This document shows, in pieces, positions 1 through 64,000 of a stretch of DNA of 64,000 nt. This stretch comes from Mycolicibacter heraklionensis (GTDB lineage: Bacteria; Actinomycetota; Actinomycetes; Mycobacteriales; Mycobacteriaceae). The stretch lies in contig LZME01000062.1 in the NCBI GenBank assembly GCA_001673575.1, positions 61,217 through 125,216 on the forward strand, given 5' to 3'. Position 1 is the stretch's first letter, and each line of letters begins with the position of its first letter. A model generated the notes under the pieces. It did no database searches, was not told the DNA's origin, and saw only the letters and a program-made list of their open reading frames with translations. Made by a program: the position numbers and the translations under genes.

Positions 1-1207
<1,207 letters not shown>

Positions 1208-1336
1208 CTACAAAGCCGGGGTGAAAAGTCCATCCTAATAGCGGCGCACAGCTGCTTTCGCCCGCCACCACCCTTGACCTTCGGGCGGACCGCTGGACCC
1301 ACCGCTGGCGTTCTGTCATGGCGACTGCGTACCCTG

Positions 1337-1747
1337 ATGGGCGTGCGTGACCACCTGCCACCCGGCTTGCCGCCCGACCCGTTCGCCGACGATCCGCATG
1401 ACCCGTCTGCCGCACTGGACGCCGTCGAACCGGGCCAGCCGCTGGACCCGCAGGAACGGTCCGCAGTCGAGGCCGACCTCGCCGATCTGGCGGTCTACGA
1501 AGCGTTACTGGCGCACAGGGGAATTCGCGGCCTGGTGGTGTGCTGCGACGACTGCCAGCAGGACCACTACCACGACTGGGACATGCTGCGCGCCAACCTG
1601 CTGCAGCTGCTCATCGACGGTACCGTCCGGCCGCACGAGCCGGCCTACGACCCGGAGCCGGACAGTTACGTGACGTGGGATTACTGCCGCGGCTACGCCG
1701 ACGCGTCGCTCAACGGGGTGACCAGGGAAGCCGACGGCTACCGCTGA
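1337..1747 (+). CDS. DUF5319 family protein (Rv3412-like)
   Basis: A 136-residue acidic cytosolic protein whose function is unknown. It has the same length and position as M. tuberculosis Rv3412, next to guaB2. Visible features are a proline- and aspartate-rich N-terminus (PPGLPPDPFADDP), a central CCDDC cysteine cluster near residues 70-74 followed by HYHDWDML, and a YVTWDYCRGYADA block near the C-terminus. The Cys/His/Asp cluster could bind a metal, but this is inference. The ATG at 1337 was chosen because it gives the family's usual length; the frame stays open far upstream only as a shadow of guaB2. The stop overlaps the convergent neighbour by 10 bases. Confidence 0.85.
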   Translation: MGVRDHLPPGLPPDPFADDPHDPSAALDAVEPGQPLDPQERSAVEADLADLAVYEALLAHRGIRGLVVCCDDCQQDHYHDWDMLRANLLQLLIDGTVRPHEPAYDPEPDSYVTWDYCRGYADASLNGVTREADGYR

Positions 1748-2553
1748 TCACGGCGCTGCCAGGTTCCGCCGCGGTGGACCACCAGCTGTGCGGCCTCGTC
1801 ACGCAGACCGCGTAACTCTTCCGCCGAGTACGCGCTGGCGGCGTCGTTCAAATCGGCCAGCATGCACGCCAGCGCCCATTGCAGGGGAATCAGCCCCAGC
1901 CGGCCGGTGTCCTGCAGTGCGGCTTCCGCCACGACGCGCGCTCGACCGAGATTCCCCGCACAGCACAGCGCACCGGCCAGCACCACCTGACTTTTCACCC
2001 GATGTCGCACCATGCCGTCGCTGACGAGCTCGCACGCCTGCTCGGCATGACGCACCGCGGTGGCTCCGTCGCCGGTGACCATCGCCAATTCTGCGGTCAC
2101 CCAATGCCGGCGGACCACCAGGCGCGGCGGTGCGGCGGCCGGCTCCGGTTCGGCTCGGGCCAGCAGTGCCGCCGACGCCGCGAAACGCCCGACTCCCAGG
2201 GCGTCGGCGGCCAGCCCGACCAGCGCATCGGCGCGGGCCTGCGAGTCGACGTCGCGGTCGTTGAGCGCCAGCGCCAGCGCCCGGCCGTCGAAACCGCGGG
2301 CCAGATCGTGCCCGCCGAGTTGGCGCAGGAACGAGCCCCGGGTGCTGTATGCCAGGGAGGCCAGCGGTCCGGCCGGCACCTCGCGCACCAACGCCGCCAA
2401 ATCGGCGACGGCGCTGGCGTAGCGCCCCTGCCCCCCAGCCGCGACGGCACGCAGCCACCGCTGCCGGGGATTGGTCGCCTTGGGCAGGGGCCAGCGGCCG
2501 GGTTCGTCGCCGAACGCCGCGGCCACCAGGACGGCATGTGGGTCGTCGATCAT
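1738..2553 (-). CDS. Alanine-rich helical-repeat protein (Rv3415c-like), unknown function
   Basis: 271 residues, rich in Ala, Leu and Arg, and predicted almost entirely helical with TPR-like phasing: repeated blocks such as RWLRAVAAGGQGRYASAVAD and ARADALVGLAADALGVGRFA. There is no signal peptide and no catalytic motif. Position between the guaB2/Rv3412 pair and whiB3 fits M. tuberculosis Rv3415c. In that species sigD and its anti-sigma gene lie on the Rv3412 side; here the gene abuts and overlaps the DUF5319 gene directly. A helical-repeat scaffold role is inferred only from composition. The homologue assignment rests mainly on synteny. Confidence 0.75.
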   Translation of the reverse strand: MIDDPHAVLVAAAFGDEPGRWPLPKATNPRQRWLRAVAAGGQGRYASAVADLAALVREVPAGPLASLAYSTRGSFLRQLGGHDLARGFDGRALALALNDRDVDSQARADALVGLAADALGVGRFAASAALLARAEPEPAAAPPRLVVRRHWVTAELAMVTGDGATAVRHAEQACELVSDGMVRHRVKSQVVLAGALCCAGNLGRARVVAEAALQDTGRLGLIPLQWALACMLADLNDAASAYSAEELRGLRDEAAQLVVHRGGTWQRRDQR

Positions 2554-2810
2554 CGCTGGGCGACGTTACGCGGTACCGCCTTCGCATAACCACTCCACAG
2601 AATGCGGAATAACATCCACTCTCACGGAAACTCCACCCGTTTAGGCCAGCCTTTCTTAACCATCGCGTTGGTTTTACTTCAGATCGTTTAGTTACCGTCC
2701 CCTCGGCGCCGGAAGACAGCCGGCGCTGTTTTACGCGCACCACCCGAGATACCGCTCGACAAGCCGCATCCCAAAGATCCGGCCCCAACAGCGTTTTGAG
2801 AGGGGTTCCC
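2554..2810. promoter_or_regulatory. Divergent regulatory region upstream of whiB3, with leader hairpin
   Basis: 257 bases between two divergent genes. The stretch 2620-2700 is clearly more A/T-rich than the surroundings and probably holds the whiB3 promoter. A hairpin at 2705-2727 (GGCGCCGG / CCGGCGCT, loop AAGACAG), followed directly by GTTTT, lies about 84 bases before the whiB3 ATG. It has the shape of a terminator or attenuator in the leader. No protein-binding site can be named from the sequence alone. Confidence 0.4.
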
Positions 2811-3101
2811 ATGCCACAGGTTGAGCAATTGCCCGGCCGCAACGCGGACGTATGGGATTGGCAGCTCCGGGGAGCATGTCGGGGGGTCGACTCATCGGTG
2901 TTCTTCCCGCCCGACGGCGAGCGCGGCCGCGCCCGAGCCCAGCGCGAGCAGAACGCCAAGAAGTGGTGCCGCAGTTGCCCGGTGCTGGAACAGTGCCGGA
3001 CGCACGCACTCGCCGTCGGGGAGCCCTATGGCATCTGGGGCGGCATGTCCGAAGCCGAGCGGCACGCCGCGCTGCGCTGCAATCTGCGCCCCAGCGGCTG
3101 A
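2811..3101 (+). CDS. whiB3: Redox-sensing [4Fe-4S] transcription factor WhiB3
   Basis: 96 residues. WhiB3 is an iron-sulfur DNA-binding protein that interacts with the principal sigma factor, senses O2/NO and intracellular redox state, and controls lipid and redox metabolism genes. Cluster ligands are Cys23, Cys53, Cys56 and Cys62 (C-x29-C-x2-C-x5-C), followed by the GIWGG turn of the WhiB family. The N-terminus MPQVEQLPG closely matches WhiB3 rather than other WhiB paralogues, and whiB3 next to groEL1 is the known mycobacterial order. The C-terminal tail after GIWGGMSEAE is short and divergent, about six residues shorter than in M. tuberculosis; this tail normally carries the basic DNA-contacting patch, here only RCNLRPSG. 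The start ATG at 2811 matches the family N-terminus. Confidence 0.93.
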   Translation: MPQVEQLPGRNADVWDWQLRGACRGVDSSVFFPPDGERGRARAQREQNAKKWCRSCPVLEQCRTHALAVGEPYGIWGGMSEAERHAALRCNLRPSG

Positions 3102-3153
3102 TTACTTCCCGACCGGCCGCGGCGTCACATCCGCGGCCCGTGGGCACCCTGAG

Positions 3154-3177
3154 CAGCCCCCGGTTAGCCGGGGGCTG
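3154..3177 (+). terminator. Hairpin terminator after whiB3
   Basis: A perfect 10-bp stem CAGCCCCCGG / CCGGGGGCTG with a TTAG loop lies about 50 bases after the whiB3 stop and is followed by TTC. Mycobacterial terminators often lack a long U-tract, so the strong stem is the evidence. Confidence 0.75.
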
Positions 3178-3293
3178 TTCGCTCACTTGAGCGCGGATCG
3201 CTCGGTTCTGGCGACCACAGGCCGGTTGCGCCATTACGCTTTTCTTTCGGCAGCCCGCGAGGCTGCGAGGGCAAGAAGAGCAAGGAGAGCACC

Positions 3294-3605
3294 GTGAAGA
3301 AGCACCTGCTGTTCGCCACCATCGCAGCGGGGTTCGCCGTGGGCTTGATCGGCGCACCCATCGCGAGCGCTGACGACGAGGGATTCCTCAATGAACTGCG
3401 ATCCAATGGGTTTCCGGGCCTGACGCTGGGAGACCAGCAGTTGCCCGACGGCGTGGTGGTGGCCAACGGTTGGATGGCCTGCAACCGACTGCGTCTGGGC
3501 GAGAAGCCCGAACAGACGCTGGCCCAGGTGAACCCGAACGATGCCGACAAGGGCCGCATGCTGATCAACGCCGCGCAGCATCACCTGTGCCCCGACACCC
3601 TCTGA
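3294..3605 (+). CDS. Secreted DUF732 protein
   Basis: 103 residues beginning at GTG, with a good ribosome site (AAGGAGAG) eight bases upstream. A Sec signal peptide ends near AIASA-DD (cleavage about residue 26). The mature part is a compact DUF732 domain: EGFLNELRSNGFPG at its start, one Cys in GWMACNRLRLG, and the closing AAQHHLCP. The two cysteines probably form the disulfide seen across this mycobacterial family. Function is unknown; family members are small exported proteins. It lies in the block inserted between whiB3 and groEL1 and is followed 26 bases later by a second exported protein gene. Confidence 0.8.
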   Translation: MKKHLLFATIAAGFAVGLIGAPIASADDEGFLNELRSNGFPGLTLGDQQLPDGVVVANGWMACNRLRLGEKPEQTLAQVNPNDADKGRMLINAAQHHLCPDTL

Positions 3606-3631
3606 CAGCCTCCAAGTCGTACGCGCTAGCG

Positions 3632-4624
3632 ATGACATCGCAAGGCAGGGCAGGCAAGAACACGGTTGCTCACGTCGCCGTCGTCGGCCTGATGGCGGCT
3701 ACGGCCGGTGTGGCAACCAGCCAACCGGTCGTCCACGCCGCGGCCACTCTGCTGTCGGCCACCGGCCCTCTTGCTGGCAGCCAGACCGCACTGATCCTCG
3801 GCGGAACCGGCCAGCCGACGCCGTCGCCGGAGTATGCACGCTCCGCAGAAGAGCTGTACCTCAGCGCGCTGGGCTTCAACGGCGGCTCGACCGGCTCGAT
3901 GGTCTGCCACATGGACGGCACCGACCCGTGCAGCGCCCCGCTACAGGTGCTGACGACACCCGAGCTGTTCCAGCAGAGCAGCCTTGCCGACGCAACAGCG
4001 CTCGTCCTGGCCGTGGAGAAGGAGTTCGACGCAAACCCAGGCGCATTCGACGCCGACCACCCCCTGACAATCTTCGGCTACTCACAGAGCGCCACCGCCG
4101 GGTCGATGGCCATGGCTCAGCTCGCGGCGTACGGAATCCCCAGCGATGCACTGCATTTCGTATTCATCGGCAATCCCTCCAACCCGGACGGCGTCTGGCA
4201 ACACCTGGAAGCTGCCATGGACGCGACACTGGGCACCAAGTTCACCGACGCCTTCCTCAGCTTCACCGGTATGGATGACAGCATCGGCAGCGCAACGCCG
4301 AATGACCTGTACCCCACCACCATTTACAGCCTGCCCACCGACCCGGTGGCCAACTTCGTGGACTCCTACGCCGAAAACGGCCTGTGGGGTGCGCTGCTGA
4401 ACATCTTCGGCCCGCACGTGGAGTACTTGGGTCTGAGCCCGGAGCAGATCGCCGACGCCACCACCGTGACCGACGGCCTGCTGACCTACGTCAACATCAA
4501 CGACGACGACATCAACGGCTTCGACGCCTGGCTCAACGCGCTGTTGTTCAACGGGGTGGCCACCAGCGATCCGCTCCAGAGCGTGTGGGACTCGCTGATG
4601 CTGCTGTTCACCAACTCGTACTGA
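3632..4624 (+). CDS. PE-PPE domain esterase without PE or PPE module
   Basis: 330 residues. The N-terminus is hydrophobic (VAHVAVVGLMAATAG, about residues 12-27) and export-like, replacing the PE or PPE module usually fused to this domain. The rest is the PE-PPE alpha/beta-hydrolase domain: nucleophile elbow GYSQS (149-153, probable Ser151), FVFIGNPSNPDG, and YPTTIYSLPTDPVANF. Family members have esterase activity on short-chain esters. Cys92 and Cys100 could pair. The ATG at 3632 was chosen because it places the hydrophobic segment near the N-terminus. The gene is 26 bases after the DUF732 gene and probably cotranscribed. A second, longer relative lies at 59762. The substrate is unknown; a cell-envelope lipid ester is inferred. 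Confidence 0.85.
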   Translation: MTSQGRAGKNTVAHVAVVGLMAATAGVATSQPVVHAAATLLSATGPLAGSQTALILGGTGQPTPSPEYARSAEELYLSALGFNGGSTGSMVCHMDGTDPCSAPLQVLTTPELFQQSSLADATALVLAVEKEFDANPGAFDADHPLTIFGYSQSATAGSMAMAQLAAYGIPSDALHFVFIGNPSNPDGVWQHLEAAMDATLGTKFTDAFLSFTGMDDSIGSATPNDLYPTTIYSLPTDPVANFVDSYAENGLWGALLNIFGPHVEYLGLSPEQIADATTVTDGLLTYVNINDDDINGFDAWLNALLFNGVATSDPLQSVWDSLMLLFTNSY

Positions 4625-4630
4625 ACTCAG

Positions 4631-4648
4631 CCGGCCTTATCCGGCCGG
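4631..4648. terminator. Short hairpin between convergent genes
   Basis: CCGGCC-TTATCC-GGCCGG lies just after the PE-PPE gene stop and 16 bases before the stop of the opposite lipoprotein gene. It is placed to act in both directions; the stem is only 6 bp, so support is moderate. Confidence 0.5.
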
Positions 4649-4663
4649 AACTGCGCTGTGCCG

Positions 4664-4942
4664 TCAGCCGTGCGGCGCCTCGGAAATCTTGCTGTCCGGC
4701 TTGCCCAGCGTTTTGCAGTAGGTCGACACCGACAGACGGGTCGCCGAGATCTCCAGACTCGATGGGTCGGCACCGCTCTTGTCTTTGAGCATCTTGGTGA
4801 TTTCGTCGTCCTGCTTCTTCTCGTCCTGGTCGACGAAATCCTTGCACTTGGTGTCGCCGCCGGTGTTGATCACCTGCGAAGCCGAACACCCGCTGGAAAG
4901 CAGCACCCCCAGCGCAAAGGCGGCAAACGCAACGCTTTTCAT
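4664..4942 (-). CDS. Small lipoprotein, HdeA-like cysteine pattern
   Basis: 92 residues from the ATG at 4942, which is preceded by AAGGAG at eight bases. The upstream in-frame GTG overlaps that ribosome site and is unlikely. A type II signal peptide ends in the lipobox LSSGC (Cys19 lipidated), so the protein should be anchored on the outer face of the plasma membrane. The mature part is polar and charged (CKDFVDQDEKKQDDEITKML) with two cysteines, one near residue 33 and one near residue 76, likely to form a disulfide. This spacing resembles small HdeA-like proteins in mycobacteria, but the similarity is only by pattern. It is twelve bases downstream of the GlsB gene and probably in its operon. 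Confidence 0.72.
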   Translation of the reverse strand: MKSVAFAAFALGVLLSSGCSASQVINTGGDTKCKDFVDQDEKKQDDEITKMLKDKSGADPSSLEISATRLSVSTYCKTLGKPDSKISEAPHG

Positions 4943-4954
4943 CCTCGACACTCC

Positions 4955-5254
4955 TTACGCCTCACGCCCGAAGAGGCGCAGCAGCCAGAGCAGAATGATC
5001 GCACCCAGAATTGCGGTGAACAAGGTGAACCACCAGCCGCCGCTCGCCGTGTCAACGACGAAGCTGAGCAGGAATCCGCCGATCAACGCTCCGACGACAC
5101 CTACGACTACGTCGGCGAGCAGGCCATATTTGGTCTTCATGGCCATGCCCGCGATCCAGCCGGCAATAGCGCCGATCACGATGTAGCCGATCCACCCCAC
5201 ACTGGTCAACGTTGTGGAACGGGCCAGGAATTCGGTGGCCGCCACTGCGTTCAT
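4955..5254 (-). CDS. GlsB/YeaQ/YmgE family stress membrane protein
   Basis: 99 residues, almost entirely membrane-spanning, with three hydrophobic segments: about residues 18-37 (glycine zipper GYIVIGAIAGWIAG), 45-67 (ADVVVGVVGALIGGFLL) and 74-93 (WWFTLFTAILGAIILLWLL). The MKTKYGLLADVVVG loop between the first two is the family signature. Members, formerly called transglycosylase-associated proteins, are small inner-membrane proteins induced by general stress; the molecular role is not known. It is probably the first gene of a two-gene operon with the lipoprotein. The 160-base region upstream carries a short direct repeat. Confidence 0.88.
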   Translation of the reverse strand: MNAVAATEFLARSTTLTSVGWIGYIVIGAIAGWIAGMAMKTKYGLLADVVVGVVGALIGGFLLSFVVDTASGGWWFTLFTAILGAIILLWLLRLFGREA

Positions 5255-5351
5255 GGTGATCTCCTTTTCGACACCCTTAGCGCCGCCCCGGTCAGCGCCG
5301 CGGGAGATTCATACCCGTTCTGCGCGGCGGCTAATCACCCATCGCTGACTG

Positions 5352-5379
5352 TTGGGCCAAAAAAGTTGGGCCAAAAATG
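5352..5379 (-). repeat. Tandem 14-bp direct repeat upstream of the GlsB-family gene
   Basis: TTGGGCCAAAAAAG at 5352-5365 is followed immediately by TTGGGCCAAAAATG at 5366-5379 (13 of 14 bases equal). It lies about 100 bases before the GlsB start and 38 bases after the end of the DUF2236 gene. Each unit contains the palindrome TTGGGCCAA with its centre on GGGCC. It could be a tandem operator or simply a slippage product. Confidence 0.5.
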
Positions 5380-5416
5380 AATTGATTACCGATGCAATGG
5401 ATTCGCTGGATCTGAG

Positions 5417-6382
5417 TTATCCCGAGCCTTTCGGCAGATGGTAGGCAAACGACTTCTCCTGGCGCTGTTTCATCTTCTCCAGGCACTGGTGGTGCTTGCG
5501 GGCGTGGTACGCCAGCGGGAAGTAGGTGAGCCGGTCGGGCAGCACACGATAGGCGATCCGAATGGCGGTGTAGATGCGGGTGAGCTGGCGTTCCTCGTCG
5601 GCGCTCCAGGTGACGCCGAGCTTCTCGCGAAGACGCGGGTCGAGTAGTCCGACCACCGACAGATAGTTGAACCGAAGGGCCGGTCGTAGCGCGGCCTGCA
5701 CCAGCGGCGCCAACAGTTTCGGCACCGTGGGCGGCAGCTCGGCCTTTCCGGACTGTAGATCGGCGATCAACTGCAGCGCCTGCGGCGTGCCACGCAGAGT
5801 GTCGATCATCCGCTCGTAGTAGTCGGCCATCTCCTGCTGCGACTCGGGATAACCACGCATCGGTACGTGCAGCAGGCGAGCCAGCCGGCGGTTGTCGCGC
5901 AGCAGTTCTTCCTTTTCGGCGCCGGTGAATTCGCGGCCGATCATCAATCGCCCCGCCTGGGCATTGATGATGTAGCCGGTGGCGATCACCCACTGATAGG
6001 ACTCCGGGTGCAGCGCGCTGATCTGCTTGCCGGTTTCGGCGCTTTTCATGGTGATCGGCTTGTGCAGCGCGCGAACACGATCGCCTTCGGCTTTTGCCTC
6101 GGTTCCGCCGTAGGTCCAGCGCAGCACCGAGTCGACCGACCGGATCGCCCGGCCGCCCGGGTCGCCGTGGAAGGCCGCGGAGTAGCGGCCGGTGACCTCG
6201 GCGATGACCGGATGCATGGCCTGCATCATGAACGCCGCGCCCTCCAGGATGAGGAAGGTCCAGCGTCCGGTGTGCTCGGCGGTCAGCGATTCCGGCGGAA
6301 TGAGTTCGATCTGCTCGAGGTCTTCGACCTCCTCGACATCCTGGGCGGGCTGGTGAGCTTCGAGGTCGGGTGTAGAAGTCAT
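5417..6382 (-). CDS. DUF2236 / MpaB-like oxygenase family protein
   Basis: 321 residues from the ATG at 6382 (GGGGAAG six bases before it). DUF2236 proteins include the catalytic domain of latex-clearing rubber oxygenases and fungal MpaB; many bind haem, and their substrates in mycobacteria are unknown. Seen here are the N-terminal FLILEGAAFMMQAMHPVIAEV, whose QAMHP (54-58) His is the usual conserved residue, GDPGGRAIRSVDSVLRWTYG, and the C-terminal TYFPLAYHARKHHQ. A polar, acidic 35-residue N-terminal extension precedes the domain. There is no signal peptide. The gene is divergent from a TetR regulator 89 bases away, an arrangement common for this family, so TetR control is inferred. Confidence 0.85.
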   Translation of the reverse strand: MTSTPDLEAHQPAQDVEEVEDLEQIELIPPESLTAEHTGRWTFLILEGAAFMMQAMHPVIAEVTGRYSAAFHGDPGGRAIRSVDSVLRWTYGGTEAKAEGDRVRALHKPITMKSAETGKQISALHPESYQWVIATGYIINAQAGRLMIGREFTGAEKEELLRDNRRLARLLHVPMRGYPESQQEMADYYERMIDTLRGTPQALQLIADLQSGKAELPPTVPKLLAPLVQAALRPALRFNYLSVVGLLDPRLREKLGVTWSADEERQLTRIYTAIRIAYRVLPDRLTYFPLAYHARKHHQCLEKMKQRQEKSFAYHLPKGSG

Positions 6383-6471
6383 CGGCTTCCCCTGTCGTCC
6401 CTTGCCATCTGATCCTGGCGGCGACGCTAATGTGCACGTACGGTCGCATACAAGTCGCGTTAGGAGAACAC
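6383..6471. promoter_or_regulatory. Shared promoter/operator region between DUF2236 and TetR genes
   Basis: 89 bases between divergent starts. They contain TGTGCACGTACGG and an imperfect inverted repeat GTACGGTCGCATAC near 6437-6450 that could be the TetR operator. The TetR ribosome site TAGGAGA ends about five bases before its GTG. The operator assignment is a guess from symmetry and position. Confidence 0.4.
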
Positions 6472-7104
6472 GTGAACGCACATAGCCCCAGTTCACGGCG
6501 TCGCAAGTCGCCACAGCAGACGCGTTCCCGTGAGGTGGTCGCAAAAATAGTGACGTCGACAGCGTGGCTACTGCTTCGGCATCCGCCCGAGCAGATCACC
6601 ACCAATCTGATCGCCGAGAAGGCGGATATCAGCAAGGGATCGATCTATCAGTACTTCGCGAACAAGGAGCAGATCATCGACGCCGCCGTGGAGCGGCTGG
6701 CCGCCGAACAGGCACCCGCGATCGAGGACATGTTGCGGGCGATCACGTTGGACCGGCCGGCCGCCGCGATGGAGGCATCGATCGACATCCTCATCGACTA
6801 CACGATCGCCAACCGTCGGCTGATTCGCTACCTCGCTCAACGGCCCGATCATCTGCGCGCGTTCGAGAACGTCTCCGGGCTGAACGCCACCTTGTTGGCG
6901 ATGACCACACTGCACATGAGTCACTACCGCAGCCAATATCGCGACGAATTGAGCCCGAGCGCTCTGGCCTGGCTGTTCTTCAACATGGCCGTGGCCACCA
7001 CCATGCGCTATATCGAGTCCGACGACCCCATTTCGCTGGACGAACTGCGCGCCGGCCTGAAATTCGCCTCGGCCGGATTACTGGCGCCCAGCCCGTCGGG
7101 TTAG
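6472..7104 (+). CDS. TetR family transcriptional regulator
   Basis: 210 residues from the GTG at 6472, chosen for its AGGAGA ribosome site; an in-frame ATG at 6430 lies further upstream without one. The N-terminal helix-turn-helix spans about residues 24-68 (QITTNLIAEKADISKGSIYQYFANKEQIID), with the canonical GSIYQYF recognition-helix region. The C-terminal ligand/dimer domain (about 75-205) is all-helical with no recognisable ligand. It most likely represses itself and the divergent DUF2236 gene. Its stop overlaps by four bases the stop of the convergent diiron protein gene. The family call is secure and the target is inferred. Confidence 0.9.
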   Translation: MNAHSPSSRRRKSPQQTRSREVVAKIVTSTAWLLLRHPPEQITTNLIAEKADISKGSIYQYFANKEQIIDAAVERLAAEQAPAIEDMLRAITLDRPAAAMEASIDILIDYTIANRRLIRYLAQRPDHLRAFENVSGLNATLLAMTTLHMSHYRSQYRDELSPSALAWLFFNMAVATTMRYIESDDPISLDELRAGLKFASAGLLAPSPSG

Positions 7105-8201
7105 CTCGCGCCCGCGGTGATCACCTCAGTGACCTCGACGGCCCGCATCGCCATCTCGGCGTGCGCCCGGTCCAGGGATTCGGCTTGATCCTCGTCGGCC
7201 TTCATCAACGCCTCAATGTCGAAGCCGGCCATGTCGAGCACACCCATGTCCCGGAATGCCTTCTGCACCTTGGGGCCCCACAGCCCGATGTCTTTGACGA
7301 TCGGCACGATGCGGCTGAACAGATGGGAGCGGAACTGCGTCATCGACGGTGACGAGTCGACCCACTTCGCGCATTCTTTGACGTCCAGGCCGAGGGTCTC
7401 GAAGACCTCCTCGCCACGGAATCGGTCACGCATCAGGTAACAGGCGTCCACGACGAACTCTTCGCGGTCGTCACGTTCGGCCTGGGTGAGCTCAGAGTAG
7501 TAGTCCTTCAACGAGATTCGCCCGAAGGCGACATGGCGGGCCTCGTCCTGCATGACATAGGCCAGCACCTTCTTGGCCAGTGAGTCCGGTGCCGCCAGGT
7601 CACGCTGCACCCCGAATGCCGCCAGTGCCAGCCCCTCGATGAGGACCTGCATGCCCAGATACGGCATGTCCCAACGCGAGTCGTGCAGGGTGTCATCCAG
7701 TAGCGCCGTCAGGTTTTTGTTGATCGGGTAGACGAGGCCGATCTTCTCTTGCAGGAACCGCGAGAACGCCTCGACATGGCGAGCCTCGTCCATGGTCTGG
7801 GTGGCCGCGTAGAACTTCGCGTCCAGATCCGGGACGACCTGGACGATCTTGGCCGCGCACACCATCGCGCCCTGCTCGCCGTGCAGGAACTGGGAGAACT
7901 GCCAGGCCTGGGAGTGCTGGCGCATCTCGGCGCGGCGCGCCTCGTCCGCGGACTCCCACATCGGGCTGCCGAACAGTGGATGGAACTCGTCGGGCAGCCC
8001 GATCGGGTTCATCGGGTCGACGTCTTGGGACCAGTCGATGCGTGACTGGGCATCCCACTGCTTGTCCTTGCCCTTCTGATACAGCGACAGCAGCCGGGCC
8101 CGTCCGTCGTCGTACTCCCACGTGAAGCGCGCGTCGCCGGCGCTGGCGACCTCCCACGAGTAGGGCTCGGGCACTTCGGTGTACTTGTCCCTCGTGGTCA
8201 T
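7101..8201 (-). CDS. Ferritin-like diiron protein, ribonucleotide-reductase R2-like fold
   Basis: 366 residues with a clean six-ligand carboxylate-bridged diiron pattern: Glu109 (HGEQGA), Glu139 and His142 (DEARH), Glu189 (LIEGLA), Glu220 and His223 (second DEARH). The E-ExxH-E-ExxH order is that of ferritin-like oxygenases and R2-type proteins. No radical-bearing partner gene is nearby, and the DUF2236 gene next door also belongs to an oxygenase family, so an oxidative role on an organic substrate is more likely than nucleotide reduction. There is no signal peptide. The start ATG at 8201 gives the usual length. Substrate unknown. Confidence 0.88.
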   Translation of the reverse strand: MTTRDKYTEVPEPYSWEVASAGDARFTWEYDDGRARLLSLYQKGKDKQWDAQSRIDWSQDVDPMNPIGLPDEFHPLFGSPMWESADEARRAEMRQHSQAWQFSQFLHGEQGAMVCAAKIVQVVPDLDAKFYAATQTMDEARHVEAFSRFLQEKIGLVYPINKNLTALLDDTLHDSRWDMPYLGMQVLIEGLALAAFGVQRDLAAPDSLAKKVLAYVMQDEARHVAFGRISLKDYYSELTQAERDDREEFVVDACYLMRDRFRGEEVFETLGLDVKECAKWVDSSPSMTQFRSHLFSRIVPIVKDIGLWGPKVQKAFRDMGVLDMAGFDIEALMKADEDQAESLDRAHAEMAMRAVEVTEVITAGAS

Positions 8202-8770
8202 TCGCTGCCGCCTTTACCGGGTGTGACCAGTGGTCTTATGACGTGTATCACACTGCGCCGCGGGCGGCGGCGCGTCAAGCATGTCGGGGCGGGAAACCTT
8301 CCGCCGGTCCCGCTCGAACCGCCAACCGCGGGCCCAGCCGTGAGCGCTGATCGTCGGCATGGACGGCGATGACGCGCAACCCAGCACTGGCCTGAGGCTG
8401 CCGCGATTTCGCAAGGTCATCGGCTGATGCCGGTCGCCTACCTCCCGCACATCATCGAGGAATACCTCGGCGGATTCTGCTGGAACGAGGCAACGAATAT
8501 GTCGAGGAATTGCGGGCGGCTTGGCAAAACAATCCGGACGAACCCGTAGCGATCCCGTCCAGCCTGGCAACGAATCTCATCGCCGAGGTAAGAGACGTGG
8601 CCTGGAACCTTAGCGCTCAAACATCGACTTGATAGCACCAGAGGGCGAATAGCCGCTAGTGGTGACAAGAAATTCATGTCACCACCGCCTAACTCGAAGC
8701 TGAGATAGGTTCGGATCGCCACGCCGTGTCTGTTAGCGGAGTGTCGGTGGCCGGCGATAGCTTAAGTGGC
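8202..8770. other. Gene-poor stretch with a possible frameshifted small ORF
   Basis: 569 bases without a confident gene; no coding frame longer than about 95 codons looks protein-like. On the + strand, 8427-8632 reads as MPVAYLPHIIEEYL and then, after loss of one base near 8467, continues as RRILLERGNEYVEELRAAW and ends in VRDVAWNLSAQTST. That amphipathic, acidic text looks like a decayed small protein. A 22-codon ORF (8359-8427) overlaps its ATG as TGATG. I see no terminator or tRNA. Confidence 0.35.
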
Positions 8771-9229
8771 ATGGAACTCATTAAGCCCCCGCCGCCGGTA
8801 ATACTCGACCATCCCGGGTCAGTTCGATTCGCGGCGGGTAGCGAAACCGGGCCGCGTTCGCACACGTGGCGCGTCGTGGGCAAAACTAACAGTCAGGGTC
8901 ACGACGACATTTACGTCGGCACCCGGCAAACAATGAATCTCATCAAGATCAGCCTTCATGATGCCAAACCACCCAGATACCCGGTGCCATCTACGGTCTT
9001 CACCTGGAACGAACGTGATTCCAGCAACGCGCAGGTCACCCGCAAGATGACTGTCATCATGGAACGGACTGAGCCCATAGTCCCCGGATGGCGTCACGAG
9101 CTTGAAATCTTGACCCCCACAACCACCTTCGGAACCTTCCCAGAGACGCCGAGACTTAAGGCCGGCGAGGTCATTCAGTGGTGGACGCCGCCGCCGAATC
9201 CCGAGCAACTGTCGTTCCATTCTACATAG
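8771..9229 (+). CDS. Hypothetical protein in low-GC patch
   Basis: 152 residues from the ATG at 8771; a longer frame opens at 8726 but MELIKPPPP is the more natural start. I do not recognise the protein. Its composition is that of a soluble beta-rich protein: VILDHPGSVRFAAGSETGP, HDDIYVGTRQTMNLIKISLHD, and VTRKMTVIMERTEPIVPGWRHELEILTP. There is no signal peptide or membrane segment. Codon use is noticeably less GC3-biased than in the core genes, which suggests recent acquisition. The frame stops inside a sequence that stays open in another frame (next entry), so the gene may be truncated by a frameshift near 9200-9229. Confidence 0.5.
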   Translation: MELIKPPPPVILDHPGSVRFAAGSETGPRSHTWRVVGKTNSQGHDDIYVGTRQTMNLIKISLHDAKPPRYPVPSTVFTWNERDSSNAQVTRKMTVIMERTEPIVPGWRHELEILTPTTTFGTFPETPRLKAGEVIQWWTPPPNPEQLSFHST

Positions 9230-9486
9230 GAGACGCAGAATCTCGCCTGGACTCAATGTCCGACCACGTTGGCGACGTATGTCAGATGCAGTTGGGCTCG
9301 GGCCGAAAATTGTGGATTGTCGCTCAGTCCACGCCGATGACGGATCTGTTCGCTGAGGACATTCGTAATCATGTTGCGAGCCTGCCTGTCGACCCGAGGC
9401 TGATACAGCCATTCACACTTCGCAAGCTTCCGAATAGAGCGCCGCTTCTCTTGGACCTTTCCGTCATGTATCACCCGGTTAGTTAG
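9178..9486 (+). CDS. Hypothetical ORF, possibly the frameshifted continuation of the preceding gene
   Basis: 102 codons from a GTG at 9178, overlapping the previous ORF by 52 bases in another frame. The protein-like text starts at about ATVVPFYIGDAESRLDSM and runs through GRKLWIVAQSTPMTDLFAEDI to LLLDLSVMYHPVS. The overlap region is best explained either as one original gene of about 230 residues broken by a frameshift, or as two overlapping genes. Nothing identifies its function. An internal ATG at 9257 could start a 76-residue protein. No ribosome site is convincing for either start. Confidence 0.35.
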   Translation: MVDAAAESRATVVPFYIGDAESRLDSMSDHVGDVCQMQLGSGRKLWIVAQSTPMTDLFAEDIRNHVASLPVDPRLIQPFTLRKLPNRAPLLLDLSVMYHPVS

Positions 9487-9604
9487 TCGCCAGCTCCGTT
9501 CGAGAGCTTGACCCCGGATGAAGCTCGTCCGCTTCAGCAGCCCACCCAGAGGTCGAACAGGCCCCGAGGCCCTCGGTTGATCGTCGTGGACGCTGAGGCT
9601 TCGC

Positions 9605-10240
9605 CTAATTCTTGAACTGGCTTGTCGGGGTCACGTAGAGCTTCAGCGGATTACCGCACCGTTTCGGGTACTTACGGATGGATTTGTAGCGCTGGGCGTA
9701 GCCCACAACCTGGGTGGCATGGGGAATCTCGCGCACTAACTCTTTCCCGATAGTCCACCGAGCCGCGCCGTGGCCGTCGATGGCCGCCGGGAAGTCTGGC
9801 CCGTCGATCTTCGCCCCCTGGTCGCGCCGGTACTGAACGTCGATGTTGTATGACCCGTCTTCGGATTTCACACCGACGTTAGCGACCGTCACCGCCTCTG
9901 CACCTTTGTTGATCACGATCACGTCTATCCTCGTCCCGCTGCCTCCTTGCTTGGCCGAGCTTGGCGACGGAAGTGGCGCAGGTACTAGCTGCGGCGTAAA
10001 GCTCTGCGCTGGAGGGTCGTCGCCCTCACGTCTGACCGAGGGAATCCCAACGGCTTCCGCGGTAGGTATGCCACCGACCGAAATCGTGATGTGCTGACGA
10101 ATCACAACACCGATGCGCGGCCACCGTATGTATGTCTCGACAAACTTCCAGATGAATGTTCCGGCAGAGATAGCCAACGCCGAGTATGCAGCCCAATGCC
10201 CCTCGCTCGACTTTGCCGCTGCTTCGGCTATGAGTGACAT
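9605..10240 (-). CDS. Hypothetical protein with one N-terminal membrane segment
   Basis: 211 residues. After a short polar start (MSLIAEAAAKSSEG) there is one hydrophobic stretch, about residues 16-35 (WAAYSALAISAGTFIWKFV), then a soluble part with a Ser/Pro-rich linker (about 85-100) and a beta-rich domain (GTRIDVIVINKGAEAVTVANVGVKSEDGSYNIDVQ). This is the layout of small single-pass proteins often found on mobile elements, but I do not recognise the family. G+C content is lower than in the backbone. In frame upstream of its ATG, beyond a TGA at 10280, lies more protein-like text (next entry). Confidence 0.6.
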   Translation of the reverse strand: MSLIAEAAAKSSEGHWAAYSALAISAGTFIWKFVETYIRWPRIGVVIRQHITISVGGIPTAEAVGIPSVRREGDDPPAQSFTPQLVPAPLPSPSSAKQGGSGTRIDVIVINKGAEAVTVANVGVKSEDGSYNIDVQYRRDQGAKIDGPDFPAAIDGHGAARWTIGKELVREIPHATQVVGYAQRYKSIRKYPKRCGNPLKLYVTPTSQFKN

Positions 10241-10279
10241 GTGCTCCAGGCTTTCAATGTTCGAACCCTCCCGGCGCCC

Positions 10280-10426
10280 TCACGAGTCGGCCGGCCTCGT
10301 CACGGTGACCAACTCGGCGCTCTCGATTGCGATGTCCTCCATCGAATCCTCGGCAGTGTCGAGCCCGTTCCGCGATGCCAACAGGGGGCTCCCCTCTCGG
10401 AGAGCCACGTACGTCGTCTGATGCAC
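10280..10426 (-). pseudogene. Short protein-like ORF fragment
   Basis: 48 codons from a GTG at 10426: HQTTYVALREGSPLLASRNG, then acidic EDSMEDIAIESAELVTVTRP. The same frame stays open upstream to a TGA about 65 codons before the end (ELSELLARDLLIPI), with no good start. It is either a very small gene directly upstream of the 9605-10240 gene (39-base gap, same frame) or the end of a larger decayed gene. Function unknown. Confidence 0.3.
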
Positions 10427-10737
10427 AATCGGGATGAGGAGGTCGCGAGCCAGCAGTTCCGAGAGTTCCGCCAGTGGCCGGCACCATCACCGGCGCCAGC
10501 CAGCCGCCGTCCGACCCCACGCCACTTGACGGCCAAGCATTCGGGGTTCGATCTGGAGACCGAACGCCCACCCCCACGCCGTGCGCTGACCTCCGAGCTT
10601 GCGGGTTCCGCTGGCAGCGCCTCCGCGGCGCCGACCGTGACAGGGCGGTCCACCCGAAACGGGGCCGGGTGGGTGGAGTCGTGCCCCCAATCATCGGACA
10701 CAAGTTCGATGATGCCGTCATCCGTTTCGCCTGACTC
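10427..10737. other. No supportable gene
   Basis: All six frames in this 311-base stretch have low-complexity Arg/Pro/Ser-rich translations typical of non-coding high-GC DNA. A tail of the minus-strand fragment above may extend into its first ~50 bases. No hairpin, repeat or RNA gene was seen. Confidence 0.4.
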
Positions 10738-10977
10738 TCACAGGCTCGTCAGCAGGGGAACCCTGTACGGAAGGAGGTGCGCCTTCCCAGACTCAACGAT
10801 GCGGGCCATCCGTAGAAGTGATTCCTTGGCCATACGCACCGCCCCTTCGATAGTGAAGCCCGACAACATTGCAATGATCTCCGAAACCGCAAAACCAGCA
10901 AAAAAATTCAATGGTCCAACGCTTACAAAAACCATGCCCGCCATCGTCAGCCTGAGAAGGGCGCACCTCAGGGACAC
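10738..10977 (-). CDS. Hypothetical small membrane-associated ORF
   Basis: 79 codons from a GTG at 10977. The text MAGMVFVSVGPLNFFAGFAV is hydrophobic and could form one membrane helix; it is followed by an amphipathic helix, VRMAKESLLRMARIVESGKA. The DNA around 10860-10940 is strikingly A/T-rich for this window. The frame extends upstream to 11037, but that start lies inside the groEL1 terminator and is not credible. It could be the C-terminal remnant of a longer gene. Unrecognised. Confidence 0.35.
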   Translation of the reverse strand: MSLRCALLRLTMAGMVFVSVGPLNFFAGFAVSEIIAMLSGFTIEGAVRMAKESLLRMARIVESGKAHLLPYRVPLLTSL

Positions 10978-11016
10978 GTCTCCGTGTTTCGGCAGGTGAA
11001 TCGTACCGCCTAGGAC

Positions 11017-11058
11017 ACGAAAACACCCCCGGCCCATCAGGACCGGGGGTGTTTTCGT
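11017..11058 (-). terminator. Strong terminator of the groES-groEL1 operon
   Basis: A perfect 16-bp inverted repeat (ACGAAAACACCCCCGG / CCGGGGGTGTTTTCGT) with a 10-base loop begins ten bases past the groEL1 stop. On the minus strand the stem ends in TTTTCGT. It marks the 3' end of the long alr-to-groEL1 run and the border with the low-GC patch. Confidence 0.87.
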
Positions 11059-11067
11059 ACGAACTAC

Positions 11068-12690
<1,623 letters not shown>

Positions 12691-12775
12691 TTAAGCCCCT
12701 TTCTCTACGCGTGCCGCCCCGGACATCACCCGTAAAACGGGGATCTCCGGGGCGGGCACGGTGGTTGCTTTGTGG

Positions 12776-13078
12776 CTACTTGCCGACGATGGCCAGCACG
12801 TCGCGCGCGGACAGGATCAGGTACTCCTGGCCGCCGTACTTGATCTCGGTGCCGCCGTACTTGCTGTACACGACGACGTCACCCTCAGCGACGTCCAGCG
12901 GGATCCGCTTGCTGCCACTCTCGTCCCACCGGCCGGGGCCGACGGCGACGACAGTGCCTTCCTGCGGCTTCTCCTTGGCAGTGTCCGGAATGACCAGACC
13001 GGAAGCGGTCGTGGTCTCGGCCTCGTTGGCCTGAACGAGGATCTTGTCCTCGAGTGGCTTGATGTTCACGCTCGCCAC
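12776..13078 (-). CDS. groES: Co-chaperonin GroES
   Basis: 100 residues from the GTG at 13078 (GGAGGG eight bases upstream); the in-frame ATG at 13096 overlaps that ribosome site and is rejected. GroES caps the chaperonin ring. The mobile loop [20 protein letters not shown] and the roof motif [10 protein letters not shown] are present, and the C-terminus [15 protein letters not shown] is standard. It precedes groEL1 and follows tsaD (196-base gap), and that gap holds the CIRCE operator, so expression should be heat-inducible and HrcA-repressed. Confidence 0.97.
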
Positions 13079-13219
13079 GATTGGAGCCCTCCACATTGTC
13101 TGGATGCGACCCGGCCGATGCCGAGCCCATCGGAACGTACTTACTTAAGGTGTTCGGCATTCGTGCGAGCCCTCGCGTCGTCGTCGCGGGTGCCGAGCGG
13201 GAGTCCGACCGACTGCCAC

Positions 13220-13246
13220 CTAGCACTCTATACATGAGAGTGCTAG
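13220..13246 (-). promoter_or_regulatory. CIRCE operator (HrcA site) upstream of groES
   Basis: CTAGCACTC, nine bases, GAGTGCTAG: a near-consensus CIRCE inverted repeat (consensus TTAGCACTC-N9-GAGTGCTAA). It is centred about 155 bases before the groES start. A further half-site GCACTC overlaps its edge (13246-13252). By family knowledge HrcA binds here and represses the groESL operon at normal temperature. Confidence 0.9.
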
Positions 13247-13273
13247 CACTCAAGGGCACCCCGCTGCGAATGG

Positions 13274-14308
13274 TCAGGAGATCTGTCCCTGCACCACCGG
13301 CAGGCCCGGGTTGGTGGCTACGTCCAGCGGCGACGGCGCCGCCCCCGCGGCGATCAGATGCGCCGCGAACGACGCGATCATCGCCCCGTTGTCGGTGCAT
13401 AACCGCAGCGGCGGGATACGCAGCGTTAATCCCGCTGCCGCGCAGCGTTGTTCGGCCAGCTCGCGCAGCCGGGAGTTGGCGGCCACTCCCCCGGCGATCA
13501 GCAGGGTGCCGACCCCGAGATCGGTGGCCGCCCGCACAGCCTTAGCGGTCAGCACGTCGGCGACCGACTCCTGGAAACCGGCCGCCACGTCGGCGGGCGA
13601 ATAGTCCGGGGTCTTCTCGACGTAGCGGGCGACGGCGGTCTTCAGGCCGGAGAAGCTGAACACGTACGGGTCATCGCGCGGGCCGGTCATCCCGCGCGGA
13701 AACGTGATCGCCTTGCGGTCACCGGTGCGGGCCAGCTCGTCGAGCACCCGCCCACCCGGATAGCCCAGCCCGAGCAGCCGGGCGACCTTGTCGTAGGCCT
13801 CCCCCGCGGCGTCGTCGACGGTGCTGCCCAGCTCGACGATCGGCTCCCCCAGCGACCGCACGTGCAGCAGGTGGGTGTGGCCGCCGGAGACCAACAGCCC
13901 CACGCACTCCGGCAGTGGGCCGTGCGCGTAGACGTCGGCGGCCAGGTGCCCGCCCAGGTGGTTGACGGCGTAGAACGGCACGCCCCAGGCCGCCGCATAG
14001 GCCTTGGCCGCGGCCGCGCCCACCAGCAACGCCCCGGCCAGTCCCGGTCCGATGGTGGCCGCCACTGCGTCCGGACGGCGGTCCTCTCCCAACCCTGCCG
14101 TTGCCAGCGCCCGGCGCATGGTCGGCCCCAACGCCTCCAGGTGTGCGCGCGACGCGATCTCGGGCACCACCCCGCCGAAGCGGGTGTGCTCCTCCACGCT
14201 GGAGGCCACCTCGTCGGCCAGCAGCGTCAGAGTGCCGTCGGCTTCCAGGCGGGTAATACCGACACCTGTTTCGTCACAAGAGGATTCGATCGCCAGGACT
14301 ATCGTCAC
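13274..14308 (-). CDS. tsaD: tRNA N6-threonylcarbamoyladenosine transferase TsaD
   Basis: 344 residues. TsaD transfers the threonylcarbamoyl group from TC-AMP to A37 of ANN-decoding tRNAs, working with TsaB and TsaE, both encoded immediately upstream. It belongs to the ASKHA fold; the metal ligands His117 and His121 sit in [10 protein letters not shown], and the nucleotide-binding GLGYPGG and [11 protein letters not shown] motifs are visible. It begins at a GTG (14308) that overlaps the TGA of the tsaB-rimI gene, so the two are translationally coupled. It was formerly called gcp. Confidence 0.96.
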
Positions 14309-15381
14309 GAGCTCGCCTCCCGCCGCATCGTGTAGGCGTCGGCGCCGTTGCGGTAGTAGCGCTTGCGCAGTCCGGTCTCGACGAAGCCGACGTCGCGGTA
14401 GAGCGCGATCGCCGCGGCGTTGTCGGTGCGAACTTCCAGGTACACCACGCCGCCGTCGGCGTACTCCAGCAGATCAGCAAGCAACCGCCGCCCGATGCCG
14501 CGCCCCTGATGGGCCTTGTCCACCCCGATGGTATGCACCTCGTACTCGAACGGCGGCGTACGCCCAAGTCGCGCGATTCCGCCGTAGCCCACCACGGCAT
14601 CGCCGACTCGGGCCGCGACGTAGTGGTGATCACGCGCACCGATCGCCCGGCTGAATGCCTCGGCGGGCCATGGGTCGTCGCCGCCGAACAGTTGGGCTTC
14701 TAATTCGGCGCAGCGCTCCGCGTCGCTGTCCACCAGTGCGTCCAGCATCACCGGCACCGCAGCCGTCGCCGGCGGTTTGGCGTCCGGGCGGCGCAGATAC
14801 AGCGGCACCAGAGACTCCGGTGCCTCGTTCCAATCCCGCACTGCGGCAACCAGTCCCGCAGGAGTGGGGTAGGTGATGTCGAGGCCCGGAAGGTCGAACA
14901 GCTCGGTATGGGCGGGCGAACCGGCCACCGCGACGGCATCGGCGGGGTCGACGTCGGCCGGGGCACACACCGCGGGGCCCGCGACCCGGGCGCCGTCGCG
15001 ATAGCGCGCCCAGTAGACCTCCCGCCGGCGGGCGTCGGTGACCACCAGGACCGGCCCCGTGGTGCGCACGCCGATCGCGTCCAGGCTGCACACGCCGTAG
15101 ACCGGGATTCCCAGGGCGTGGCCGTAGGCGGCGGCGCTGGCCATCCCGACCCGCAGGCCGGTGAACGGTCCCGGCCCGCAACCCACCACGACCGCAGCCA
15201 GATCGGCCATGCTCAGGCCGGCGTCGGCCAGGGCGCCCAGCACATTGGGAGTCAGTCGTTCGGCGTGAGCCCGCGCGTCGGGGGTGACCCGTTCGGCCAA
15301 CACCGTGCGCCGGTCGGCGGCCACCACGCCTGCGGTGACGGCGGGGGTGGCGGTGTCGATGGTCAGAATCGCTCCGGTCAT
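14305..15381 (-). CDS. Fused TsaB / RimI: t6A complex dimerisation subunit + N-acetyltransferase
   Basis: 358 residues joining two proteins that are separate genes in M. tuberculosis (Rv3421c and Rv3420c). Residues 1-200 are Tsa[12 protein letters not shown] and [11 protein letters not shown] (69-79), the degenerate ASKHA partner of TsaD in t6A synthesis. Residues 215-358 are RimI, a GNAT acetyltransferase for the N-terminus of ribosomal protein S18: acetyl-CoA loop HQGRGIG (291-297), then [14 protein letters not shown]. The linker is [17 protein letters not shown]. No stop separates the parts, but Met212 could start a separate RimI, so both a fusion and an internally initiated product are possible. 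The start ATG at 15381 overlaps the tsaE stop by four bases. Confidence 0.93.
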
Positions 15382-15839
15382 GGCGCGTGCCACCGCCAGC
15401 TCGCGGTGCGCGTCTCGGAGTCCGCCGCGCGGTCCAACCGGATGTCGAGGTGCCGTTCGGAGAGCCGCTCGGCCAGCCCTTCGCCCCACTCCACCACGAC
15501 GACCGCGTCGTCGAGTTCGGTATCAAGATCCAGGGAGTCCAGCTCGGCCAACAGGTCCAGGCCCGACTCGTCGAGCAGCCGGTAGAGGTCGACGTGGATC
15601 ATCGCCGGGCTGTCGGGCCGGCGAGCCCGATGCTCGCGGGCCAGCACGTACGTCGGCGAGGTGACCGGGCCGTCGACATCGAGCGCCGCCGCGATCCCCT
15701 TGGCCAACACGGTTTTTCCGGCGCCCAGCGGTCCAGACAGCACCACCACGTCGCCGGCGCGCAGCTGTTCGCCCAGCCGAGCTCCCAGCGCAACAGTGTC
15801 CTCGGCGGTGGCCAAGGTCGCCTCCTGCGGATCAGCCAC
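15378..15839 (-). CDS. tsaE: t6A synthesis ATPase TsaE
   Basis: 153 residues. TsaE is a P-loop ATPase that resets the TsaB-TsaD complex during t6A37 synthesis. The Walker A is GPLGAGKT (36-43), followed by the switch region TSPTYVLAREH, VDLYRL, and the Walker B-like VVVVEWGEGL. It begins at a GTG (15839) within the end of the hydrolase gene (eight-base overlap) and ends overlapping the tsaB-rimI start, so it is tightly coupled in the operon. The length is normal. Confidence 0.94.
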   Translation of the reverse strand: MADPQEATLATAEDTVALGARLGEQLRAGDVVVLSGPLGAGKTVLAKGIAAALDVDGPVTSPTYVLAREHRARRPDSPAMIHVDLYRLLDESGLDLLAELDSLDLDTELDDAVVVVEWGEGLAERLSERHLDIRLDRAADSETRTASWRWHAP

Positions 15840-16938
15840 TGCGCCCGGCCTTCCGGCGCAACCGGTGAGTCAGCATGCCACGGCGCGGGGTGGCCCGCTC
15901 CACCAGTCGCACCAGCGCCTCGTCGATGACATCGGGTTCCTCCAACTGCACCAGATGCCCGGCCCCGGGCACGATCACCAGCTCACAATCCCACAACGTG
16001 GCCGCCATCGCCCGCGAGTACCCCGGCGGGGTGAGCAGATCCTGGTCGCCACAGGCGACCAGCGTAGGGATCTTGGCCAGCGTCGGCAGCGCGGCACTCT
16101 CGTCATGCACTTCCAGGGCGTGCAGGAAGCCCACCATGGTGGCGACCGGGGTGGAGTGCATCATCTCCTCGGAGTAGGCCACCACACTCGGGCTGATCTG
16201 GTCGGTGCCGTAGGAGGCGGCCCGCAGAATCGGTGCGATCACCCCACGCGCCGCGCCGCGGCCGCGGTGCACCAGCTTCGGCGCGTAGCGCACACTGAAC
16301 TGCACGGCCTCCAGCGCCGGGTTACGCAGTATCTGACCCAGCGGGGACCGCGAAACACCTTTGGCGGCCGACGATATCAACGCCGCACCGACGATCCGGC
16401 TGCCGTACCGCTGGGGAAACTGCCGAGCGTGCGCCAGCACCGTCATGCCGCCCATCGAATGCCCGACCAGCACTATCGGGCCGCGGGGCACGGCTGCCCG
16501 CAGCACCGCCTCCAGATCCTGGCCGAGTCGCGGCACGGTGTAGGTCCCCGGTGGCGCGACACCGGAATCGCCGTGCCCGCGCTGGTCGTAGAAGACCATG
16601 CGCACCTGATCGCCCCACTCGGCGGCCAGCCGCGCCCGCTGAAAGTGGAAAGAACCCATCCGCAGGCAGAATCCGTGCGCGAACACCACGGTCAACGGGG
16701 CGTTACGCGGGCCGGTGTCGCGCACCGCCAGTTCGACGCCGTCGTCGGTGACCACCACCGAGCTGTGGTCGTGGTCGAGGATTTCGAAATCCTCGTCGGC
16801 GTAAGCGTCTTCGGCGGTGGTGCGCCGTGTCACCGACCGGGCGATGGTGCTTCCGGCGATGGTGCCGACGGCCGCCAGACCGGCCATCCCCGCCAGCCAG
16901 CCGCCGGCCCGCCGCGACCCGCGCCGATTACCCGCCAT
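15832..16938 (-). CDS. Alpha/beta-fold hydrolase
   Basis: 368 residues from the ATG at 16938. An N-terminal stretch, about residues 12-34 ([21 protein letters not shown]), is hydrophobic after a basic start and may anchor the protein in the membrane. The hydrolase domain follows: oxyanion loop [11 protein letters not shown], the DQRGHGDSG block, nucleophile elbow GHSMGG (Ser161), acid CGDQDLLTP and base GAGHLVQLE, so the triad is complete. The substrate is unknown. It sits between alr and tsaE with overlaps on both sides (11 and 8 bases), so it is cotranscribed with cell-wall and tRNA-modification genes. Confidence 0.88.
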
Positions 16939-18082
16939 CGGCGCCCCGATATGTCCGGGCGACCCGCCCGCGGGGGCTGTTGACCACCTCGTAGTGGATG
17001 GTTCCCAACGCGTCGGCCCAGTCCTGGGCCAGCGGTTCGCCGTCGGATCCGGACCCGAACAGGATGACCTCGTCACCCTCGGTGACGTCGACGGGTCCGG
17101 GTCCCAGATCGACGACGAACTGGTCCATGCACACCCGGCCCACGCTGCGCCGACGCCGGCCGTTGATCAACACGTCGAACCGTCCGCTCAGCGGTCGGAA
17201 CACTCCGTCGGCGTAGCCCATCGGCACCAGCGCCACGGTGGTGTCGACCGGGGCGACCCAGGTGTGGCCGTAGGAGACCGCCTCCCCGGCTTTGATCGGG
17301 CGAACCAGCACCACAAGCGATTTCAGCGTCATCGCCGGAATCAGGCCCATGTCACCACGTTCGGGGATCGGGCTCAGGCCATACATCGCTATTCCGGGCC
17401 GGACCATGTCGAACGCCAGATCAGGGCGGGTCATGGCCCCAGCCGAGTTGGCCAGGTGGGCGACCGGGAACTTCAGCCCCTGCTCGCGGGCCACCCTGAT
17501 CAGGTCGGAAAAACGTTGGGCTTGAACGTCGTTGACCGGGTTGGCCGTCTCATCGGCGCAGGCCAGGTGCGACATCAGGCCGCGCACCCGGATCGCGTCG
17601 TCGGCGATAGCCCGCTGCAAGGCGGTCACCAGTTCCGGGAAGTCGGAGGCGCCCACCCCGTTGCGGTTCATGCCGGTGTCGGCCTTGACCGTGACGGTCG
17701 CGGTCCGTCCGGTGCGTCGCACCGCGTCGAGCAGCTCGTCCAGCTGCGACACCGAGGAGACCGCGATCTGCACCTCGGCGGCCAGGGCGGGAGCGAAGTC
17801 CGTGTGGGGCCCGTGCAGCCACGCCAGCACGGGTGCGGTGATACCGGCCGCCCGCAATGTGAGGGCCTCGTCGACGGTGGCCACCCCGAGTTCGGCCGCG
17901 CCGGCGCCCAGCGCCGCACGGGCCACTGGGACCGCACCGTGGCCGTAGCCGTCGGCCTTGACCACGGCCATCACCCCGGCGGTGCCGGCGTGTTCGTCCA
18001 GCACCCGCACGTTGTGGGCAATGGCGTCGAGGTCCACCAGCGCTTGCGCGAGCAGGCCGGACGTTCGGGATACGGCAGTCAT
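16928..18082 (-). CDS. alr: Alanine racemase
   Basis: 384 residues. Alr is a PLP enzyme interconverting L- and D-alanine for peptidoglycan precursors; it is the target of D-cycloserine. PLP lysine Lys42 lies in [11 protein letters not shown], and the opposite catalytic base Tyr271 in SYGHTW. The MCxDQF signature ([11 protein letters not shown]) is present. The ATG at 18082 was chosen because upstream codons do not resemble the family. It is the first gene of the seven-gene minus-strand run that ends with groEL1. The 160 bases upstream carry a large imperfect palindrome (18131-18186). Confidence 0.96.
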
Positions 18083-18130
18083 GTCAGCCTCGATTGTCCC
18101 AGAACCTGCCAAACCGGCCCCCCAGATCGC

Positions 18131-18186
18131 CGAGTGTGCGGTTTGATCGGCCCGGAGGCCGTTTTGTGACCGAAAACGCACCCTCG
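18131..18186. repeat. Imperfect palindrome, repeated in part at 18681-18710
   Basis: The outer arms CGAGTGTGCG (18131-18140) and CGCACCCTCG (18177-18186) pair at 9 of 10 positions; inside lie GGCC-CGGA-GGCC and CGTTTT/CGAAAACG arms. The right part (CCGTTTT, six bases, CGAAAACGCAC) recurs with 19 of 23 bases equal at 18681-18703, where it continues as ACTCGG. Together the copies flank the truncated gene at 18245. It could be a short mobile hairpin repeat or a regulatory palindrome upstream of alr. Confidence 0.5.
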
Positions 18187-18244
18187 ACGCCCGCCTGTGG
18201 ATCGGCGTCGTCGCCGAGCCGCCCCAAGGTGCCACGCTGCGGTC

Positions 18245-18690
18245 ATGCCAGCACCGGGGTGGCCGTTTCGAGCGGCCGAGGCGTTGGCTGCCGGCACGGT
18301 AACCCCCGATCGGCTGCGCCGCGACTACGTCGGCGTCTACCCCGGTGTTTGGGTGCCACGTGAGGTGGAGCTCACGGCGGTCCAGCGGGCCCGGGCCGCC
18401 TGGCTGTGGTCGCGTCGGCGTGGTGTTCTTGCCGGGCTGTCGGCGTCGGCGATGCTCGGCGCGAAGTGGATTGGTGCCGACAGCCCAGCGGAACTCATCC
18501 ACACCAACCGGCGGGCGCCACCGCTGCTCACCGTGCACAGCGACACGCTGCTGGCCGGCGAGACTCGGAGGGTACGCGGGCTGCCGGTGACGACAGCTGC
18601 GCGTACGGCGTTCGACCTGGGCAGGCAGCTCAATCTCACCGAAGGGGTGCAGCGCATCGACGCCTTGATGAATGCCACGGCGGTTTTGCC
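18245..18690 (+). pseudogene. Truncated AbiEi/DUF559-type mycobacterial protein (N-terminal part only)
   Basis: About 149 codons from the ATG at 18245 match the N-terminal region of a common mycobacterial family: [49 protein letters not shown], and [14 protein letters not shown]. Full members run to about 290-310 residues with a C-terminal DUF559 (Vsr-like nuclease) domain. Here the family text stops after [11 protein letters not shown], right at the second copy of the repeat, and the frame then runs antisense into gadB. The nuclease half is therefore missing. The frame stays formally open to 19030, but that part is a gadB shadow. Function of intact members is not established. Confidence 0.7.
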
Positions 18691-18718
18691 AACGAAAACG
18701 CACACTCGGTGGCGCCGC

Positions 18719-20113
18719 TCAGTGGGCGAAGTGCTGCGCGTCGTAGTGTCCGCCAGGCTTCACCTTGTCGAGCGCCCTGACGGCCTTCATGATGTCGTCG
18801 AAGAGCGCCCGGGCAAGGTCCGCCGACAGCCCCTCACGGACCACGACGCGCAGCACCGCGACGTCCTCGGCGCCCTCGGGCATGGTGTAGGCCGGCACCT
18901 GCCAGCCGAACGTCCGCAACTCGTGGGACACGTCGAACTCGGTGTAGCCGCGCTCACCGGCCAGCCGACAGCTCACCACGGGGATCGCCGAGCCGTCGCT
19001 GATCACCTCGAAATGCTCCGAAGCGGCTAACTGATGCGACAGCCAGCGGGCGGTGTCGGACAGAGTCCGCATCACCTCGGTGTAGCCGGCGCGGCCCAGC
19101 CGCAGAAAGTTGTAGTACTGGCCGACGACCTGGTTGCCCGGCCGGGAGAAGTTCAGCGTGAACGTCGGCATGTCCCCGCCCAGGTAGTTGACCCGGAATA
19201 CCAGCTCCTCGGGCAGACAGTCGCCGTTGCGCCACACCACGAAACCGATGCCCGGATAGGTCAGGCCGTACTTGTGACCGCTGACGTTGATCGAGACCAC
19301 CCGCGGCAGCCGGAAATCCCACTTGAGGCCGGGATGCAGGAACGGCACCACGAATCCACCGCTGGCCGCGTCCACGTGCACCGGCACGTCCGGCCCGCCG
19401 CCGTCGGCCAGGGTGTCCAGTGCCGCGCAGATCGCCTCGACGGGTTCCAGCTCACCGGTGTAGGTGGTGCCCAGGATGCCCACTACACCGATGGTGTTCT
19501 CGTCGACGGCGTCGATCACCTGCTCGGGGGTGATCACGTAGCGACCTTGGGCCATCGGCAGGTAGCGGGGTTCGACGTCGAAGTAGCGGCAGAACTTCTC
19601 CCAGACCACCTGGACATTGGCGCCCATCACGAGGTTGGGCATCCTGGTTTTCCAGTCCTGCCCTGCCGCCTGGACCTTGGCCCGCCAGCGCCATTTCATC
19701 GCCAGCCCGCCCAGCATCACCGCCTCGCTGGACCCGACGGTGGACACCCCAATCGCACTGGCGGGGTCGTCGTCGCGCAGGTTCTCCGCATGGAACAGGT
19801 CGGCGACCATGGACACGCAGCGCTGCTCAATGGCCGCGGTGGCCGGGTATTCGTCCTTGTCGATCATGTTCTTGTCGAACGACTCGGCCATCAGCGCCGA
19901 CGCCTCGGGGTCCATCCAGGTGGTGACGAAGGTAGCCAGATTCAACCGAGAACTGCCGTCGAGCATCAGCTCATCGTGGATGAAGCGGTAGGCGGTCTGC
20001 GGGTCCATCGTGTCGTCGGGCAACCGCAACGCCGGGACCGGCGAGGTGAACATCCGGCCGGTGTAGGCCGGGGCGATGGTGTGCGCGGGCACGGACGGAT
20101 GGGAATGGGTCAC
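18719..20113 (-). CDS. gadB: Glutamate decarboxylase
   Basis: 464 residues. GadB is a PLP-dependent enzyme that converts glutamate to GABA and CO2, consuming a proton. PLP lysine Lys281 lies in VSGHKYG, and the ring-nitrogen aspartate Asp248 in HVDAASGG. STVGSSEAVMLGG and the C-terminal EGLSADLARALF are typical, and the length is normal for the mycobacterial enzyme. No glutamate/GABA antiporter is nearby, so an acid-resistance role is possible but not shown. The ATG at 20113 lies eight bases after the nnrD stop, so the two are cotranscribed. Its 3' end is next to the truncated DUF559-type gene. Confidence 0.94.
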   Translation of the reverse strand: MTHSHPSVPAHTIAPAYTGRMFTSPVPALRLPDDTMDPQTAYRFIHDELMLDGSSRLNLATFVTTWMDPEASALMAESFDKNMIDKDEYPATAAIEQRCVSMVADLFHAENLRDDDPASAIGVSTVGSSEAVMLGGLAMKWRWRAKVQAAGQDWKTRMPNLVMGANVQVVWEKFCRYFDVEPRYLPMAQGRYVITPEQVIDAVDENTIGVVGILGTTYTGELEPVEAICAALDTLADGGGPDVPVHVDAASGGFVVPFLHPGLKWDFRLPRVVSINVSGHKYGLTYPGIGFVVWRNGDCLPEELVFRVNYLGGDMPTFTLNFSRPGNQVVGQYYNFLRLGRAGYTEVMRTLSDTARWLSHQLAASEHFEVISDGSAIPVVSCRLAGERGYTEFDVSHELRTFGWQVPAYTMPEGAEDVAVLRVVVREGLSADLARALFDDIMKAVRALDKVKPGGHYDAQHFAH

Positions 20114-20121
20114 AACGACTC

Positions 20122-21543
20122 CTACAGTTCGGCGATAGCGGTGCGGATGTGGGCCAAGATGCGCGATGCCGACGTCGGCGTGTCGCCGGGTCCGGGGTCG
20201 GCGGCGGAGGCTGCGGCGGCGCGGGTGTGTACGAACGCGGCGGCGGCCGCGGCCTGGGCGGGCGGCAGGCCCGATGCCAACAGCGCGCCGATCATCCCGG
20301 ACAACACGTCGCCGGAGCCCGCGGTGGCCGCCCAGGAGCCGCCGGCCGGGTTGAGGTAGACCGGGCCGGACGGGTCGGCGATGACGGTGACGTTGCCTTT
20401 CAACAGCACGGTGGCCCCGAACCGGTCGGCCAGCTCACGGGCCGCGCCGACCCGGTCCGGCCCCGGCGGGTATCCGGCCAGCCGGGCGTATTCGCCGGCG
20501 TGCGGGGTGAGCACCGTCGGGGCGCTGCGCTCGACCACCAGAGTTGGGTGGGCGGCCAGGATGGTCAGCGCGTCGGCGTCGACGATCACCGGCAGATCGG
20601 TGCCGAGCGCGAACCAGAGTGCGGCAGCAGCCTGCTCGCCGGTGCCCAGACCGGGACCGACCGCCCACGCCTGCACCTTCCCGGCGGCGGCCGGGCTGGA
20701 CGCCGCCACCACCTCCGGCCAGTGCGAAACCACTTGGGCATCAGCGCTTCCGGCGTAGCGCACCATGCCGGAGGTGGCCGCCACCGCTGCCCCGGCGCAC
20801 AGGATCGCCGCGCCCGGGTAGGTCGCCGAGCCGGCCAGGATTCCAGTGACACCCTGGGTGTATTTGTCGTCGCGTGGGCCGGGCGCCGGCCAGCAGGCCT
20901 CGACATCGGCTGCGGTCAACGAATGAATGTCGGTGTCCGGCAAGTCCAGACCGATCTCGACCAGCTCGACCCGCCCGCACTGCCCCAGTGCATGCACCGG
21001 CTTGAGACCACCGAAGGTAACGGTGAGAGCGGCGTGCACCGCGGGACCGTCCGCCGCACCGGTGTGCGGATCCAGGCCGCTGGGGATGTCGACGGCCACC
21101 ACCGGAATACCCGCCGCCTCGACCGCGGCGAAGACTTCGGCGGCGTTCGGCCGCAACGGGCCGCGCCCGGAGATCCCGACCACTCCGTCGATCACCAGAT
21201 CCGTTGCGGGCGGCACGCTACCGGCGATCCGGCCGCCGGCCCGCCGGAAAGCTGCAAGGCCCTTGGCGTGGGCGCGCTCGGGGTCGAGCAGGATGGCGCT
21301 GGCCGCCACCCCGCGTCTGCGCAGCAGGGTGGCCGCCCACAGCGCGTCGCCCCCGTTGTCGCCGGAACCCACGACCGCGCACAGATTGCGACCGGCGATC
21401 CCGCCGGTGCGCGCGGCCAGTTCCCGAGCGATCGCCGTCGCCAGCCCGAACGCGGCCCGGCGCATCAGCACGCCCTCGGGCAGGCTCGCCAACAGCGGTG
21501 CTTCGGCGGCGCGAATGACCTCGACGCTGTAGTAATGCCGCAC
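20122..21543 (-). CDS. nnrD: Bifunctional NAD(P)H-hydrate repair enzyme (epimerase + dehydratase)
   Basis: 473 residues. The enzyme repairs hydrated NAD(P)H. The N-terminal YjeF_N epimerase domain (about 1-210) has VVGSGDNGGDAL (57-68) and the VVDIPSGLDPHTG loop. The C-terminal carbohydrate-kinase-like dehydratase domain (about 225-470) has GPGLGTGEQ, DADALT, LTPHAGEYARL and the ATP/anion loop TAGSGDVLSGMIGALL. This is the usual fused form in bacteria. The TG/AC-rich C-terminus is ordinary. It is the upstream partner of gadB; the rhomboid-like gene starts a separate unit 32 bases away on the same strand. Confidence 0.91.
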   Translation of the reverse strand: MRHYYSVEVIRAAEAPLLASLPEGVLMRRAAFGLATAIARELAARTGGIAGRNLCAVVGSGDNGGDALWAATLLRRRGVAASAILLDPERAHAKGLAAFRRAGGRIAGSVPPATDLVIDGVVGISGRGPLRPNAAEVFAAVEAAGIPVVAVDIPSGLDPHTGAADGPAVHAALTVTFGGLKPVHALGQCGRVELVEIGLDLPDTDIHSLTAADVEACWPAPGPRDDKYTQGVTGILAGSATYPGAAILCAGAAVAATSGMVRYAGSADAQVVSHWPEVVAASSPAAAGKVQAWAVGPGLGTGEQAAAALWFALGTDLPVIVDADALTILAAHPTLVVERSAPTVLTPHAGEYARLAGYPPGPDRVGAARELADRFGATVLLKGNVTVIADPSGPVYLNPAGGSWAATAGSGDVLSGMIGALLASGLPPAQAAAAAAFVHTRAAAASAADPGPGDTPTSASRILAHIRTAIAEL

Positions 21544-21575
21544 TTGCCCTCCTCGCCCTGCCCGCGACTGTCAGG

Positions 21576-22223
21576 CTAGTGGCCGGCGACGGCGCTCGGG
21601 TGATGTCGCAGCGGATGGTGGGGGTGAGTCAGCGGGTAACAGCACAACCCGATGACCACCGCGGCGGCATGGCCGATGGCGGTGAAGTCGGGGTTGATGA
21701 GCAGGGGCACGGTGAATATCACGACTAGGCCGGCCAGGTAGAACCAGCGCCACGGCCGACGGATCCGATAGGTGAGCACCGCCATCACGCCCACCAGGAA
21801 GTAGCTGACGCCGATGTCGCGGGCGTAGGTCAACCGCTCCGATTCGCGGTGCAGGTGAATCAGCGCGTAGAGCGCGCCCTCGCTGACATAGGTGGCGCCG
21901 ACATGGGAGATCACTCCGACCATCAGCCAACGCAGGTGCCCCAGCCAGTGTTCGGCCGGCGCCAGAAACAGGGTGAACAGCACCAGATACGGCGACCAGT
22001 CCTTACCGTCGATCCACAGCAGGCTGGAGACCAGCACCTCCAGCGGGTCGGTGGCCAGGTGGTGCAGGTTGGTGGATTGCTCCACGAGCATGGTGTGCAG
22101 GCGCGGGCCGACCAGGTGCTGGATGACGGTGGTGACGCCCAACACCGCCAGCCACAGGTAGGTCAGGGGCGCGGTGTGCACAAAGTGCCACACCGCGGCC
22201 AGGCGCGTTCTGACGTCCGCCAC
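21576..22223 (-). CDS. Multi-pass membrane protein, rhomboid-like
   Basis: 215 residues with six probable membrane helices: about 17-37 (PLTYLWLAVLGVTTVIQHLV), 75-95, 98-113, 135-152, 160-178 (WFYLAGLVVIFTVPLLI) and 182-198. The layout, with conserved His residues in the last helix (IGHAAAVVIGL), resembles rhomboid-like proteins. The catalytic GxSG of true rhomboid proteases is not evident; DIGVSYFLVG is the nearest. It is therefore more likely a pseudoprotease or an unrelated membrane protein. Its position between nnrD and the PknH-sensor gene fits the M. tuberculosis Rv3434c locus. Confidence 0.78.
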   Translation of the reverse strand: MADVRTRLAAVWHFVHTAPLTYLWLAVLGVTTVIQHLVGPRLHTMLVEQSTNLHHLATDPLEVLVSSLLWIDGKDWSPYLVLFTLFLAPAEHWLGHLRWLMVGVISHVGATYVSEGALYALIHLHRESERLTYARDIGVSYFLVGVMAVLTYRIRRPWRWFYLAGLVVIFTVPLLINPDFTAIGHAAAVVIGLCCYPLTHPHHPLRHHPSAVAGH

Positions 22224-22336
22224 GGCGTACAGCGTCGCACGGTTGATGCAGACACGGACAGACCGACCGCTGATAGCCTCGGTGAAAATCGGGCCATCCG
22301 CCTGCGATCGGCCCCGAGGGGATGTGGGGGCACCTC

Positions 22337-23248
22337 ATGAGCGAACCGCACGGTCCGACGCCCAATCCGTACCAGCAGCCCCCTTTCACGCCCATGAATC
22401 AGCCCTTCCCGCCGATTGGCGGCGGACCGTTCCCGCCGCCGCTGCTGCCGCCGGGACTCGGCGGTCCGCCCCCGGGATCACCAGGGCCCAACCGCCGCAA
22501 GATGTGGACGCTGGTGGCCACGGTCTGCGTGCTCGCAGTGATCGGCGTCGTGCTCACCGTGACGCTGTCCGGCCGCGGCCAGCACGACACGGCCAAACCC
22601 GCTGCAAAGGCGGGGGCCTCGGCGGCGGCGCCAGCCTCTGAGAAGGCACCGGTACCTGTCTCCAAGATCGACGGGTTGTTGCCTCGCCAGGAAGCCCTCG
22701 CCGCGGCGGTGGCCGATCCCGAACTCGGGGTCGTGGCCAGCGGTGAGGCGATGGATGAGGTCACCGTGGTGGACGCGGATTGCCAGGGGATCAGTTCGGT
22801 CGCCTCGGGACCCGTCTACGCCGGTACCGGTTGGACCGCGATCCGCTGGCAGCGCTGGTACAGCCCGCCCGACATCGACACCCACGACTTGAAGCACGGC
22901 CTGCTGGTATCGGTGGCGACCTTTCCGCGGGCGGAGAATGCGCAGGCGTTCTACGCGAAGCAGAGCGACAAGTGGAAAAGGTGCGCCGGCCGCACCCTGA
23001 ACATGACTGTCACCAATGGCGACAATGAGCCGCGCGTTTTCTGGACCGTCACCGAGGTCACCGAGTCCGACGAACTAGTCAAGACGACCGCGATCAGTGA
23101 GGGCGGCGGTGGCTGGGCGTGCCAGGACGCCCTCACCATCCGCAACAACATCGTCGCGCAGGCCGATGTGTGTGGAAACAGCATCCCGGCCAATGCGGCG
23201 CAGGACATCCTCGGCTCGATCACCCCGAAGGTCGACGCCGCCGGGTGA
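22337..23248 (+). CDS. Membrane-anchored PknH-like sensor-domain protein
   Basis: 303 residues. The N-terminus is a cytosolic Pro/Gly-rich tail (NPYQQPPFTPMNQPFPP), then one membrane helix (about 56-77), an Ala/Lys/Pro linker and an external PknH_C-type sensor domain (about 115-300). The domain has four cysteines (VDADCQG, KRCAGR, WACQDA, DVCGN), the two-disulfide pattern of that domain. It lacks a kinase domain and so resembles the stand-alone sensor lipoproteins and membrane proteins of mycobacteria. The ligand is unknown. The ATG at 22337 is preceded by GGGGG. The nearest divergent gene is the rhomboid-like one. Confidence 0.85.
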   Translation: MSEPHGPTPNPYQQPPFTPMNQPFPPIGGGPFPPPLLPPGLGGPPPGSPGPNRRKMWTLVATVCVLAVIGVVLTVTLSGRGQHDTAKPAAKAGASAAAPASEKAPVPVSKIDGLLPRQEALAAAVADPELGVVASGEAMDEVTVVDADCQGISSVASGPVYAGTGWTAIRWQRWYSPPDIDTHDLKHGLLVSVATFPRAENAQAFYAKQSDKWKRCAGRTLNMTVTNGDNEPRVFWTVTEVTESDELVKTTAISEGGGGWACQDALTIRNNIVAQADVCGNSIPANAAQDILGSITPKVDAAG

Positions 23249-23365
23249 GCTGACCGCGCCGGGCGAGCCGGCGCCACCCAACCCTTGATCAGCCTCTGCG
23301 CCTCGCGTATCGTCCGATTCAATTTCGCGTCGCACAGTAGCGAATACAGGGAAAGGGCCGAGCCG

Positions 23366-25297
23366 TTGCGCAACCGCTACGCAGGGGAACCGTTCACCAC
23401 CACCGATTCTGAGATCGCTGCCGCTTTGGAGCAGGTCTCGATCCCCACCTTGTTGCTGTCGTGCGTGCACATCACCGGCGACCCCCGCTTCATCCGGGAC
23501 TACAAGCAGAACGGGATCTTCCTCAACGAGATCCAGGGGTTCATGTCCGAGGAAGACAAGGCCCGCGCCCGCGCCGAAGCACTGCAGGCGATCGTGGACT
23601 ACCGCGACCGCGGCTGTCCGCAGCCCGCTCCCCTGCCCGCCGAGCTGGTCAAGGAGATGATGGACTGGGCGGCCTGCGAGACCGTGCCGGATGCCTACCT
23701 GGGGCTGCTCTCCGAAGAACTCGACCTCGAAGGCCGCGATCCACGAAGCCCCGCGCCCCTGGCCCCGGAACGCGCGGCGGAGCTCTCGGTGGTCGTGATC
23801 GGCTGCGGTGAATCGGGAGTGCTGGCCGGAATCCGGCTCGCTCAGGCCGGCATTCCCTTCACGATCATCGAGAAGAACGAGGGCCCGGGCGGAACGTGGT
23901 GGGAGAACGACTATCCGGGAGCTCGGGTGGACGTCGCGAACCACTTCTACTGCTACAGCTTCGAACCCAACAACGACTGGGGGCACTACTTCGCCGAGCA
24001 GCCCGAGCTGCGGGCATACTTCGCCGATTTGGTCACCAAACACAGTCTGGCTGACCATATTCGGTGGGGCACCGAGGTCACCGACGCCGTTTGGGACGAG
24101 GGCAACGGAACCTGGACGCTGACCATCCGCACCGCCGACGGTGCGGTGTCCACGATGACAGCGCGCGCGGTGATCACCGCGGTCGGCCAGCTCAACCGGC
24201 CGCATCTGCCCGACCTCGACGGGGCGGACAGTTTCGCCGGGCCGTCGTTTCACTCCGCGGCCTGGGACCACAGCGTCGACCTGACCGGTAAGCGGGTGGC
24301 CCTGATCGGGGCGGGTGCCAGCGGATTTCAGATCGCACCCGCGATCGCGGATAAAGTGGCTCACCTCAAGGTGTTTCAACGCACCGCACAGTGGATGTTC
24401 CCCAACCCGATGTATCACGACGCCGTCCACGACGGGGTTCGCTGGGCGTTGCAACACCTGCCGTTCTATGGCCGCTGGTACCGCTTCCTGCTGCTGTGGC
24501 CCGGGGCCGACAAGGGCTTGGAGGCCGCCCGAGTAGACCCGGAGTATCCCGACCAGGACTACGCGGTGAGCGAGATCAACGCCCTGGCCCGGCAGATGTT
24601 CACCGGCTGGATCACCGATCAGGTGGGCGACGACGACGAACTGCTGGCCAAGGTGCTGCCCGACTATCCGGCAACCGGCAAGCGCACACTGCAGGACAAC
24701 GGCACCTGGCTCAAAACCCTGCGGCGCGACAACGTCGATCTGATACGCACCCCGATACGCTCGATCACCCCGCAAGGTGTGGAGACCGACGACGGCGTCC
24801 ATCACGAGGTGGATGTGATCGTGTACGCCACCGGCTTTCGGCACACCGACGTGTTGTGGCCGATGCGCATCACCGGCCGCAACGGCACCGATCTGCACGC
24901 GCTGTGGGGCAGCAAACCGTATGCGTATCTGGGCATCACGGTGCCCGGGTTCCCCAACTTCTTTGTGCTCTACGGGCCCGGCGCGCATCTGGCGCACGGT
25001 GGCAGCCTGATCTTCAACTCCGAGTTGGAGATGCGCTACATCGACGCCTGTCTGGCCAAGCTCGCCGACGAGCAGCTGCACTCGATCGAGCCGACCGCGC
25101 AAGCGGCCACCGAATGGCATCAAGCCACCCAGACCGCGATCGCCCAGACGGTGTGGGCGCATCCGGCGGTCAAGCATTCCTACTTCAAGAACGCCGACGG
25201 CGAGATCCACACGGTGAGCCCGTGGCGGCTCGACGAGTACTGGTCGGCGGTGCGGGAACCGGATTGGTCGCAGTTCGTCATCGCAAAGGAGCGCTGA
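23366..25297 (+). CDS. Flavin-containing Baeyer-Villiger-type monooxygenase
   Basis: About 643 residues from a TTG at 23366 (AGGGAAAGGG upstream); a second in-frame TTG at 23285 is possible and the start is not settled. A ~140-residue N-terminal extension (TDSEIAAALEQVSIPTLLLSC) typical of the mycobacterial subgroup precedes two Rossmann motifs, GCGESG (146-151) for FAD and GAGASG for NADPH. The Baeyer-Villiger fingerprint FAGPSFHSAAW (F-x-G-x3-H-x3-W) lies between them. The C-terminal YATGFRHTD matches. The enzyme inserts oxygen next to a ketone; its substrate is unknown, probably a lipid or sterol-type ketone. The SDR gene starts one base after its stop, so alcohol-to-ketone-to-ester chemistry by the pair is inferred. 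Confidence 0.89.
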   Translation: MRNRYAGEPFTTTDSEIAAALEQVSIPTLLLSCVHITGDPRFIRDYKQNGIFLNEIQGFMSEEDKARARAEALQAIVDYRDRGCPQPAPLPAELVKEMMDWAACETVPDAYLGLLSEELDLEGRDPRSPAPLAPERAAELSVVVIGCGESGVLAGIRLAQAGIPFTIIEKNEGPGGTWWENDYPGARVDVANHFYCYSFEPNNDWGHYFAEQPELRAYFADLVTKHSLADHIRWGTEVTDAVWDEGNGTWTLTIRTADGAVSTMTARAVITAVGQLNRPHLPDLDGADSFAGPSFHSAAWDHSVDLTGKRVALIGAGASGFQIAPAIADKVAHLKVFQRTAQWMFPNPMYHDAVHDGVRWALQHLPFYGRWYRFLLLWPGADKGLEAARVDPEYPDQDYAVSEINALARQMFTGWITDQVGDDDELLAKVLPDYPATGKRTLQDNGTWLKTLRRDNVDLIRTPIRSITPQGVETDDGVHHEVDVIVYATGFRHTDVLWPMRITGRNGTDLHALWGSKPYAYLGITVPGFPNFFVLYGPGAHLAHGGSLIFNSELEMRYIDACLAKLADEQLHSIEPTAQAATEWHQATQTAIAQTVWAHPAVKHSYFKNADGEIHTVSPWRLDEYWSAVREPDWSQFVIAKER

Positions 25298-25298
25298 A

Positions 25299-26036
25299 TT
25301 GGGCGGAGTAGTCGTCACCGGAGCCGCATCGGGAATCGGCCGGGCCTGCGCCCAGGCCCTAGTCGCCGAAGGCCGCCGAGTTGCGTTGTGGGATATAGCC
25401 CCGGCGGTTGTGGACGTGGCCGAGAGTTTGGGGATGCCCGGCGCGGTGGTGGACGTCTGTGACGACGCCGCGCTGCCCGCCGCGGTCGCAGCAGCGGCCG
25501 AGGCACTCGACGGAATCGACGGGTTGGTGCACGCCGCGGGCCGCGTGCTGCCCGAACCGGTGGGCGCCTACACCGGCGAATCCTGGGATGCGGTGATGGC
25601 TGTCAACCTGCGGGCCCAGGCGATGCTGGTGCAGCTGATGCTGCCGCACCTGGAGACGGTCTCCCGAGCCGGCGGCGACCCTGCGGTGGTCGGTATCTCC
25701 AGCATCGAGGGCCTGACCGCCAACCCGTTCATCCCCGCCTACTGCGCCTCCAAGGCCGGACTGCTGGGGTTGACCAGGTCGATGGCCGCCCAGTTGGGTC
25801 CGGCCGGAATCCGCGTCAACGCGGTCTGTCCCGGCTTCATCGAAACCCCGATGCTGCAGATCGCTCTCGATGTCGAAGAAGTCGCCGCCGGCTTTGTGGC
25901 CGCGGCGCCGCTGGGGCGCATCGGTCAACCGGCGGAGGTCGCCCAAGCGGTGGCGTTCCTGATGTCGTCGCGGGCGTCGTTCATCACCGGAACCCAGATC
26001 GTCGTCGACGGTGGGGTCACCGCGCGGCATCCGTGA
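25299..26036 (+). CDS. Short-chain dehydrogenase/reductase
   Basis: 245 residues from a TTG (25299) with AAAGGAG seven bases before it. This is a classical SDR: nucleotide motif TGAASGIG (7-14), NAG-equivalent HAAGR, catalytic Ser135, Tyr148 and Lys152 (SS...YCASK), and PGFIETPM after the active site. Asp32 (LWDIAP) suggests NAD(H) preference. It is coupled to the monooxygenase gene (one-base gap) and probably supplies or uses its ketone. The substrate is unknown. Confidence 0.89.
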   Translation: MGGVVVTGAASGIGRACAQALVAEGRRVALWDIAPAVVDVAESLGMPGAVVDVCDDAALPAAVAAAAEALDGIDGLVHAAGRVLPEPVGAYTGESWDAVMAVNLRAQAMLVQLMLPHLETVSRAGGDPAVVGISSIEGLTANPFIPAYCASKAGLLGLTRSMAAQLGPAGIRVNAVCPGFIETPMLQIALDVEEVAAGFVAAAPLGRIGQPAEVAQAVAFLMSSRASFITGTQIVVDGGVTARHP

Positions 26037-26041
26037 CGGGC

Positions 26042-26587
26042 TTAGAAGACCCAGCTCTGCGGTGCGGCGATGACGAAGCCGTGGGTGGCCACCGGACTAC
26101 TCACCTCACCGCGGACCTGGGGCTCGCGGAGCACACAGACCAAGTCGGTGGACGGCGGAACCCCGCAAACCATCGACTGGGCGGGTGAGAAGTCCCAAAA
26201 CACGATCTTGTGGCCCACCGGAAGCTTTGCAGCCGGCGGGTTTCCGGCGAGCAGAGCGTCTGGTGGGGCGGGTAGGAAACGAGCGGGGATGCTTTCCTTG
26301 CCGTAAATCCCGGGCAGCTCCACCGAGCCGGCGTCGCGCGGGGCCCCCGGAATATCGCCCGCGCAGTTGACGTCATGAGTGATCCTGCCCTGCCGCACCC
26401 GGCAGACCAGCCCGGAATCGGTCGCGAAGACCACGTTGGGCGCATTCTGCAGGTCGCTGACTGAACCGGGCAGCGGTCCGCTGTCGTCGATCAGGGAGTC
26501 CACATCCGGGATCCCCGGCGCCGCCACGGCATTCGGCGCCGTCGTCAGCAGGGCCAACGAGGTGACCGCCAGTGCCAATGCCCGCAT
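26042..26587 (-). CDS. Secreted protein, paralogue of the 29208-29765 gene
   Basis: 181 residues from the ATG at 26587 (AGGGAAG upstream); in-frame codons extend to 26668 but bury the signal peptide. The signal peptide MRALALAVTSLALLTTAPNAVA is cleaved before APGIPDVDSL. The mature protein shares with its paralogue DSGPLPGSVSDL, FATDSGLVCR, GHKIVFWDFSPAQSMVCG, and the C-terminal THGFVIAAPQSWVF. Four cysteines are in register in the two, suggesting two disulfides. Family and function are unknown to me. It converges on the SDR gene. Confidence 0.74.
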   Translation of the reverse strand: MRALALAVTSLALLTTAPNAVAAPGIPDVDSLIDDSGPLPGSVSDLQNAPNVVFATDSGLVCRVRQGRITHDVNCAGDIPGAPRDAGSVELPGIYGKESIPARFLPAPPDALLAGNPPAAKLPVGHKIVFWDFSPAQSMVCGVPPSTDLVCVLREPQVRGEVSSPVATHGFVIAAPQSWVF

Positions 26588-26701
26588 CACCGAAGCTTCC
26601 CTGTTCGCCATCAGATCTTCAAAACTACGAGCGACGGGCTCGCGGGTCAACGGCATCGACCGCCTCAACCGTGTGCATCCAAGGCGGTAGTGTCGGTGAG
26701 G

Positions 26702-27058
26702 ATGGCCGAGAGCTACCCGCCGCCGAAGCCGCCGATCTCGAGGGGAGATCTCGCTGGTTCCCTCTGCGCACTGGCTCTGACAGTCATCGGCGGTGGTGTG
26801 GCCGCGATTCTGGGGCTGTTCCTGATGGCCTTCACCGACAACTGCCCGCCCGCGACCTGCAATATCGATGCGGGCGTCACAGTGATCATGGCCGCATTCG
26901 CAGCAGCCGCCGTGGTCTGCCTGGGCGGAACGGCCGTAACCATCGTCCGACTGGTGCGCCGTAACCCGGCCTGGCCGTTCGCCGTAGCAACCTTGGTGTT
27001 GACCGCTGCGGCGTGCGCTCTCGGCATTGGAGGCTATCTCGCTGCGGTGGGCGGCTGA
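26702..27058 (+). CDS. Small membrane protein, unknown function
   Basis: 118 residues from the ATG at 26702; a GTG at 26690 is an alternative. Proline-rich start ([13 protein letters not shown]) followed by three hydrophobic segments: about 20-43 ([24 protein letters not shown]), 55-77 and 93-113. A CPPATC pair in the first external loop could form a disulfide. The last 25 bases overlap the convergent rnhA gene. Such small Pro-rich membrane proteins are common in mycobacteria, but I cannot name a family. Confidence 0.65.
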
Positions 27059-27540
27059 GCCGCCGCCGCGGTGCGCATGGCCGCATCGGCGATCGCCTCC
27101 TGTAGGCCCCGCGTCGCCAACTCATCGGCCAGCTCGTTGTCGGCAACCCCCGAATGGCCTTTCACCCAGAACCACTCGACCTGGTGACGCGCGCAGGCGG
27201 CCTGAAGCCGCTGCCACAGGTCGACGTTCTTCACCGGCTGCTTGGCGGCGGTAAGCCAGCCGTTGCGTTCCCAGCCTGACACCCACTTAGTGATGCCGTT
27301 GCGGACGTAGGTGCTGTCGGTGTGCAGATGTACCACCACGGGCCGGGTGAGGGCTTCCAGCGCCACGATCGGAGCGGTCAGCTCCATCCGGTTGTTGCTG
27401 GTCTCGCCGGGCTCGCCACCGTACATCTCGCGGACGTGGTGGCGCATGCGCAGCACCGCGCCCCAACCACCGGGGCCCGGGTTGGGGCGGCACCCACCGT
27501 CGGTGTGGATGACGACCACGTCATCGGTGGATTCGGTCAT
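27034..27540 (-). CDS. rnhA: Ribonuclease H (type 1)
   Basis: 168 residues. RNase HI removes RNA from RNA:DNA hybrids and R-loops. All catalytic residues are present: Asp14 ([11 protein letters not shown]), Glu53 (RMELTA), Asp75 (HTDSTYV) and Asp134 (GVADNELAD), with His129 in KGHSG. It is a stand-alone enzyme; M. tuberculosis itself is known for a fused RNase H/phosphatase (RnhC). The ATG at 27540 overlaps the VOC gene stop by four bases, so the two are coupled. Confidence 0.92.
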
Positions 27541-28163
27541 CGGCTGAGGATAGGGGGCGAGATCATCGCGGTGTGGACCGACATACCCAGATCGCGATGT
27601 CGCAGCGTGGTGATCCGGCGACCGGGCTGCACGGCGTCCTTCACCGGCAGGGTGCGCTCGCCGAAGAACGCCGCCGTCGCCTCGATATCGTCGACGACGT
27701 AGGTGATACCCCACAGCGATGACGGGCCGTCCGCCGCCGTGTCGGGCGACCCGACGACTTCGAGGATCACCGCACCCAGCCGGAAAAAGATCTGCCGCAT
27801 CGGCCGGCCGCCGAGTTCGGCGTCGCGTACCCGGCGCGGCTGCAGCCCGACGGCGTCCAACGCCTCGACGGTGCGAGACAGGTTGGGCGACAACAGCACA
27901 ACGTGATCGATCGAGGTCACGCCGTTCGGATGCGTGGCCGGTTCAGCGGCCGCCGCCGCGGAACGGGAGGTGGGGACACCGTCGAGCGGGCCGTCTTGGG
28001 GCAGACCCCGCAGTGCCCACCCGAGGATGCCGGTGCCGGCTCCGGTCAGTCGCAGCCGAACCCCACCCACCCGGCAGACGCCGTCGGGGTCCACGCTGAA
28101 CCCGGCCGACCGCCACGTGTCAGCCGGATCAGCAAGACGAATTTCATCGACGGTGATGGACAT
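27537..28163 (-). CDS. VOC (glyoxalase-fold) family protein
   Basis: 208 residues in two beta-alpha-beta-beta-beta halves. The second is clear: [22 protein letters not shown] (strand plus helix) then [13 protein letters not shown] and [14 protein letters not shown]. His (IDHVVL) and Glu (ILEVVG) occupy the usual metal-ligand positions. The N-terminal half is degenerate. The substrate is unknown; the family spans glyoxalases, dioxygenases and resistance proteins. It is transcribed after the DUF4436 gene (14-base gap) and overlaps rnhA. Confidence 0.82.
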
Positions 28164-28177
28164 GCCGCGAATCTTTC

Positions 28178-29059
28178 TCAGCCCGGCGCGACGGGCTCGG
28201 GTTTCAGATCACGCCACCAGCAGTAGATGAACAGCAGCATCGACATCACCAGCGCGACGATCACCCACAGCGTGATCGTGACATCGATCCAGGATCCGAT
28301 CGGCGGAGCATCCGGCAGCGCATTTCTGAGCGGAACCACCGCGAAAAGCATTGCCGCGTACCAGGTCGTCATCGGCGGCTGGAATTTACGCCAGCCCAGG
28401 AACGTCAGATTCGCGACGACGACGGCCACCGCGGCCAGCGCGATCAAGACACCGACGATCACGGCACCAAAGGCCATGGTGCTCGGTGACCGATGCAGCG
28501 TGATGCGGTACGGGCCACCGTCCTCGCGGTCGCTGACAATCTCGTTCTTCCAACCGGCGATGTGGTCGACAAACGTCACCGACATCCGTTCCGGAATCGT
28601 GGCATCGCCACGCACCACGTCGACGGTGATCGGCCCGGTCTGGTAATGATCGAACGGCCACTTCGCCGAATTACCGGAGATGGTCAACGGGACCGGGAAT
28701 TCTCCGGGCACCATGCCCTTCGTCCAGGTGCGCTTGGTCGGCGTGACCGCGGAGTGCACCGCGATGCTCAAGTCTTCGGTGAGCCCGTGCCTGACCGGGT
28801 CGAGCAGTGCAGGACCCGGGCTGATCGTGACCTTGCCGGTCAGGGTGCCCTTCACGGTCTGAAGATCCTCGATATCGATGGTCACGGTGGTGCCATCGGC
28901 CGACACCAGACCTTCCGTGAGGTGGCGGGGGCAGCCGCACCCGGCCCGCTCATACAGCGCGACGGTCACGATGTAGGACGCGACGAAGAAGACCGTCATC
29001 CCGAGGATCAGCAGCAGCCTGGGCCGGTTGATGTGAACAGCAGAATCAGCGTTGGACAA
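28178..29059 (-). CDS. DUF4436 membrane protein (Rv3435c-like)
   Basis: 293 residues from a TTG at 29059, preferred because AGGGAGA lies six bases before it and the length is close to the M. tuberculosis homologue; the frame opens as far as 29158. One N-terminal helix (about 15-36, LLLILGMTVFFVASYIVTV), a CGCP motif, an external beta-rich domain of about 160 residues (TVTIDIEDLQTVKGTLTGKV), then three C-terminal helices (MAFGAVIVGVLIALAAVAVVV, WYAAMLFAVVPL, WIDVTITLWVIVALVMSM). Function unknown. It lies between the secreted paralogue and the VOC gene, upstream of glmS in the known order. Confidence 0.82.
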   Translation of the reverse strand: MSNADSAVHINRPRLLLILGMTVFFVASYIVTVALYERAGCGCPRHLTEGLVSADGTTVTIDIEDLQTVKGTLTGKVTISPGPALLDPVRHGLTEDLSIAVHSAVTPTKRTWTKGMVPGEFPVPLTISGNSAKWPFDHYQTGPITVDVVRGDATIPERMSVTFVDHIAGWKNEIVSDREDGGPYRITLHRSPSTMAFGAVIVGVLIALAAVAVVVANLTFLGWRKFQPPMTTWYAAMLFAVVPLRNALPDAPPIGSWIDVTITLWVIVALVMSMLLFIYCWWRDLKPEPVAPG

Positions 29060-29207
29060 GCCTGTTCTCCCTGATGTCAGCTTGGTGGTCGACAACGACG
29101 GCTGCATCGTCTCATCGTCGCTGCGATTGACGCCGAGTTTTCGGCGGACGAGCGGCACACAAATCGAGCTGCTGCAACCAGATTCCGGCTCTGCCGCGAA
29201 GCGCGCG

Positions 29208-29765
29208 TTAGAAGACTTCGCTGTGCGGCGCGGAGATCACGAACCCGTGCGTCACCGTCGGGCCGCCGCTCTTACCGCCGTTCTCACGCGCGGCCTTGAG
29301 CACACAGGCCACCTCGGTACCCATCGGGGCGCCGCAGACCAGCGACTCGGTGGGTGAGAAATCCCAGAACACGATCTTGTGGCCGGGCGCCAGCATGATC
29401 GACGGAACCTTCGCCGGATCCCCGAGGAGCCCGGCGGGCGCCATCGGCATGAACTGCGCCGGGCCGCTGCCGTCGGCATAGACGGTCCCAAGACTCACGC
29501 TGCGGGTTCCCGCCGGGGCGCCGACGAGATTCCCGGCACAGGCCACACTGTGTGTCACTTTCCCGCGACTCTTGCGGCACGCCAGACCCGACGGGGTGGT
29601 GAACGCCAGATCCGGGATTCCGGTGAGGTCAGCAACCGAGCCGGGCAGCGGCCCGCTGTCGTCGAAGAGCGGATCGAGATCGGGAACCTCGTTTGCCGCA
29701 CCGGCATTGGGTACCGGAATAAGGACCGCCATTGCGGCGCACGCCACCGCCAACAATTCTCGCAC
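29208..29765 (-). CDS. Secreted protein, paralogue of the 26042-26587 gene
   Basis: 185 residues from a GTG at 29765 (GGGAG upstream). The signal peptide MRELLAVACAAMAVLIPVPNAGA is cleaved before ANEVPDLDPLF. The mature part aligns with its paralogue over the whole length: DDSGPLPGSVADL, GHKIVFWDFSPTESLVCG and THGFVISAPHSEVF; cysteines are conserved. It follows glmS closely on the same strand (12-base gap), so it may be cotranscribed with an essential cell-wall precursor gene. Function unknown. Confidence 0.78.
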   Translation of the reverse strand: MRELLAVACAAMAVLIPVPNAGAANEVPDLDPLFDDSGPLPGSVADLTGIPDLAFTTPSGLACRKSRGKVTHSVACAGNLVGAPAGTRSVSLGTVYADGSGPAQFMPMAPAGLLGDPAKVPSIMLAPGHKIVFWDFSPTESLVCGAPMGTEVACVLKAARENGGKSGGPTVTHGFVISAPHSEVF

Positions 29766-29777
29766 TGAAAGCTCCCG

Positions 29778-31646
29778 CTACTCGACGGTGACCGACTTGG
29801 CCAGGTTGCGCGGCTTGTCCACGTCGTAGCCGCGAGCCTGCGCAACCCCGGCAGCGAACACCTGCAGCGGGATGGTCGACAACAGCGGTTGGTACAGCGT
29901 TGATACCGCAGGAATTTCGATCAGGTGGTCGGCGTAGGGGCGCACCGTCTCATCGCCCTCCTCGGCGATCACGATGGTGACGGCCCCGCGGGCCTGGATC
30001 TCGCGAATGTTGGAGAGCAGCTTGGAGTGCAACATCGCCGCATTCTTAGGCGACGGCATCACGACGATCACCGGAAGGTCGTCCTCGATCAATGCGATCG
30101 GGCCGTGCTTGAGTTCGCCGGCGGCAAAGCCTTCAGCGTGCATGTAGGCCAGTTCCTTGAGCTTGAGTGCGCCCTCCAGCGCCACCGGGTAGCCGACGTG
30201 GCGCCCCAGGAAGAGCACCGCACTCGACGACGCAAACTGCTGCGCCAACTCGGCGACCGAGTCGATGCCTGCCAGCACATGCGACACCAGTTCGGGCATC
30301 GCCTCCAGCTGCCGGTACTCGTGCTCGACCTCGTCGGGGTACTTGGTGCCCCGGGCCTGTGCCAGTGCCAGACCGACCAGGTAGTTCGCGGTGATCTGCG
30401 CCAGGAACGTCTTCGTGGACGCGACACCGATCTCCGGTCCGGCCCGGGTGTAGAGCACCGCGTCGCACTCCCGCGGAATCTGCGAGCCGTTGGTGTTGCA
30501 GACCGCGAGCACCTTGGCCTTCTGCTCCTTGGCGTGCCGGACAGCCTCCAGGGTGTCCGCGGTTTCGCCGGACTGACTGATCGCCACCACCAGCGTGCTG
30601 CGGTCCAACACCGGGTCGCGGTAACGGAACTCACTGGCCAGTTCGACTTCGACCGGCAACCGCGTCCAGTGCTCGATCGCGTACTTGGCCAACAGACCCG
30701 AGTGATACGCGGTGCCGCAGGCCACCACGAACACTTTGTCGATCTCGCGCAGTTCCTGGTCGCTCAGGCGCTGCTCGTCGAGGACGATCCGGCCGTCCTC
30801 GAAGTGCCCCAGCAGAGTCTCGGCCACCGCGGTGGGCTGCTCGGCGATCTCTTTGAGCATGAAGTACTCGTAGCCGCCCTTCTCGGCGGCAGACAGGTCC
30901 CAGTCGATATGAAAAATCCGAGCAGCGCCGGTCATATCGTTGCCGTGGAAGTCGGAGATGCGGTAGCCGTCGGCGGTGATGACCACCGCCTGGTCCTGAC
31001 CCAGCTCGACAGCTTCGCGGGTGAACGGGATGAACGCCGCCACATCCGAGCCCAGGAACATCTCGCCGTCGCCGATACCGACCACCAGCGGCGTGGACCG
31101 ACGCGCCGCCACGATGGTGCCCGGTTCGTCGGCGTGGGCGAACACCACAGTGAAGTGGCCCTCCAACCGACGCAGCACGGCCAGCGCCGAGGCCACGAAG
31201 TCCCCGGCGGTGTCACCCTCGCGGTACTGGCGGGCCAGCAGGTGGACGGTCACCTCACTGTCGGTCTCGCTGGTGAACTCCACGCCGGCGCGTTCCAGTT
31301 CGTCGCGCAGCACCGCGAAGTTCTCGATGATGCCGTTGTGCACCACGGCGAACTTGCCGGCCGCGTCGCAGTGCGGGTGGGCGTTGTGGTCGGTGGGACG
31401 GCCATGGGTGGCCCAGCGGGTGTGACCCAACCCGGTGCCCCCGGCCAGCAGGGCCGGATCGGTGGCGGCCAGTTCGGCTTCCAGGTTGGCCAGCCGGCCG
31501 GCACGGCGACGGACGGTCAGCTGCCCGATCCCGTCGACGACGGCGATTCCCGCGGAGTCATAGCCGCGGTACTCCATGCGACGCAAGGCCTCGACGACGA
31601 CGTCGCGAGCAGGGCGTTGCCCGACGTAGCCGACGATTCCACACAT
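29778..31646 (-). CDS. glmS: Glutamine-fructose-6-phosphate aminotransferase
   Basis: 622 residues. GlmS makes glucosamine-6-phosphate from fructose-6-phosphate and glutamine, the first step to UDP-GlcNAc. The glutaminase domain starts with the nucleophile Cys2 (MCGIVGYVG) and contains the HTRWATHG loop; two SIS sugar-isomerase domains follow (VVACGTAYHSGLLAKY, ISQSGETADTLEAV, STKTFLAQI). The C-terminus KPRNLAKSVTVE is the canonical one. Length is standard. glmM, whose product catalyses the next step, lies 25 kb away at 56253, separated by the PGRS region; in M. tuberculosis the two are only a few genes apart. Confidence 0.97.
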   Translation of the reverse strand: MCGIVGYVGQRPARDVVVEALRRMEYRGYDSAGIAVVDGIGQLTVRRRAGRLANLEAELAATDPALLAGGTGLGHTRWATHGRPTDHNAHPHCDAAGKFAVVHNGIIENFAVLRDELERAGVEFTSETDSEVTVHLLARQYREGDTAGDFVASALAVLRRLEGHFTVVFAHADEPGTIVAARRSTPLVVGIGDGEMFLGSDVAAFIPFTREAVELGQDQAVVITADGYRISDFHGNDMTGAARIFHIDWDLSAAEKGGYEYFMLKEIAEQPTAVAETLLGHFEDGRIVLDEQRLSDQELREIDKVFVVACGTAYHSGLLAKYAIEHWTRLPVEVELASEFRYRDPVLDRSTLVVAISQSGETADTLEAVRHAKEQKAKVLAVCNTNGSQIPRECDAVLYTRAGPEIGVASTKTFLAQITANYLVGLALAQARGTKYPDEVEHEYRQLEAMPELVSHVLAGIDSVAELAQQFASSSAVLFLGRHVGYPVALEGALKLKELAYMHAEGFAAGELKHGPIALIEDDLPVIVVMPSPKNAAMLHSKLLSNIREIQARGAVTIVIAEEGDETVRPYADHLIEIPAVSTLYQPLLSTIPLQVFAAGVAQARGYDVDKPRNLAKSVTVE

Positions 31647-31758
31647 AGCTGTTCAGGGTAGTGCACCGACAGCACCGCCCCGTCAGCCGCGCAGGTCAGT
31701 GACGTCCAGCATCCGGGCCATACACCTACCGCTTCAGGCCGACCTATTGCGCGCTGCG

Positions 31759-32871
31759 CTACTGCGCGCCTCCGAACAGATCTGCCAGCAGGGCTCCGAA
31801 GTCGAAGTCGGTGGCCGCCCCAGGATCCGGCTCCACCTCGGGAGGAGGCCCGTCGAAGTCCAGGTCGCCGGTGAGCAGCAATGCGAGCACCTGCTCCAGG
31901 CCGGCCAACGCGCCAGTCAGCCCGACTCCCTGCCCCGGGCCGAATGTCAGGTCCAGGGTGAGTGGGTCGGTGACCGAAACGGTGATACCGAGCGCGTTGA
32001 GGATGGAGCCGCCGCCGAAGATGGGCGGGGGAAGTTCTGCCGCGGACAACGCATCGATAGTGCCGCCGACTTCTCCCGGGGACAGCAACCCGCCGAAGGC
32101 GAAGCTCAAGCCGGAAATGCCAACGCCCTCCGGCAGCAGGCCGGCTTCAGTGACCGTCGGGATCAGGAAATCCAGGTTGAGCGTGGCACCGTTGAGCAGG
32201 CCGTTGACCATGTTGGCCGGGATGTTGATCAGCTCCTGCAACGCCGCGGTGGTGTCCGGGTTGTCGCCGCCGAGATTGGCGCTGATGGCTTCGACGCTGT
32301 TGATGAGCGCCACCAACGGCGATAGGGACGGCCCCAGCGCGCCGATCAGCAGGCCGGACAGCGGCGAGGCCAGGACTTGGACGATCTCCGGGATCGGATC
32401 GGGAATTGCCGGAATGAGTCCCGGGGCTAATGCTTCCCCTTGGTTGCTGAGCAGGCCGTAGAGCAAGAAGTTGCCCAGGAAGAAGTCTGGGCTGCCAAGC
32501 CCGCCGTCGCCCGACGGGAGACTCGTCGTGAATTCAGCCAGCGGGTTGAGGAAGCCCTTCTGGTCGCCACCAAGGAACGTCAGGGCGGCGCCCAACTGCT
32601 CGAGGTCCAGGTTGCTCAGATCGGCGTTGCTGAGCGCATCGCTCAGGGCGCTGTTGGCGTCCTGCAGCGCGGTCTGCAGGTGCTCGAAGTTGACTTCCGC
32701 GGTGTTGAAGGCGTCGGCCCAAGCGCCCGTGAAATCGATATCGGCGGTCAGCGCGACGTCATGGGCCATCTGAGCCTCGAGCAGCGGCGTGGCCGCCGGC
32801 GTGACAGTGATCATGCCCGCGCCTACCACCGCGATGCCGGCGGTGACGAAGGGTCGCAGTGTCGGATTCAT
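31759..32871 (-). CDS. LRPY-TAG secreted protein, GjpA-porin-like (unpaired copy)
   Basis: 370 residues; GAGGAG ribosome site eight bases before the ATG. The N-terminus LRPFVTAGIAVVGAGMITVTP is a hydrophobic export sequence shared by three further genes here (39377, 43984, 49190). Further shared motifs are INIPANMVNGLLNGATLNLD, LSFAFGGLLSPGEVGG and GGGSILNALGI. The C-terminus is acidic (DLDFDGPPPEVEPDPG). Proteins with this N-terminus are, as I recall, annotated as GjpA-like outer-membrane porins; I cannot verify pore activity from sequence. Unlike the other copies it has no PGRS gene after it; glmS follows at 112 bases. Confidence 0.75.
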   Translation of the reverse strand: MNPTLRPFVTAGIAVVGAGMITVTPAATPLLEAQMAHDVALTADIDFTGAWADAFNTAEVNFEHLQTALQDANSALSDALSNADLSNLDLEQLGAALTFLGGDQKGFLNPLAEFTTSLPSGDGGLGSPDFFLGNFLLYGLLSNQGEALAPGLIPAIPDPIPEIVQVLASPLSGLLIGALGPSLSPLVALINSVEAISANLGGDNPDTTAALQELINIPANMVNGLLNGATLNLDFLIPTVTEAGLLPEGVGISGLSFAFGGLLSPGEVGGTIDALSAAELPPPIFGGGSILNALGITVSVTDPLTLDLTFGPGQGVGLTGALAGLEQVLALLLTGDLDFDGPPPEVEPDPGAATDFDFGALLADLFGGAQ

Positions 32872-33156
32872 TTGAGCAACTCCTCAAGATCCAATGTCGT
32901 GCCTGCGGAAACAACTGAGTGTGAGGAAGATCATATTTAATAAATAGCTGTGACACAAGGCTCAGATCCCAGTTACACGGCATCTGCGCCGAGCGTTTCG
33001 GCACCGATGCGGTCTTTTCGACCCCGACACTTTCTTGGGCTGTTCCCAGCAGGTTGCGGCCAACCCGGCTCGGCTCCGGCCGGCAGCGGTTATGTTGGGA
33101 ATCCGCACGGAGACCCGAGGCGGGGTCGGCCAGCAAACGACGGTCTAGGTGACGAC
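32872..33156. promoter_or_regulatory. Divergent upstream region of the GjpA-like and FAAL genes
   Basis: 285 bases between divergent starts. The part nearest the GjpA-like gene (32900-32950) is markedly A/T-rich (ATCATATTTAATAAATAGC) and is the likely promoter zone. A weak AGGTGA precedes the FAAL start. No gene or palindrome of note was seen. Confidence 0.4.
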
Positions 33157-34989
33157 ATGCCACAGGACAGCCCAGCCACCGCGCGCACCCTGGTGGAACT
33201 GCTGCGTCAGCAGGCCGATCGCTACCGGGACAAGGTCGCGTTCGTGTTCGCCCCGGATGGTCTGGAGGAACAGAGTCGGCTGACCTACGCCGAGCTCGAC
33301 CGCAGCGCGCGGGCGATCGCGGCGGGTCTGCAACAACAGGGAGCGGCGGGACGTCGTGTGCTTGTCGTCTGCCGGCCGGGTCTCGACAGTGTCGCGGCCT
33401 ACTTCGGCTGCCTGTATGCCGGGGCGGTTGCCGTGCCCGTGCAGGATCGGCTCGGCAGGTTGACGCTGATCGCCCCCGATGCGCGAGCCGGTTTCGCCCT
33501 GGCGGACTCCGCCACGCAGGACACGCTCAGGGCCAGGGTCGACGGTTTGACCAAACGGCCGCTGCGATGGCTGGCCCCAGACGACCCCGGCGCAGACCCG
33601 GAGAGCTGGACGCCGCCCGACATCGGCGCCGACACCACAGCGATGCTGCAGTACACCTCGGGCTCCACCAGGGCACCCAAGGGTGTCGTCCTGACGCACG
33701 GCAACCTACTTGCCAACCTGGTCGCAATCCATGAGGCGTGGGGCGGCGACGACCAGAAGGTCGCAGTCTGCTGGCTACCCCAGCACCACGACATGGGCTT
33801 GATCGGCGGCATCCTGCAAAGCGTGTACGTCGGCGGCAACACGGTGCTGATGTCGCCGGCCGGCTTCATCACCCGCCCGATGCGCTGGCTGGAGGCCATG
33901 TCCCGGTACCGCGCCAACATCGCCACCGCACCGAATTTCGCCTACCAGCTCTGCGTCGAGCGCAGCACCGCCGAAGAGCGCGCGGCACTGGATCTGTCGC
34001 AGTGGTCGGCCGCGATGAACGGCGCCGAACCGGTTCAAGCCGGCACCCTGCGCGCCTTCGCCGAGGCTTTCGCGCCCGCCGGTTTCCGGCCAGAGGCGTT
34101 CCTACCGGTGTACGGATTGGCCGAAGCCACCCTGCTGGTCTCGGGCGGATCGGACGCCGCCGCACCGGTAATCCGCTGCATCGACCGCAACGCGCTCGGC
34201 GAAGATCGGGTCGTCGAGATCACCGACGCCGCCGCCGATGATCCCGGCGTCGTGGAGTTGGTCGGGTGCGGCCGACCCCGCGGCGATCAGCAGATCGTGA
34301 TCGCCGACCCGGAGACGCGCCGGCGCCGAGACGCCGAGCAGGTTGGCGAGATCTGGGTCTCCGGTCCGTGCGTCGCGCAGGGCTACCGCGGCAAACCAGA
34401 GGACACCGAGCAGACGTTCGGCGCCTACCTGGCCGACACCGGCGAAGGGCCCTTCCTGCGCACCGGCGATCTGGGCTTCTTGCGAGACGGCGAGGTGTTC
34501 ATCGCCGGGCGCTGCAAGGACCTGATCATTCTCCGCGGCAACAACTACTACCCCAACGACATCGAAAAGACGGTGCAGGGCAGCCATCCCGCGCTGCTGT
34601 CCGGCCGCGGCGCGGCCTTTTCGGTGACGCCGAAACCCGGCGCCGGCGAACAGCTCGTGGTGGTGCAAGAGATCGGAGCCTCCGGTGACGCTGCGGCCTT
34701 CACCCATGTACTGAAGGCGATCAACGCGGCGATCGCCCGCTACCACGGCATCGGGGCCCACGCCGTGGTCCTGGTGGAGCCAGGCACGATCCCGACCACG
34801 TCCAGCGGCAAGATCCAACGACAGGCCGCCCGCCAGAAGTTCCTCGACAGAGGGTTCACCGCACTGGCCCAATGGCGCGCCGCGCAGGGCTCCGGCAACC
34901 GCCACGGTGAGCCCCTGGCGGCGGCCCAGACCGCCGCGGCGGCGCAGCGAGCGGTGGCGCTGCAGTACTGGAAGGCACGGCAGGGCTGA
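33157..34989 (+). CDS. Fatty acyl-AMP ligase (FAAL/FadD family)
   Basis: 610 residues from the ATG at 33157. An adenylate-forming enzyme that activates a fatty acid as acyl-AMP, usually handing it to a polyketide synthase or carrier protein. ATP loop YTSGSTRAPKG, then WLPQHHDMGLIGGIL, the YGLAEATLLVSGG region, RTGDLGFLRDGEVFIAGR, and the C-terminal lysine in TTSSGKIQRQ. The HHDMGLIG and ILRGNNYYPNDIE texts are those of FAALs rather than CoA ligases. No PKS or acyl-carrier gene is nearby. It is closely related to the gene at 51936. It is followed 39 bases later by a hydrolase-fold gene, probably one operon. Confidence 0.9.
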   Translation: MPQDSPATARTLVELLRQQADRYRDKVAFVFAPDGLEEQSRLTYAELDRSARAIAAGLQQQGAAGRRVLVVCRPGLDSVAAYFGCLYAGAVAVPVQDRLGRLTLIAPDARAGFALADSATQDTLRARVDGLTKRPLRWLAPDDPGADPESWTPPDIGADTTAMLQYTSGSTRAPKGVVLTHGNLLANLVAIHEAWGGDDQKVAVCWLPQHHDMGLIGGILQSVYVGGNTVLMSPAGFITRPMRWLEAMSRYRANIATAPNFAYQLCVERSTAEERAALDLSQWSAAMNGAEPVQAGTLRAFAEAFAPAGFRPEAFLPVYGLAEATLLVSGGSDAAAPVIRCIDRNALGEDRVVEITDAAADDPGVVELVGCGRPRGDQQIVIADPETRRRRDAEQVGEIWVSGPCVAQGYRGKPEDTEQTFGAYLADTGEGPFLRTGDLGFLRDGEVFIAGRCKDLIILRGNNYYPNDIEKTVQGSHPALLSGRGAAFSVTPKPGAGEQLVVVQEIGASGDAAAFTHVLKAINAAIARYHGIGAHAVVLVEPGTIPTTSSGKIQRQAARQKFLDRGFTALAQWRAAQGSGNRHGEPLAAAQTAAAAQRAVALQYWKARQG

Positions 34990-35028
34990 CGGCTCAACGT
35001 CCGCGCCGGCGTGCGTTACGGTCATCAG

Positions 35029-35868
35029 ATGGCCAGCCTCAAGCGCCTTTACGCCACGTTGACCCGACCCGGACCGCACCGCGTCCTGCGCGGAGATCTG
35101 GCTTATGCCGGGCTGGCCGGGGTGGTGTACACCCCGCAGTCCGGGTATCGGCTTCCCGCGGTGGCCTTCGGCCACGACTGGCTGACCGGGGCCGATCGCT
35201 ACGCCGGGCTGCTGGAACACCTGGCCTCGTGGGGCATCGTGGCGGCGGCCCCCGACACCGGACGGGGGTTGGCACCGTCGGCGCTGGACCTGGCCGCCGA
35301 TCTGGGCCGCGCCCTGGAGATCGCTACCGAAGTCCGGTTGGGGCCGGGTCGAATTAGCGTCGACCGCAATCGGCTTGCGGTGGCCGGACACGGGTTCGGC
35401 GGTTCGGCCGCGGTGTTCGCCGCGGCCACATTGTCAGTGAAACCCAAAGCGGTGGCGGCGATTTTCCCGACCGTCACCACCCCGCCCGCCGAGCAGGCTG
35501 CGTTGACGCTGGACGTCCCGGGCGTAGTGTTCAGCAGTCCCGACGATCCGAAAGCTCTGCGGTCCAACGCGATCGAGCTGGCACACGCCTGGCAGCCTTC
35601 CACCCTGCGCATGATCGACAAGGTGTCGCCGGCGGGCCTGCCGCAAGGCCGCCGGCTGACCGGGTTCTTCGGCTTGCCGACCTCGGATCGGCGCACGCAG
35701 CGGCGGGTGCGGGCCCTGCTGGCCGGATATCTGTTGGCACAGCTGGTGGGCGACAAGACGTTCCGAGATTTCGCCAACCCGCAGGCGGCCCTGCCTAAGA
35801 CCCAGGCGCTCGACGCGCTGCCGGAACCGGTGAGCCCGGAAGAGAAGATCGCCGCACTGTTCAAGTAG
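35029..35868 (+). CDS. Alpha/beta-hydrolase-fold protein lacking the nucleophile serine
   Basis: 279 residues. The fold resembles a dienelactone hydrolase or PET-hydrolase-like protein: YRLPAVAFGHDWLTGADRYAGLLEHLASWG, RISVDRNRLAVAGHGFGGSAAVFAA, and GVVFSSPDDP. In the elbow G-x-S-x-G the serine is replaced: GHGFGG (120-125) has Gly122 at the nucleophile place. It is therefore either non-catalytic or uses another residue. There is no signal peptide. The ATG at 35029 was preferred to an upstream GTG. It is coupled with the FAAL gene, so a role in binding or handling its lipid product is an inference. Confidence 0.76.
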   Translation: MASLKRLYATLTRPGPHRVLRGDLAYAGLAGVVYTPQSGYRLPAVAFGHDWLTGADRYAGLLEHLASWGIVAAAPDTGRGLAPSALDLAADLGRALEIATEVRLGPGRISVDRNRLAVAGHGFGGSAAVFAAATLSVKPKAVAAIFPTVTTPPAEQAALTLDVPGVVFSSPDDPKALRSNAIELAHAWQPSTLRMIDKVSPAGLPQGRRLTGFFGLPTSDRRTQRRVRALLAGYLLAQLVGDKTFRDFANPQAALPKTQALDALPEPVSPEEKIAALFK

Positions 35869-35877
35869 TTCTACATA

Positions 35878-35921
35878 CGGCAGCGGCCGCCGAGTCCTTT
35901 CGGACCCGACGGCCGCTGCCG
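35878..35921. terminator. Bidirectional terminator between hydrolase and PGRS genes
   Basis: CGGCAGCGGCCG and CGGCCGCTGCCG form a perfect 12-bp stem; GTCC/GGAC pairs within the loop region extend it. It lies nine bases after the hydrolase stop and 14 bases before the stop of the opposite PGRS gene. Confidence 0.85.
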
Positions 35922-35935
35922 TTGTTATGGGACGT

Positions 35936-38900
35936 TTACCCGCCCGCACCTGCGGTGCCCGAGGCGCCGACCGTGCCGGCTGTCCCGGGCGGCGTGCCAG
36001 CACCGGCCGCGCCGCCTGCGCCACCCTTGCCGAGCGCCCCGCCGGCGCCAGGCGTTCCCGTGCTCGCGCCACCGGTGCCGCCGTCGCCGCCGTGGCCACC
36101 GTCGGCGCCGTTGCCGCCACCGGCACCATCGGTTCCGGCACCACCGGCCCCGCCGACACCGCCGGCCCCACCAAGACCACCCTTGCCGCCGGCAACACCA
36201 CCGGTGCCGGCTCCACCGGTACCGCCGTTGCCACCGGTTCCGGCCGCGCCACCGTTACCACCGGTGTTACCCGCACCGCTGGCAGCGCCACCGGCCCCGC
36301 CGGTGCCACCGACGCCGCCGGCTCCACCGGTGCCGCTGGCACCGGTCGAACCATTGGTGCCCGAGGTGCTCGCGCCGCCCAGCCCGCCGGACCCGGCAGT
36401 ACCGCCGTTGCCACCGGCACCACCGGTGCCGCCGTCGAAGCCGGCACCGTTGTTCGTGCCGCCGGCCCCGCCGGCACCACCCTTACCGCCGGCACCACCG
36501 GTGCCGCCGGCGCCACCTGCGCCACCGTTGCCGGTGCCCGAGGTACCACCGTTGCCGCCGGCGCCGGCCGCGCCGCCGTTACCACCAGCGGTGCCGTTGC
36601 CGCCGGCAGCGGTCGTGCCGGCATCGCCGGCCGTCCCTGCGACCCCGGCCCCACCGGTACCACCCCGGCCGCCCGTGCCGCCGTTGCCGTCCAGTGCGCC
36701 GGCACCAGCGTTGCCCGCAGTTCCGCTGGTGCTGGCACCGCCGCTGCCGGCAGTCCCGGCCGCTCCGCCTGCCCCGCCGTCACCGCCGATGCCGCCTGCC
36801 AGACCGTTGCCGTCGCTGTCCACGCCACCGGTCCCACCGGCACCACCGGTACCGCCGTTGCCGCCCTTGCCCGCGGCACCGCCGTTGCCACCATTACCGG
36901 TGTTCGAGGTACCGCCGTTGCCGCCGGTGCCACCGACGCCGCCGGCGGAACCGTTCCCACCGTTGCCACCGGCCGTGCCGGCGACGGTGTCGGTCGCGGT
37001 CGCGCCGGTCGCACCGGTGCTGCCCGTGCTACCCGTGCCGCCGGTGCCACCAGCACCACCGTTACCACCCTTACCGGCATCCGCCGTGCCACCGTTGCCA
37101 CCGGCACCACCCGCGGCGCCCGTACCACCGGTGCCACCATTACCGCCGTTGCCGCCGTTGGCCGCGAGGGCGCCGTTGCCGCCGGCACCACCGGCGCCGC
37201 CGACCCCGTTGGCACCGCCTGCGCCGCCGTTACCGCCGTTACCGGCATGGCTGGGCGCGACACCGATGTTGTTGGTCGGCACTGCAGTTCCGGCGCTGTT
37301 GCCGCCCTTACCGCCCGCTCCGCCGGCCGAATCGGCGCCACCGGCGGCGCCATTGCCGCCATTGCCGCCGCTGGCGGTGCCGTTGCCACCGTTACCACCC
37401 GCGCCGCCGACACCGACGGCACTGCTACCGCCGTTGCCGCCGTTGCCGCCGATGCTCACCCCGGTGGCCGCACCGTTGCCGCCGGCGCCGCCGTCGCCGC
37501 CGGTGGCGCCGGTACCGGCCGTGGAGGACGGACCGGATCCGCCGTTACCGCCGTTACCGCCGACGCTGTAGACGGTGCCCGCGGTGAAGTGGTCGCCGTT
37601 GACGTCGCGCCAGCCGGTGCCGGAGCCACCGGCACCGCCGTCACCGCCGTTGCCGGCGGTTCCCGCGCCCGCCAGGCCGGTACCGCCACCGGCACCGCCG
37701 TTACCGCCTTGAGCGTGGTTGCCGGAGAGCAGGCCGCCGCCGGCGCCGACGGTGCCATTACCGCCGGCGCCACCGTTACCACCGGTGCCGCCGACGCCGG
37801 AACCGGGCGCGCCGCCGGTGCCGCCGTTACCGCCGTTGCCGCCGAAGGTCTGGACGGTGTCGTCATCGGTGGCGCCGTTACCGCCCGCGCCACCGTTGCC
37901 GCCTGCCCCCGCGGGCGCGCTGGCGGCGGCACCGCCGGCACCGCCATTGCCGCCGTTGCCCGCCACGCCTTGGACGTTGGCGGCACCGCTGGCGTCGCCA
38001 CCGCGGCCGCCGTCACCACCGGCAGCGCCCACGTTGAATCCGGTCGAGGCACCAGCGGCGCCACCGACACCACCGTTGCCACCGTTGGTGACGCCGGCGC
38101 CGCCGGCGCCACCCGTGCCACCGGTACCCCCGGTGCCGTCACCGGCGTTCGCGCCGGCGCCGCCCGCGCCGCCGTTGCCGCCCTTGAGACCGTCACCGCC
38201 GATACCGCCGGCAGCACCGTTGCCCGCGACACCGCCGCTGGTGCTGCTCAGCGGGTCACCGCTGCCACCGCCCGCACCACCGGCGCCACCGTTACCGCCG
38301 TTGCCGAGGAAGTTGCCGTTCGCGTCCTTGAAGCCGTCACCACCGTTGCCGGCCGCGCCTCCAGCGGCTCCGATACCGGCGTGGCCCTTCTCCCAAAAGT
38401 TGCTACCGGCCGCGCCACCGGCGCCACCGGCGCCGCCGTTGCCACCGTTGACGTGGTCGGCCGTGCCGGCAGCGCCGTTACCGCCGGCACCGGCCTTGCC
38501 GCCGTCGCCGCCGTTGCCGAGGTTGAAGGCGCCGCGTCCGCCGGCACCACCGTTACCACCCGCGGTGCCGTTTCCGTTGCCGCCATTGGCGAAGCTGCCG
38601 GCCACGCCGTCACCACCGGCGCCGCCGGTACCACCGTTGCCGAAGAACCAGGCCACGGAGGCGCCACCATCGCCACCATCACCACCGATACCGCCGGCAC
38701 CGCCGACGCCACCGTGACCCAGGCCCCATGCGCTCGCGCCACCGTCGCCACCGGCCGCGCCGAAGCCGCCGGCGCCGCCGTCGCCGCCGTTGCCCAGCCA
38801 GCCGAGCGCGGCACCGCCGTTGCCGCCGGCCACACCGGCCTGGTCGCTGCTCCAGCCGGCACCGCCGTCGCCGAACCACAGCCCGCCGTCACCGCCATCC

Positions 38901-39310
38901 GGGTTGACCTCGGTGCCGTCGGCACCATTACCGATCAGGAATTGCCCGGACATTTCGTTGATGGCGTTGTTGACCATCGCGCCGAAGTCGCTGTCGATCC
39001 AGGCGGTCATACCCATGTGCAGTGGGGTGTAGAACCACTGGTCGAGGATGGTGATCATGTCGAAGGCGGCGGGATCGAAAGCCGCCAGTCCGGGGTCGAC
39101 ATCGGTGGTGACGTCGGCCGGGGTGAGCCAACTGAAGTCGAACAGGTCCTCGAAGCCGTCGGCCTGGGCCGCCGGCGCGCCGGCCAGCGGGGCCATGCCG
39201 AAGGCCAAGAACGCTGCCACCGCGCTGCCGGCGCCGACCGCCCGGCTGCCGCGCCGCGCTCCGGCCTGAACTTCTGAACCCGGCTGGCTACCGGTGTGAC
39301 GACGAGTCAT
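35936..39310 (-). CDS. Large glycine-rich PGRS protein with signal peptide instead of PE domain (module 1)
   Basis: 1124 residues. Residues 1-51 form a long, Arg-rich export signal (RRGSRAVGAGSAVAAFLAFG, cleavage after APAAQA). A unique stretch of about 80 residues follows (DLFDFSWLTPAD, LDQWFYTPLHMGM, INEMSGQFLIGNGADG). The remaining ~950 residues are GGxGG repeats with Asn, Ala, Asp and Thr, the PGRS type that forms parallel glycine sandwiches. SGQFLIGNGADGT resembles the GRPLIGNG linker of PE_PGRS proteins, but no PE domain exists. Interspersed modules such as DANGNFLGNGG and [10 protein letters not shown] recur in the other copies. It is downstream (66 bases) of the GjpA-like gene at 39377, with AGGAG before the ATG. 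A cell-envelope surface role is inferred. Confidence 0.86.
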   Translation of the reverse strand: MTRRHTGSQPGSEVQAGARRGSRAVGAGSAVAAFLAFGMAPLAGAPAAQADGFEDLFDFSWLTPADVTTDVDPGLAAFDPAAFDMITILDQWFYTPLHMGMTAWIDSDFGAMVNNAINEMSGQFLIGNGADGTEVNPDGGDGGLWFGDGGAGWSSDQAGVAGGNGGAALGWLGNGGDGGAGGFGAAGGDGGASAWGLGHGGVGGAGGIGGDGGDGGASVAWFFGNGGTGGAGGDGVAGSFANGGNGNGTAGGNGGAGGRGAFNLGNGGDGGKAGAGGNGAAGTADHVNGGNGGAGGAGGAAGSNFWEKGHAGIGAAGGAAGNGGDGFKDANGNFLGNGGNGGAGGAGGGSGDPLSSTSGGVAGNGAAGGIGGDGLKGGNGGAGGAGANAGDGTGGTGGTGGAGGAGVTNGGNGGVGGAAGASTGFNVGAAGGDGGRGGDASGAANVQGVAGNGGNGGAGGAAASAPAGAGGNGGAGGNGATDDDTVQTFGGNGGNGGTGGAPGSGVGGTGGNGGAGGNGTVGAGGGLLSGNHAQGGNGGAGGGTGLAGAGTAGNGGDGGAGGSGTGWRDVNGDHFTAGTVYSVGGNGGNGGSGPSSTAGTGATGGDGGAGGNGAATGVSIGGNGGNGGSSAVGVGGAGGNGGNGTASGGNGGNGAAGGADSAGGAGGKGGNSAGTAVPTNNIGVAPSHAGNGGNGGAGGANGVGGAGGAGGNGALAANGGNGGNGGTGGTGAAGGAGGNGGTADAGKGGNGGAGGTGGTGSTGSTGATGATATDTVAGTAGGNGGNGSAGGVGGTGGNGGTSNTGNGGNGGAAGKGGNGGTGGAGGTGGVDSDGNGLAGGIGGDGGAGGAAGTAGSGGASTSGTAGNAGAGALDGNGGTGGRGGTGGAGVAGTAGDAGTTAAGGNGTAGGNGGAAGAGGNGGTSGTGNGGAGGAGGTGGAGGKGGAGGAGGTNNGAGFDGGTGGAGGNGGTAGSGGLGGASTSGTNGSTGASGTGGAGGVGGTGGAGGAASGAGNTGGNGGAAGTGGNGGTGGAGTGGVAGGKGGLGGAGGVGGAGGAGTDGAGGGNGADGGHGGDGGTGGASTGTPGAGGALGKGGAGGAAGAGTPPGTAGTVGASGTAGAGG

Positions 39311-39376
39311 TGCGAATACCTCTCCTGATGAAAAGTTCGGCTAGTAGTGAAAGTTGGTGGGAGGACGAGCGACGGA

Positions 39377-40564
39377 TCAGCCGACCAGGCCGAGGTCGGA
39401 GAACAAGTCGCCGAAGCTGAAGCTGTCCGCCATCGCGCTGCCCGCACCGCCGTCGTCGACGCCGTCGTCGACGACGAAGCCCTCGGGTGCCGGGATGCTG
39501 AAGATGGGGTCCTTGCCGCTCCACGAGCCCCAGCCGAGCTGCGAGCCGATGACCTGCGACAGCCCCAGCAAGGCACCGAGGGGGCCGATCGCGTCGCTTG
39601 GCGCGTCGATGGTGGGCGACAGCGCGACACCGGTGTTGAGGTTGAAGCCAATGCTGTTGAAGATGGAGCCGCCGGATGCCGGCGCCGTGGCGATCTCATT
39701 TCCGTCGGCGTCCAGGATGTGCATGGGGCCGGCCGTGACGTGACCGCCGGTGCTGAACCATCCGCCGAAGGCGAAGTCCAGGTGCGTCAGCTCCATGGGC
39801 TCCGGGAGGACACCGGCGCCGTTGATCGCCGGCAGCAGGCCGTCCAGGTTGAGGGTGGCGCCGTTGAGCGAGGCGTCGAACATGTTCGCCGGGATGTTGA
39901 TCAGGCCCTGCAGTGCCCCTGACGTGTCACCGTCACGCAGCGCCTCGGAGATGTCCTCCCAGCTGTTGCCCAACGCGACCCAGGGCGCGATCCAGGGGCT
40001 CACCGAGGCGAGCATGAGCGCGCTCATCGGCGAGCCCAGGAAGTTGATGATCGGGGTGAGCGTCGCGGCCTGATCCTCCGGCAGGAAGCCCGGGACCTGG
40101 TTGAAGATGATTTCGTGGCCACCGCTGAGGTTGCCGATTGTGTAGCTGCTGTCCATCGTGTGGCGGATGACGTCGTTGATGGTGGCCTGGTCGGCATTCA
40201 TCAACGTGATGGCCGACCACGCGTTCTTGAGGTCCGTCTGGATCGCGCTGACCATCGCCGGGATGGTCGACGGGTCGTCGATCATGCTCTGGATGTAGCC
40301 CTCGACGTTATTCGTGAACTGGGTGAACCCGATGTTGGGCGCCGCGTTGTAGGAGGCCATCATCTGCGCGATGTTGTCCTGAGCGGTGTTGTACGCCGCG
40401 ACATACGGGGCGGTCAGGTCGGAGAAGCTGAAGTCAGCGGTCAACGCGAAGTCACGGGCAATGACCATGTGGTTCGCCGGCATCACACCGGGGGTGGCGG
40501 CGATCAGGCTTGCGCCCACTATCGCGACACCGGCGGTGGCGTAGGGGCGAAGGGCTTGCTGCAT
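39377..40564 (-). CDS. LRPY-TAG secreted protein, GjpA-porin-like (module 1)
   Basis: 395 residues from the ATG at 40564 (AGGAG six bases upstream). N-terminal export sequence LRPYATAGVAIVGASLIAATP. Central motifs shared with the other copies: INIPANMFDASLNGATLNLD, LTHLDFAFGGWFSTGGH, and GGSIFNSIGF. The C-terminus ends in VDDGVDDGGAGSAMADSFSFGDLFSDLG, alternating acidic and hydrophobic. It is directly upstream of the module-1 PGRS gene on the same strand. The pairing, repeated three times in this window, suggests that the two proteins act together, for example in surface display, but this is inference. Pore formation is not shown by sequence. Confidence 0.8.
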   Translation of the reverse strand: MQQALRPYATAGVAIVGASLIAATPGVMPANHMVIARDFALTADFSFSDLTAPYVAAYNTAQDNIAQMMASYNAAPNIGFTQFTNNVEGYIQSMIDDPSTIPAMVSAIQTDLKNAWSAITLMNADQATINDVIRHTMDSSYTIGNLSGGHEIIFNQVPGFLPEDQAATLTPIINFLGSPMSALMLASVSPWIAPWVALGNSWEDISEALRDGDTSGALQGLINIPANMFDASLNGATLNLDGLLPAINGAGVLPEPMELTHLDFAFGGWFSTGGHVTAGPMHILDADGNEIATAPASGGSIFNSIGFNLNTGVALSPTIDAPSDAIGPLGALLGLSQVIGSQLGWGSWSGKDPIFSIPAPEGFVVDDGVDDGGAGSAMADSFSFGDLFSDLGLVG

Positions 40565-40926
40565 CAATTTTCTCCTCACAACGTGTCGCCGCACCCTGAG
40601 GCGCAGGTAGGACCAGAGGCAACATAGCTAATATTTAACTTAGAGACAACCGGGAACGTGAAGTGCCTCAAAAGCGGCAAAGAATGTGATCCCCACCTCG
40701 AATCGGCCGGCCTAAACCCCCATTGACCTGCAGTTAACGGTCACGCTAAGGCTAGACTCCCGCACTCCAAACCTCCGGACGCTTCGTTCACGTAAGTGGA
40801 CTTATCCGACATGCTGTGAACTGCCTTAGGAATGGTGATTAGCGTCAGCAAGCGTCCCGGACCGGGGTGAATCCGCATGGCTGATAACTTGCGCCCGCTT
40901 CGCAGCGCGGTTTCGTTTGTGGATCT
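40565..40926 (-). promoter_or_regulatory. Upstream region of module 1
   Basis: 362 bases with no gene. AAGTTAAATATTAGC near 40625-40645 (minus-strand reading) is the most A/T-rich part and a probable promoter. Unlike modules 2 and 3 it lacks the conserved leader block. A short minus-strand ORF around 40741-40977 has no coding character. Confidence 0.35.
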
Positions 40927-41120
40927 GTGGTTCAGACAGGTGCGCTGAACGCCCGTCGAGTGGACTCGCGAGGTCATATCTGGCTCTAAGGCCGTTCAAG
41001 TCGCGCGGGGACCCCCACGCCCACCCGAATCGAAGTCGGAAACGACACCAAAACGACAACGGTCGCCGAGCCCGCGAGGGACTCGGCGACCGTGGTCGCG
41101 TTCAGGTGTCGGCTAGGTGC
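40927..41120. repeat. ~190-bp direct repeat, copy 1 (3' flank of module 2)
   Basis: Nearly identical, with only a handful of single-base differences, to 45531-45722. It starts GTGGTTCAGACAGGTGCGCT, covers the region downstream of a PGRS gene and ends at the PGRS stop codon itself. It contains the terminator hairpin. The two copies are 4604 bases apart, which gives the period of the tandem duplication. Confidence 0.92.
41056..41096 (-). terminator. Terminator of PGRS module 2
   Basis: A stem of 15 bp with one mismatch (ACAACGGTCGCCGAG / CTCGGCGACCGTGGT) encloses an 11-base loop, about 17 bases past the PGRS stop. It is the degenerate copy of the perfect hairpin at 45661-45701. Confidence 0.82.
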
Positions 41121-43899
41121 CGGCCTTTCCGCCCGCACCGGCGTTGCCGGCGCTGCCCGCGGTGCCATCGTGACCCGGCGTGCCGGTGCCGGTCGGAACA
41201 CCGCCCGGGCCGGCGGCACCCGCCGCCCCGCCGTTGCCGCCGGCACCCGCCGCGCCGCCGGTGCCGTTGCCCGCTCCGCCGGTGCCATGACCGCCGCCGT
41301 TGCCACCGGTACCGCCGTTGCCGCCATTGCCACCGTTGCCGCCGTTGTAGCCGTTGCCGGTGTCGGGGTTGGTGCCGCCGGCACCACCGGCGCCGCCGTC
41401 ACCACCATTACCGCCGCCGCCACCGGCGCCACCGTTGCCGCCGGTTCCGGTGGTGGAGGCGCCGCCGACGCCGCCGTTGCCGCCCGTACCGCCGACCCCG
41501 CCGTTGCCACCGTTGCCGCCCGCCGAGGGGGCGACGCTGGGCAGGAACGGGATGCCGCTGAGGCCGGCCGCCCCCTGGTCGGTATTGCCGCCGGCGCCAC
41601 CGGCGCCGCCGGTACCACCGTTGCCGGCCGCCGCGGTGCCACCGGCACCACCATCACCCCCATTGCCCGAGGTGCCGCCGCCACCACCGGCGCCACCCGC
41701 GCCACCGGTCCCGCCGTCGACCGAACCGCTTGCCGCGCCACCGGTGCCACCCGTACCGCCGTTGCCGCCCGCGAGACCGCCGTAGGAGTGACCGCCGTCC
41801 CCACCGGCGCCGCCGGTGCCGGCGTGGCTGGCGCCGAAGCCGTCAGGTGCGTCGCCCGGAGTGCTGACACCGGCGCTGTTGCCGCCGGCGCCACCGTTAC
41901 CGCCGTTGCCCCCGGGGCTCTTGGTGGACAGACCCGAGTAGCCGTCGCCACCACGTCCGCCCTGGCCGCCGTTACCGCCCGACGCAGTCCCGTTGGCGCC
42001 GGCGCCGCCGTTGCCGCCCGCCCCGGAGGCACCGCCGCTGCTGGTGCCGCCCCCGCCGCCGGCGCCGCCGTTACCGCCCATGCTGACCACGTTCGCGCCG
42101 GTCGCACCGGCAGCGCCGTCCGCACCGGTGCCACCGTTGCCCGCGGTACCGGTGCTGCCGCTACTGCCGCCGGTGCCGCCGTCACCGCCCCAGCCGCCGA
42201 TGCTGTAGGTAGTGCTGCCGTCCTTCCAGCCCAAGCCCTTGCCCGCGGCGCCGCCGTTGCCGCCGGCGCCGCCGTTCGCGGTCTGGCTGTAGCCGCCGCT
42301 GCCGCCGCCACCGCCGTTGCCGCCGCGCAGCGTCCCGTCGCCACCGGCGCCGCCGTTGCCGCCGGCGCCGCTGGTGCCGCTGTCGCTGTTGCCGCCCTGA
42401 CCGCCGTAGCCGCCCTGACCGCCATTGGTGGCAACGGTGGCGTCGCCGGTGGCGCCGTTGCCGGCCGCCCCGCCGGTGCCGCCGGCGCCGCCGGTGCCGC
42501 TGTCGCTGCTGCCGCCCTGGCCGCCGGCGCCGCCCTGGCCGCCGTAGCCGCCGGCCGCGGTGGCCAGGCCGCCCTTGCCGCCGTCACCGCCGAGGCCACC
42601 GGTGTTGGCGCCCAGCGAGTTACCGCCCTGGCCGCCGCCGCCGCCGTTGCCGCCGGAATTCCACGGGAAGGTCTCGCCGCTGGTGTTGACGCCGGTGCCG
42701 TCGCCACCGTCGCCGCCGGTGCCGCCGTTGCCGCCGTGCTCACCGCTGCCGCCGGCGCCGCCGTATCCGCCGAAACCACCCATGCCGATGTAGTCGCCGC
42801 CGGCATCCTTGGCCGCGTCGCCGCCGACGCCGCCGTTGCCGCCGTTGGCGCCGTCGCCCGCCGCCCCGGCGCTGCCGTAGAACGAGCCGGCGTAGTAGCC
42901 CGAGGCGCGGGCGCCGCCAGCGCCACCGTTGCCGCCCTGGCCGCCCTGTCCACCGGTCGCGCCATTGTTGTTGGCAGCGGTGATGCCGTTGCCGCCGTTG
43001 CCGGCTGCCCCACCGGCGCCGCCCTTGCCGCCGTCGCCGAACATGAAGCCACTGCGGCCGCCGGCGCCGCCGTTGCCGCCGGCCCCGCCCGCCATGCCGT
43101 TACCGATGCCGGAGTTGGCGAGGGTGCCTACGGCGCCGTTCATTCCGGCCCCGCCGGTACCACCGGCACCACCGTTGCCGAAGAACCAGGCTGCCGCCGC
43201 GCCACCGTCACCACCGGCGCCGCCGGACCCGCCGGCGACGGTTGCCGCACCGCCGGCGCCACCGTTGCCGCCGTTGCCCATCCACCAACCGCCGGCGCCG
43301 CCGTCACCGCCGGCCGCTCCCGCACCGCCCGCGCCGCCGTCACCACCGTTGCCCAGCCAGCCGAGCGCGTCACCGCCGTTGCCGCCGGCCACACCGGCCT
43401 GGTCGCTGCTCCAGCCGGCACCGCCGTCACCGATCCACAGCCCGCCGTCACCGCCGTCAGGGTGGTCTTCGGTACCGGCAACACCATTGCCGATCAGGTA
43501 CAGGCCGGACCAGTCGTTGATCATCCCGTTGATCGACTCGCCGAACGGACTGGTGATCCAGAGCTGAGTGAGGTTGTGCAGCGGCTCGTAGAACCACTGG
43601 TCCATGATCCCGGTCCACGAGAACGGGTCACCCGCCGCGGCGCCGGGGTCTGCTGCACCGAACAGCGCACTCAGGTCCCAGCTGGCTGCTGTGTCGCCGG
43701 TGTCACCCGCGGGCCACCAGCTGAACAGGTCACCGACGAGGTCACCGAAGTCGCTGTCGGCGTGTGCGGCTGGCGCCGCGGCCATCGGGGCCATTCCGAA
43801 AGCCAGGAACGCGCCGACCGTACTCGCGGCGCCGACCATCCGCCTGCGGTATCGCATTCCGGTGTTGTCGGGCTGGCTGCTGCTGTGACGACGATTCAT
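41113..43899 (-). CDS. Large glycine-rich PGRS protein with signal peptide (module 2)
   Basis: 928 residues. Export signal [20 protein letters not shown], cleaved after APAAHA; unique domain with WSWPAGDT-type acidic/Trp text ([13 protein letters not shown] region), [17 protein letters not shown] and [20 protein letters not shown]; then PGRS repeats from about residue 140. Internal modules: [30 protein letters not shown], and the late [14 protein letters not shown]. It ends in Gly/Thr-rich text ([15 protein letters not shown]). The N-terminal 140 residues align with modules 1 and 3 and with the gene at 61735. It is downstream (84 bases) of its GjpA-like partner at 43984. The repeats have AA/NGG codons consistent with the host. 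Confidence 0.86.
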
Positions 43900-43983
43900 T
43901 TGCGAACACCTCTCCTGTGCAGCGGTTCTTTGAAGCAGTGATGAAGGTTGTTGGTGGGAATGCCGTTACCAGCGGACGCCGGC

Positions 43984-45156
43984 TCAGACGTCGAAGCCGA
44001 GAAGCCCGGCCAGGTCACCCAGCACGTCGGATGCCGCGCCGGATCCGGCGCCGCCGTCGTCGAAGAAGTCGTCGGGCACGATCGGAAAGCTGATTCCCGG
44101 CCACGGCGGGGTGACCTCGACGGGGCCCTTGCCCGTCCAGCCGGAGCCGAGCAGCGCACCGACGGTCTGCCCCCACGCCTCCATGGCCGCAATCGGGCCG
44201 ATGCCGTGACCTTCGATCGCGATGGGCACTCCGGGAAGCAGGCCGGCCGTCAGGGTGATGCCCAAGCTGTTGAAGATCGAGCCGCCTACTGCGGGAACCT
44301 CGACGAGATTGCCCGCGGCGTCGTGTACTTGGTAGGGGCCTACCGCCACATCGCCCGGGGTCAGCAAGCCGCCGAACGCGAACTCCAGATGGGTGATATC
44401 GGTGCCCTCGGGGAGCAGGCCGGTGCTGGCGATCAGCGGCAGCAGGCTGTCGAGGTTGAGGGTCGCGCCGTTGAGGTAGCCGTCGAGCCAGCTGGCCATG
44501 ATCTGATTGAAACCGTCGCCGTCCTGGATGCTGTTCATCATCGCGACCCAGGGGGCGATGGACGGGCTCAGCGATCCGATGATGATGGCGCTCAGCGGCG
44601 AGGCCAGGAAGTCCACGATCGGCGTCGCGAACGAGGCCATGTCCGCCGGCAGGAATGTCGGCAGCAGCGCGAACAGCAGGTCGTGGCCGAAAGCGTAGGT
44701 GTTGATGTCGGTCCCGCTGAGGGTGTGCAGCCCCACCGTGCCGAGGGTGCCGGTGAACCCGTCGAGACCGAAGCTGCCGTCAGCGTTCTGCAGCGTGTAA
44801 CCGGTCAGCACCGCGTCCAGGTTGGCCTGCATCTGCTGCATCACGGCCGGGATCTTCGACGGATCGTTGAGGACTTCCTGCCAGAACTGCGACTGGTTCG
44901 CCAGGAATTGCTGGAATGCCACCCCGGGGGCCAGGAAGAAGTTCTGGGTGAGGACGGTGGCGTTCTGCGAGGCCTCATTGAACACCGCTGTCCACGGCGC
45001 CAACAGATCGGGAAGGCCGCCGCCCGCGGCCAGCGCGACGTCTCGGATGGTGGGACCGTCGGCCAACGGAGTCGCTACTACCGGGGTGGCGGCGATCAGG
45101 CCGGAGCCCACGATCGCGATACCGGCAGTGACGTAGGGGCGAAGGGTTTGCTGCAC
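43984..45156 (-). CDS. LRPY-TAG secreted protein, GjpA-porin-like (module 2)
   Basis: 390 residues. The GTG at 45156 is preferred over the ATG at 45162 because AAGGAG then lies six bases upstream; the ATG would touch the ribosome site. It gives QQTLRPYVTAGIAIVGSGLIAATP, matching module 1. Motifs: WLDGYLNGATLNLDSLLP, ITHLEFAFGGLLTPGDVA, GGSIFNSLGITL and the C-terminal FFDDGGAGSGAASDVLGD. DPSKIPAVMQQMQANL resembles DPSTIPAMVSAIQTDL of module 1. It is upstream of the module-2 PGRS gene, with a leader block shared with module 3. Confidence 0.8.
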   Translation of the reverse strand: MQQTLRPYVTAGIAIVGSGLIAATPVVATPLADGPTIRDVALAAGGGLPDLLAPWTAVFNEASQNATVLTQNFFLAPGVAFQQFLANQSQFWQEVLNDPSKIPAVMQQMQANLDAVLTGYTLQNADGSFGLDGFTGTLGTVGLHTLSGTDINTYAFGHDLLFALLPTFLPADMASFATPIVDFLASPLSAIIIGSLSPSIAPWVAMMNSIQDGDGFNQIMASWLDGYLNGATLNLDSLLPLIASTGLLPEGTDITHLEFAFGGLLTPGDVAVGPYQVHDAAGNLVEVPAVGGSIFNSLGITLTAGLLPGVPIAIEGHGIGPIAAMEAWGQTVGALLGSGWTGKGPVEVTPPWPGISFPIVPDDFFDDGGAGSGAASDVLGDLAGLLGFDV

Positions 45157-45486
45157 AGCCATCTCCTTTTGTGAGGTTCCGCCCTCGGCAGGCCCCGCGC
45201 GGAGCTGTGGCGCTGCCGTGTTGCTCCTGAATTCACACCTATTCACTGATGTGATACCGAACATTAACCGTGGGTAACTTAAGATACAAGTGCCTCGGTC
45301 AGATATCTTTCGAGTGTTTTCAAAGTTCACAAGCGTTAACTTGTTGATACCTCGTGATCCGCCATATTTTCTACCTGAGAGTGGACAGTCGTCGTGTTCC
45401 GGGCACGGCACGTATCTACAACAGAACTGGAGTGAGTGAGGTACGCGAATACGTGGTAGGCCCCGCAGTGCCGGGGCTGCCGCGGG
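45157..45486 (-). promoter_or_regulatory. Conserved leader/promoter block of module 2
   Basis: Bases 45151-45411 align base-for-base with 50361-50620 upstream of module 3 over about 260 bases, with scattered substitutions. The best-kept parts are TTGTGAGG, GAGCAAC-type text near the start codon, and TTAAGTTAC (minus strand) about 110 bases from the start. Conservation this far beyond the ribosome site suggests a long 5' leader or several control sites, or a recent duplication. Confidence 0.6.
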
Positions 45487-45530
45487 GGCCCGCCACTGGT
45501 GCTGGCACCGCCGTTTCCGTCGTTACCGGT
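45487..45530 (-). pseudogene. Remnant of a PGRS coding sequence
   Basis: Read on the minus strand, this reads GNDGNGGASTSGG, typical PGRS text, with no start, no stop and no flanking reading frame. It lies exactly at the join between the repeated 3' flank and the module-2 leader, as expected of debris left by unequal crossing-over. Confidence 0.55.
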
Positions 45531-45722
45531 GTGGTTCAGACAGGTGCGCTGAACGCCCGTCGAGTGGACTCGGCGAGGTCATATCTGGCTCTAAGGCCGT
45601 TCAAGTCGCGCGGGGACCCCCACGCCCACGCGAATCGAAGTCGAAAACGACACCAAAACGACCACGGTCGCCGAGCCCGCGAGGGACTCGGCGACCGTGG
45701 TCGCGTTCAGGTGTCGGCTAGG
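45531..45722. repeat. ~190-bp direct repeat, copy 2 (3' flank of module 3)
   Basis: The second copy of the 40927-41120 repeat. The sequence GTGGTTCAGACAGGTGCGCT to GGTGTCGGCTAGG is shared, ending at the TAG stop of the module-3 PGRS gene. One extra G and a few substitutions separate the copies. Confidence 0.92.
45661..45701 (-). terminator. Terminator of PGRS module 3
   Basis: Perfect 15-bp stem ACCACGGTCGCCGAG / CTCGGCGACCGTGGT with an 11-base loop, beginning about 17 bases after the PGRS stop. Confidence 0.88.
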
Positions 45723-48700
45723 CGCCGGGCGCCCCGTTGGTGCCCGGGGTACCAGGGGCGCCGTTGCCGGCACCGCCGGTTCCGGTGCCGCCGGCACCGG
45801 CCGCCCCACCAGCCCCGCCGGGACCACCCGGCGTGCCACCCTTGCCGCCATTCGCGCCATCGCCACCGTCACCGCCGGTGTTGCCGGCGCCCTGAGCGGT
45901 ACCGCCCTTACCGCCGGCCCCGCCATGGCCGCCGGATCCGCCGGCCCGGTCAGCACCATCGCTACCGGCCGTGGCGCCGCCGCCACCCGCCCCGCCGACG
46001 CCGCCCTGACCGCCGGTACCGCCGACCCCGCCGTTGCCGCCGTCGAAGCCGTCGCCGGTGGCATTGGTGCCACCGGTGCCACCGTTGCCGCCGGCACCGC
46101 CCGCGCCGGCAAGGCCGCCGGCGCCACCGGCGCCACCGCTACCACCGACCGAGGTGCCACCGGCACCGCCCTTGCCGCCGTTGCCTCCATCACCGGCCGC
46201 ACTGCCGTTGCCACCGGCTGCGTTCGAGTGGTTAGCGCCCGCCGCGCCGGCACCGCCGACCCCGCCGTTACCGCCGGCACCACCGGCACCGCCGTCGCCA
46301 TCGCCACCGACCGTGCCCGCAGGGCCGCTGGTGCTGGTACCGGCCGCACCGCCGATGCCGGCCTTACCGCCGATCCCGCCGTTGCCGCCGTTACCGCCGT
46401 CCAGGCCCTGGCCACCGGCCCCACCGTTACCGCCGGCACCGCCGGCCCCGCCGGTGCCGCCGACTCCGCCGCTGCCGGCGGCACCAGTGCCCGAGGTACC
46501 GCCGGCCCCGCCGTTGCCGGCACTGCCACCGTTACCGCCGTTGGTGCCGTTGCCCCCGGCCGCGCTCGCCGAGCTGGCGCCATCGGTGCCGGCAGATCCG
46601 GCCCCGCCGTTACCGCCGGCACCACCGGTGCCGCCGCTACCGTCGAGCCCCTCGGTTCCCGCGGCACCAGCGGTCCCGCTGGTACTGGCGCCACCCGCAC
46701 CGGCCGCGCCACCGTCCCCACCGGCACCGCCCTTACCGCCGTTACCGCCGGCCAGGCCGTTGCCATTGGCGTCGGTGCCACCGTTACCGCCGGCCCCACC
46801 GGCTCCACCGGTGCCGCCGACTCCGCCGTTACCGCCCTTGCCACCGTCACCGGTGGTCGCGGTACCGCCGGCACCGCCCTTGCCTCCTGCGTTTCCGGCC
46901 GAGCCGTCACCGCCGTTACCCCCGGCCGCGCCGGCCAGCGCGGTGCCGGCCGCACCGGCCGCGCCGGCCGTGCCGGCACCGCCGTTACCGCCATTACCGC
47001 CATCGGCCGTGCCGGTAGCGGCGCCGCCGTTACCGCCCTGGCCGCCACCGACACCACCGTCGCCGCCGTTACCGGCGTGGCCCGTACCAGCCGCGATGCC
47101 GAGTGGGTTGCCGACCGCCGCCACCGCGCTGCCGCTGCTCGCACCGCCGTTACCGCCGGCCCCAGCCGTACCGCCCGGAGCACCGGCAGCGCCACCGGCA
47201 CCACCGTTCCCGCCGATGACCGTGCCGCTGCCGCCGGCACCACCATTAGCGCCGTTACCGCCATTCGTCGTGCCGCCGGTGAGGCCGGCACCGCCGGCAC
47301 CCCCGGCACCGCCGGCACCGCCATTGCCACCCACGCTGACGCCGGTGGTCGCGCCGGCGCCGCCGGCACCGCCGACGCCGCCATTGCCGCCGCCAGTGCC
47401 CAGGAGGCCGGACCCGCCGCCGCCATAGCCACCCGAGCCGCCGTTGCCGCCCCGGCTATAGACACCGACCCCGTTGTTCCAGCCGGTGGCGCTACCGCCG
47501 GCGCCTCCAGCACCGCCGTTGGCGCCTGAGTAGGCCCCGATACCACCGTTACCGCCGTTACCGCCGGCGAAGGTGCCGGTACCGCCGGAGCCACCGGCAC
47601 CACCGTTACCGCCGAGGCCCTTGGAGCCGAACCCGCCGCCACCGCCGGCTCCACCCGCTCCACCGGTGGTCTTGACGGTGGCATCGTTGGTGGCGCCGGC
47701 ACCGCCGGCACCGCCGTTACCGCCGGCCCCGGCCGCCCCAGTGCCGTTGCCGCTACCGCCGAAGCCGCCCTGACCGCCGGCCCCGCCGACGCCCGCAGCA
47801 AGTGCGGAACCAGTGGCGGCACCGCCGGCACCGCCATTGCCGCCGGCTCCCCCGGTGCCGGTCCCGAAGCCGCCACCGCCCGTGCCGCCGCCACCGCCAA
47901 TACCGCCGTTAATGCCGGCACCGCCGGCACCGCCGGCACCGCCGTCCGCTCCGGTGCCTTGCTTGGCGCCGTAGGTCAGGCCGCCGCCTTGACCGCCGGC
48001 ACCGCCAGCGCCGCCGTTGCCCAGGAACTTGCCCCCGCCGTCCTTGGCCGCGTCGCCGCCGGCGCCGCCGGCACCACCGGCCGAACTGGCGCCGAGCTGG
48101 CCGGCCCCGCCGAGGGGGCCGTTGAACTTCTCACCGCCGACACCGCCAGCGGCGCCTGCGCCACCGGCGCCACCGATACCGCCGTTGAGGTGGGTGGCGT
48201 CACCGGCAGCGCCCGCGCCGCCGTTACCGGCGGTGCCGGCCGCACCACCGTTGCCGCCGGCGCCGAAGGTGTAGCCACTGCGGCCGCCGTCACCGCCGAC
48301 GCCGGCGTTACCGCCCCCGGCACCATTGCCGCTGCCGCCGTTGGCGAAGGTGCCGGCCGCGCCGTTAGCGCCGTCACCGCCGGCACCTCCATTACCGCCC
48401 GAGCCGAAGAACCAGGCCACCGCGGCACCGCCGTCACCACCCGCGCCGCCAGCAAAGCCGGCAGTGATGGCGTCACCGCCGGCACCGCCGTTACCGCCGA
48501 GGCCCATGAACCAGCCACCCGCGCCGCCGTCACCGCCGGCCGCACCGGCGCCGCCGGCTCCACCGTCACCGCCGTTACCGATCCAGCCGAGGGCGCTGCC
48601 GCCGTTGCCGCCGGCAACACCGGCCGCGTCGCTGCTCCAGCCGGCGCCACCGTCGCCGAACCATAAGCCCCCGTCACCGCCATCGGGGTTTACCTCGGTG

Positions 48701-49104
48701 CCGTCGGCACCATTACCGATCAGGTACAGCCCGGAGATGTCGTTGATGGCACCGTTGACCAACTCGCCCAACGGGTTATTGATCCAGAACTCCATCACCA
48801 TGTGGAGCGGGTTGTAGAAGAAGTTGGTGAGCAGGTCCGTGCCGAAGTCGGCTGCGGGCATGGGTTCGAAGTTGAAGCTGAAGTCCGCCGGCGAAGCATC
48901 CGACTGGGGGAACAGGTCGGAGAGCCAGTCGAAGTTGAACAGATCATCGACGTCGGCCTGCGCCGGGGGCGCGGACGCCCACGGCGCCATGCCGAACGCC
49001 AAGAACGCGGCGACGGCGCTGCTGGCGCCGGCCACCCTGTTGCGGCGCCGCGCGCCACTTCCGGGCTGAGTGCCACGCTGGCTGCTGGTGTGACGACGAT
49101 TCAT
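45718..49104 (-). CDS. Large glycine-rich PGRS protein with signal peptide (module 3)
   Basis: 1128 residues. Export signal with Arg-rich start (ARRRNRVAGASSAVAAFLAFG) cleaved after APPAQA; acidic unique domain ([56 protein letters not shown]); PGRS repeats from about residue 140 to the end. Modules shared with the other copies: [36 protein letters not shown], and NATGDGFDGGNGG. It is nearly the same length as module 1 (1124). It is 85 bases downstream of its GjpA-like partner. As for the others, Sec- or Tat-type export is inferred; no ESX signal (YxxxD/E after a helical hairpin) is visible. Confidence 0.86.
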   Translation of the reverse strand: MNRRHTSSQRGTQPGSGARRRNRVAGASSAVAAFLAFGMAPWASAPPAQADVDDLFNFDWLSDLFPQSDASPADFSFNFEPMPAADFGTDLLTNFFYNPLHMVMEFWINNPLGELVNGAINDISGLYLIGNGADGTEVNPDGGDGGLWFGDGGAGWSSDAAGVAGGNGGSALGWIGNGGDGGAGGAGAAGGDGGAGGWFMGLGGNGGAGGDAITAGFAGGAGGDGGAAVAWFFGSGGNGGAGGDGANGAAGTFANGGSGNGAGGGNAGVGGDGGRSGYTFGAGGNGGAAGTAGNGGAGAAGDATHLNGGIGGAGGAGAAGGVGGEKFNGPLGGAGQLGASSAGGAGGAGGDAAKDGGGKFLGNGGAGGAGGQGGGLTYGAKQGTGADGGAGGAGGAGINGGIGGGGGTGGGGFGTGTGGAGGNGGAGGAATGSALAAGVGGAGGQGGFGGSGNGTGAAGAGGNGGAGGAGATNDATVKTTGGAGGAGGGGGFGSKGLGGNGGAGGSGGTGTFAGGNGGNGGIGAYSGANGGAGGAGGSATGWNNGVGVYSRGGNGGSGGYGGGGSGLLGTGGGNGGVGGAGGAGATTGVSVGGNGGAGGAGGAGGAGLTGGTTNGGNGANGGAGGSGTVIGGNGGAGGAAGAPGGTAGAGGNGGASSGSAVAAVGNPLGIAAGTGHAGNGGDGGVGGGQGGNGGAATGTADGGNGGNGGAGTAGAAGAAGTALAGAAGGNGGDGSAGNAGGKGGAGGTATTGDGGKGGNGGVGGTGGAGGAGGNGGTDANGNGLAGGNGGKGGAGGDGGAAGAGGASTSGTAGAAGTEGLDGSGGTGGAGGNGGAGSAGTDGASSASAAGGNGTNGGNGGSAGNGGAGGTSGTGAAGSGGVGGTGGAGGAGGNGGAGGQGLDGGNGGNGGIGGKAGIGGAAGTSTSGPAGTVGGDGDGGAGGAGGNGGVGGAGAAGANHSNAAGGNGSAAGDGGNGGKGGAGGTSVGGSGGAGGAGGLAGAGGAGGNGGTGGTNATGDGFDGGNGGVGGTGGQGGVGGAGGGGATAGSDGADRAGGSGGHGGAGGKGGTAQGAGNTGGDGGDGANGGKGGTPGGPGGAGGAAGAGGTGTGGAGNGAPGTPGTNGAPGA

Positions 49105-49189
49105 TTTCGAACACCTCTCGTGTGAACAGTCCTGTTGAGCGGTTGTGACTTCTCAGTTCGGGTCATGCGAAATGCGGGGCTGGACGGGT

Positions 49190-50365
49190 TTACAGACCCA
49201 GGGCGTCCAGGAGGCTCGCCCAATCGGCCGCATCCCCCACGCTCGAGCCGGCACCGCCGTCATCGAAGAAGTCAGAGGGGACGACGGGGAAAGAGAAGCC
49301 GGACAGCGGCGGCTCCACGGGCGGTTGGCCAGGGTTCTTGCCGTCCCAGTTCCAGGCGACCCCGCCCAGCAACCCGGTGATGGCCTGCTCCCAGCCCATC
49401 ATGGCGCCGATCGGGCCGACCCCGTGGCTTTCAACGGTGAGCGTGAGCGGTACGCCCAGAAAGCCCGACGCGTCGATAGCGAGGCCGACGCTGTTGAAGA
49501 TCGAACCGCCAACCGCGGGCACCTCGGAAACGATGTTTCCGGAGGCGTCATAGGTGGTGTACGCCGCGTTGGCCACCGAGCCGGGCGTAAGCAGGCCACC
49601 GAACGCGAAATCCAGGTGGGACAGGGTGCCCGGCGGCACCACACCGTCGAGCATCGGCAGGATGAAGTCGAGGTTGAGGGTGGCGCCGTTGAAGAAGGCG
49701 CCGGTCATGTTGGCCAGGATCTCGTTCAGACCGTCGCCGTCGTTGATGCTGTTCATCAGTGCGACCCAGGGGCTTATCCCCGGCCCGATCATGCCCATGA
49801 TCATGCCGCTCATCGGTGACGAGATGAAGTTGATGATCGCGTTTATCGGTTCGACGTCGGTACCGGCGGGCAAGAAGGCCGGCAACAGTTGGGGCAGGAG
49901 TCCGAACAGCAGGGAGTGGCCGAGGGTGAAGGTGGAGAGATCGGCGCCCCCGCTGAGGGTGTGCAGAATCGTGGTAGCGGCGGTCGGGTCGTCTGCGGCG
50001 ATGCCGAGCATGGTGTAGGCGTTGTTCACCGCGCGCAGATGCTCCTGCATCTCGTTGACCACGTCGGGGATCTTCGAGGGGTCGTTGAGGATCTCCTGGA
50101 AGTAGCCGTATTGGTTGGCGATGAACTGCTGGAACGCCACGAACGGCGCGAGGTTGAAGTTGTTGGCGAGCACCGTGGCGTTCTCGGCCGCGATGTTGTA
50201 CTGCTCGATCCACGGCGCCATCGCGTCGGTCAGGAGGCTGGTGAGTGCGACGTCGTGGGCCTTGGGTATGTCGGGCAACGACGCGACCGCCGGGGGGACG
50301 GTGATCAGGGTGGCGCCCACGATCGCGATACCCGCCGTGGCGTAGGGGCGAAGGGTTTTCTGCAC
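49190..50365 (-). CDS. LRPY-TAG secreted protein, GjpA-porin-like (module 3)
   Basis: 391 residues from a GTG at 50365, chosen for AAGGAG six bases upstream exactly as in module 2. Export sequence QKTLRPYATAGIAIVGATLI. Shared motifs: DPSKIPDVVNEMQEHL, MTGAFFNGATLNLDFILP, LSHLDFAFGGLLTPGSVA, GGSIFNSVGLAI and C-terminal FFDDGGAGSSVGDAADW. It is closer to module 2 than to module 1 (same spacing, same start signals, same leader). It precedes the module-3 PGRS gene. Confidence 0.8.
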   Translation of the reverse strand: MQKTLRPYATAGIAIVGATLITVPPAVASLPDIPKAHDVALTSLLTDAMAPWIEQYNIAAENATVLANNFNLAPFVAFQQFIANQYGYFQEILNDPSKIPDVVNEMQEHLRAVNNAYTMLGIAADDPTAATTILHTLSGGADLSTFTLGHSLLFGLLPQLLPAFLPAGTDVEPINAIINFISSPMSGMIMGMIGPGISPWVALMNSINDGDGLNEILANMTGAFFNGATLNLDFILPMLDGVVPPGTLSHLDFAFGGLLTPGSVANAAYTTYDASGNIVSEVPAVGGSIFNSVGLAIDASGFLGVPLTLTVESHGVGPIGAMMGWEQAITGLLGGVAWNWDGKNPGQPPVEPPLSGFSFPVVPSDFFDDGGAGSSVGDAADWASLLDALGL

Positions 50366-50665
50366 AGCCATCTCCTTTTGTGAGGTGCCGCCCTCGGCAA
50401 ACGCCTGGAGAAGCTGTGGCGCTGCCGTGTTGCTCCTGGATTCACACTTATTCACTGATGTGAGACAGAACACTAACCGTGAGTAACTTAAGGCACAAGA
50501 ACCTTCGTCAAATAATTTTCTCGAGTTTTCAAAGCTCACAGGTGTTAACTTTCAAAAATCTCGTGATCCTGCATAATTTTCGCCTGAGAGTAGACGGTCG
50601 TCCTGTTTCGGGCAGGGCACATGCCCGCAACGGGCCCGACGAGTGTGATAAAGGCAAATCGGTAG
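50366..50665 (-). promoter_or_regulatory. Conserved leader/promoter block of module 3
   Basis: About 260 bases (50361-50620) match the module-2 leader. A/T-rich parts lie at 50500-50580, and TTAAGTTACTCAC-type text (minus strand) occurs at the same place as in module 2. No ORF is present. Confidence 0.6.
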
Positions 50666-50790
50666 ACGCCCCGCAAACGACACGGTCGCCGGGCCTTTGC
50701 GGCAATCCCGCGACCGCGGAGCGATGCAACCAGCCGCCCGGGTGTCGGCGGTGCCGTCGGCCCCCGAGGTGCCTAGGTTGGTCACCGCAC
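50666..50790 (-). pseudogene. 3' remnant of a PGRS gene with terminator-like hairpin
   Basis: On the minus strand the text NLGTSGADGTADT is followed by GACACC and a hairpin, CGGTCGC...GCGACCG (about 50674-50714), in the same order as the ends of modules 2 and 3. No start or longer PGRS frame remains. It appears to be the tail of a lost further copy. Confidence 0.45.
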
Positions 50791-50835
50791 TGTTGCAGTA
50801 GGTCGCAGTAGGGAGTGCCGTGGTATGCCTGTTGA

Positions 50836-51879
50836 GTGCGGATCGGTGTACAGCTGGCCTATGCGGGTGGGTTCAAGGAAGCGGTCGAGCAGGTCGTCGC
50901 GCTGGAGCGAGTCGGGATCGACGTGGTCTCGGTCGCCGAGGCCTATTCGTTCGACGCCATCAGCCAGCTGGGCTACCTGGCGGCCAAGACGTCGCGAGTC
51001 GAGCTCCTCACCGGTGTTCTGCCGATCTACACCCGAACGCCCGCACTGCTGGCAATGACGGCCGCCGGCTTGGACTACGTCTCCGACGGCCGGTTCGCCC
51101 TGGGGCTGGGCACCTCGGGCCCGCAAGTGGTGGAGGGCTTCCACGGCGTGCCGTTCGACGCACCCCTGGGCCGTACTCGCGAGGTCGTGGAGATCTGCCG
51201 GGCGGTGTGGCGCCGCGAACGGCTCAACTACCACGGGAAGCACTACCAGTTGCCCCTACCGGCGGACCGCGGAACCGGACTGGGCAAGTCATTGCAGTTG
51301 ATCAATCACCCGGTGCGCGAGCGGATTCCGATCTCGATCGCCGCGTTGGGGCCCAAGAACGTCGAACTGACCGCCGAGATCGCCGACGGTTGGCAGCCGG
51401 TGTTCTTCTACCCGGAACGATCCAATGACGTGTGGGGCGAATCCCTGAAAGCCGGTGCGGCCAAACGTGATCCGGCGCTGGGACCGCTCGACGTCATCGT
51501 GGGGGCGTCGCTGGCCATCGGCGATGACGTCGAGGACCGGCTGGCATGGGTGAAACCGCAGCTGGCGCTCTACATCGGTGGAATGGGCGCCAAAGGTCGC
51601 AACTTCTATCACAACCTGGCCACCCGCTACGGCTTCGGCGATGTCGCCGATCGCATCCAGGAGCTTTACCTGTCCGGACGCAAGACCGAGGCGATCGACG
51701 CGGTGCCCGACGAGCTGGTGCGCAACACGTCGTTGGTCGGGCCGCGGGGCCTAGTGGCCCAACGGCTGGCCGCCTACGCCGAGGCCGGGGTGACCACGCT
51801 GCTGGTCGGTCCGCTGGCCACCCGGCCCGACGAAGCGCTGCGCTACGTCGAGGAGCTGCGCGCCCTGCTGGCGTCCTGA
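50836..51879 (+). CDS. LLM-class F420-dependent oxidoreductase
   Basis: 347 residues from a GTG at 50836. Luciferase-like TIM barrel: RIGVQLAYAGGFKEAVEQVV at the first strand, YISDGR-type YVSDGRFALGLGTSGPQVVEGFHG (cofactor phosphate loop), RTREVVEICRAVWRRE, and PISIAALGPKNVELTAEIADGW. These are marks of F420- rather than FMN-using mycobacterial enzymes. The substrate is unknown. It lies upstream of the second FAAL gene (56-base gap) on the same strand, so both may work on one lipid. Confidence 0.88.
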   Translation: MRIGVQLAYAGGFKEAVEQVVALERVGIDVVSVAEAYSFDAISQLGYLAAKTSRVELLTGVLPIYTRTPALLAMTAAGLDYVSDGRFALGLGTSGPQVVEGFHGVPFDAPLGRTREVVEICRAVWRRERLNYHGKHYQLPLPADRGTGLGKSLQLINHPVRERIPISIAALGPKNVELTAEIADGWQPVFFYPERSNDVWGESLKAGAAKRDPALGPLDVIVGASLAIGDDVEDRLAWVKPQLALYIGGMGAKGRNFYHNLATRYGFGDVADRIQELYLSGRKTEAIDAVPDELVRNTSLVGPRGLVAQRLAAYAEAGVTTLLVGPLATRPDEALRYVEELRALLAS

Positions 51880-51935
51880 CTCGGCGCGCGGGGGCCGGGT
51901 GTGGTCCAGAACACCCCACACGCCAAAATGGGCCC

Positions 51936-53759
51936 ATGGAATTCACGCCCACCGTGACCACCCCCTTTGCCGAAACCCTGGTCGAACTGCTACGGCGGCA
52001 AGCCGAGCGGTTCGGTGACAAGGTCGCCTTCAGCTTCTCCTACAACGGCGACGACGACGGCCGCAGCGAGCTGACGTTCAACGAGCTGGATCGCCGCGCA
52101 CGCGCGATCGCGGCGAATCTGCAGCGCTACGACGTCACCGGCGAACGGGTGCTGGTGCTGGTGCGGCCGGGCTTGGACTTCATCGCCGGGTTCTTCGGCT
52201 GCCTGTACGCGGGCGCCGTGGCCGTGCCAGTGCACCAGAAGCTGGCGCCACGCCTGCAGGTCGTCGTCCCCGACGCCCAGGCCCGGTTCGCGCTCACCGC
52301 CGCCGAGAAGAGCCAGGACACCCGGGCCGCGGTCGCCGGGATTCCCGGGGAACCCGAGCAATGGTTCTTCACCGACGCCGGCGCCGACCCCGACACCTGG
52401 GTCGCCCCCGATATCGATATCAACTCCCCGGCCGCCATCCAGTACACGTCGGGTTCAACTCGCTCCCCCAAGGGCGTGTTGCTGAGCCACGGCAACATCC
52501 TGCACAACTGCGATGCCATCCGTCAGGCCTGGAACGGCGACGAGAACGACAAGGGCGTCTTCTGGTTGCCCCCGCACCACGATCTGGGTTTGATCGGCGG
52601 GATCTTGTCGATGCTCTACGTCGGGGTCAGCACGGCACTGATGTCGCCGACGGCGTTCATCAAGCGCCCGATGCGCTGGCTGGAACTGGTGTCGGCGCAT
52701 CGCGGCGTGATCACCGCCGCACCGAACTTCGCCTACGACCGGTGCGTGGAGACCAGCACCCCCGAAGAGCGCGCCGCACTGGATCTTTCCTGCCTGCGAG
52801 TCGCTATGAACGGCGCCGAGTCGGTGCGTGCCACGTCCCTGGCGGCGTTCGCCGACGCCTTCGCGCCGGCCGGCTTCCAGTTGTCGTCGTGCTATCCGGT
52901 CTACGGGCTGGCCGAAGCCACTCTGCAGGTCGCGGCCGGATGTGCTACCGGCACGCCGGGGGTGCGTTACCTGGATCGCGTTGCGCTGGAGCAGGACCGC
53001 ATCGTCGACGTGTCGCCGGATGACCCCGCCGCCGCGACGTTCGTGGGCTGTGGTCAGCCGCGCCAAGCTGACATCGCGATCGTCGACCCCGTGACCCGCC
53101 AGCCCTGCGGACCCGACGAGGTCGGCGAGATCTGGGTCGCCGGACCCAATGTCGCGCAGGGCTATTGGAACCGGCCGGAAGAGACGGCGGCGACGTTCGG
53201 AGCGGTGCTGGCCGAGCCGGGCGACCCTACGCGCGGCCCGTTCCTGCGCACTGGCGACCTCGGATTCCTGTGTGCCGGTGAGATTTTCACTACCGGGCGA
53301 TGCAAGGACCTGATCACCATCGACGGTCACAACTACTACCCCAACGACATCGAGTTCACCGTGCAGCAATGCGACCCGGTGCTGGTGTCGGGCCGCGGGG
53401 CAGTCTTTGCCACCGACGCGCCGCCCGGCGGTGTCGAACAACTTGTGGTCGTACACGAAGTGGACAGTGCGCGAGCCGGTGAGACCGACCTCGACGCCGT
53501 CATCGAGTCGATTCGGCTGGCGGTCGCCACCCATCACGGGATCGCGGCAGACGCGGTGGTGCTGGTGCATCATGTGTCACTGCCCACCACCTCGAGCGGC
53601 AAGGTCCAGCGCGGCCAGTCCAAGCAGAACTTCGTCGAGGGCAAGCTGGCGACCGTCGCCGAGTGGCGTACACCCACCCGGGAACTGTCGCTGGAGGAGC
53701 TGGAGGCGGCCGCCAAGATCGTCTCAACACTGCAGTCCTGGGGAGCCCGCCAAGGCTGA
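51936..53759 (+). CDS. Fatty acyl-AMP ligase (FAAL/FadD family), second copy
   Basis: 607 residues. A paralogue of the gene at 33157 along its whole length: AETLVELLRRQAERFGDKVAF, PGLDFIAGFFGCLYAGAVAVPV, ATP loop YTSGSTRSPKG, HHDLGLIGGILSMLYVG, YGLAEATLQVAAG, RTGDLGFLCAGEIFTTGRCKDL, NYYPNDIE and TTSSGKVQR. The NYYPNDIE region and the HHDLGLIG loop indicate a FAAL. No carrier or PKS gene is in the window. The LLM oxidoreductase is its likely operon partner. This copy and the first bracket the PGRS array. Confidence 0.9.
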   Translation: MEFTPTVTTPFAETLVELLRRQAERFGDKVAFSFSYNGDDDGRSELTFNELDRRARAIAANLQRYDVTGERVLVLVRPGLDFIAGFFGCLYAGAVAVPVHQKLAPRLQVVVPDAQARFALTAAEKSQDTRAAVAGIPGEPEQWFFTDAGADPDTWVAPDIDINSPAAIQYTSGSTRSPKGVLLSHGNILHNCDAIRQAWNGDENDKGVFWLPPHHDLGLIGGILSMLYVGVSTALMSPTAFIKRPMRWLELVSAHRGVITAAPNFAYDRCVETSTPEERAALDLSCLRVAMNGAESVRATSLAAFADAFAPAGFQLSSCYPVYGLAEATLQVAAGCATGTPGVRYLDRVALEQDRIVDVSPDDPAAATFVGCGQPRQADIAIVDPVTRQPCGPDEVGEIWVAGPNVAQGYWNRPEETAATFGAVLAEPGDPTRGPFLRTGDLGFLCAGEIFTTGRCKDLITIDGHNYYPNDIEFTVQQCDPVLVSGRGAVFATDAPPGGVEQLVVVHEVDSARAGETDLDAVIESIRLAVATHHGIAADAVVLVHHVSLPTTSSGKVQRGQSKQNFVEGKLATVAEWRTPTRELSLEELEAAAKIVSTLQSWGARQG

Positions 53760-53775
53760 ACGACGCGCCGGGGAC

Positions 53776-54207
53776 CTAGCCGGAAGCCAGCGGGTTGATC
53801 CAGCGCAGGCCGGGAAATCGCTGGAAATCGGTGTCTGCGGAGGCGAGTGCGACGCCGTGCTCGATCGCGAGGGCGGCAAGCTGGGCATCCGGTACCAGGC
53901 TGCCGGTGACATCGACCTGCGTACAGATCTTCGCGTAGGCCTGTGCCGTCGCTTCGGTGGCGGGCGGGATCCACACCACCGGGACCGCTAACCAGTCCGA
54001 AACGTGCGTCCACGCTTCGGGCCCGGTCAATGGGTTGGCGGCCGCCCTGGGATGTGTGACGATCCGCAAGAACGCGCCGATGGTCTGCCACGGCAGCCCA
54101 ACCCGGTTGGCGCCGTTCAACGTTTCTTCCAGCCACGCTGCGGCCACCGGATTGTGTTTGCTATCGGAATCGACGGCGTACAGCAGAAGGTTCGCGTCGA
54201 CAATCAT
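53776..54207 (-). CDS. VapC-type PIN-domain toxin
   Basis: 143 residues. PIN-domain ribonuclease; family members cleave tRNA or rRNA and stop translation. Acidic residues Asp4 (MIVDANLLLYA), Asp107 (VPDAQLAALA) and Asp125 (ASADTDFQRF) are in place. As in many mycobacterial members, WQTIGAFLRIVTHP replaces the usual second acidic residue region, so activity depends on the remaining carboxylates. It overlaps the antitoxin stop by four bases. The ATG at 54207 gives the normal length. Confidence 0.9.
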   Translation of the reverse strand: MIVDANLLLYAVDSDSKHNPVAAAWLEETLNGANRVGLPWQTIGAFLRIVTHPRAAANPLTGPEAWTHVSDWLAVPVVWIPPATEATAQAYAKICTQVDVTGSLVPDAQLAALAIEHGVALASADTDFQRFPGLRWINPLASG

Positions 54208-54440
54208 CGGTCGTCATCGAGGAGGTCGAGCACCTCGGCCACGTTGCTGACATCGACCTTCAGGCCGATCGGCGCGGTGCGATGACGGTATCGATACTCG
54301 GGGGCGCTGGCCTGTGCGGCGATGCCACGGCGGGCAAGCAGGTTCAGCGCCTCGCTGATACCCAGGCCCTGCCGGCGAAGCCGCTCGATCTCGGCGGCGA
54401 CGTCGCTGTCGATCACCACGGTGGTTCTCACATTGAGCAT
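54204..54440 (-). CDS. VapB-type antitoxin
   Basis: 78 residues. The N-terminal ribbon-helix-helix (LNVRTTVVIDSDVAAEIERLRRQGLGISEALNLLARR) binds DNA; the C-terminal acidic tail (VDVSNVAEVLDLLDDD) would wrap and inhibit VapC. It is the first gene of the pair. The operator of two palindromes lies 12 to 47 bases upstream, so autoregulation is strongly indicated. Confidence 0.9.
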   Translation of the reverse strand: MLNVRTTVVIDSDVAAEIERLRRQGLGISEALNLLARRGIAAQASAPEYRYRHRTAPIGLKVDVSNVAEVLDLLDDDR

Positions 54441-54451
54441 GGTACTCCTGG

Positions 54452-54487
54452 CGCATCATGATGCGAGACTTAACGCATCATGATGCG
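54452..54487 (-). promoter_or_regulatory. Twin-palindrome operator of vapBC
   Basis: CGCATCATGATGCG occurs twice, at 54452-54465 and 54474-54487: two perfect 14-bp palindromes with centres 22 bases apart (about two helical turns). They lie directly before the vapB start. Two RHH dimers on one DNA face fit this spacing. Confidence 0.85.
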
Positions 54488-54497
54488 ATTGCTCCAA

Positions 54498-55907
54498 TCA
54501 GGCTCCCACCTGCGGTAATTCCTCGGCCGCTATGTCACACGGGGTCTTCGGCGGGTTGGCGTCTGTCGACTCGGCAGCCGGTTCGGCCTCGCCGTCCCCG
54601 GTGTCGCCTACGGGTTCGGAATCCCCGGCGCCCGGTGCTGGCTCCACTGCGACATCGCCGATTGCCGCGTCCCCCGCCGGGTCCTCGGCGTCGGACTGCT
54701 TGGCCGCCTCCACCGCCGGTTCGGTCTCCGGTTCGGTCTCCAGCTCGGCCTCCGGCTCGGGGTCGTCGGAGTCGGTGGGCTCGACGCCTTCCCGGATTGG
54801 ATCGTCGAACGGTTCATCGAACGCCTGGCCGGCGCCGGGATCGCCGAGCGCATCGACAAGTCGCGGGATCAGCCCGCCCAGGCCGGCGAGTCCGCCGAGC
54901 CCACCGCCCAGGCCACCTGGTAGTCCCGCCGACGGCATGCCCAGGTCGCCGGGCAGGCCGAGCGCGCCCGGCAGCCCCAGATCACCCGGTTTATGCGGCG
55001 GTTCCAGCTTCGCCTCTCCTTCGTCGAGGCTCGCTAAACCACCGGGTTGGTCATCGAGTGGTCCGGCGGGAGCAGCGTTGTGCACCGTCTGCGCCGGTGG
55101 ATCCGGCGCCACCTGGGCCGTGTGGGCCGGCGAAACATCGAGTGGGCCGGAGATCGGCGCAATCGGGACAGGCACCGTGGGCACCGCCATCTCGGGTCGA
55201 AGCACCGGTCCCAGATCCCCCGGAATCGCGAACACCATGCCCGCCCCAGGATCAGCCGCCGCTATCGCGGCGCCGTATGCCGCGGCAATCCCGTCCCGCG
55301 CGGTTCGGATGGCCGTCACCCACTCGCCGCGAACATCGTTGTCCACGTAGGGAATTATCTGATTGTCTACCACCGCGGCGGCACCCTCCTCGCCGGTGCC
55401 GGAGCTCACCGCGTGGGCTGCCGCCAGCCAGGACTGCCGGTGCGCACCCACCCGCTCATCGACGGCGACCATCGCGGCCACCTTGGCGTCGACCAACCGC
55501 CACAGCTCATCACGCAGCACACCGCAACCCGCGGCCGCCGCACGCAACCGGGCCGTCAGCTGTGCTGCGGCGTCGCAGTGCTGACGCAGGAATTCCGCGG
55601 CCACGTCGCCGCCCGGCCCCCGCCAGGCATTGGCCAGCTCTACCAGTTGCTGTCGTTGGGTACGCAGTGCGTCGTCGGCGGTGTCGGCGAGTGCATTCAG
55701 TGCGGCACAGTCACTATCGAGCGATCGCAGGTCCAGGCCGGCTTCGCTGTCGTAGCGGCCGGCGAGCTGGCCGTCGTAGCCGGTGAGCTCCGGATGCCGG
55801 TATCCCCGTCGATAGCACGCCGACACATAGGTCTGAGTGTGCATGACCGCCTCGCGCCCCTCGGCCAGCCGGGTGGACACGTCATATCGCTGGGCCACGT
55901 CAACCAA
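54498..55907 (-). CDS. Ala/Pro-rich protein, Rv3439c-like; type VII-associated candidate
   Basis: 469 residues from a TTG at 55907, overlapping the previous gene by eight bases. The N-terminal ~200 residues are helical and resemble the long helical bundles of Esp/WXG-type proteins (LANAWRGPGGDVAAEFLRQHCDAAAQL with a W-R-G turn). The middle is Pro/Gly-rich (DLGLPGALGLPGDLGMP). The C-terminus is very acidic (EPEAELETEPETEP) and ends with CDIAAEELPQVGA. It corresponds by position to M. tuberculosis Rv3439c. Secretion by a type VII system is suggested by the WxG turn and its partner gene, not proven. Confidence 0.78.
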   Translation of the reverse strand: MVDVAQRYDVSTRLAEGREAVMHTQTYVSACYRRGYRHPELTGYDGQLAGRYDSEAGLDLRSLDSDCAALNALADTADDALRTQRQQLVELANAWRGPGGDVAAEFLRQHCDAAAQLTARLRAAAAGCGVLRDELWRLVDAKVAAMVAVDERVGAHRQSWLAAAHAVSSGTGEEGAAAVVDNQIIPYVDNDVRGEWVTAIRTARDGIAAAYGAAIAAADPGAGMVFAIPGDLGPVLRPEMAVPTVPVPIAPISGPLDVSPAHTAQVAPDPPAQTVHNAAPAGPLDDQPGGLASLDEGEAKLEPPHKPGDLGLPGALGLPGDLGMPSAGLPGGLGGGLGGLAGLGGLIPRLVDALGDPGAGQAFDEPFDDPIREGVEPTDSDDPEPEAELETEPETEPAVEAAKQSDAEDPAGDAAIGDVAVEPAPGAGDSEPVGDTGDGEAEPAAESTDANPPKTPCDIAAEELPQVGA

Positions 55908-56202
55908 CCCGTTCGGCAGCGCTGGCCTCGGCCTGTCCGTAACGCGTCAGCGCTGCCCGCAGTGCCGTGGCGATCTCGGTATTGGCCCGCGACCAGCGCA
56001 TCAGCTCGGGCAACCAGGCCTGTAGAGCACGGCGCAGCGCCTCCCCCGCCCCGATATGGTCGCGCCCGGCAGCGGCGCCGTCGAATAGCAAGCCGCCCAA
56101 CCGGTTACGGGAAGCCGTATCGATGACCGATGCGACTCCATCGATGTGGTCCGCGACCGAGCGCAGCGCGGAGGCGTCGAGGTAGAGCTGTTGTCGTCCC
56201 AT
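55900..56202 (-). CDS. Small helical protein, Rv3440c-like (EspC/WXG-like)
   Basis: 100 residues, all helical: RQQLYLDASALRSVADHIDGVASVIDTASR, a central GAGEALRRALQAWLPELMRW and a C-terminal helix. It resembles the small partner of type VII substrate pairs; AGRDHIGAGEA is in the turn region. It is adjacent to and overlaps the Rv3439c-like gene, as a secretion pair would. It lies between glmM and the vapBC pair. Confidence 0.75.
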   Translation of the reverse strand: MGRQQLYLDASALRSVADHIDGVASVIDTASRNRLGGLLFDGAAAGRDHIGAGEALRRALQAWLPELMRWSRANTEIATALRAALTRYGQAEASAAERVG

Positions 56203-56252
56203 ACGGGTTTGACGGTGACAGCGCTGGAGGGGTTCCCCTGGGTTCGCTGGGC

Positions 56253-57584
56253 TCAGTTCCGGGTGCGTACCGCGTCGGCGACCTCGGCCGCGATCCGGCG
56301 AGCCGTCTCCTCGTCTGAGGCCTCCACCATCACCCGGACGAGCTGCTCGGTTCCCGACGGGCGCAACAGGATTCGCCCAGTGTCACCGAGCTCGTCGGTG
56401 GCGCGCCGCACCGCATCACGCACTGCCGGGCGGCCCACCGCCTCGGCCTTGTCAGTGACCTCGACATTGATCAGCACCTGCGGCAGCGTGCGCATCGCCG
56501 AGGCCAGGCCGGCCAGCGGAGTGCGGGTCTGCGCTATTCGCCCCATCAGACGCAGGCCAGTCATGATGCCGTCACCGGTGGTGGCCACCTGTGGCAGCAC
56601 GATGTGGCCGGACTGCTCACCACCGAGGGTGAATCCGCCGGCGCGCAGCTGCTCGAGGACGTAGCGGTCGCCGACGTCGGTGGTGTGCACCGTCACCCCG
56701 GCCTCGCGCATGGCCAGGTGTAGACCGAGATTGCTCATCACGGTCGCCACCAGGGTGTCATCGGCGAGTTCTCCGGCTTCGCGCATGGCCAGGGCCAGCA
56801 CGACCATGATGGCGTCACCATCGACGACGTTGCCGTCGGCGTCGACGGCCAGGCAGCGGTCGGCGTCACCGTCGTGTGCCAGGCCCAGGTCGGCGCCGTG
56901 GTGGCGCACCGCGGCCCGCAACGGTTCCAGGTGCGTCGAGCCGCACCCCTCGTTGATGTTGAGCCCGTCGGGGTCGGCGTTGATGGTGATCACGGTGGCC
57001 CCGGCGGCCCGGTAGGCCCGCGGCGCCGCGTCCGACGCTGCGCCATGAGCGCAGTCCACCACCACGGTCAAGCCGTCCAGCCGGCCGGGATTGGATTCGC
57101 CCAGGTGCCGCAGGTAGCAGTCCAGCGCATCCTTGGCGTCCACCACCCGGCCCAGTTCGGCGCCGATCGGGCGCAAGCCCGGTCCGGCGGCCACCAGGTC
57201 TTCGATCTGGTCCTCGGTGGCGTCGTCGAGCTTGTGTCCGCCGGGACCGAAGAATTTGATGCCGTTGTCGGGCATCGGGTTGTGCGAGGCGGAGATCATC
57301 ACCCCGAAGTCGGCTTCATACGCGTTGGTCAGATAGGCCACTGCCGGGGTCGGCAGCACACCGGCGCGTAGCGCATGGACGCCCTGGCTGGTCAGACCGG
57401 CGATGACCGCGGCCTCCAGCATCTCGCCGCTGGCCCGCGGGTCACGGCCGACGACGGCCACCCGGCGCCCGGTGCCGGTGGCGAGCCGCTGTGCCGCCGC
57501 GCCGCCCAACGCGACCGCCAGCTCGGCGGTCAGCTCGCGGTTGGCAACCCCGCGGACGCCATCGGTGCCGAAAAGTCGACCCAT
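56253..57584 (-). CDS. glmM: Phosphoglucosamine mutase
   Basis: 443 residues. Converts glucosamine-6-phosphate to glucosamine-1-phosphate for UDP-GlcNAc. The phosphorylated serine is Ser100 in [12 protein letters not shown]; metal-binding DGDADRC and the sugar loop GGEQSGHI are intact, as is the phosphate-binding [12 protein letters not shown] at the C-terminus. It precedes the Rv3440c-like gene by about 50 bases and follows the rpsI terminator. Confidence 0.97.
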
Positions 57585-57670
57585 AACTATCCTTTATCGC
57601 CGCGAGCGCGCGTGTCCGCGGCCCGACACGCCGGTGTCAAGCCGAAAGCACGCACCCTCAAACGCAAGCC

Positions 57671-57702
57671 GGGGGTGCCTTCCGCACGCGGAAGGCACCC
57701 CC
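57671..57702 (-). terminator. Terminator of the rplM-rpsI operon
   Basis: GGGGGTGCCTTCCG / CGGAAGGCACCCCC forms a perfect 14-bp stem with a CACG loop, about 27 bases beyond the rpsI stop and 85 bases before the glmM start. Confidence 0.9.
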
Positions 57703-57729
57703 AACTCGCTGCCAGAATGCAATCGCAGA

Positions 57730-58236
57730 TCAGCGCTTGCTGTACTGCGGAGCCTTGCGGGCCTTCTTGAGACCGTACTTCTTGCGCTCGGTGGCCCGGG
57801 GGTCACGAGTCAGGAAGCCGGCCTTCTTCAGGGCCGGACGGTCTTCGGGCTGCACCAGGATCAGCGCGCGGGCCAGAGCCAACCGCAGCGCACCGGCCTG
57901 GCCGGAGGGGCCGCCGCCGTCGAGGTGGGCGTAGACATCGAAGCTGTCCACCCGGTCCACGGTGACCAGCGGGGCCTTGATCAGCTGCTGGTGCACCTTG
58001 TTGGGGAAGTATGCCTCCAGGGTGCGCCCGTCCAGGTTGAACTTGCCGGTGCCGGGCACCAGGCGCACACGCACCACGGCCTCCTTGCGGCGGCCGACGG
58101 TCTGGATGGGACGACCCAGGTCGTGCGGCTCGTAAGCCGGCGCGACCTCTTCGTACACCTCTACGGTCTCGTCAACCACGGGGGCCTCGGCGGCCTCGTC
58201 GATGGCCTCAGTACCTTCAAATGCGGTCTCGGTCAT
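57730..58236 (-). CDS. rpsI: 30S ribosomal protein S9
   Basis: 168 residues. The conserved S9 core starts near [20 protein letters not shown] and ends in the basic tail [17 protein letters not shown] that contacts P-site tRNA. An acidic N-terminal extension of about 45 residues ([20 protein letters not shown]) is typical of mycobacteria. The ATG at 58236 overlaps the rplM stop by four bases. Confidence 0.97.
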
Positions 58237-58676
58237 TGCGCCACCTGCTTGATTTCGAACGGGATCGGCTGCTGAGCGGTGTGCGGGTGCACCGGGCCGG
58301 CGTAGACGTGCAGCTTGCGCTGAATCTGACGCCCCAGCTTGTTGTGCGGGATCATCCCGAGGATCGCCTTCTCCACGACACGGTCGGGACGGGTCTCCAT
58401 CAGCTCACCGATGCTGCGCTTGCGCAGTCCGCCCGGGTAGCCCGAGTGGCGGTAAGCCATCTTCTTCTGCAGTTTGTTGCCACTGATGGCAACCTTGTCG
58501 GCGTTGATGATGATGACGAAGTCACCACCGTCAACGTTCGGTGCGAATGTCGGCTTGTGCTTGCCGCGCAGCAGGGTTGCTGCCGCAACGGCGAGCCGGC
58601 CGAGCACCACGTCGGTGGCGTCGATGACATACCACGAACGTGTGGTGTCACCCGCCTTCGGCGCATAGGTGGGCAC
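58233..58676 (-). CDS. rplM: 50S ribosomal protein L13
   Basis: 147 residues from a GTG at 58676 ([20 protein letters not shown]), the standard mycobacterial length; the frame is open to 58820 but upstream codons are not family-like. [21 protein letters not shown] and the C-terminal [14 protein letters not shown]-type text are canonical. It is the first gene of the pair with rpsI. Confidence 0.97.
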
Positions 58677-58890
58677 AGCGCTTACCTCTTCTTTTAACTC
58701 GAGCCGGGGTTCCCCGGTTCTAGCGGATCCCGGAGCGAGCCGGGTGCCGGTCCGGCGTGTCATACGGAATGGTTCTCGGCGACCGACAGTGACCCGAGGA
58801 CCCGCTGCACCAGGAGGCACCGCACGCCAACGGTGCAGCTTACCGGCGGTGATCGGGGCGGGTCAAAACGGCGATCGCCGGCGTTTGAGC

Positions 58891-58931
58891 CGGTGTGGCC
58901 CCGTCGGCTCTCCACCGGCGGGGCCACACCG
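58891..58931 (-). terminator. Terminator of the esxU-esxT pair
   Basis: CGGTGTGGCCCCG / CGGGGCCACACCG, a perfect 13-bp stem with a 15-base loop, 19 bases after the esxT stop. Confidence 0.87.
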
Positions 58932-58950
58932 TATTCGGGGGTGGCCTCTC

Positions 58951-59244
58951 CTACCGCCCCCAAGCTCCCGCGGCGCGACGATCGGCGTCGGCGACGTCGG
59001 CGGCGCCGTCGCGCACGGCGCTGCCCAGGTCGAACAGGATCTGGTTCAGCGCACTGACGGCGTGCTGCCATCTGATCCGCTCGGCGTGGTACGCGCCGGC
59101 CGCCTCCCGCGTCCAGACCTGCTGCAGCGGTGCGATCTGCGACCGCAACTCCTCCAGCGCCCCGTTGAGCCGGGCGGCCGTGGAGTGGATCTCTTGGCGG
59201 ACGACGTAGTCGATCTCGTCGAAGTTGTAGGACAACGCATCCAT
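58951..59244 (-). CDS. esxT: EsxT, ESX-4 WXG100-like protein
   Basis: 97 residues, helical hairpin of the Esx fold. LSYNFDEIDYVVRQEIHSTAARLNGAL and LRSQIAPLQQVWTREAAGAYHAE are characteristic of EsxT. The turn is WTR (44-46) rather than W-x-G, as is usual for EsxT. It should form a heterodimer with EsxU for secretion by the ESX-4 system. It is twelve bases downstream of esxU. No ESX-4 core gene (eccC4, eccD4, mycP4, eccB4) lies in the window. Confidence 0.93.
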   Translation of the reverse strand: MDALSYNFDEIDYVVRQEIHSTAARLNGALEELRSQIAPLQQVWTREAAGAYHAERIRWQHAVSALNQILFDLGSAVRDGAADVADADRRAAGAWGR

Positions 59245-59256
59245 GTCCGGGCCCGC

Positions 59257-59583
59257 TCAGATTCCGTCGCCGGCGGCGGCGATGCGATGCGAGTGGGTCT
59301 CGGCGACCTCGCGCAGTGCACGCTCGTTGTGACGAATGGTCTCGGCGATGCGCGCCAGCGCGTGGTGCAACTTCAAGGATTCGGCGTTCCAGCGGTCCAC
59401 GACATCCTGGAACCGGGCAGCCGCCAGACCCGACCACACCGACGGCGGCACCGCCCGCATCCGGCCGACGAACGCCTGCAGCATCCCCCGGATCTCCTCG
59501 TTGCGGGCGTCGGTGGCCGCCGCGACGGCGAGCATGACGTCGAAGTCGGCGCTGAGTGTGGTGGTGGCTGCGGGTGTGCTCAC
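59257..59583 (-). CDS. esxU: EsxU, ESX-4 WXG100-like protein
   Basis: 108 residues from a GTG at 59583 with AGGAGA before it. WXG100 hairpin with the W-x-G turn WSG (50-52, [14 protein letters not shown]). Partner of EsxT. In M. tuberculosis, Rv3446c and the ESX-4 core follow upstream of this pair; here a PE-PPE esterase gene, divergent, takes that place. Confidence 0.92.
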
Positions 59584-59761
59584 ATCGTCTCCTGCCGTCG
59601 GCGGCCGCGATCGAGTCGCGCTGATATGTAGTTCGACTGCACTCGGCGGGTTTTGGTTCCATCGGCTTGGCGACCCCCGGGCGACGCGTCAATCTGCGCA
59701 TTCCGCCTCAACGACCACCGCCTAATGACATAAATGCAGAACGAGGCATGTAGGAGGGGAA

Positions 59762-61204
59762 ATGCAGCGTGCTCTGGGCGCCTATCTCACCGTCGGACTG
59801 GCCGTCACCGGCGCCGGCGTGCCGGTCGTTCCGCCGCTACAACCGGCGGCGGAGCACGCGCGAGTGCTACTGGCCGGCGCTGAATCCTCGCTCGGGGACG
59901 GCACCGCCCTGATCATGGGTGCCAGCTTCATCGCGACGCCCAGCCAGGGTTGGCTGAACGCCTTCGACAAGCTGTACCTGCAACCGCATGGCTTCACCGG
60001 TGACATGCGGGCGGTGACCACGCCGGAGTCGCTGTATCCCTTCACCGGCCCGTTCAGCATGACGTTCGACAACTCGACGACCCAGGGCCAGCAGATCATC
60101 CTGGACGCGATCAAAGCGCAGATCGCCGCCGGCGGAGTCACTCACGCCAATCCCGTTGTGGTCAGCGGCTATTCGCAGAGTTCCACGATCGACTCGCTGC
60201 TGATGTCGCGACTGACCGCCGAAGGGGTGGACCCCCACGACGTGCACTTCGTGCTGCTGGGCGACCCCAGCAATCCCAACGGCGGCTTGCTGGAACGCTT
60301 CGCGATCCCGGATGGCAACACGCCCGACGCCACCAGCCTGGGACTCACCTTCAGCGGCGCGACGCCATCGGATATCTCCCCGACCGACATCTACACCTAC
60401 GAATACGACGGCTTCGCCGACTTTCCGAAATACCCGATCAACTTGCTGTCCGATCTCAACGCCTACCTCGGCATCGTCTTCAACCACATCGCGTACCTGG
60501 GCCTGACGCCGGATCAGGTCGCCAACGCGATCCAACTGCCGACGTCCACGACCGACTCGTTGACCAACTACTTCATGATCGAGTCGCCGAGCCTGCCGCT
60601 GCTGGACCCGCTGCGGTTGATTCCGGTCGTCGGCAATCCCCTGGCGGATCTGCTGCAGCCGAGCTTGTCGGTGTTGGTCAATCTGGGCTACGGCAGCATC
60701 GACAACGGCTGGTCGCCGGGGTTCGCCGATGTGCCCACTCCCCTGGGGTTCCTGCCGCCCCAAAGTGTCCTGGACCAAGTTCCCGACGCCCTGCTGAACG
60801 GCTTACAACAAGGCGTCCAGGACGCATTCAACACCCTGATGGATCCGACCAACTACCGACTGATCTCCCCTCAGACGATGGACTACGTACTCGGTCCGAT
60901 CATCAACTCCGCGATCGCCGCGTTCAACCTCGACGGCTCACCGGACGACATCTCGAACTACCTCTCGACGTTCCTCGCCGGCGCCGCCAACTGGTTCACG
61001 CAGGGCTTCGGGGAGTTGTCGTTCACCCACACCGGCCTCCCCGCGATCGACATGGCCAGCGCACAGCTGTTCACCCTGCCCCCGCTCGCCGTGGAGCTCT
61101 TCAACACCGAGATGGCCGCCGGCAACCCACTCGACGCGATCGGCGAGCCGCTGGCGGCGCTGATCGGCCTGGCCCCGCTCATGCTGGTGGGGGCGGTGAT
61201 CTAG
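59762..61204 (+). CDS. PE-PPE domain esterase with GjpA-like export sequence
   Basis: 480 residues; ribosome site GGAGGGG before the ATG. The N-terminus RALGAYLTVGLAVTGAGVPVVPP resembles the LRPY-TAG export sequences of the GjpA-like genes. The PE-PPE hydrolase domain follows (about 45-280): ALIMGASFIATP, GYSQS (136-140, probable nucleophile Ser138), LLGDPSNPNGGLLERF, and YTYEYDGFADFPKYPINLLSDLNAYLG. A C-terminal ~200-residue region is unassigned, with LFTLPPLAVELF and a hydrophobic end (AALIGLAPLMLVGAVI). Ester hydrolysis at the cell surface is inferred. It is the longer relative of the gene at 3632. Confidence 0.87.
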   Translation: MQRALGAYLTVGLAVTGAGVPVVPPLQPAAEHARVLLAGAESSLGDGTALIMGASFIATPSQGWLNAFDKLYLQPHGFTGDMRAVTTPESLYPFTGPFSMTFDNSTTQGQQIILDAIKAQIAAGGVTHANPVVVSGYSQSSTIDSLLMSRLTAEGVDPHDVHFVLLGDPSNPNGGLLERFAIPDGNTPDATSLGLTFSGATPSDISPTDIYTYEYDGFADFPKYPINLLSDLNAYLGIVFNHIAYLGLTPDQVANAIQLPTSTTDSLTNYFMIESPSLPLLDPLRLIPVVGNPLADLLQPSLSVLVNLGYGSIDNGWSPGFADVPTPLGFLPPQSVLDQVPDALLNGLQQGVQDAFNTLMDPTNYRLISPQTMDYVLGPIINSAIAAFNLDGSPDDISNYLSTFLAGAANWFTQGFGELSFTHTGLPAIDMASAQLFTLPPLAVELFNTEMAAGNPLDAIGEPLAALIGLAPLMLVGAVI

Positions 61205-61300
61205 GGCCCAACGACGCTGGCGAGATGGCCTGCGTGCGTTATCAACAGGCTGAGCCGTGATCCGAATGGCCGCGACCATATCCGGCGGTAGGCTGCCGAC

Positions 61301-61642
61301 ATGGAGCCGGGGAACCTGGAAGCCCGCGTCGCCGCATTGGAAACCCAGGTGCGCGACCTTGATGGCCGGGTGCGTGGCAGCGAGCGCGACGCCGCGGCCG
61401 CGCGTGTCCTTGCCGGCGCCGCTGATCGGGACGTGTCCGAGATCCGCGACGAACTGCGGGACTTTCGGCGGGCCACCATCGCGAGCTTCAACGCACTTTG
61501 CGAGGACATGAATGACCGTTTCACCCAGGTCAACAACGGGTTCGCGGAGATGCGCGGAAGATTCGACGCAACCGCGGCCGGTCAACAGCACATCGTCGAA
61601 CTCATCCAGGGCCTGATCGGCGAGCAGGGCGGCAACCGCTAA
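61301..61642 (+). CDS. Small coiled-coil protein
   Basis: 113 residues. Heptad-rich from residue 5 to 60 (NLEARVAALETQVRDLDGRV, DVSEIRDELRDFRRATI), then NDRFTQVNNGFAEMRGRFD and a helical end. I know this type from many mycobacterial genomes as a conserved hypothetical; it is probably a homodimer or trimer. No membrane segment. Function unknown. Confidence 0.7.
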   Translation: MEPGNLEARVAALETQVRDLDGRVRGSERDAAAARVLAGAADRDVSEIRDELRDFRRATIASFNALCEDMNDRFTQVNNGFAEMRGRFDATAAGQQHIVELIQGLIGEQGGNR

Positions 61643-61685
61643 GGCGGCCCCTGCGCTAGCCGCAATATCCCCTGCAAACGACTGA

Positions 61686-61714
61686 TCGCCGGGCCCCGTT
61701 TGGGGACCCGGCGA
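61686..61714 (-). terminator. Hairpin after the PGRS gene at 61735
   Basis: TCGCCGGG-CCCC / GGGG-A-CCCGGCGA with a short GTTT loop and a one-base bulge, 20 bases beyond the PGRS stop. It is similar in place and composition to the terminators of the other PGRS genes. Confidence 0.75.
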
Positions 61715-61734
61715 CCGTGTCGAGGGGGTACTGG

Positions 61735-64000
61735 CTAGCCCGGGTTGCCCGGGTTGCCGGGGGTGCCGTCAGCACCAACGGGGTCTCCGGCGCCGCCGGG
61801 GCCACCGGCTCCCGCACCGCCGGCCGCACCACCGACACCAGCTGTACCCGCGGCGCCGTTGCCGGCTCCGCCGTGTCCGGCCGTGCCGGCTGCGCCACCG
61901 GCCACGCCGTTGCCGCCGTTACCGCCGTTACCGCCGGCCAGGCCGGCGCCGGTGTCGGGGTTGACGCCACCGGCACCGCCGGTGCCACCGGCACCGCCCT
62001 TACCGCCCTGACCGCCGTTGCCGGCGTTGCCGCCGACACCGTTCTCCGAGCTGCCGCCGTTACCGCCCTTGCCGCCGACCGCGCCGTTGCCGCCGTTGCC
62101 GCCGACACCGCCGGCCACCTTGCCGGGCGCCCCGGTGAGCGGGTTGTTGCCCGTCGAACCGACTGCACCGTCACCACCGGTGCCGCCTTGGCCGCCGGTG
62201 CCGCCGTTACCGCCGTTGACGTTGCCGGCGCCGTTGCCGCCGTTGCCGGCGGCGCCGCCCACACCGCCCACATTGGCGGCGCCGCCCATGCCGCCGACGC
62301 CACCGTTGCCGCCGTTGCCGGCGTGGCTGGGGCCGATGCCCAAGGTGTTGGTCGGGGTGGTTACGCCGCCGCTGTTACCGCCGTTGCCGCCGGTACCGCC
62401 CACGCCGCCGGTGCCGGTGCCCAGGTCGTAGCCGGCGCCGCCGCCGGCGCCGCCGTTGCCGCCGGAGGCGGTGCCGTTGCCGCCGTTACCGCCGGTACCG
62501 CCGGCACCGCCGGACTCGCCGTTGCCGCCGCCACCCAGGGAGCCGTTACCCCCGTTGCCGCCGATGCTAACCACTCCGGGGCCGGTCGCGCCGTGGCCAC
62601 CGTTGCCGCCGTCACCGCCGGCCCCGCCGACACCAGTACCGCCGGTGAGGATGTTGGTGGTGGTCTCACCGCCCATGCCGCCGGTGCCGCCGTTGCCGCC
62701 AATGCTCCAGATGGTGCCGTCGGCGTCCTTCCACCCGGTCGCCACCCCGCCGTCTCCGCCATTGCCGGCGGCTCCGCCGTCGGCGCCGCGGGCGCCGTTG
62801 CCGCCGCCGCCGCCGTCGCCGCCCTTGTAGGTGCCGGTGCCGCCGGCGCCGCCGTTGGTGCTGGCCCCGGCGGTCTGACCATTGCCGCCGCCGCCGCCGT
62901 AGCCGCCGCGCCCGCCGATGGTCTTGATGGTGTTGTCGGTGGTGACACCGTTGCCGCCGACGCCGGCCTTGCCGGCGGCGCCGCCGGTACCGGTCTCACT
63001 GTCGCCGCCCTGGCCGCCGGAGCCGCCGTTGCCTGCGGTGCCGGTCACCCCGGCAGCGCCGGTGGCAGTACCGCCGACCCCACCGTTGCCACCGGTGCCG
63101 CCGGCGTTGTCACCGAGGGACGCGCCGCCACTTCCACCCCAACCGCCGGCGTTGCCGCCGTTGACGCCGGAGCCGCCGTCGCCGCTGTTGCCGCCGTTGC
63201 CACCGGTGGACCCGGCCCCGCCGTCACCGCCGATGCCGCCCTCGGCACCGTTGCCGAGGAAGTGGCCGTTGGCGTCCTTGACTGCGTCGCCGCCGGCGCC
63301 GCCGTTGCCACCGTGCCCGCCGTCGCCGGCCTGGCCGGCGCTGCCGTAGAGCGGGGCGCCGTAGAACATGGAACCGCGGGCACCACCCAGGCCGCCCGCA
63401 CCGCCGCGGCCACCGACGCCGCCGGCCAGTCCATTGGTGCCATCGTTGGTGCCCGCTCCACCGTTGCCGGCCGCGCCGCCGGAGCCGCCCTTGCCGCCGT
63501 TGCCGAGCAGGTAGCCGCTGACCCCGCCGTTGCCGCCGGTGCCACCTTGGCCGCCGCTCATGCCCGTGCCGCTGGCATTCTGGGTGCCGTCCATGCCGGC
63601 GCCGCCGGCGCCACCACTGCCGCCGTTGCCGAACATCCAGGCCATCGCGGCACCGCCATCGCCGCCGGCGCCGCCGAAGCCACCAGCCACAGTCGCTATG
63701 CCGCCGGCGCCGCCGTCGCCGCCGTGGCCCATCCAGACGCCACCGATACCACCGTTGCCTCCGGCGGCACCCGCACCACCGTCACCACCGGCGCCGCCGT
63801 TGCCGAAGCCCAAAGCGTTACCGCCGTTGCCGCCGGCCTCCCCGGCCACATCACTGGACCAACCGGCACCGCCATCGCCGAACCACAACCCGCCATGGCC
63901 ACCATCGGGGTCCTCCGCGGTGCCATCGAGACCGTTGCCGATCAGGTACTGCCCGGAAATGGTGTTGATGGCGCCGTTGACCATCTCCCCGAGCGGGTTG
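61735..64000 (-). CDS. Large glycine-rich PGRS protein, 5' end outside the window
   Basis: At least 755 codons are visible. The part nearest the missing start reads [33 protein letters not shown], the end of the same unique domain that precedes the repeats in the three array copies, so the signal peptide and first ~60 residues should lie just outside. Then PGRS repeats, including [43 protein letters not shown] and late [14 protein letters not shown]. It ends in [20 protein letters not shown] GjpA-like partner would be expected upstream, beyond position 64000. Confidence 0.85.

Follow-up and report, generated by a model that had tools for sequence, protein, structure and literature searches.

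Signal-peptide PGRS genes paired with GjpA-family genes in Mycolicibacter: a putative two-gene envelope module

The closest described relatives of the genes considered here are the PE_PGRS proteins of slow-growing mycobacteria. In the published 'sail' model (PMC9436101), PGRS is seated on the outer leaflet of the mycomembrane. A 2025 review notes M. smegmatis PGRS proteins with doubtful N-termini (PMC11939664), and Table 1 in PMC12209268 gives a pe_pgrs count of 0 for Mycolicibacter terrae and engbaekii. How PGRS proteins cross the mycomembrane and become seated on it is a question usually approached via PE and ESX-5.

The second relevant family is GjpA (NF033942, 'outer membrane porin GjpA'), whose name we take to derive from a Gordonia jacobaea protein. 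The genome note on G. jacobaea mentions the isolation of a pore-forming protein (PMC4559739).

The window, a 64-kb stretch of DNA from a 4.7-Mb draft genome, contains three pairs of a GjpA-like gene and a PGRS gene, which follow one another head to tail, all on the minus strand:

49190..50365, minus strand: GjpA-like protein of module 3, 391 aa, GTG start (NF033942, 434.8 bits)
49105..49189, minus strand: gap of module 3, 85 nt, with PGRS ribosome-binding site GAGAGG
45718..49104, minus strand: signal-peptide PGRS protein of module 3, 1128 aa (PF21526, 50.8 bits; no PE; N-terminal profile match)
45658..45704, minus strand: hairpin and T run 3' of module 3, 20 pairs
43984..45156, minus strand: GjpA-like protein of module 2, 390 aa, GTG start (NF033942, 470.2 bits)
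43900..43983, minus strand: gap of module 2, 84 nt, with AGGAGAGG
41113..43899, minus strand: signal-peptide PGRS protein of module 2, 928 aa (PF21526, 43.7 bits; no PE; N-terminal profile match)
41059..41093, minus strand: hairpin 3' of module 2, 15 pairs
39377..40564, minus strand: GjpA-like protein of module 1, 395 aa, ATG start (NF033942, 339.8 bits)
39311..39376, minus strand: gap of module 1, 66 nt, with AGGAGAGG
35936..39310, minus strand: signal-peptide PGRS protein of module 1, 1124 aa (PF21526, 46 bits; no PE; N-terminal profile match)
35877..35922, minus strand: hairpin 3' of module 1, about 21 pairs, lacking a T run and adjoining the end of an ORF on the opposite strand

The first-pass annotation had described an array of three two-gene modules with recurring start signals and terminators, and the arrangement is confirmed: the stop of each GjpA-like gene (390-395 aa) lies 66, 84 or 85 nt ahead of the start of a PGRS gene (928-1128 aa), and every PGRS stop has a hairpin of 15 to about 21 pairs downstream of it. 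GGAG stands ahead of the GjpA genes, and GAGAGG lies 8-9 nt 5' of every PGRS ATG. The GjpA-like proteins begin shortly ahead of an LRPY motif; their starts are best placed at ATG 40564, GTG 45156 and GTG 50365. In modules 2 and 3, GGAG directly adjoins an ATG but sits 6 nt 5' of the GTG; this spacing and the alignment with the module 1 ATG are the reasons for choosing GTG. The end coordinate given by the first-pass annotation, 50365, coincides with the GTG of module 3. Two AMP-binding enzymes, possibly fatty-acyl-AMP ligases, are encoded on either side of the array (32950-34989 and 51546-53759).

All three GjpA-like proteins exceed the curated NF033942 cut-off of 100 bits, and the description of them as porin-like is a putative one taken from the family name. 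They have no Pfam match at E 0.1 and therefore no POTRA or TpsB domain; TpsB/POTRA and TPS domains are absent from all six module proteins in the same search (Pfam, E 0.1). Solved structural relatives were sought by sequence, with none at E <0.1.

The PGRS proteins are built of a signal peptide (judged by eye), a linker and then PF21526 repeats, all scoring above the gathering score of 27. A Pfam search found no PE domain (PF00934) in any of the three, in agreement with the earlier description of these genes as PE-less with a signal peptide. Their bodies are 47-50% glycine; the whole proteins contain no cysteine, and aromatic residues fall mostly within the first 600 residues.

The separation of PGRS from PE extends beyond the array. 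In the window's own genome, PGRS was located at 36 places and PE at 15 others, the PE frames being at most 298 aa long. Four complete genomes of relatives have 133 PGRS places and 50 PE places without overlap (by eye), with PE frames of at most 318 aa. In alignments judged by eye, the PGRS N-termini share a conserved Arg, a hydrophobic core and A-x-A-D; the signal peptide is probably of the Sec type, and Tat is also possible. Since no PGRS frame listed for these five genomes contains PE, they seem to export PGRS through a signal peptide instead. PE-less PGRS genes would escape a count of pe_pgrs genes, so the zeros in the PMC12209268 table agree with these findings; a large PGRS repertoire in Mycolicibacter seems to have been overlooked, to go by the two species tabulated there. 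A signal peptide replacing PE is a possible answer to the doubtful N-termini of M. smegmatis PGRS proteins described in PMC11939664.

Each module looks like a bicistronic unit, judging by the position of long stems (at least 12 pairs within 100 nt, G-T pairs and one mismatch allowed). Of 56 units, 44 have such a stem 3' of the PGRS stop, and none has one 3' of the GjpA stop; the background rate is 19 of 284 random 100-nt stretches of the named loci. Both genes would then be carried on a single transcript. The 12 units without a long stem include L088, whose frame is broken by N, and the units with a second PGRS gene (L034, L105 and again L088); these three have no long stem after the second PGRS gene either. 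A simple scan found no sigma-70-type promoter, and T-run hairpins in the region do not outnumber those in shuffles (7 vs 8.2). The sequences just 3' of the window's three PGRS genes nevertheless fold much more stably than shuffled sequence; for the module 1 hairpin the fold is -52.8 kcal/mol over 90 nt, against a shuffled mean of -28.2 (sd 3.7). One hairpin sequence common to all modules was considered and rejected. One exact pattern taken from the window's hairpin occurs in only 2 of 151 loci, both in this array; long stems therefore recur without a shared sequence.

Pairing was surveyed with seven GjpA proteins of the window's own genome. A scan of named genomes gave 71 loci, from the best 80 of 125 matches; distant relatives are undersampled. 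Pairs were called with two profiles, one made from the seven proteins and the other, an iterated one, from the PGRS N-terminus. GjpA genes of at least 300 bits were treated as a strong class; this border was set after a gap in the scores had been seen and the profile comes from seven paired sequences, and the phylogenetic tree serves as the check. Among strong-class genes with at least 300 nt visible downstream (one further gene ends at a contig edge), 65 of 66 have a signal-peptide PGRS gene as their downstream neighbour, in the same orientation. These are all 7 genes of the own genome and, from the named loci, 58 of 59, the 58 coming from 16 named assemblies. This count excludes contig-end genes, fragments shorter than 300 residues and L107, in which GjpA is split over two frames. 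The gaps span 19-100 nt (median 66, n=65). The sole unpaired gene, L098:5576-6691 (349 bits), has a counterpart of equal length and score in genome G022 (L134). Relatives of 100-300 bits with visible flanks are paired in 0 of 4 cases in the own genome and in 1 of 15 in the named loci, the one being L107. The earlier description of an obligate pair thus stands for the paired GjpA clade, fails for the relatives outside it that were examined, which stand alone, and fails for PGRS, as detailed below.

By GjpA gene, the nearest named relatives of the window's genome are species of Mycolicibacter (best 80 of 125 matches), an environmental group related to the tuberculosis bacterium. Among the matches listed, at least 14 of the 148 genomes of the database-defined genus have an NF033942 match at E 1e-60, and at least 15 of the 148 have a PGRS N-terminus match at 1e-10; eight of these carry 13-31 copies and seven carry 1-3, all lower bounds. 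In the wider family, NF033942 occurs in at least 3 of 31 genera among the matches listed. In the four complete genomes, coordinates compared by eye place a PGRS N-terminus after 17 of 23 GjpA matches among those listed (G016 4/5, G022 6/9, G069 7/8, G073 0/1); the six unpaired matches score 198-349 bits with the GjpA profile. G073 has at least 13 PGRS N-termini, and its only GjpA match (E 1e-60, among the matches listed) has no PGRS N-terminus within 9 kb. For six genomes the matches listed include GjpA and lack the PGRS N-terminus; none was found near their GjpA genes in stretches of up to 9 kb. The window itself contains an unpaired GjpA-family gene (31759-32871, 176 bits), which branches outside the paired clade and shares 93% identity with an M. 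heraklionensis gene.

In a tree of 92 GjpA proteins, the 65 paired ones form one clade (SH-aLRT 99) and pairing requires a single change; the tree is a quick search with no mixture model, in which long-branch joins are flagged. The 27 unpaired proteins lie outside, including the L098 exception and solo relatives of other mycobacteria. In the tree of PGRS N-termini the pairing label takes seven changes, and the 65 paired sequences fall in one part (support 87) together with seven apparently solo ones. One of these seven, L032, follows a contig-cut GjpA gene; three (L034, L088, L105) are the second PGRS genes of units.

The partners have also diversified together. Their distance matrices over 64 pairs correlate with a Mantel r of 0.768; the highest value among 2000 partner swaps within genomes is 0.323. 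Paired GjpA proteins differ by a median of 50% and fall into many subclades. The paired genes look as though they have been kept together since a single origin, and for this reason the proteins may well work jointly at the cell surface.

The modules of the window are old, as shown by GjpA identities of only 42-56%: the GjpA proteins of modules 2 and 3 share 45% and 42% identity with that of module 1, and 56% with each other. Some of their DNA is recent. The stretches 3' of the second and third PGRS genes (40926-41112 and 45530-45717) are 97.9% identical over 188 columns, and both hairpins sit inside this shared 188-nt flank; the repetition of the hairpin there is therefore due to recent duplication or conversion between modules. 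The first-pass annotation had allowed that the array might be only a local duplication, the two families lying mostly apart elsewhere. For the array as a whole this is ruled out by the pairing in other genomes, at loci almost all from Mycolicibacter, by the single paired clade and by the co-diversification of the partners.

Dependence within the pair is one-way: members of the paired GjpA clade come with a PGRS gene, while most PGRS genes examined in the own genome have no GjpA. The stretches examined there contain at least 35 signal-peptide PGRS N-termini, with further PGRS places outside them. Nine of the 35 have an LRPY/GjpA-type gene upstream; the other 26 have none, some of them at contig ends. 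Together with G073, this indicates that PGRS export as such is independent of a GjpA-like gene. The idea that every PGRS gene follows a partner of some family was rejected: in the own-genome stretches, by a crude gene filter, unpaired PGRS genes follow unrelated genes, opposite-strand genes, another PGRS gene or nothing caught.

Other arrangements occur in the own genome. Contigs C38 and C69 carry tandem PGRS genes whose frames range from about 900 to 3800 residues, and no GjpA gene in the stretches examined. Contig C102 encodes two larger LRPY-type proteins (L045:4240-9292; frames of 770 and 829 aa, no Pfam match); 87 nt beyond the second gene, where the contig ends, a signal-peptide PGRS gene begins, which makes this LRPY-type protein a possible second type of PGRS partner. 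At the end of the window a fourth PGRS gene (61735-63999) is truncated by the contig end, with its start and any partner out of view; it adjoins a gene for a PE-PPE domain protein (PF08237; 59762-61204).

The GjpA tail also follows pairing. The last 45 residues include DDGG in 53 of 64 paired GjpA proteins and in none of 32 unpaired relatives. Judged by eye, the motif is similar to GDGGAG at the PGRS start. Docking through similarity between the tail and the partner's mature PGRS N-terminus was considered as support for contact and dropped, because the likeness is weak (mean z 0.92, with 43 of 64 exceeding the mean of shuffles).

Our preferred reading, held tentatively and at somewhat under an even chance, is that the transcription unit encodes a matched pair of exported envelope proteins in which the GjpA-like protein anchors, assembles or displays its own PGRS. 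The GjpA-family protein, usually DDGG-tailed unlike its unpaired relatives, would enter the outer layer of the envelope. PGRS, with PE replaced by a probable Sec signal peptide and a short conserved linker, would pass the inner membrane, and its glycine-repeat body would then fold into a flat sail lying on the mycomembrane. The GjpA-like protein, made just ahead of PGRS, would most likely anchor, assemble or display its own partner there, perhaps by direct contact. A functional pair is favoured because linkage persists despite about 50% protein difference and the stem lies mostly at the end of the unit only. Since most PGRS proteins of the same build examined in the own genome have no partner, the role would be a specialised one and not that of a general exporter. 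Against a matched pair, the two partners have matching nearest neighbours in other genomes in only 27 of 64 cases, and linked genes that are copied together likewise yield correlated trees. The first-pass interpretation as a whole is partly supported, the surface partnership being a putative part of it.

A possible but rather doubtful alternative is that two surface proteins act separately, are needed together and share an operon for joint expression or dosage. The operon-like anatomy and the pairing require no contact, and units in which one PGRS gene is succeeded by another (L034, L105, L088) would suit this explanation. Partner-specific co-diversification and the DDGG tail are better accommodated by a matched pair, with the caveat that co-duplication could also correlate the trees.

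It is improbable that the module is an analogue of two-partner secretion, with the GjpA-like protein serving as an outer-membrane pore for the passage of its own PGRS across the mycomembrane. The family is named for a porin, a small gene stands ahead of a giant exoprotein gene and module types retain their own partners; most same-build PGRS genes examined in the own genome nevertheless have no adjoining partner gene, so they would need another crossing route or a partner in trans. Least probable is a chance pair formed once, copied as a block and unbroken so far: the single paired clade, the near-identical 3' flanks of modules 2 and 3 and their 82% similar upstream DNA fit it, yet with a median GjpA difference of 50% and many subclades just 1 of 66 genes is unpaired, branching outside the paired clade, and recombination-prone repetitive genes should often have shed their partners.

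Three known systems come closest to the module. Among the matches listed, the open-licence literature contained nothing on PE-less PGRS in Mycolicibacter or on a GjpA-PGRS operon, two reviews cited here being the nearest items; within that search, the operon of GjpA and signal-peptide PGRS is a variant not found in the literature. By analogy, it resembles Gram-negative two-partner secretion (TpsB/TpsA) in that an envelope-protein gene stands beside the gene of a giant repetitive exported protein, and differs from it in that many PGRS proteins have no partner gene. A mycobacterial counterpart, in which a GjpA-type protein carries or plants the PGRS sail of a PE-free PGRS lineage, has a low probability.

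With GjpA it shares the family itself, as all three window proteins exceed the family cut-off. At four loci of two other genera, GjpA genes are single, with frames of 562-625 aa and Ser-rich ends, and have no PGRS N-terminus or Gly-rich frame within 8 kb around; paired GjpA proteins, by contrast, are about 390 aa long and usually end in a DDGG tail. The operon supplies a candidate partner for this little-characterised family.

As in PE_PGRS proteins, the PGRS domain (PF21526) starts at a LIGNG-like segment, which by our own reading resembles the GRPLI linker described in PMC9436101. Unlike PE_PGRS, the module PGRS proteins have a signal peptide and a conserved linker, with PE nowhere in the PGRS frames listed. 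With dozens of signal-peptide PGRS genes each, these genomes uncouple the PGRS sail from PE and make its crossing and seating on the mycomembrane a testable question.
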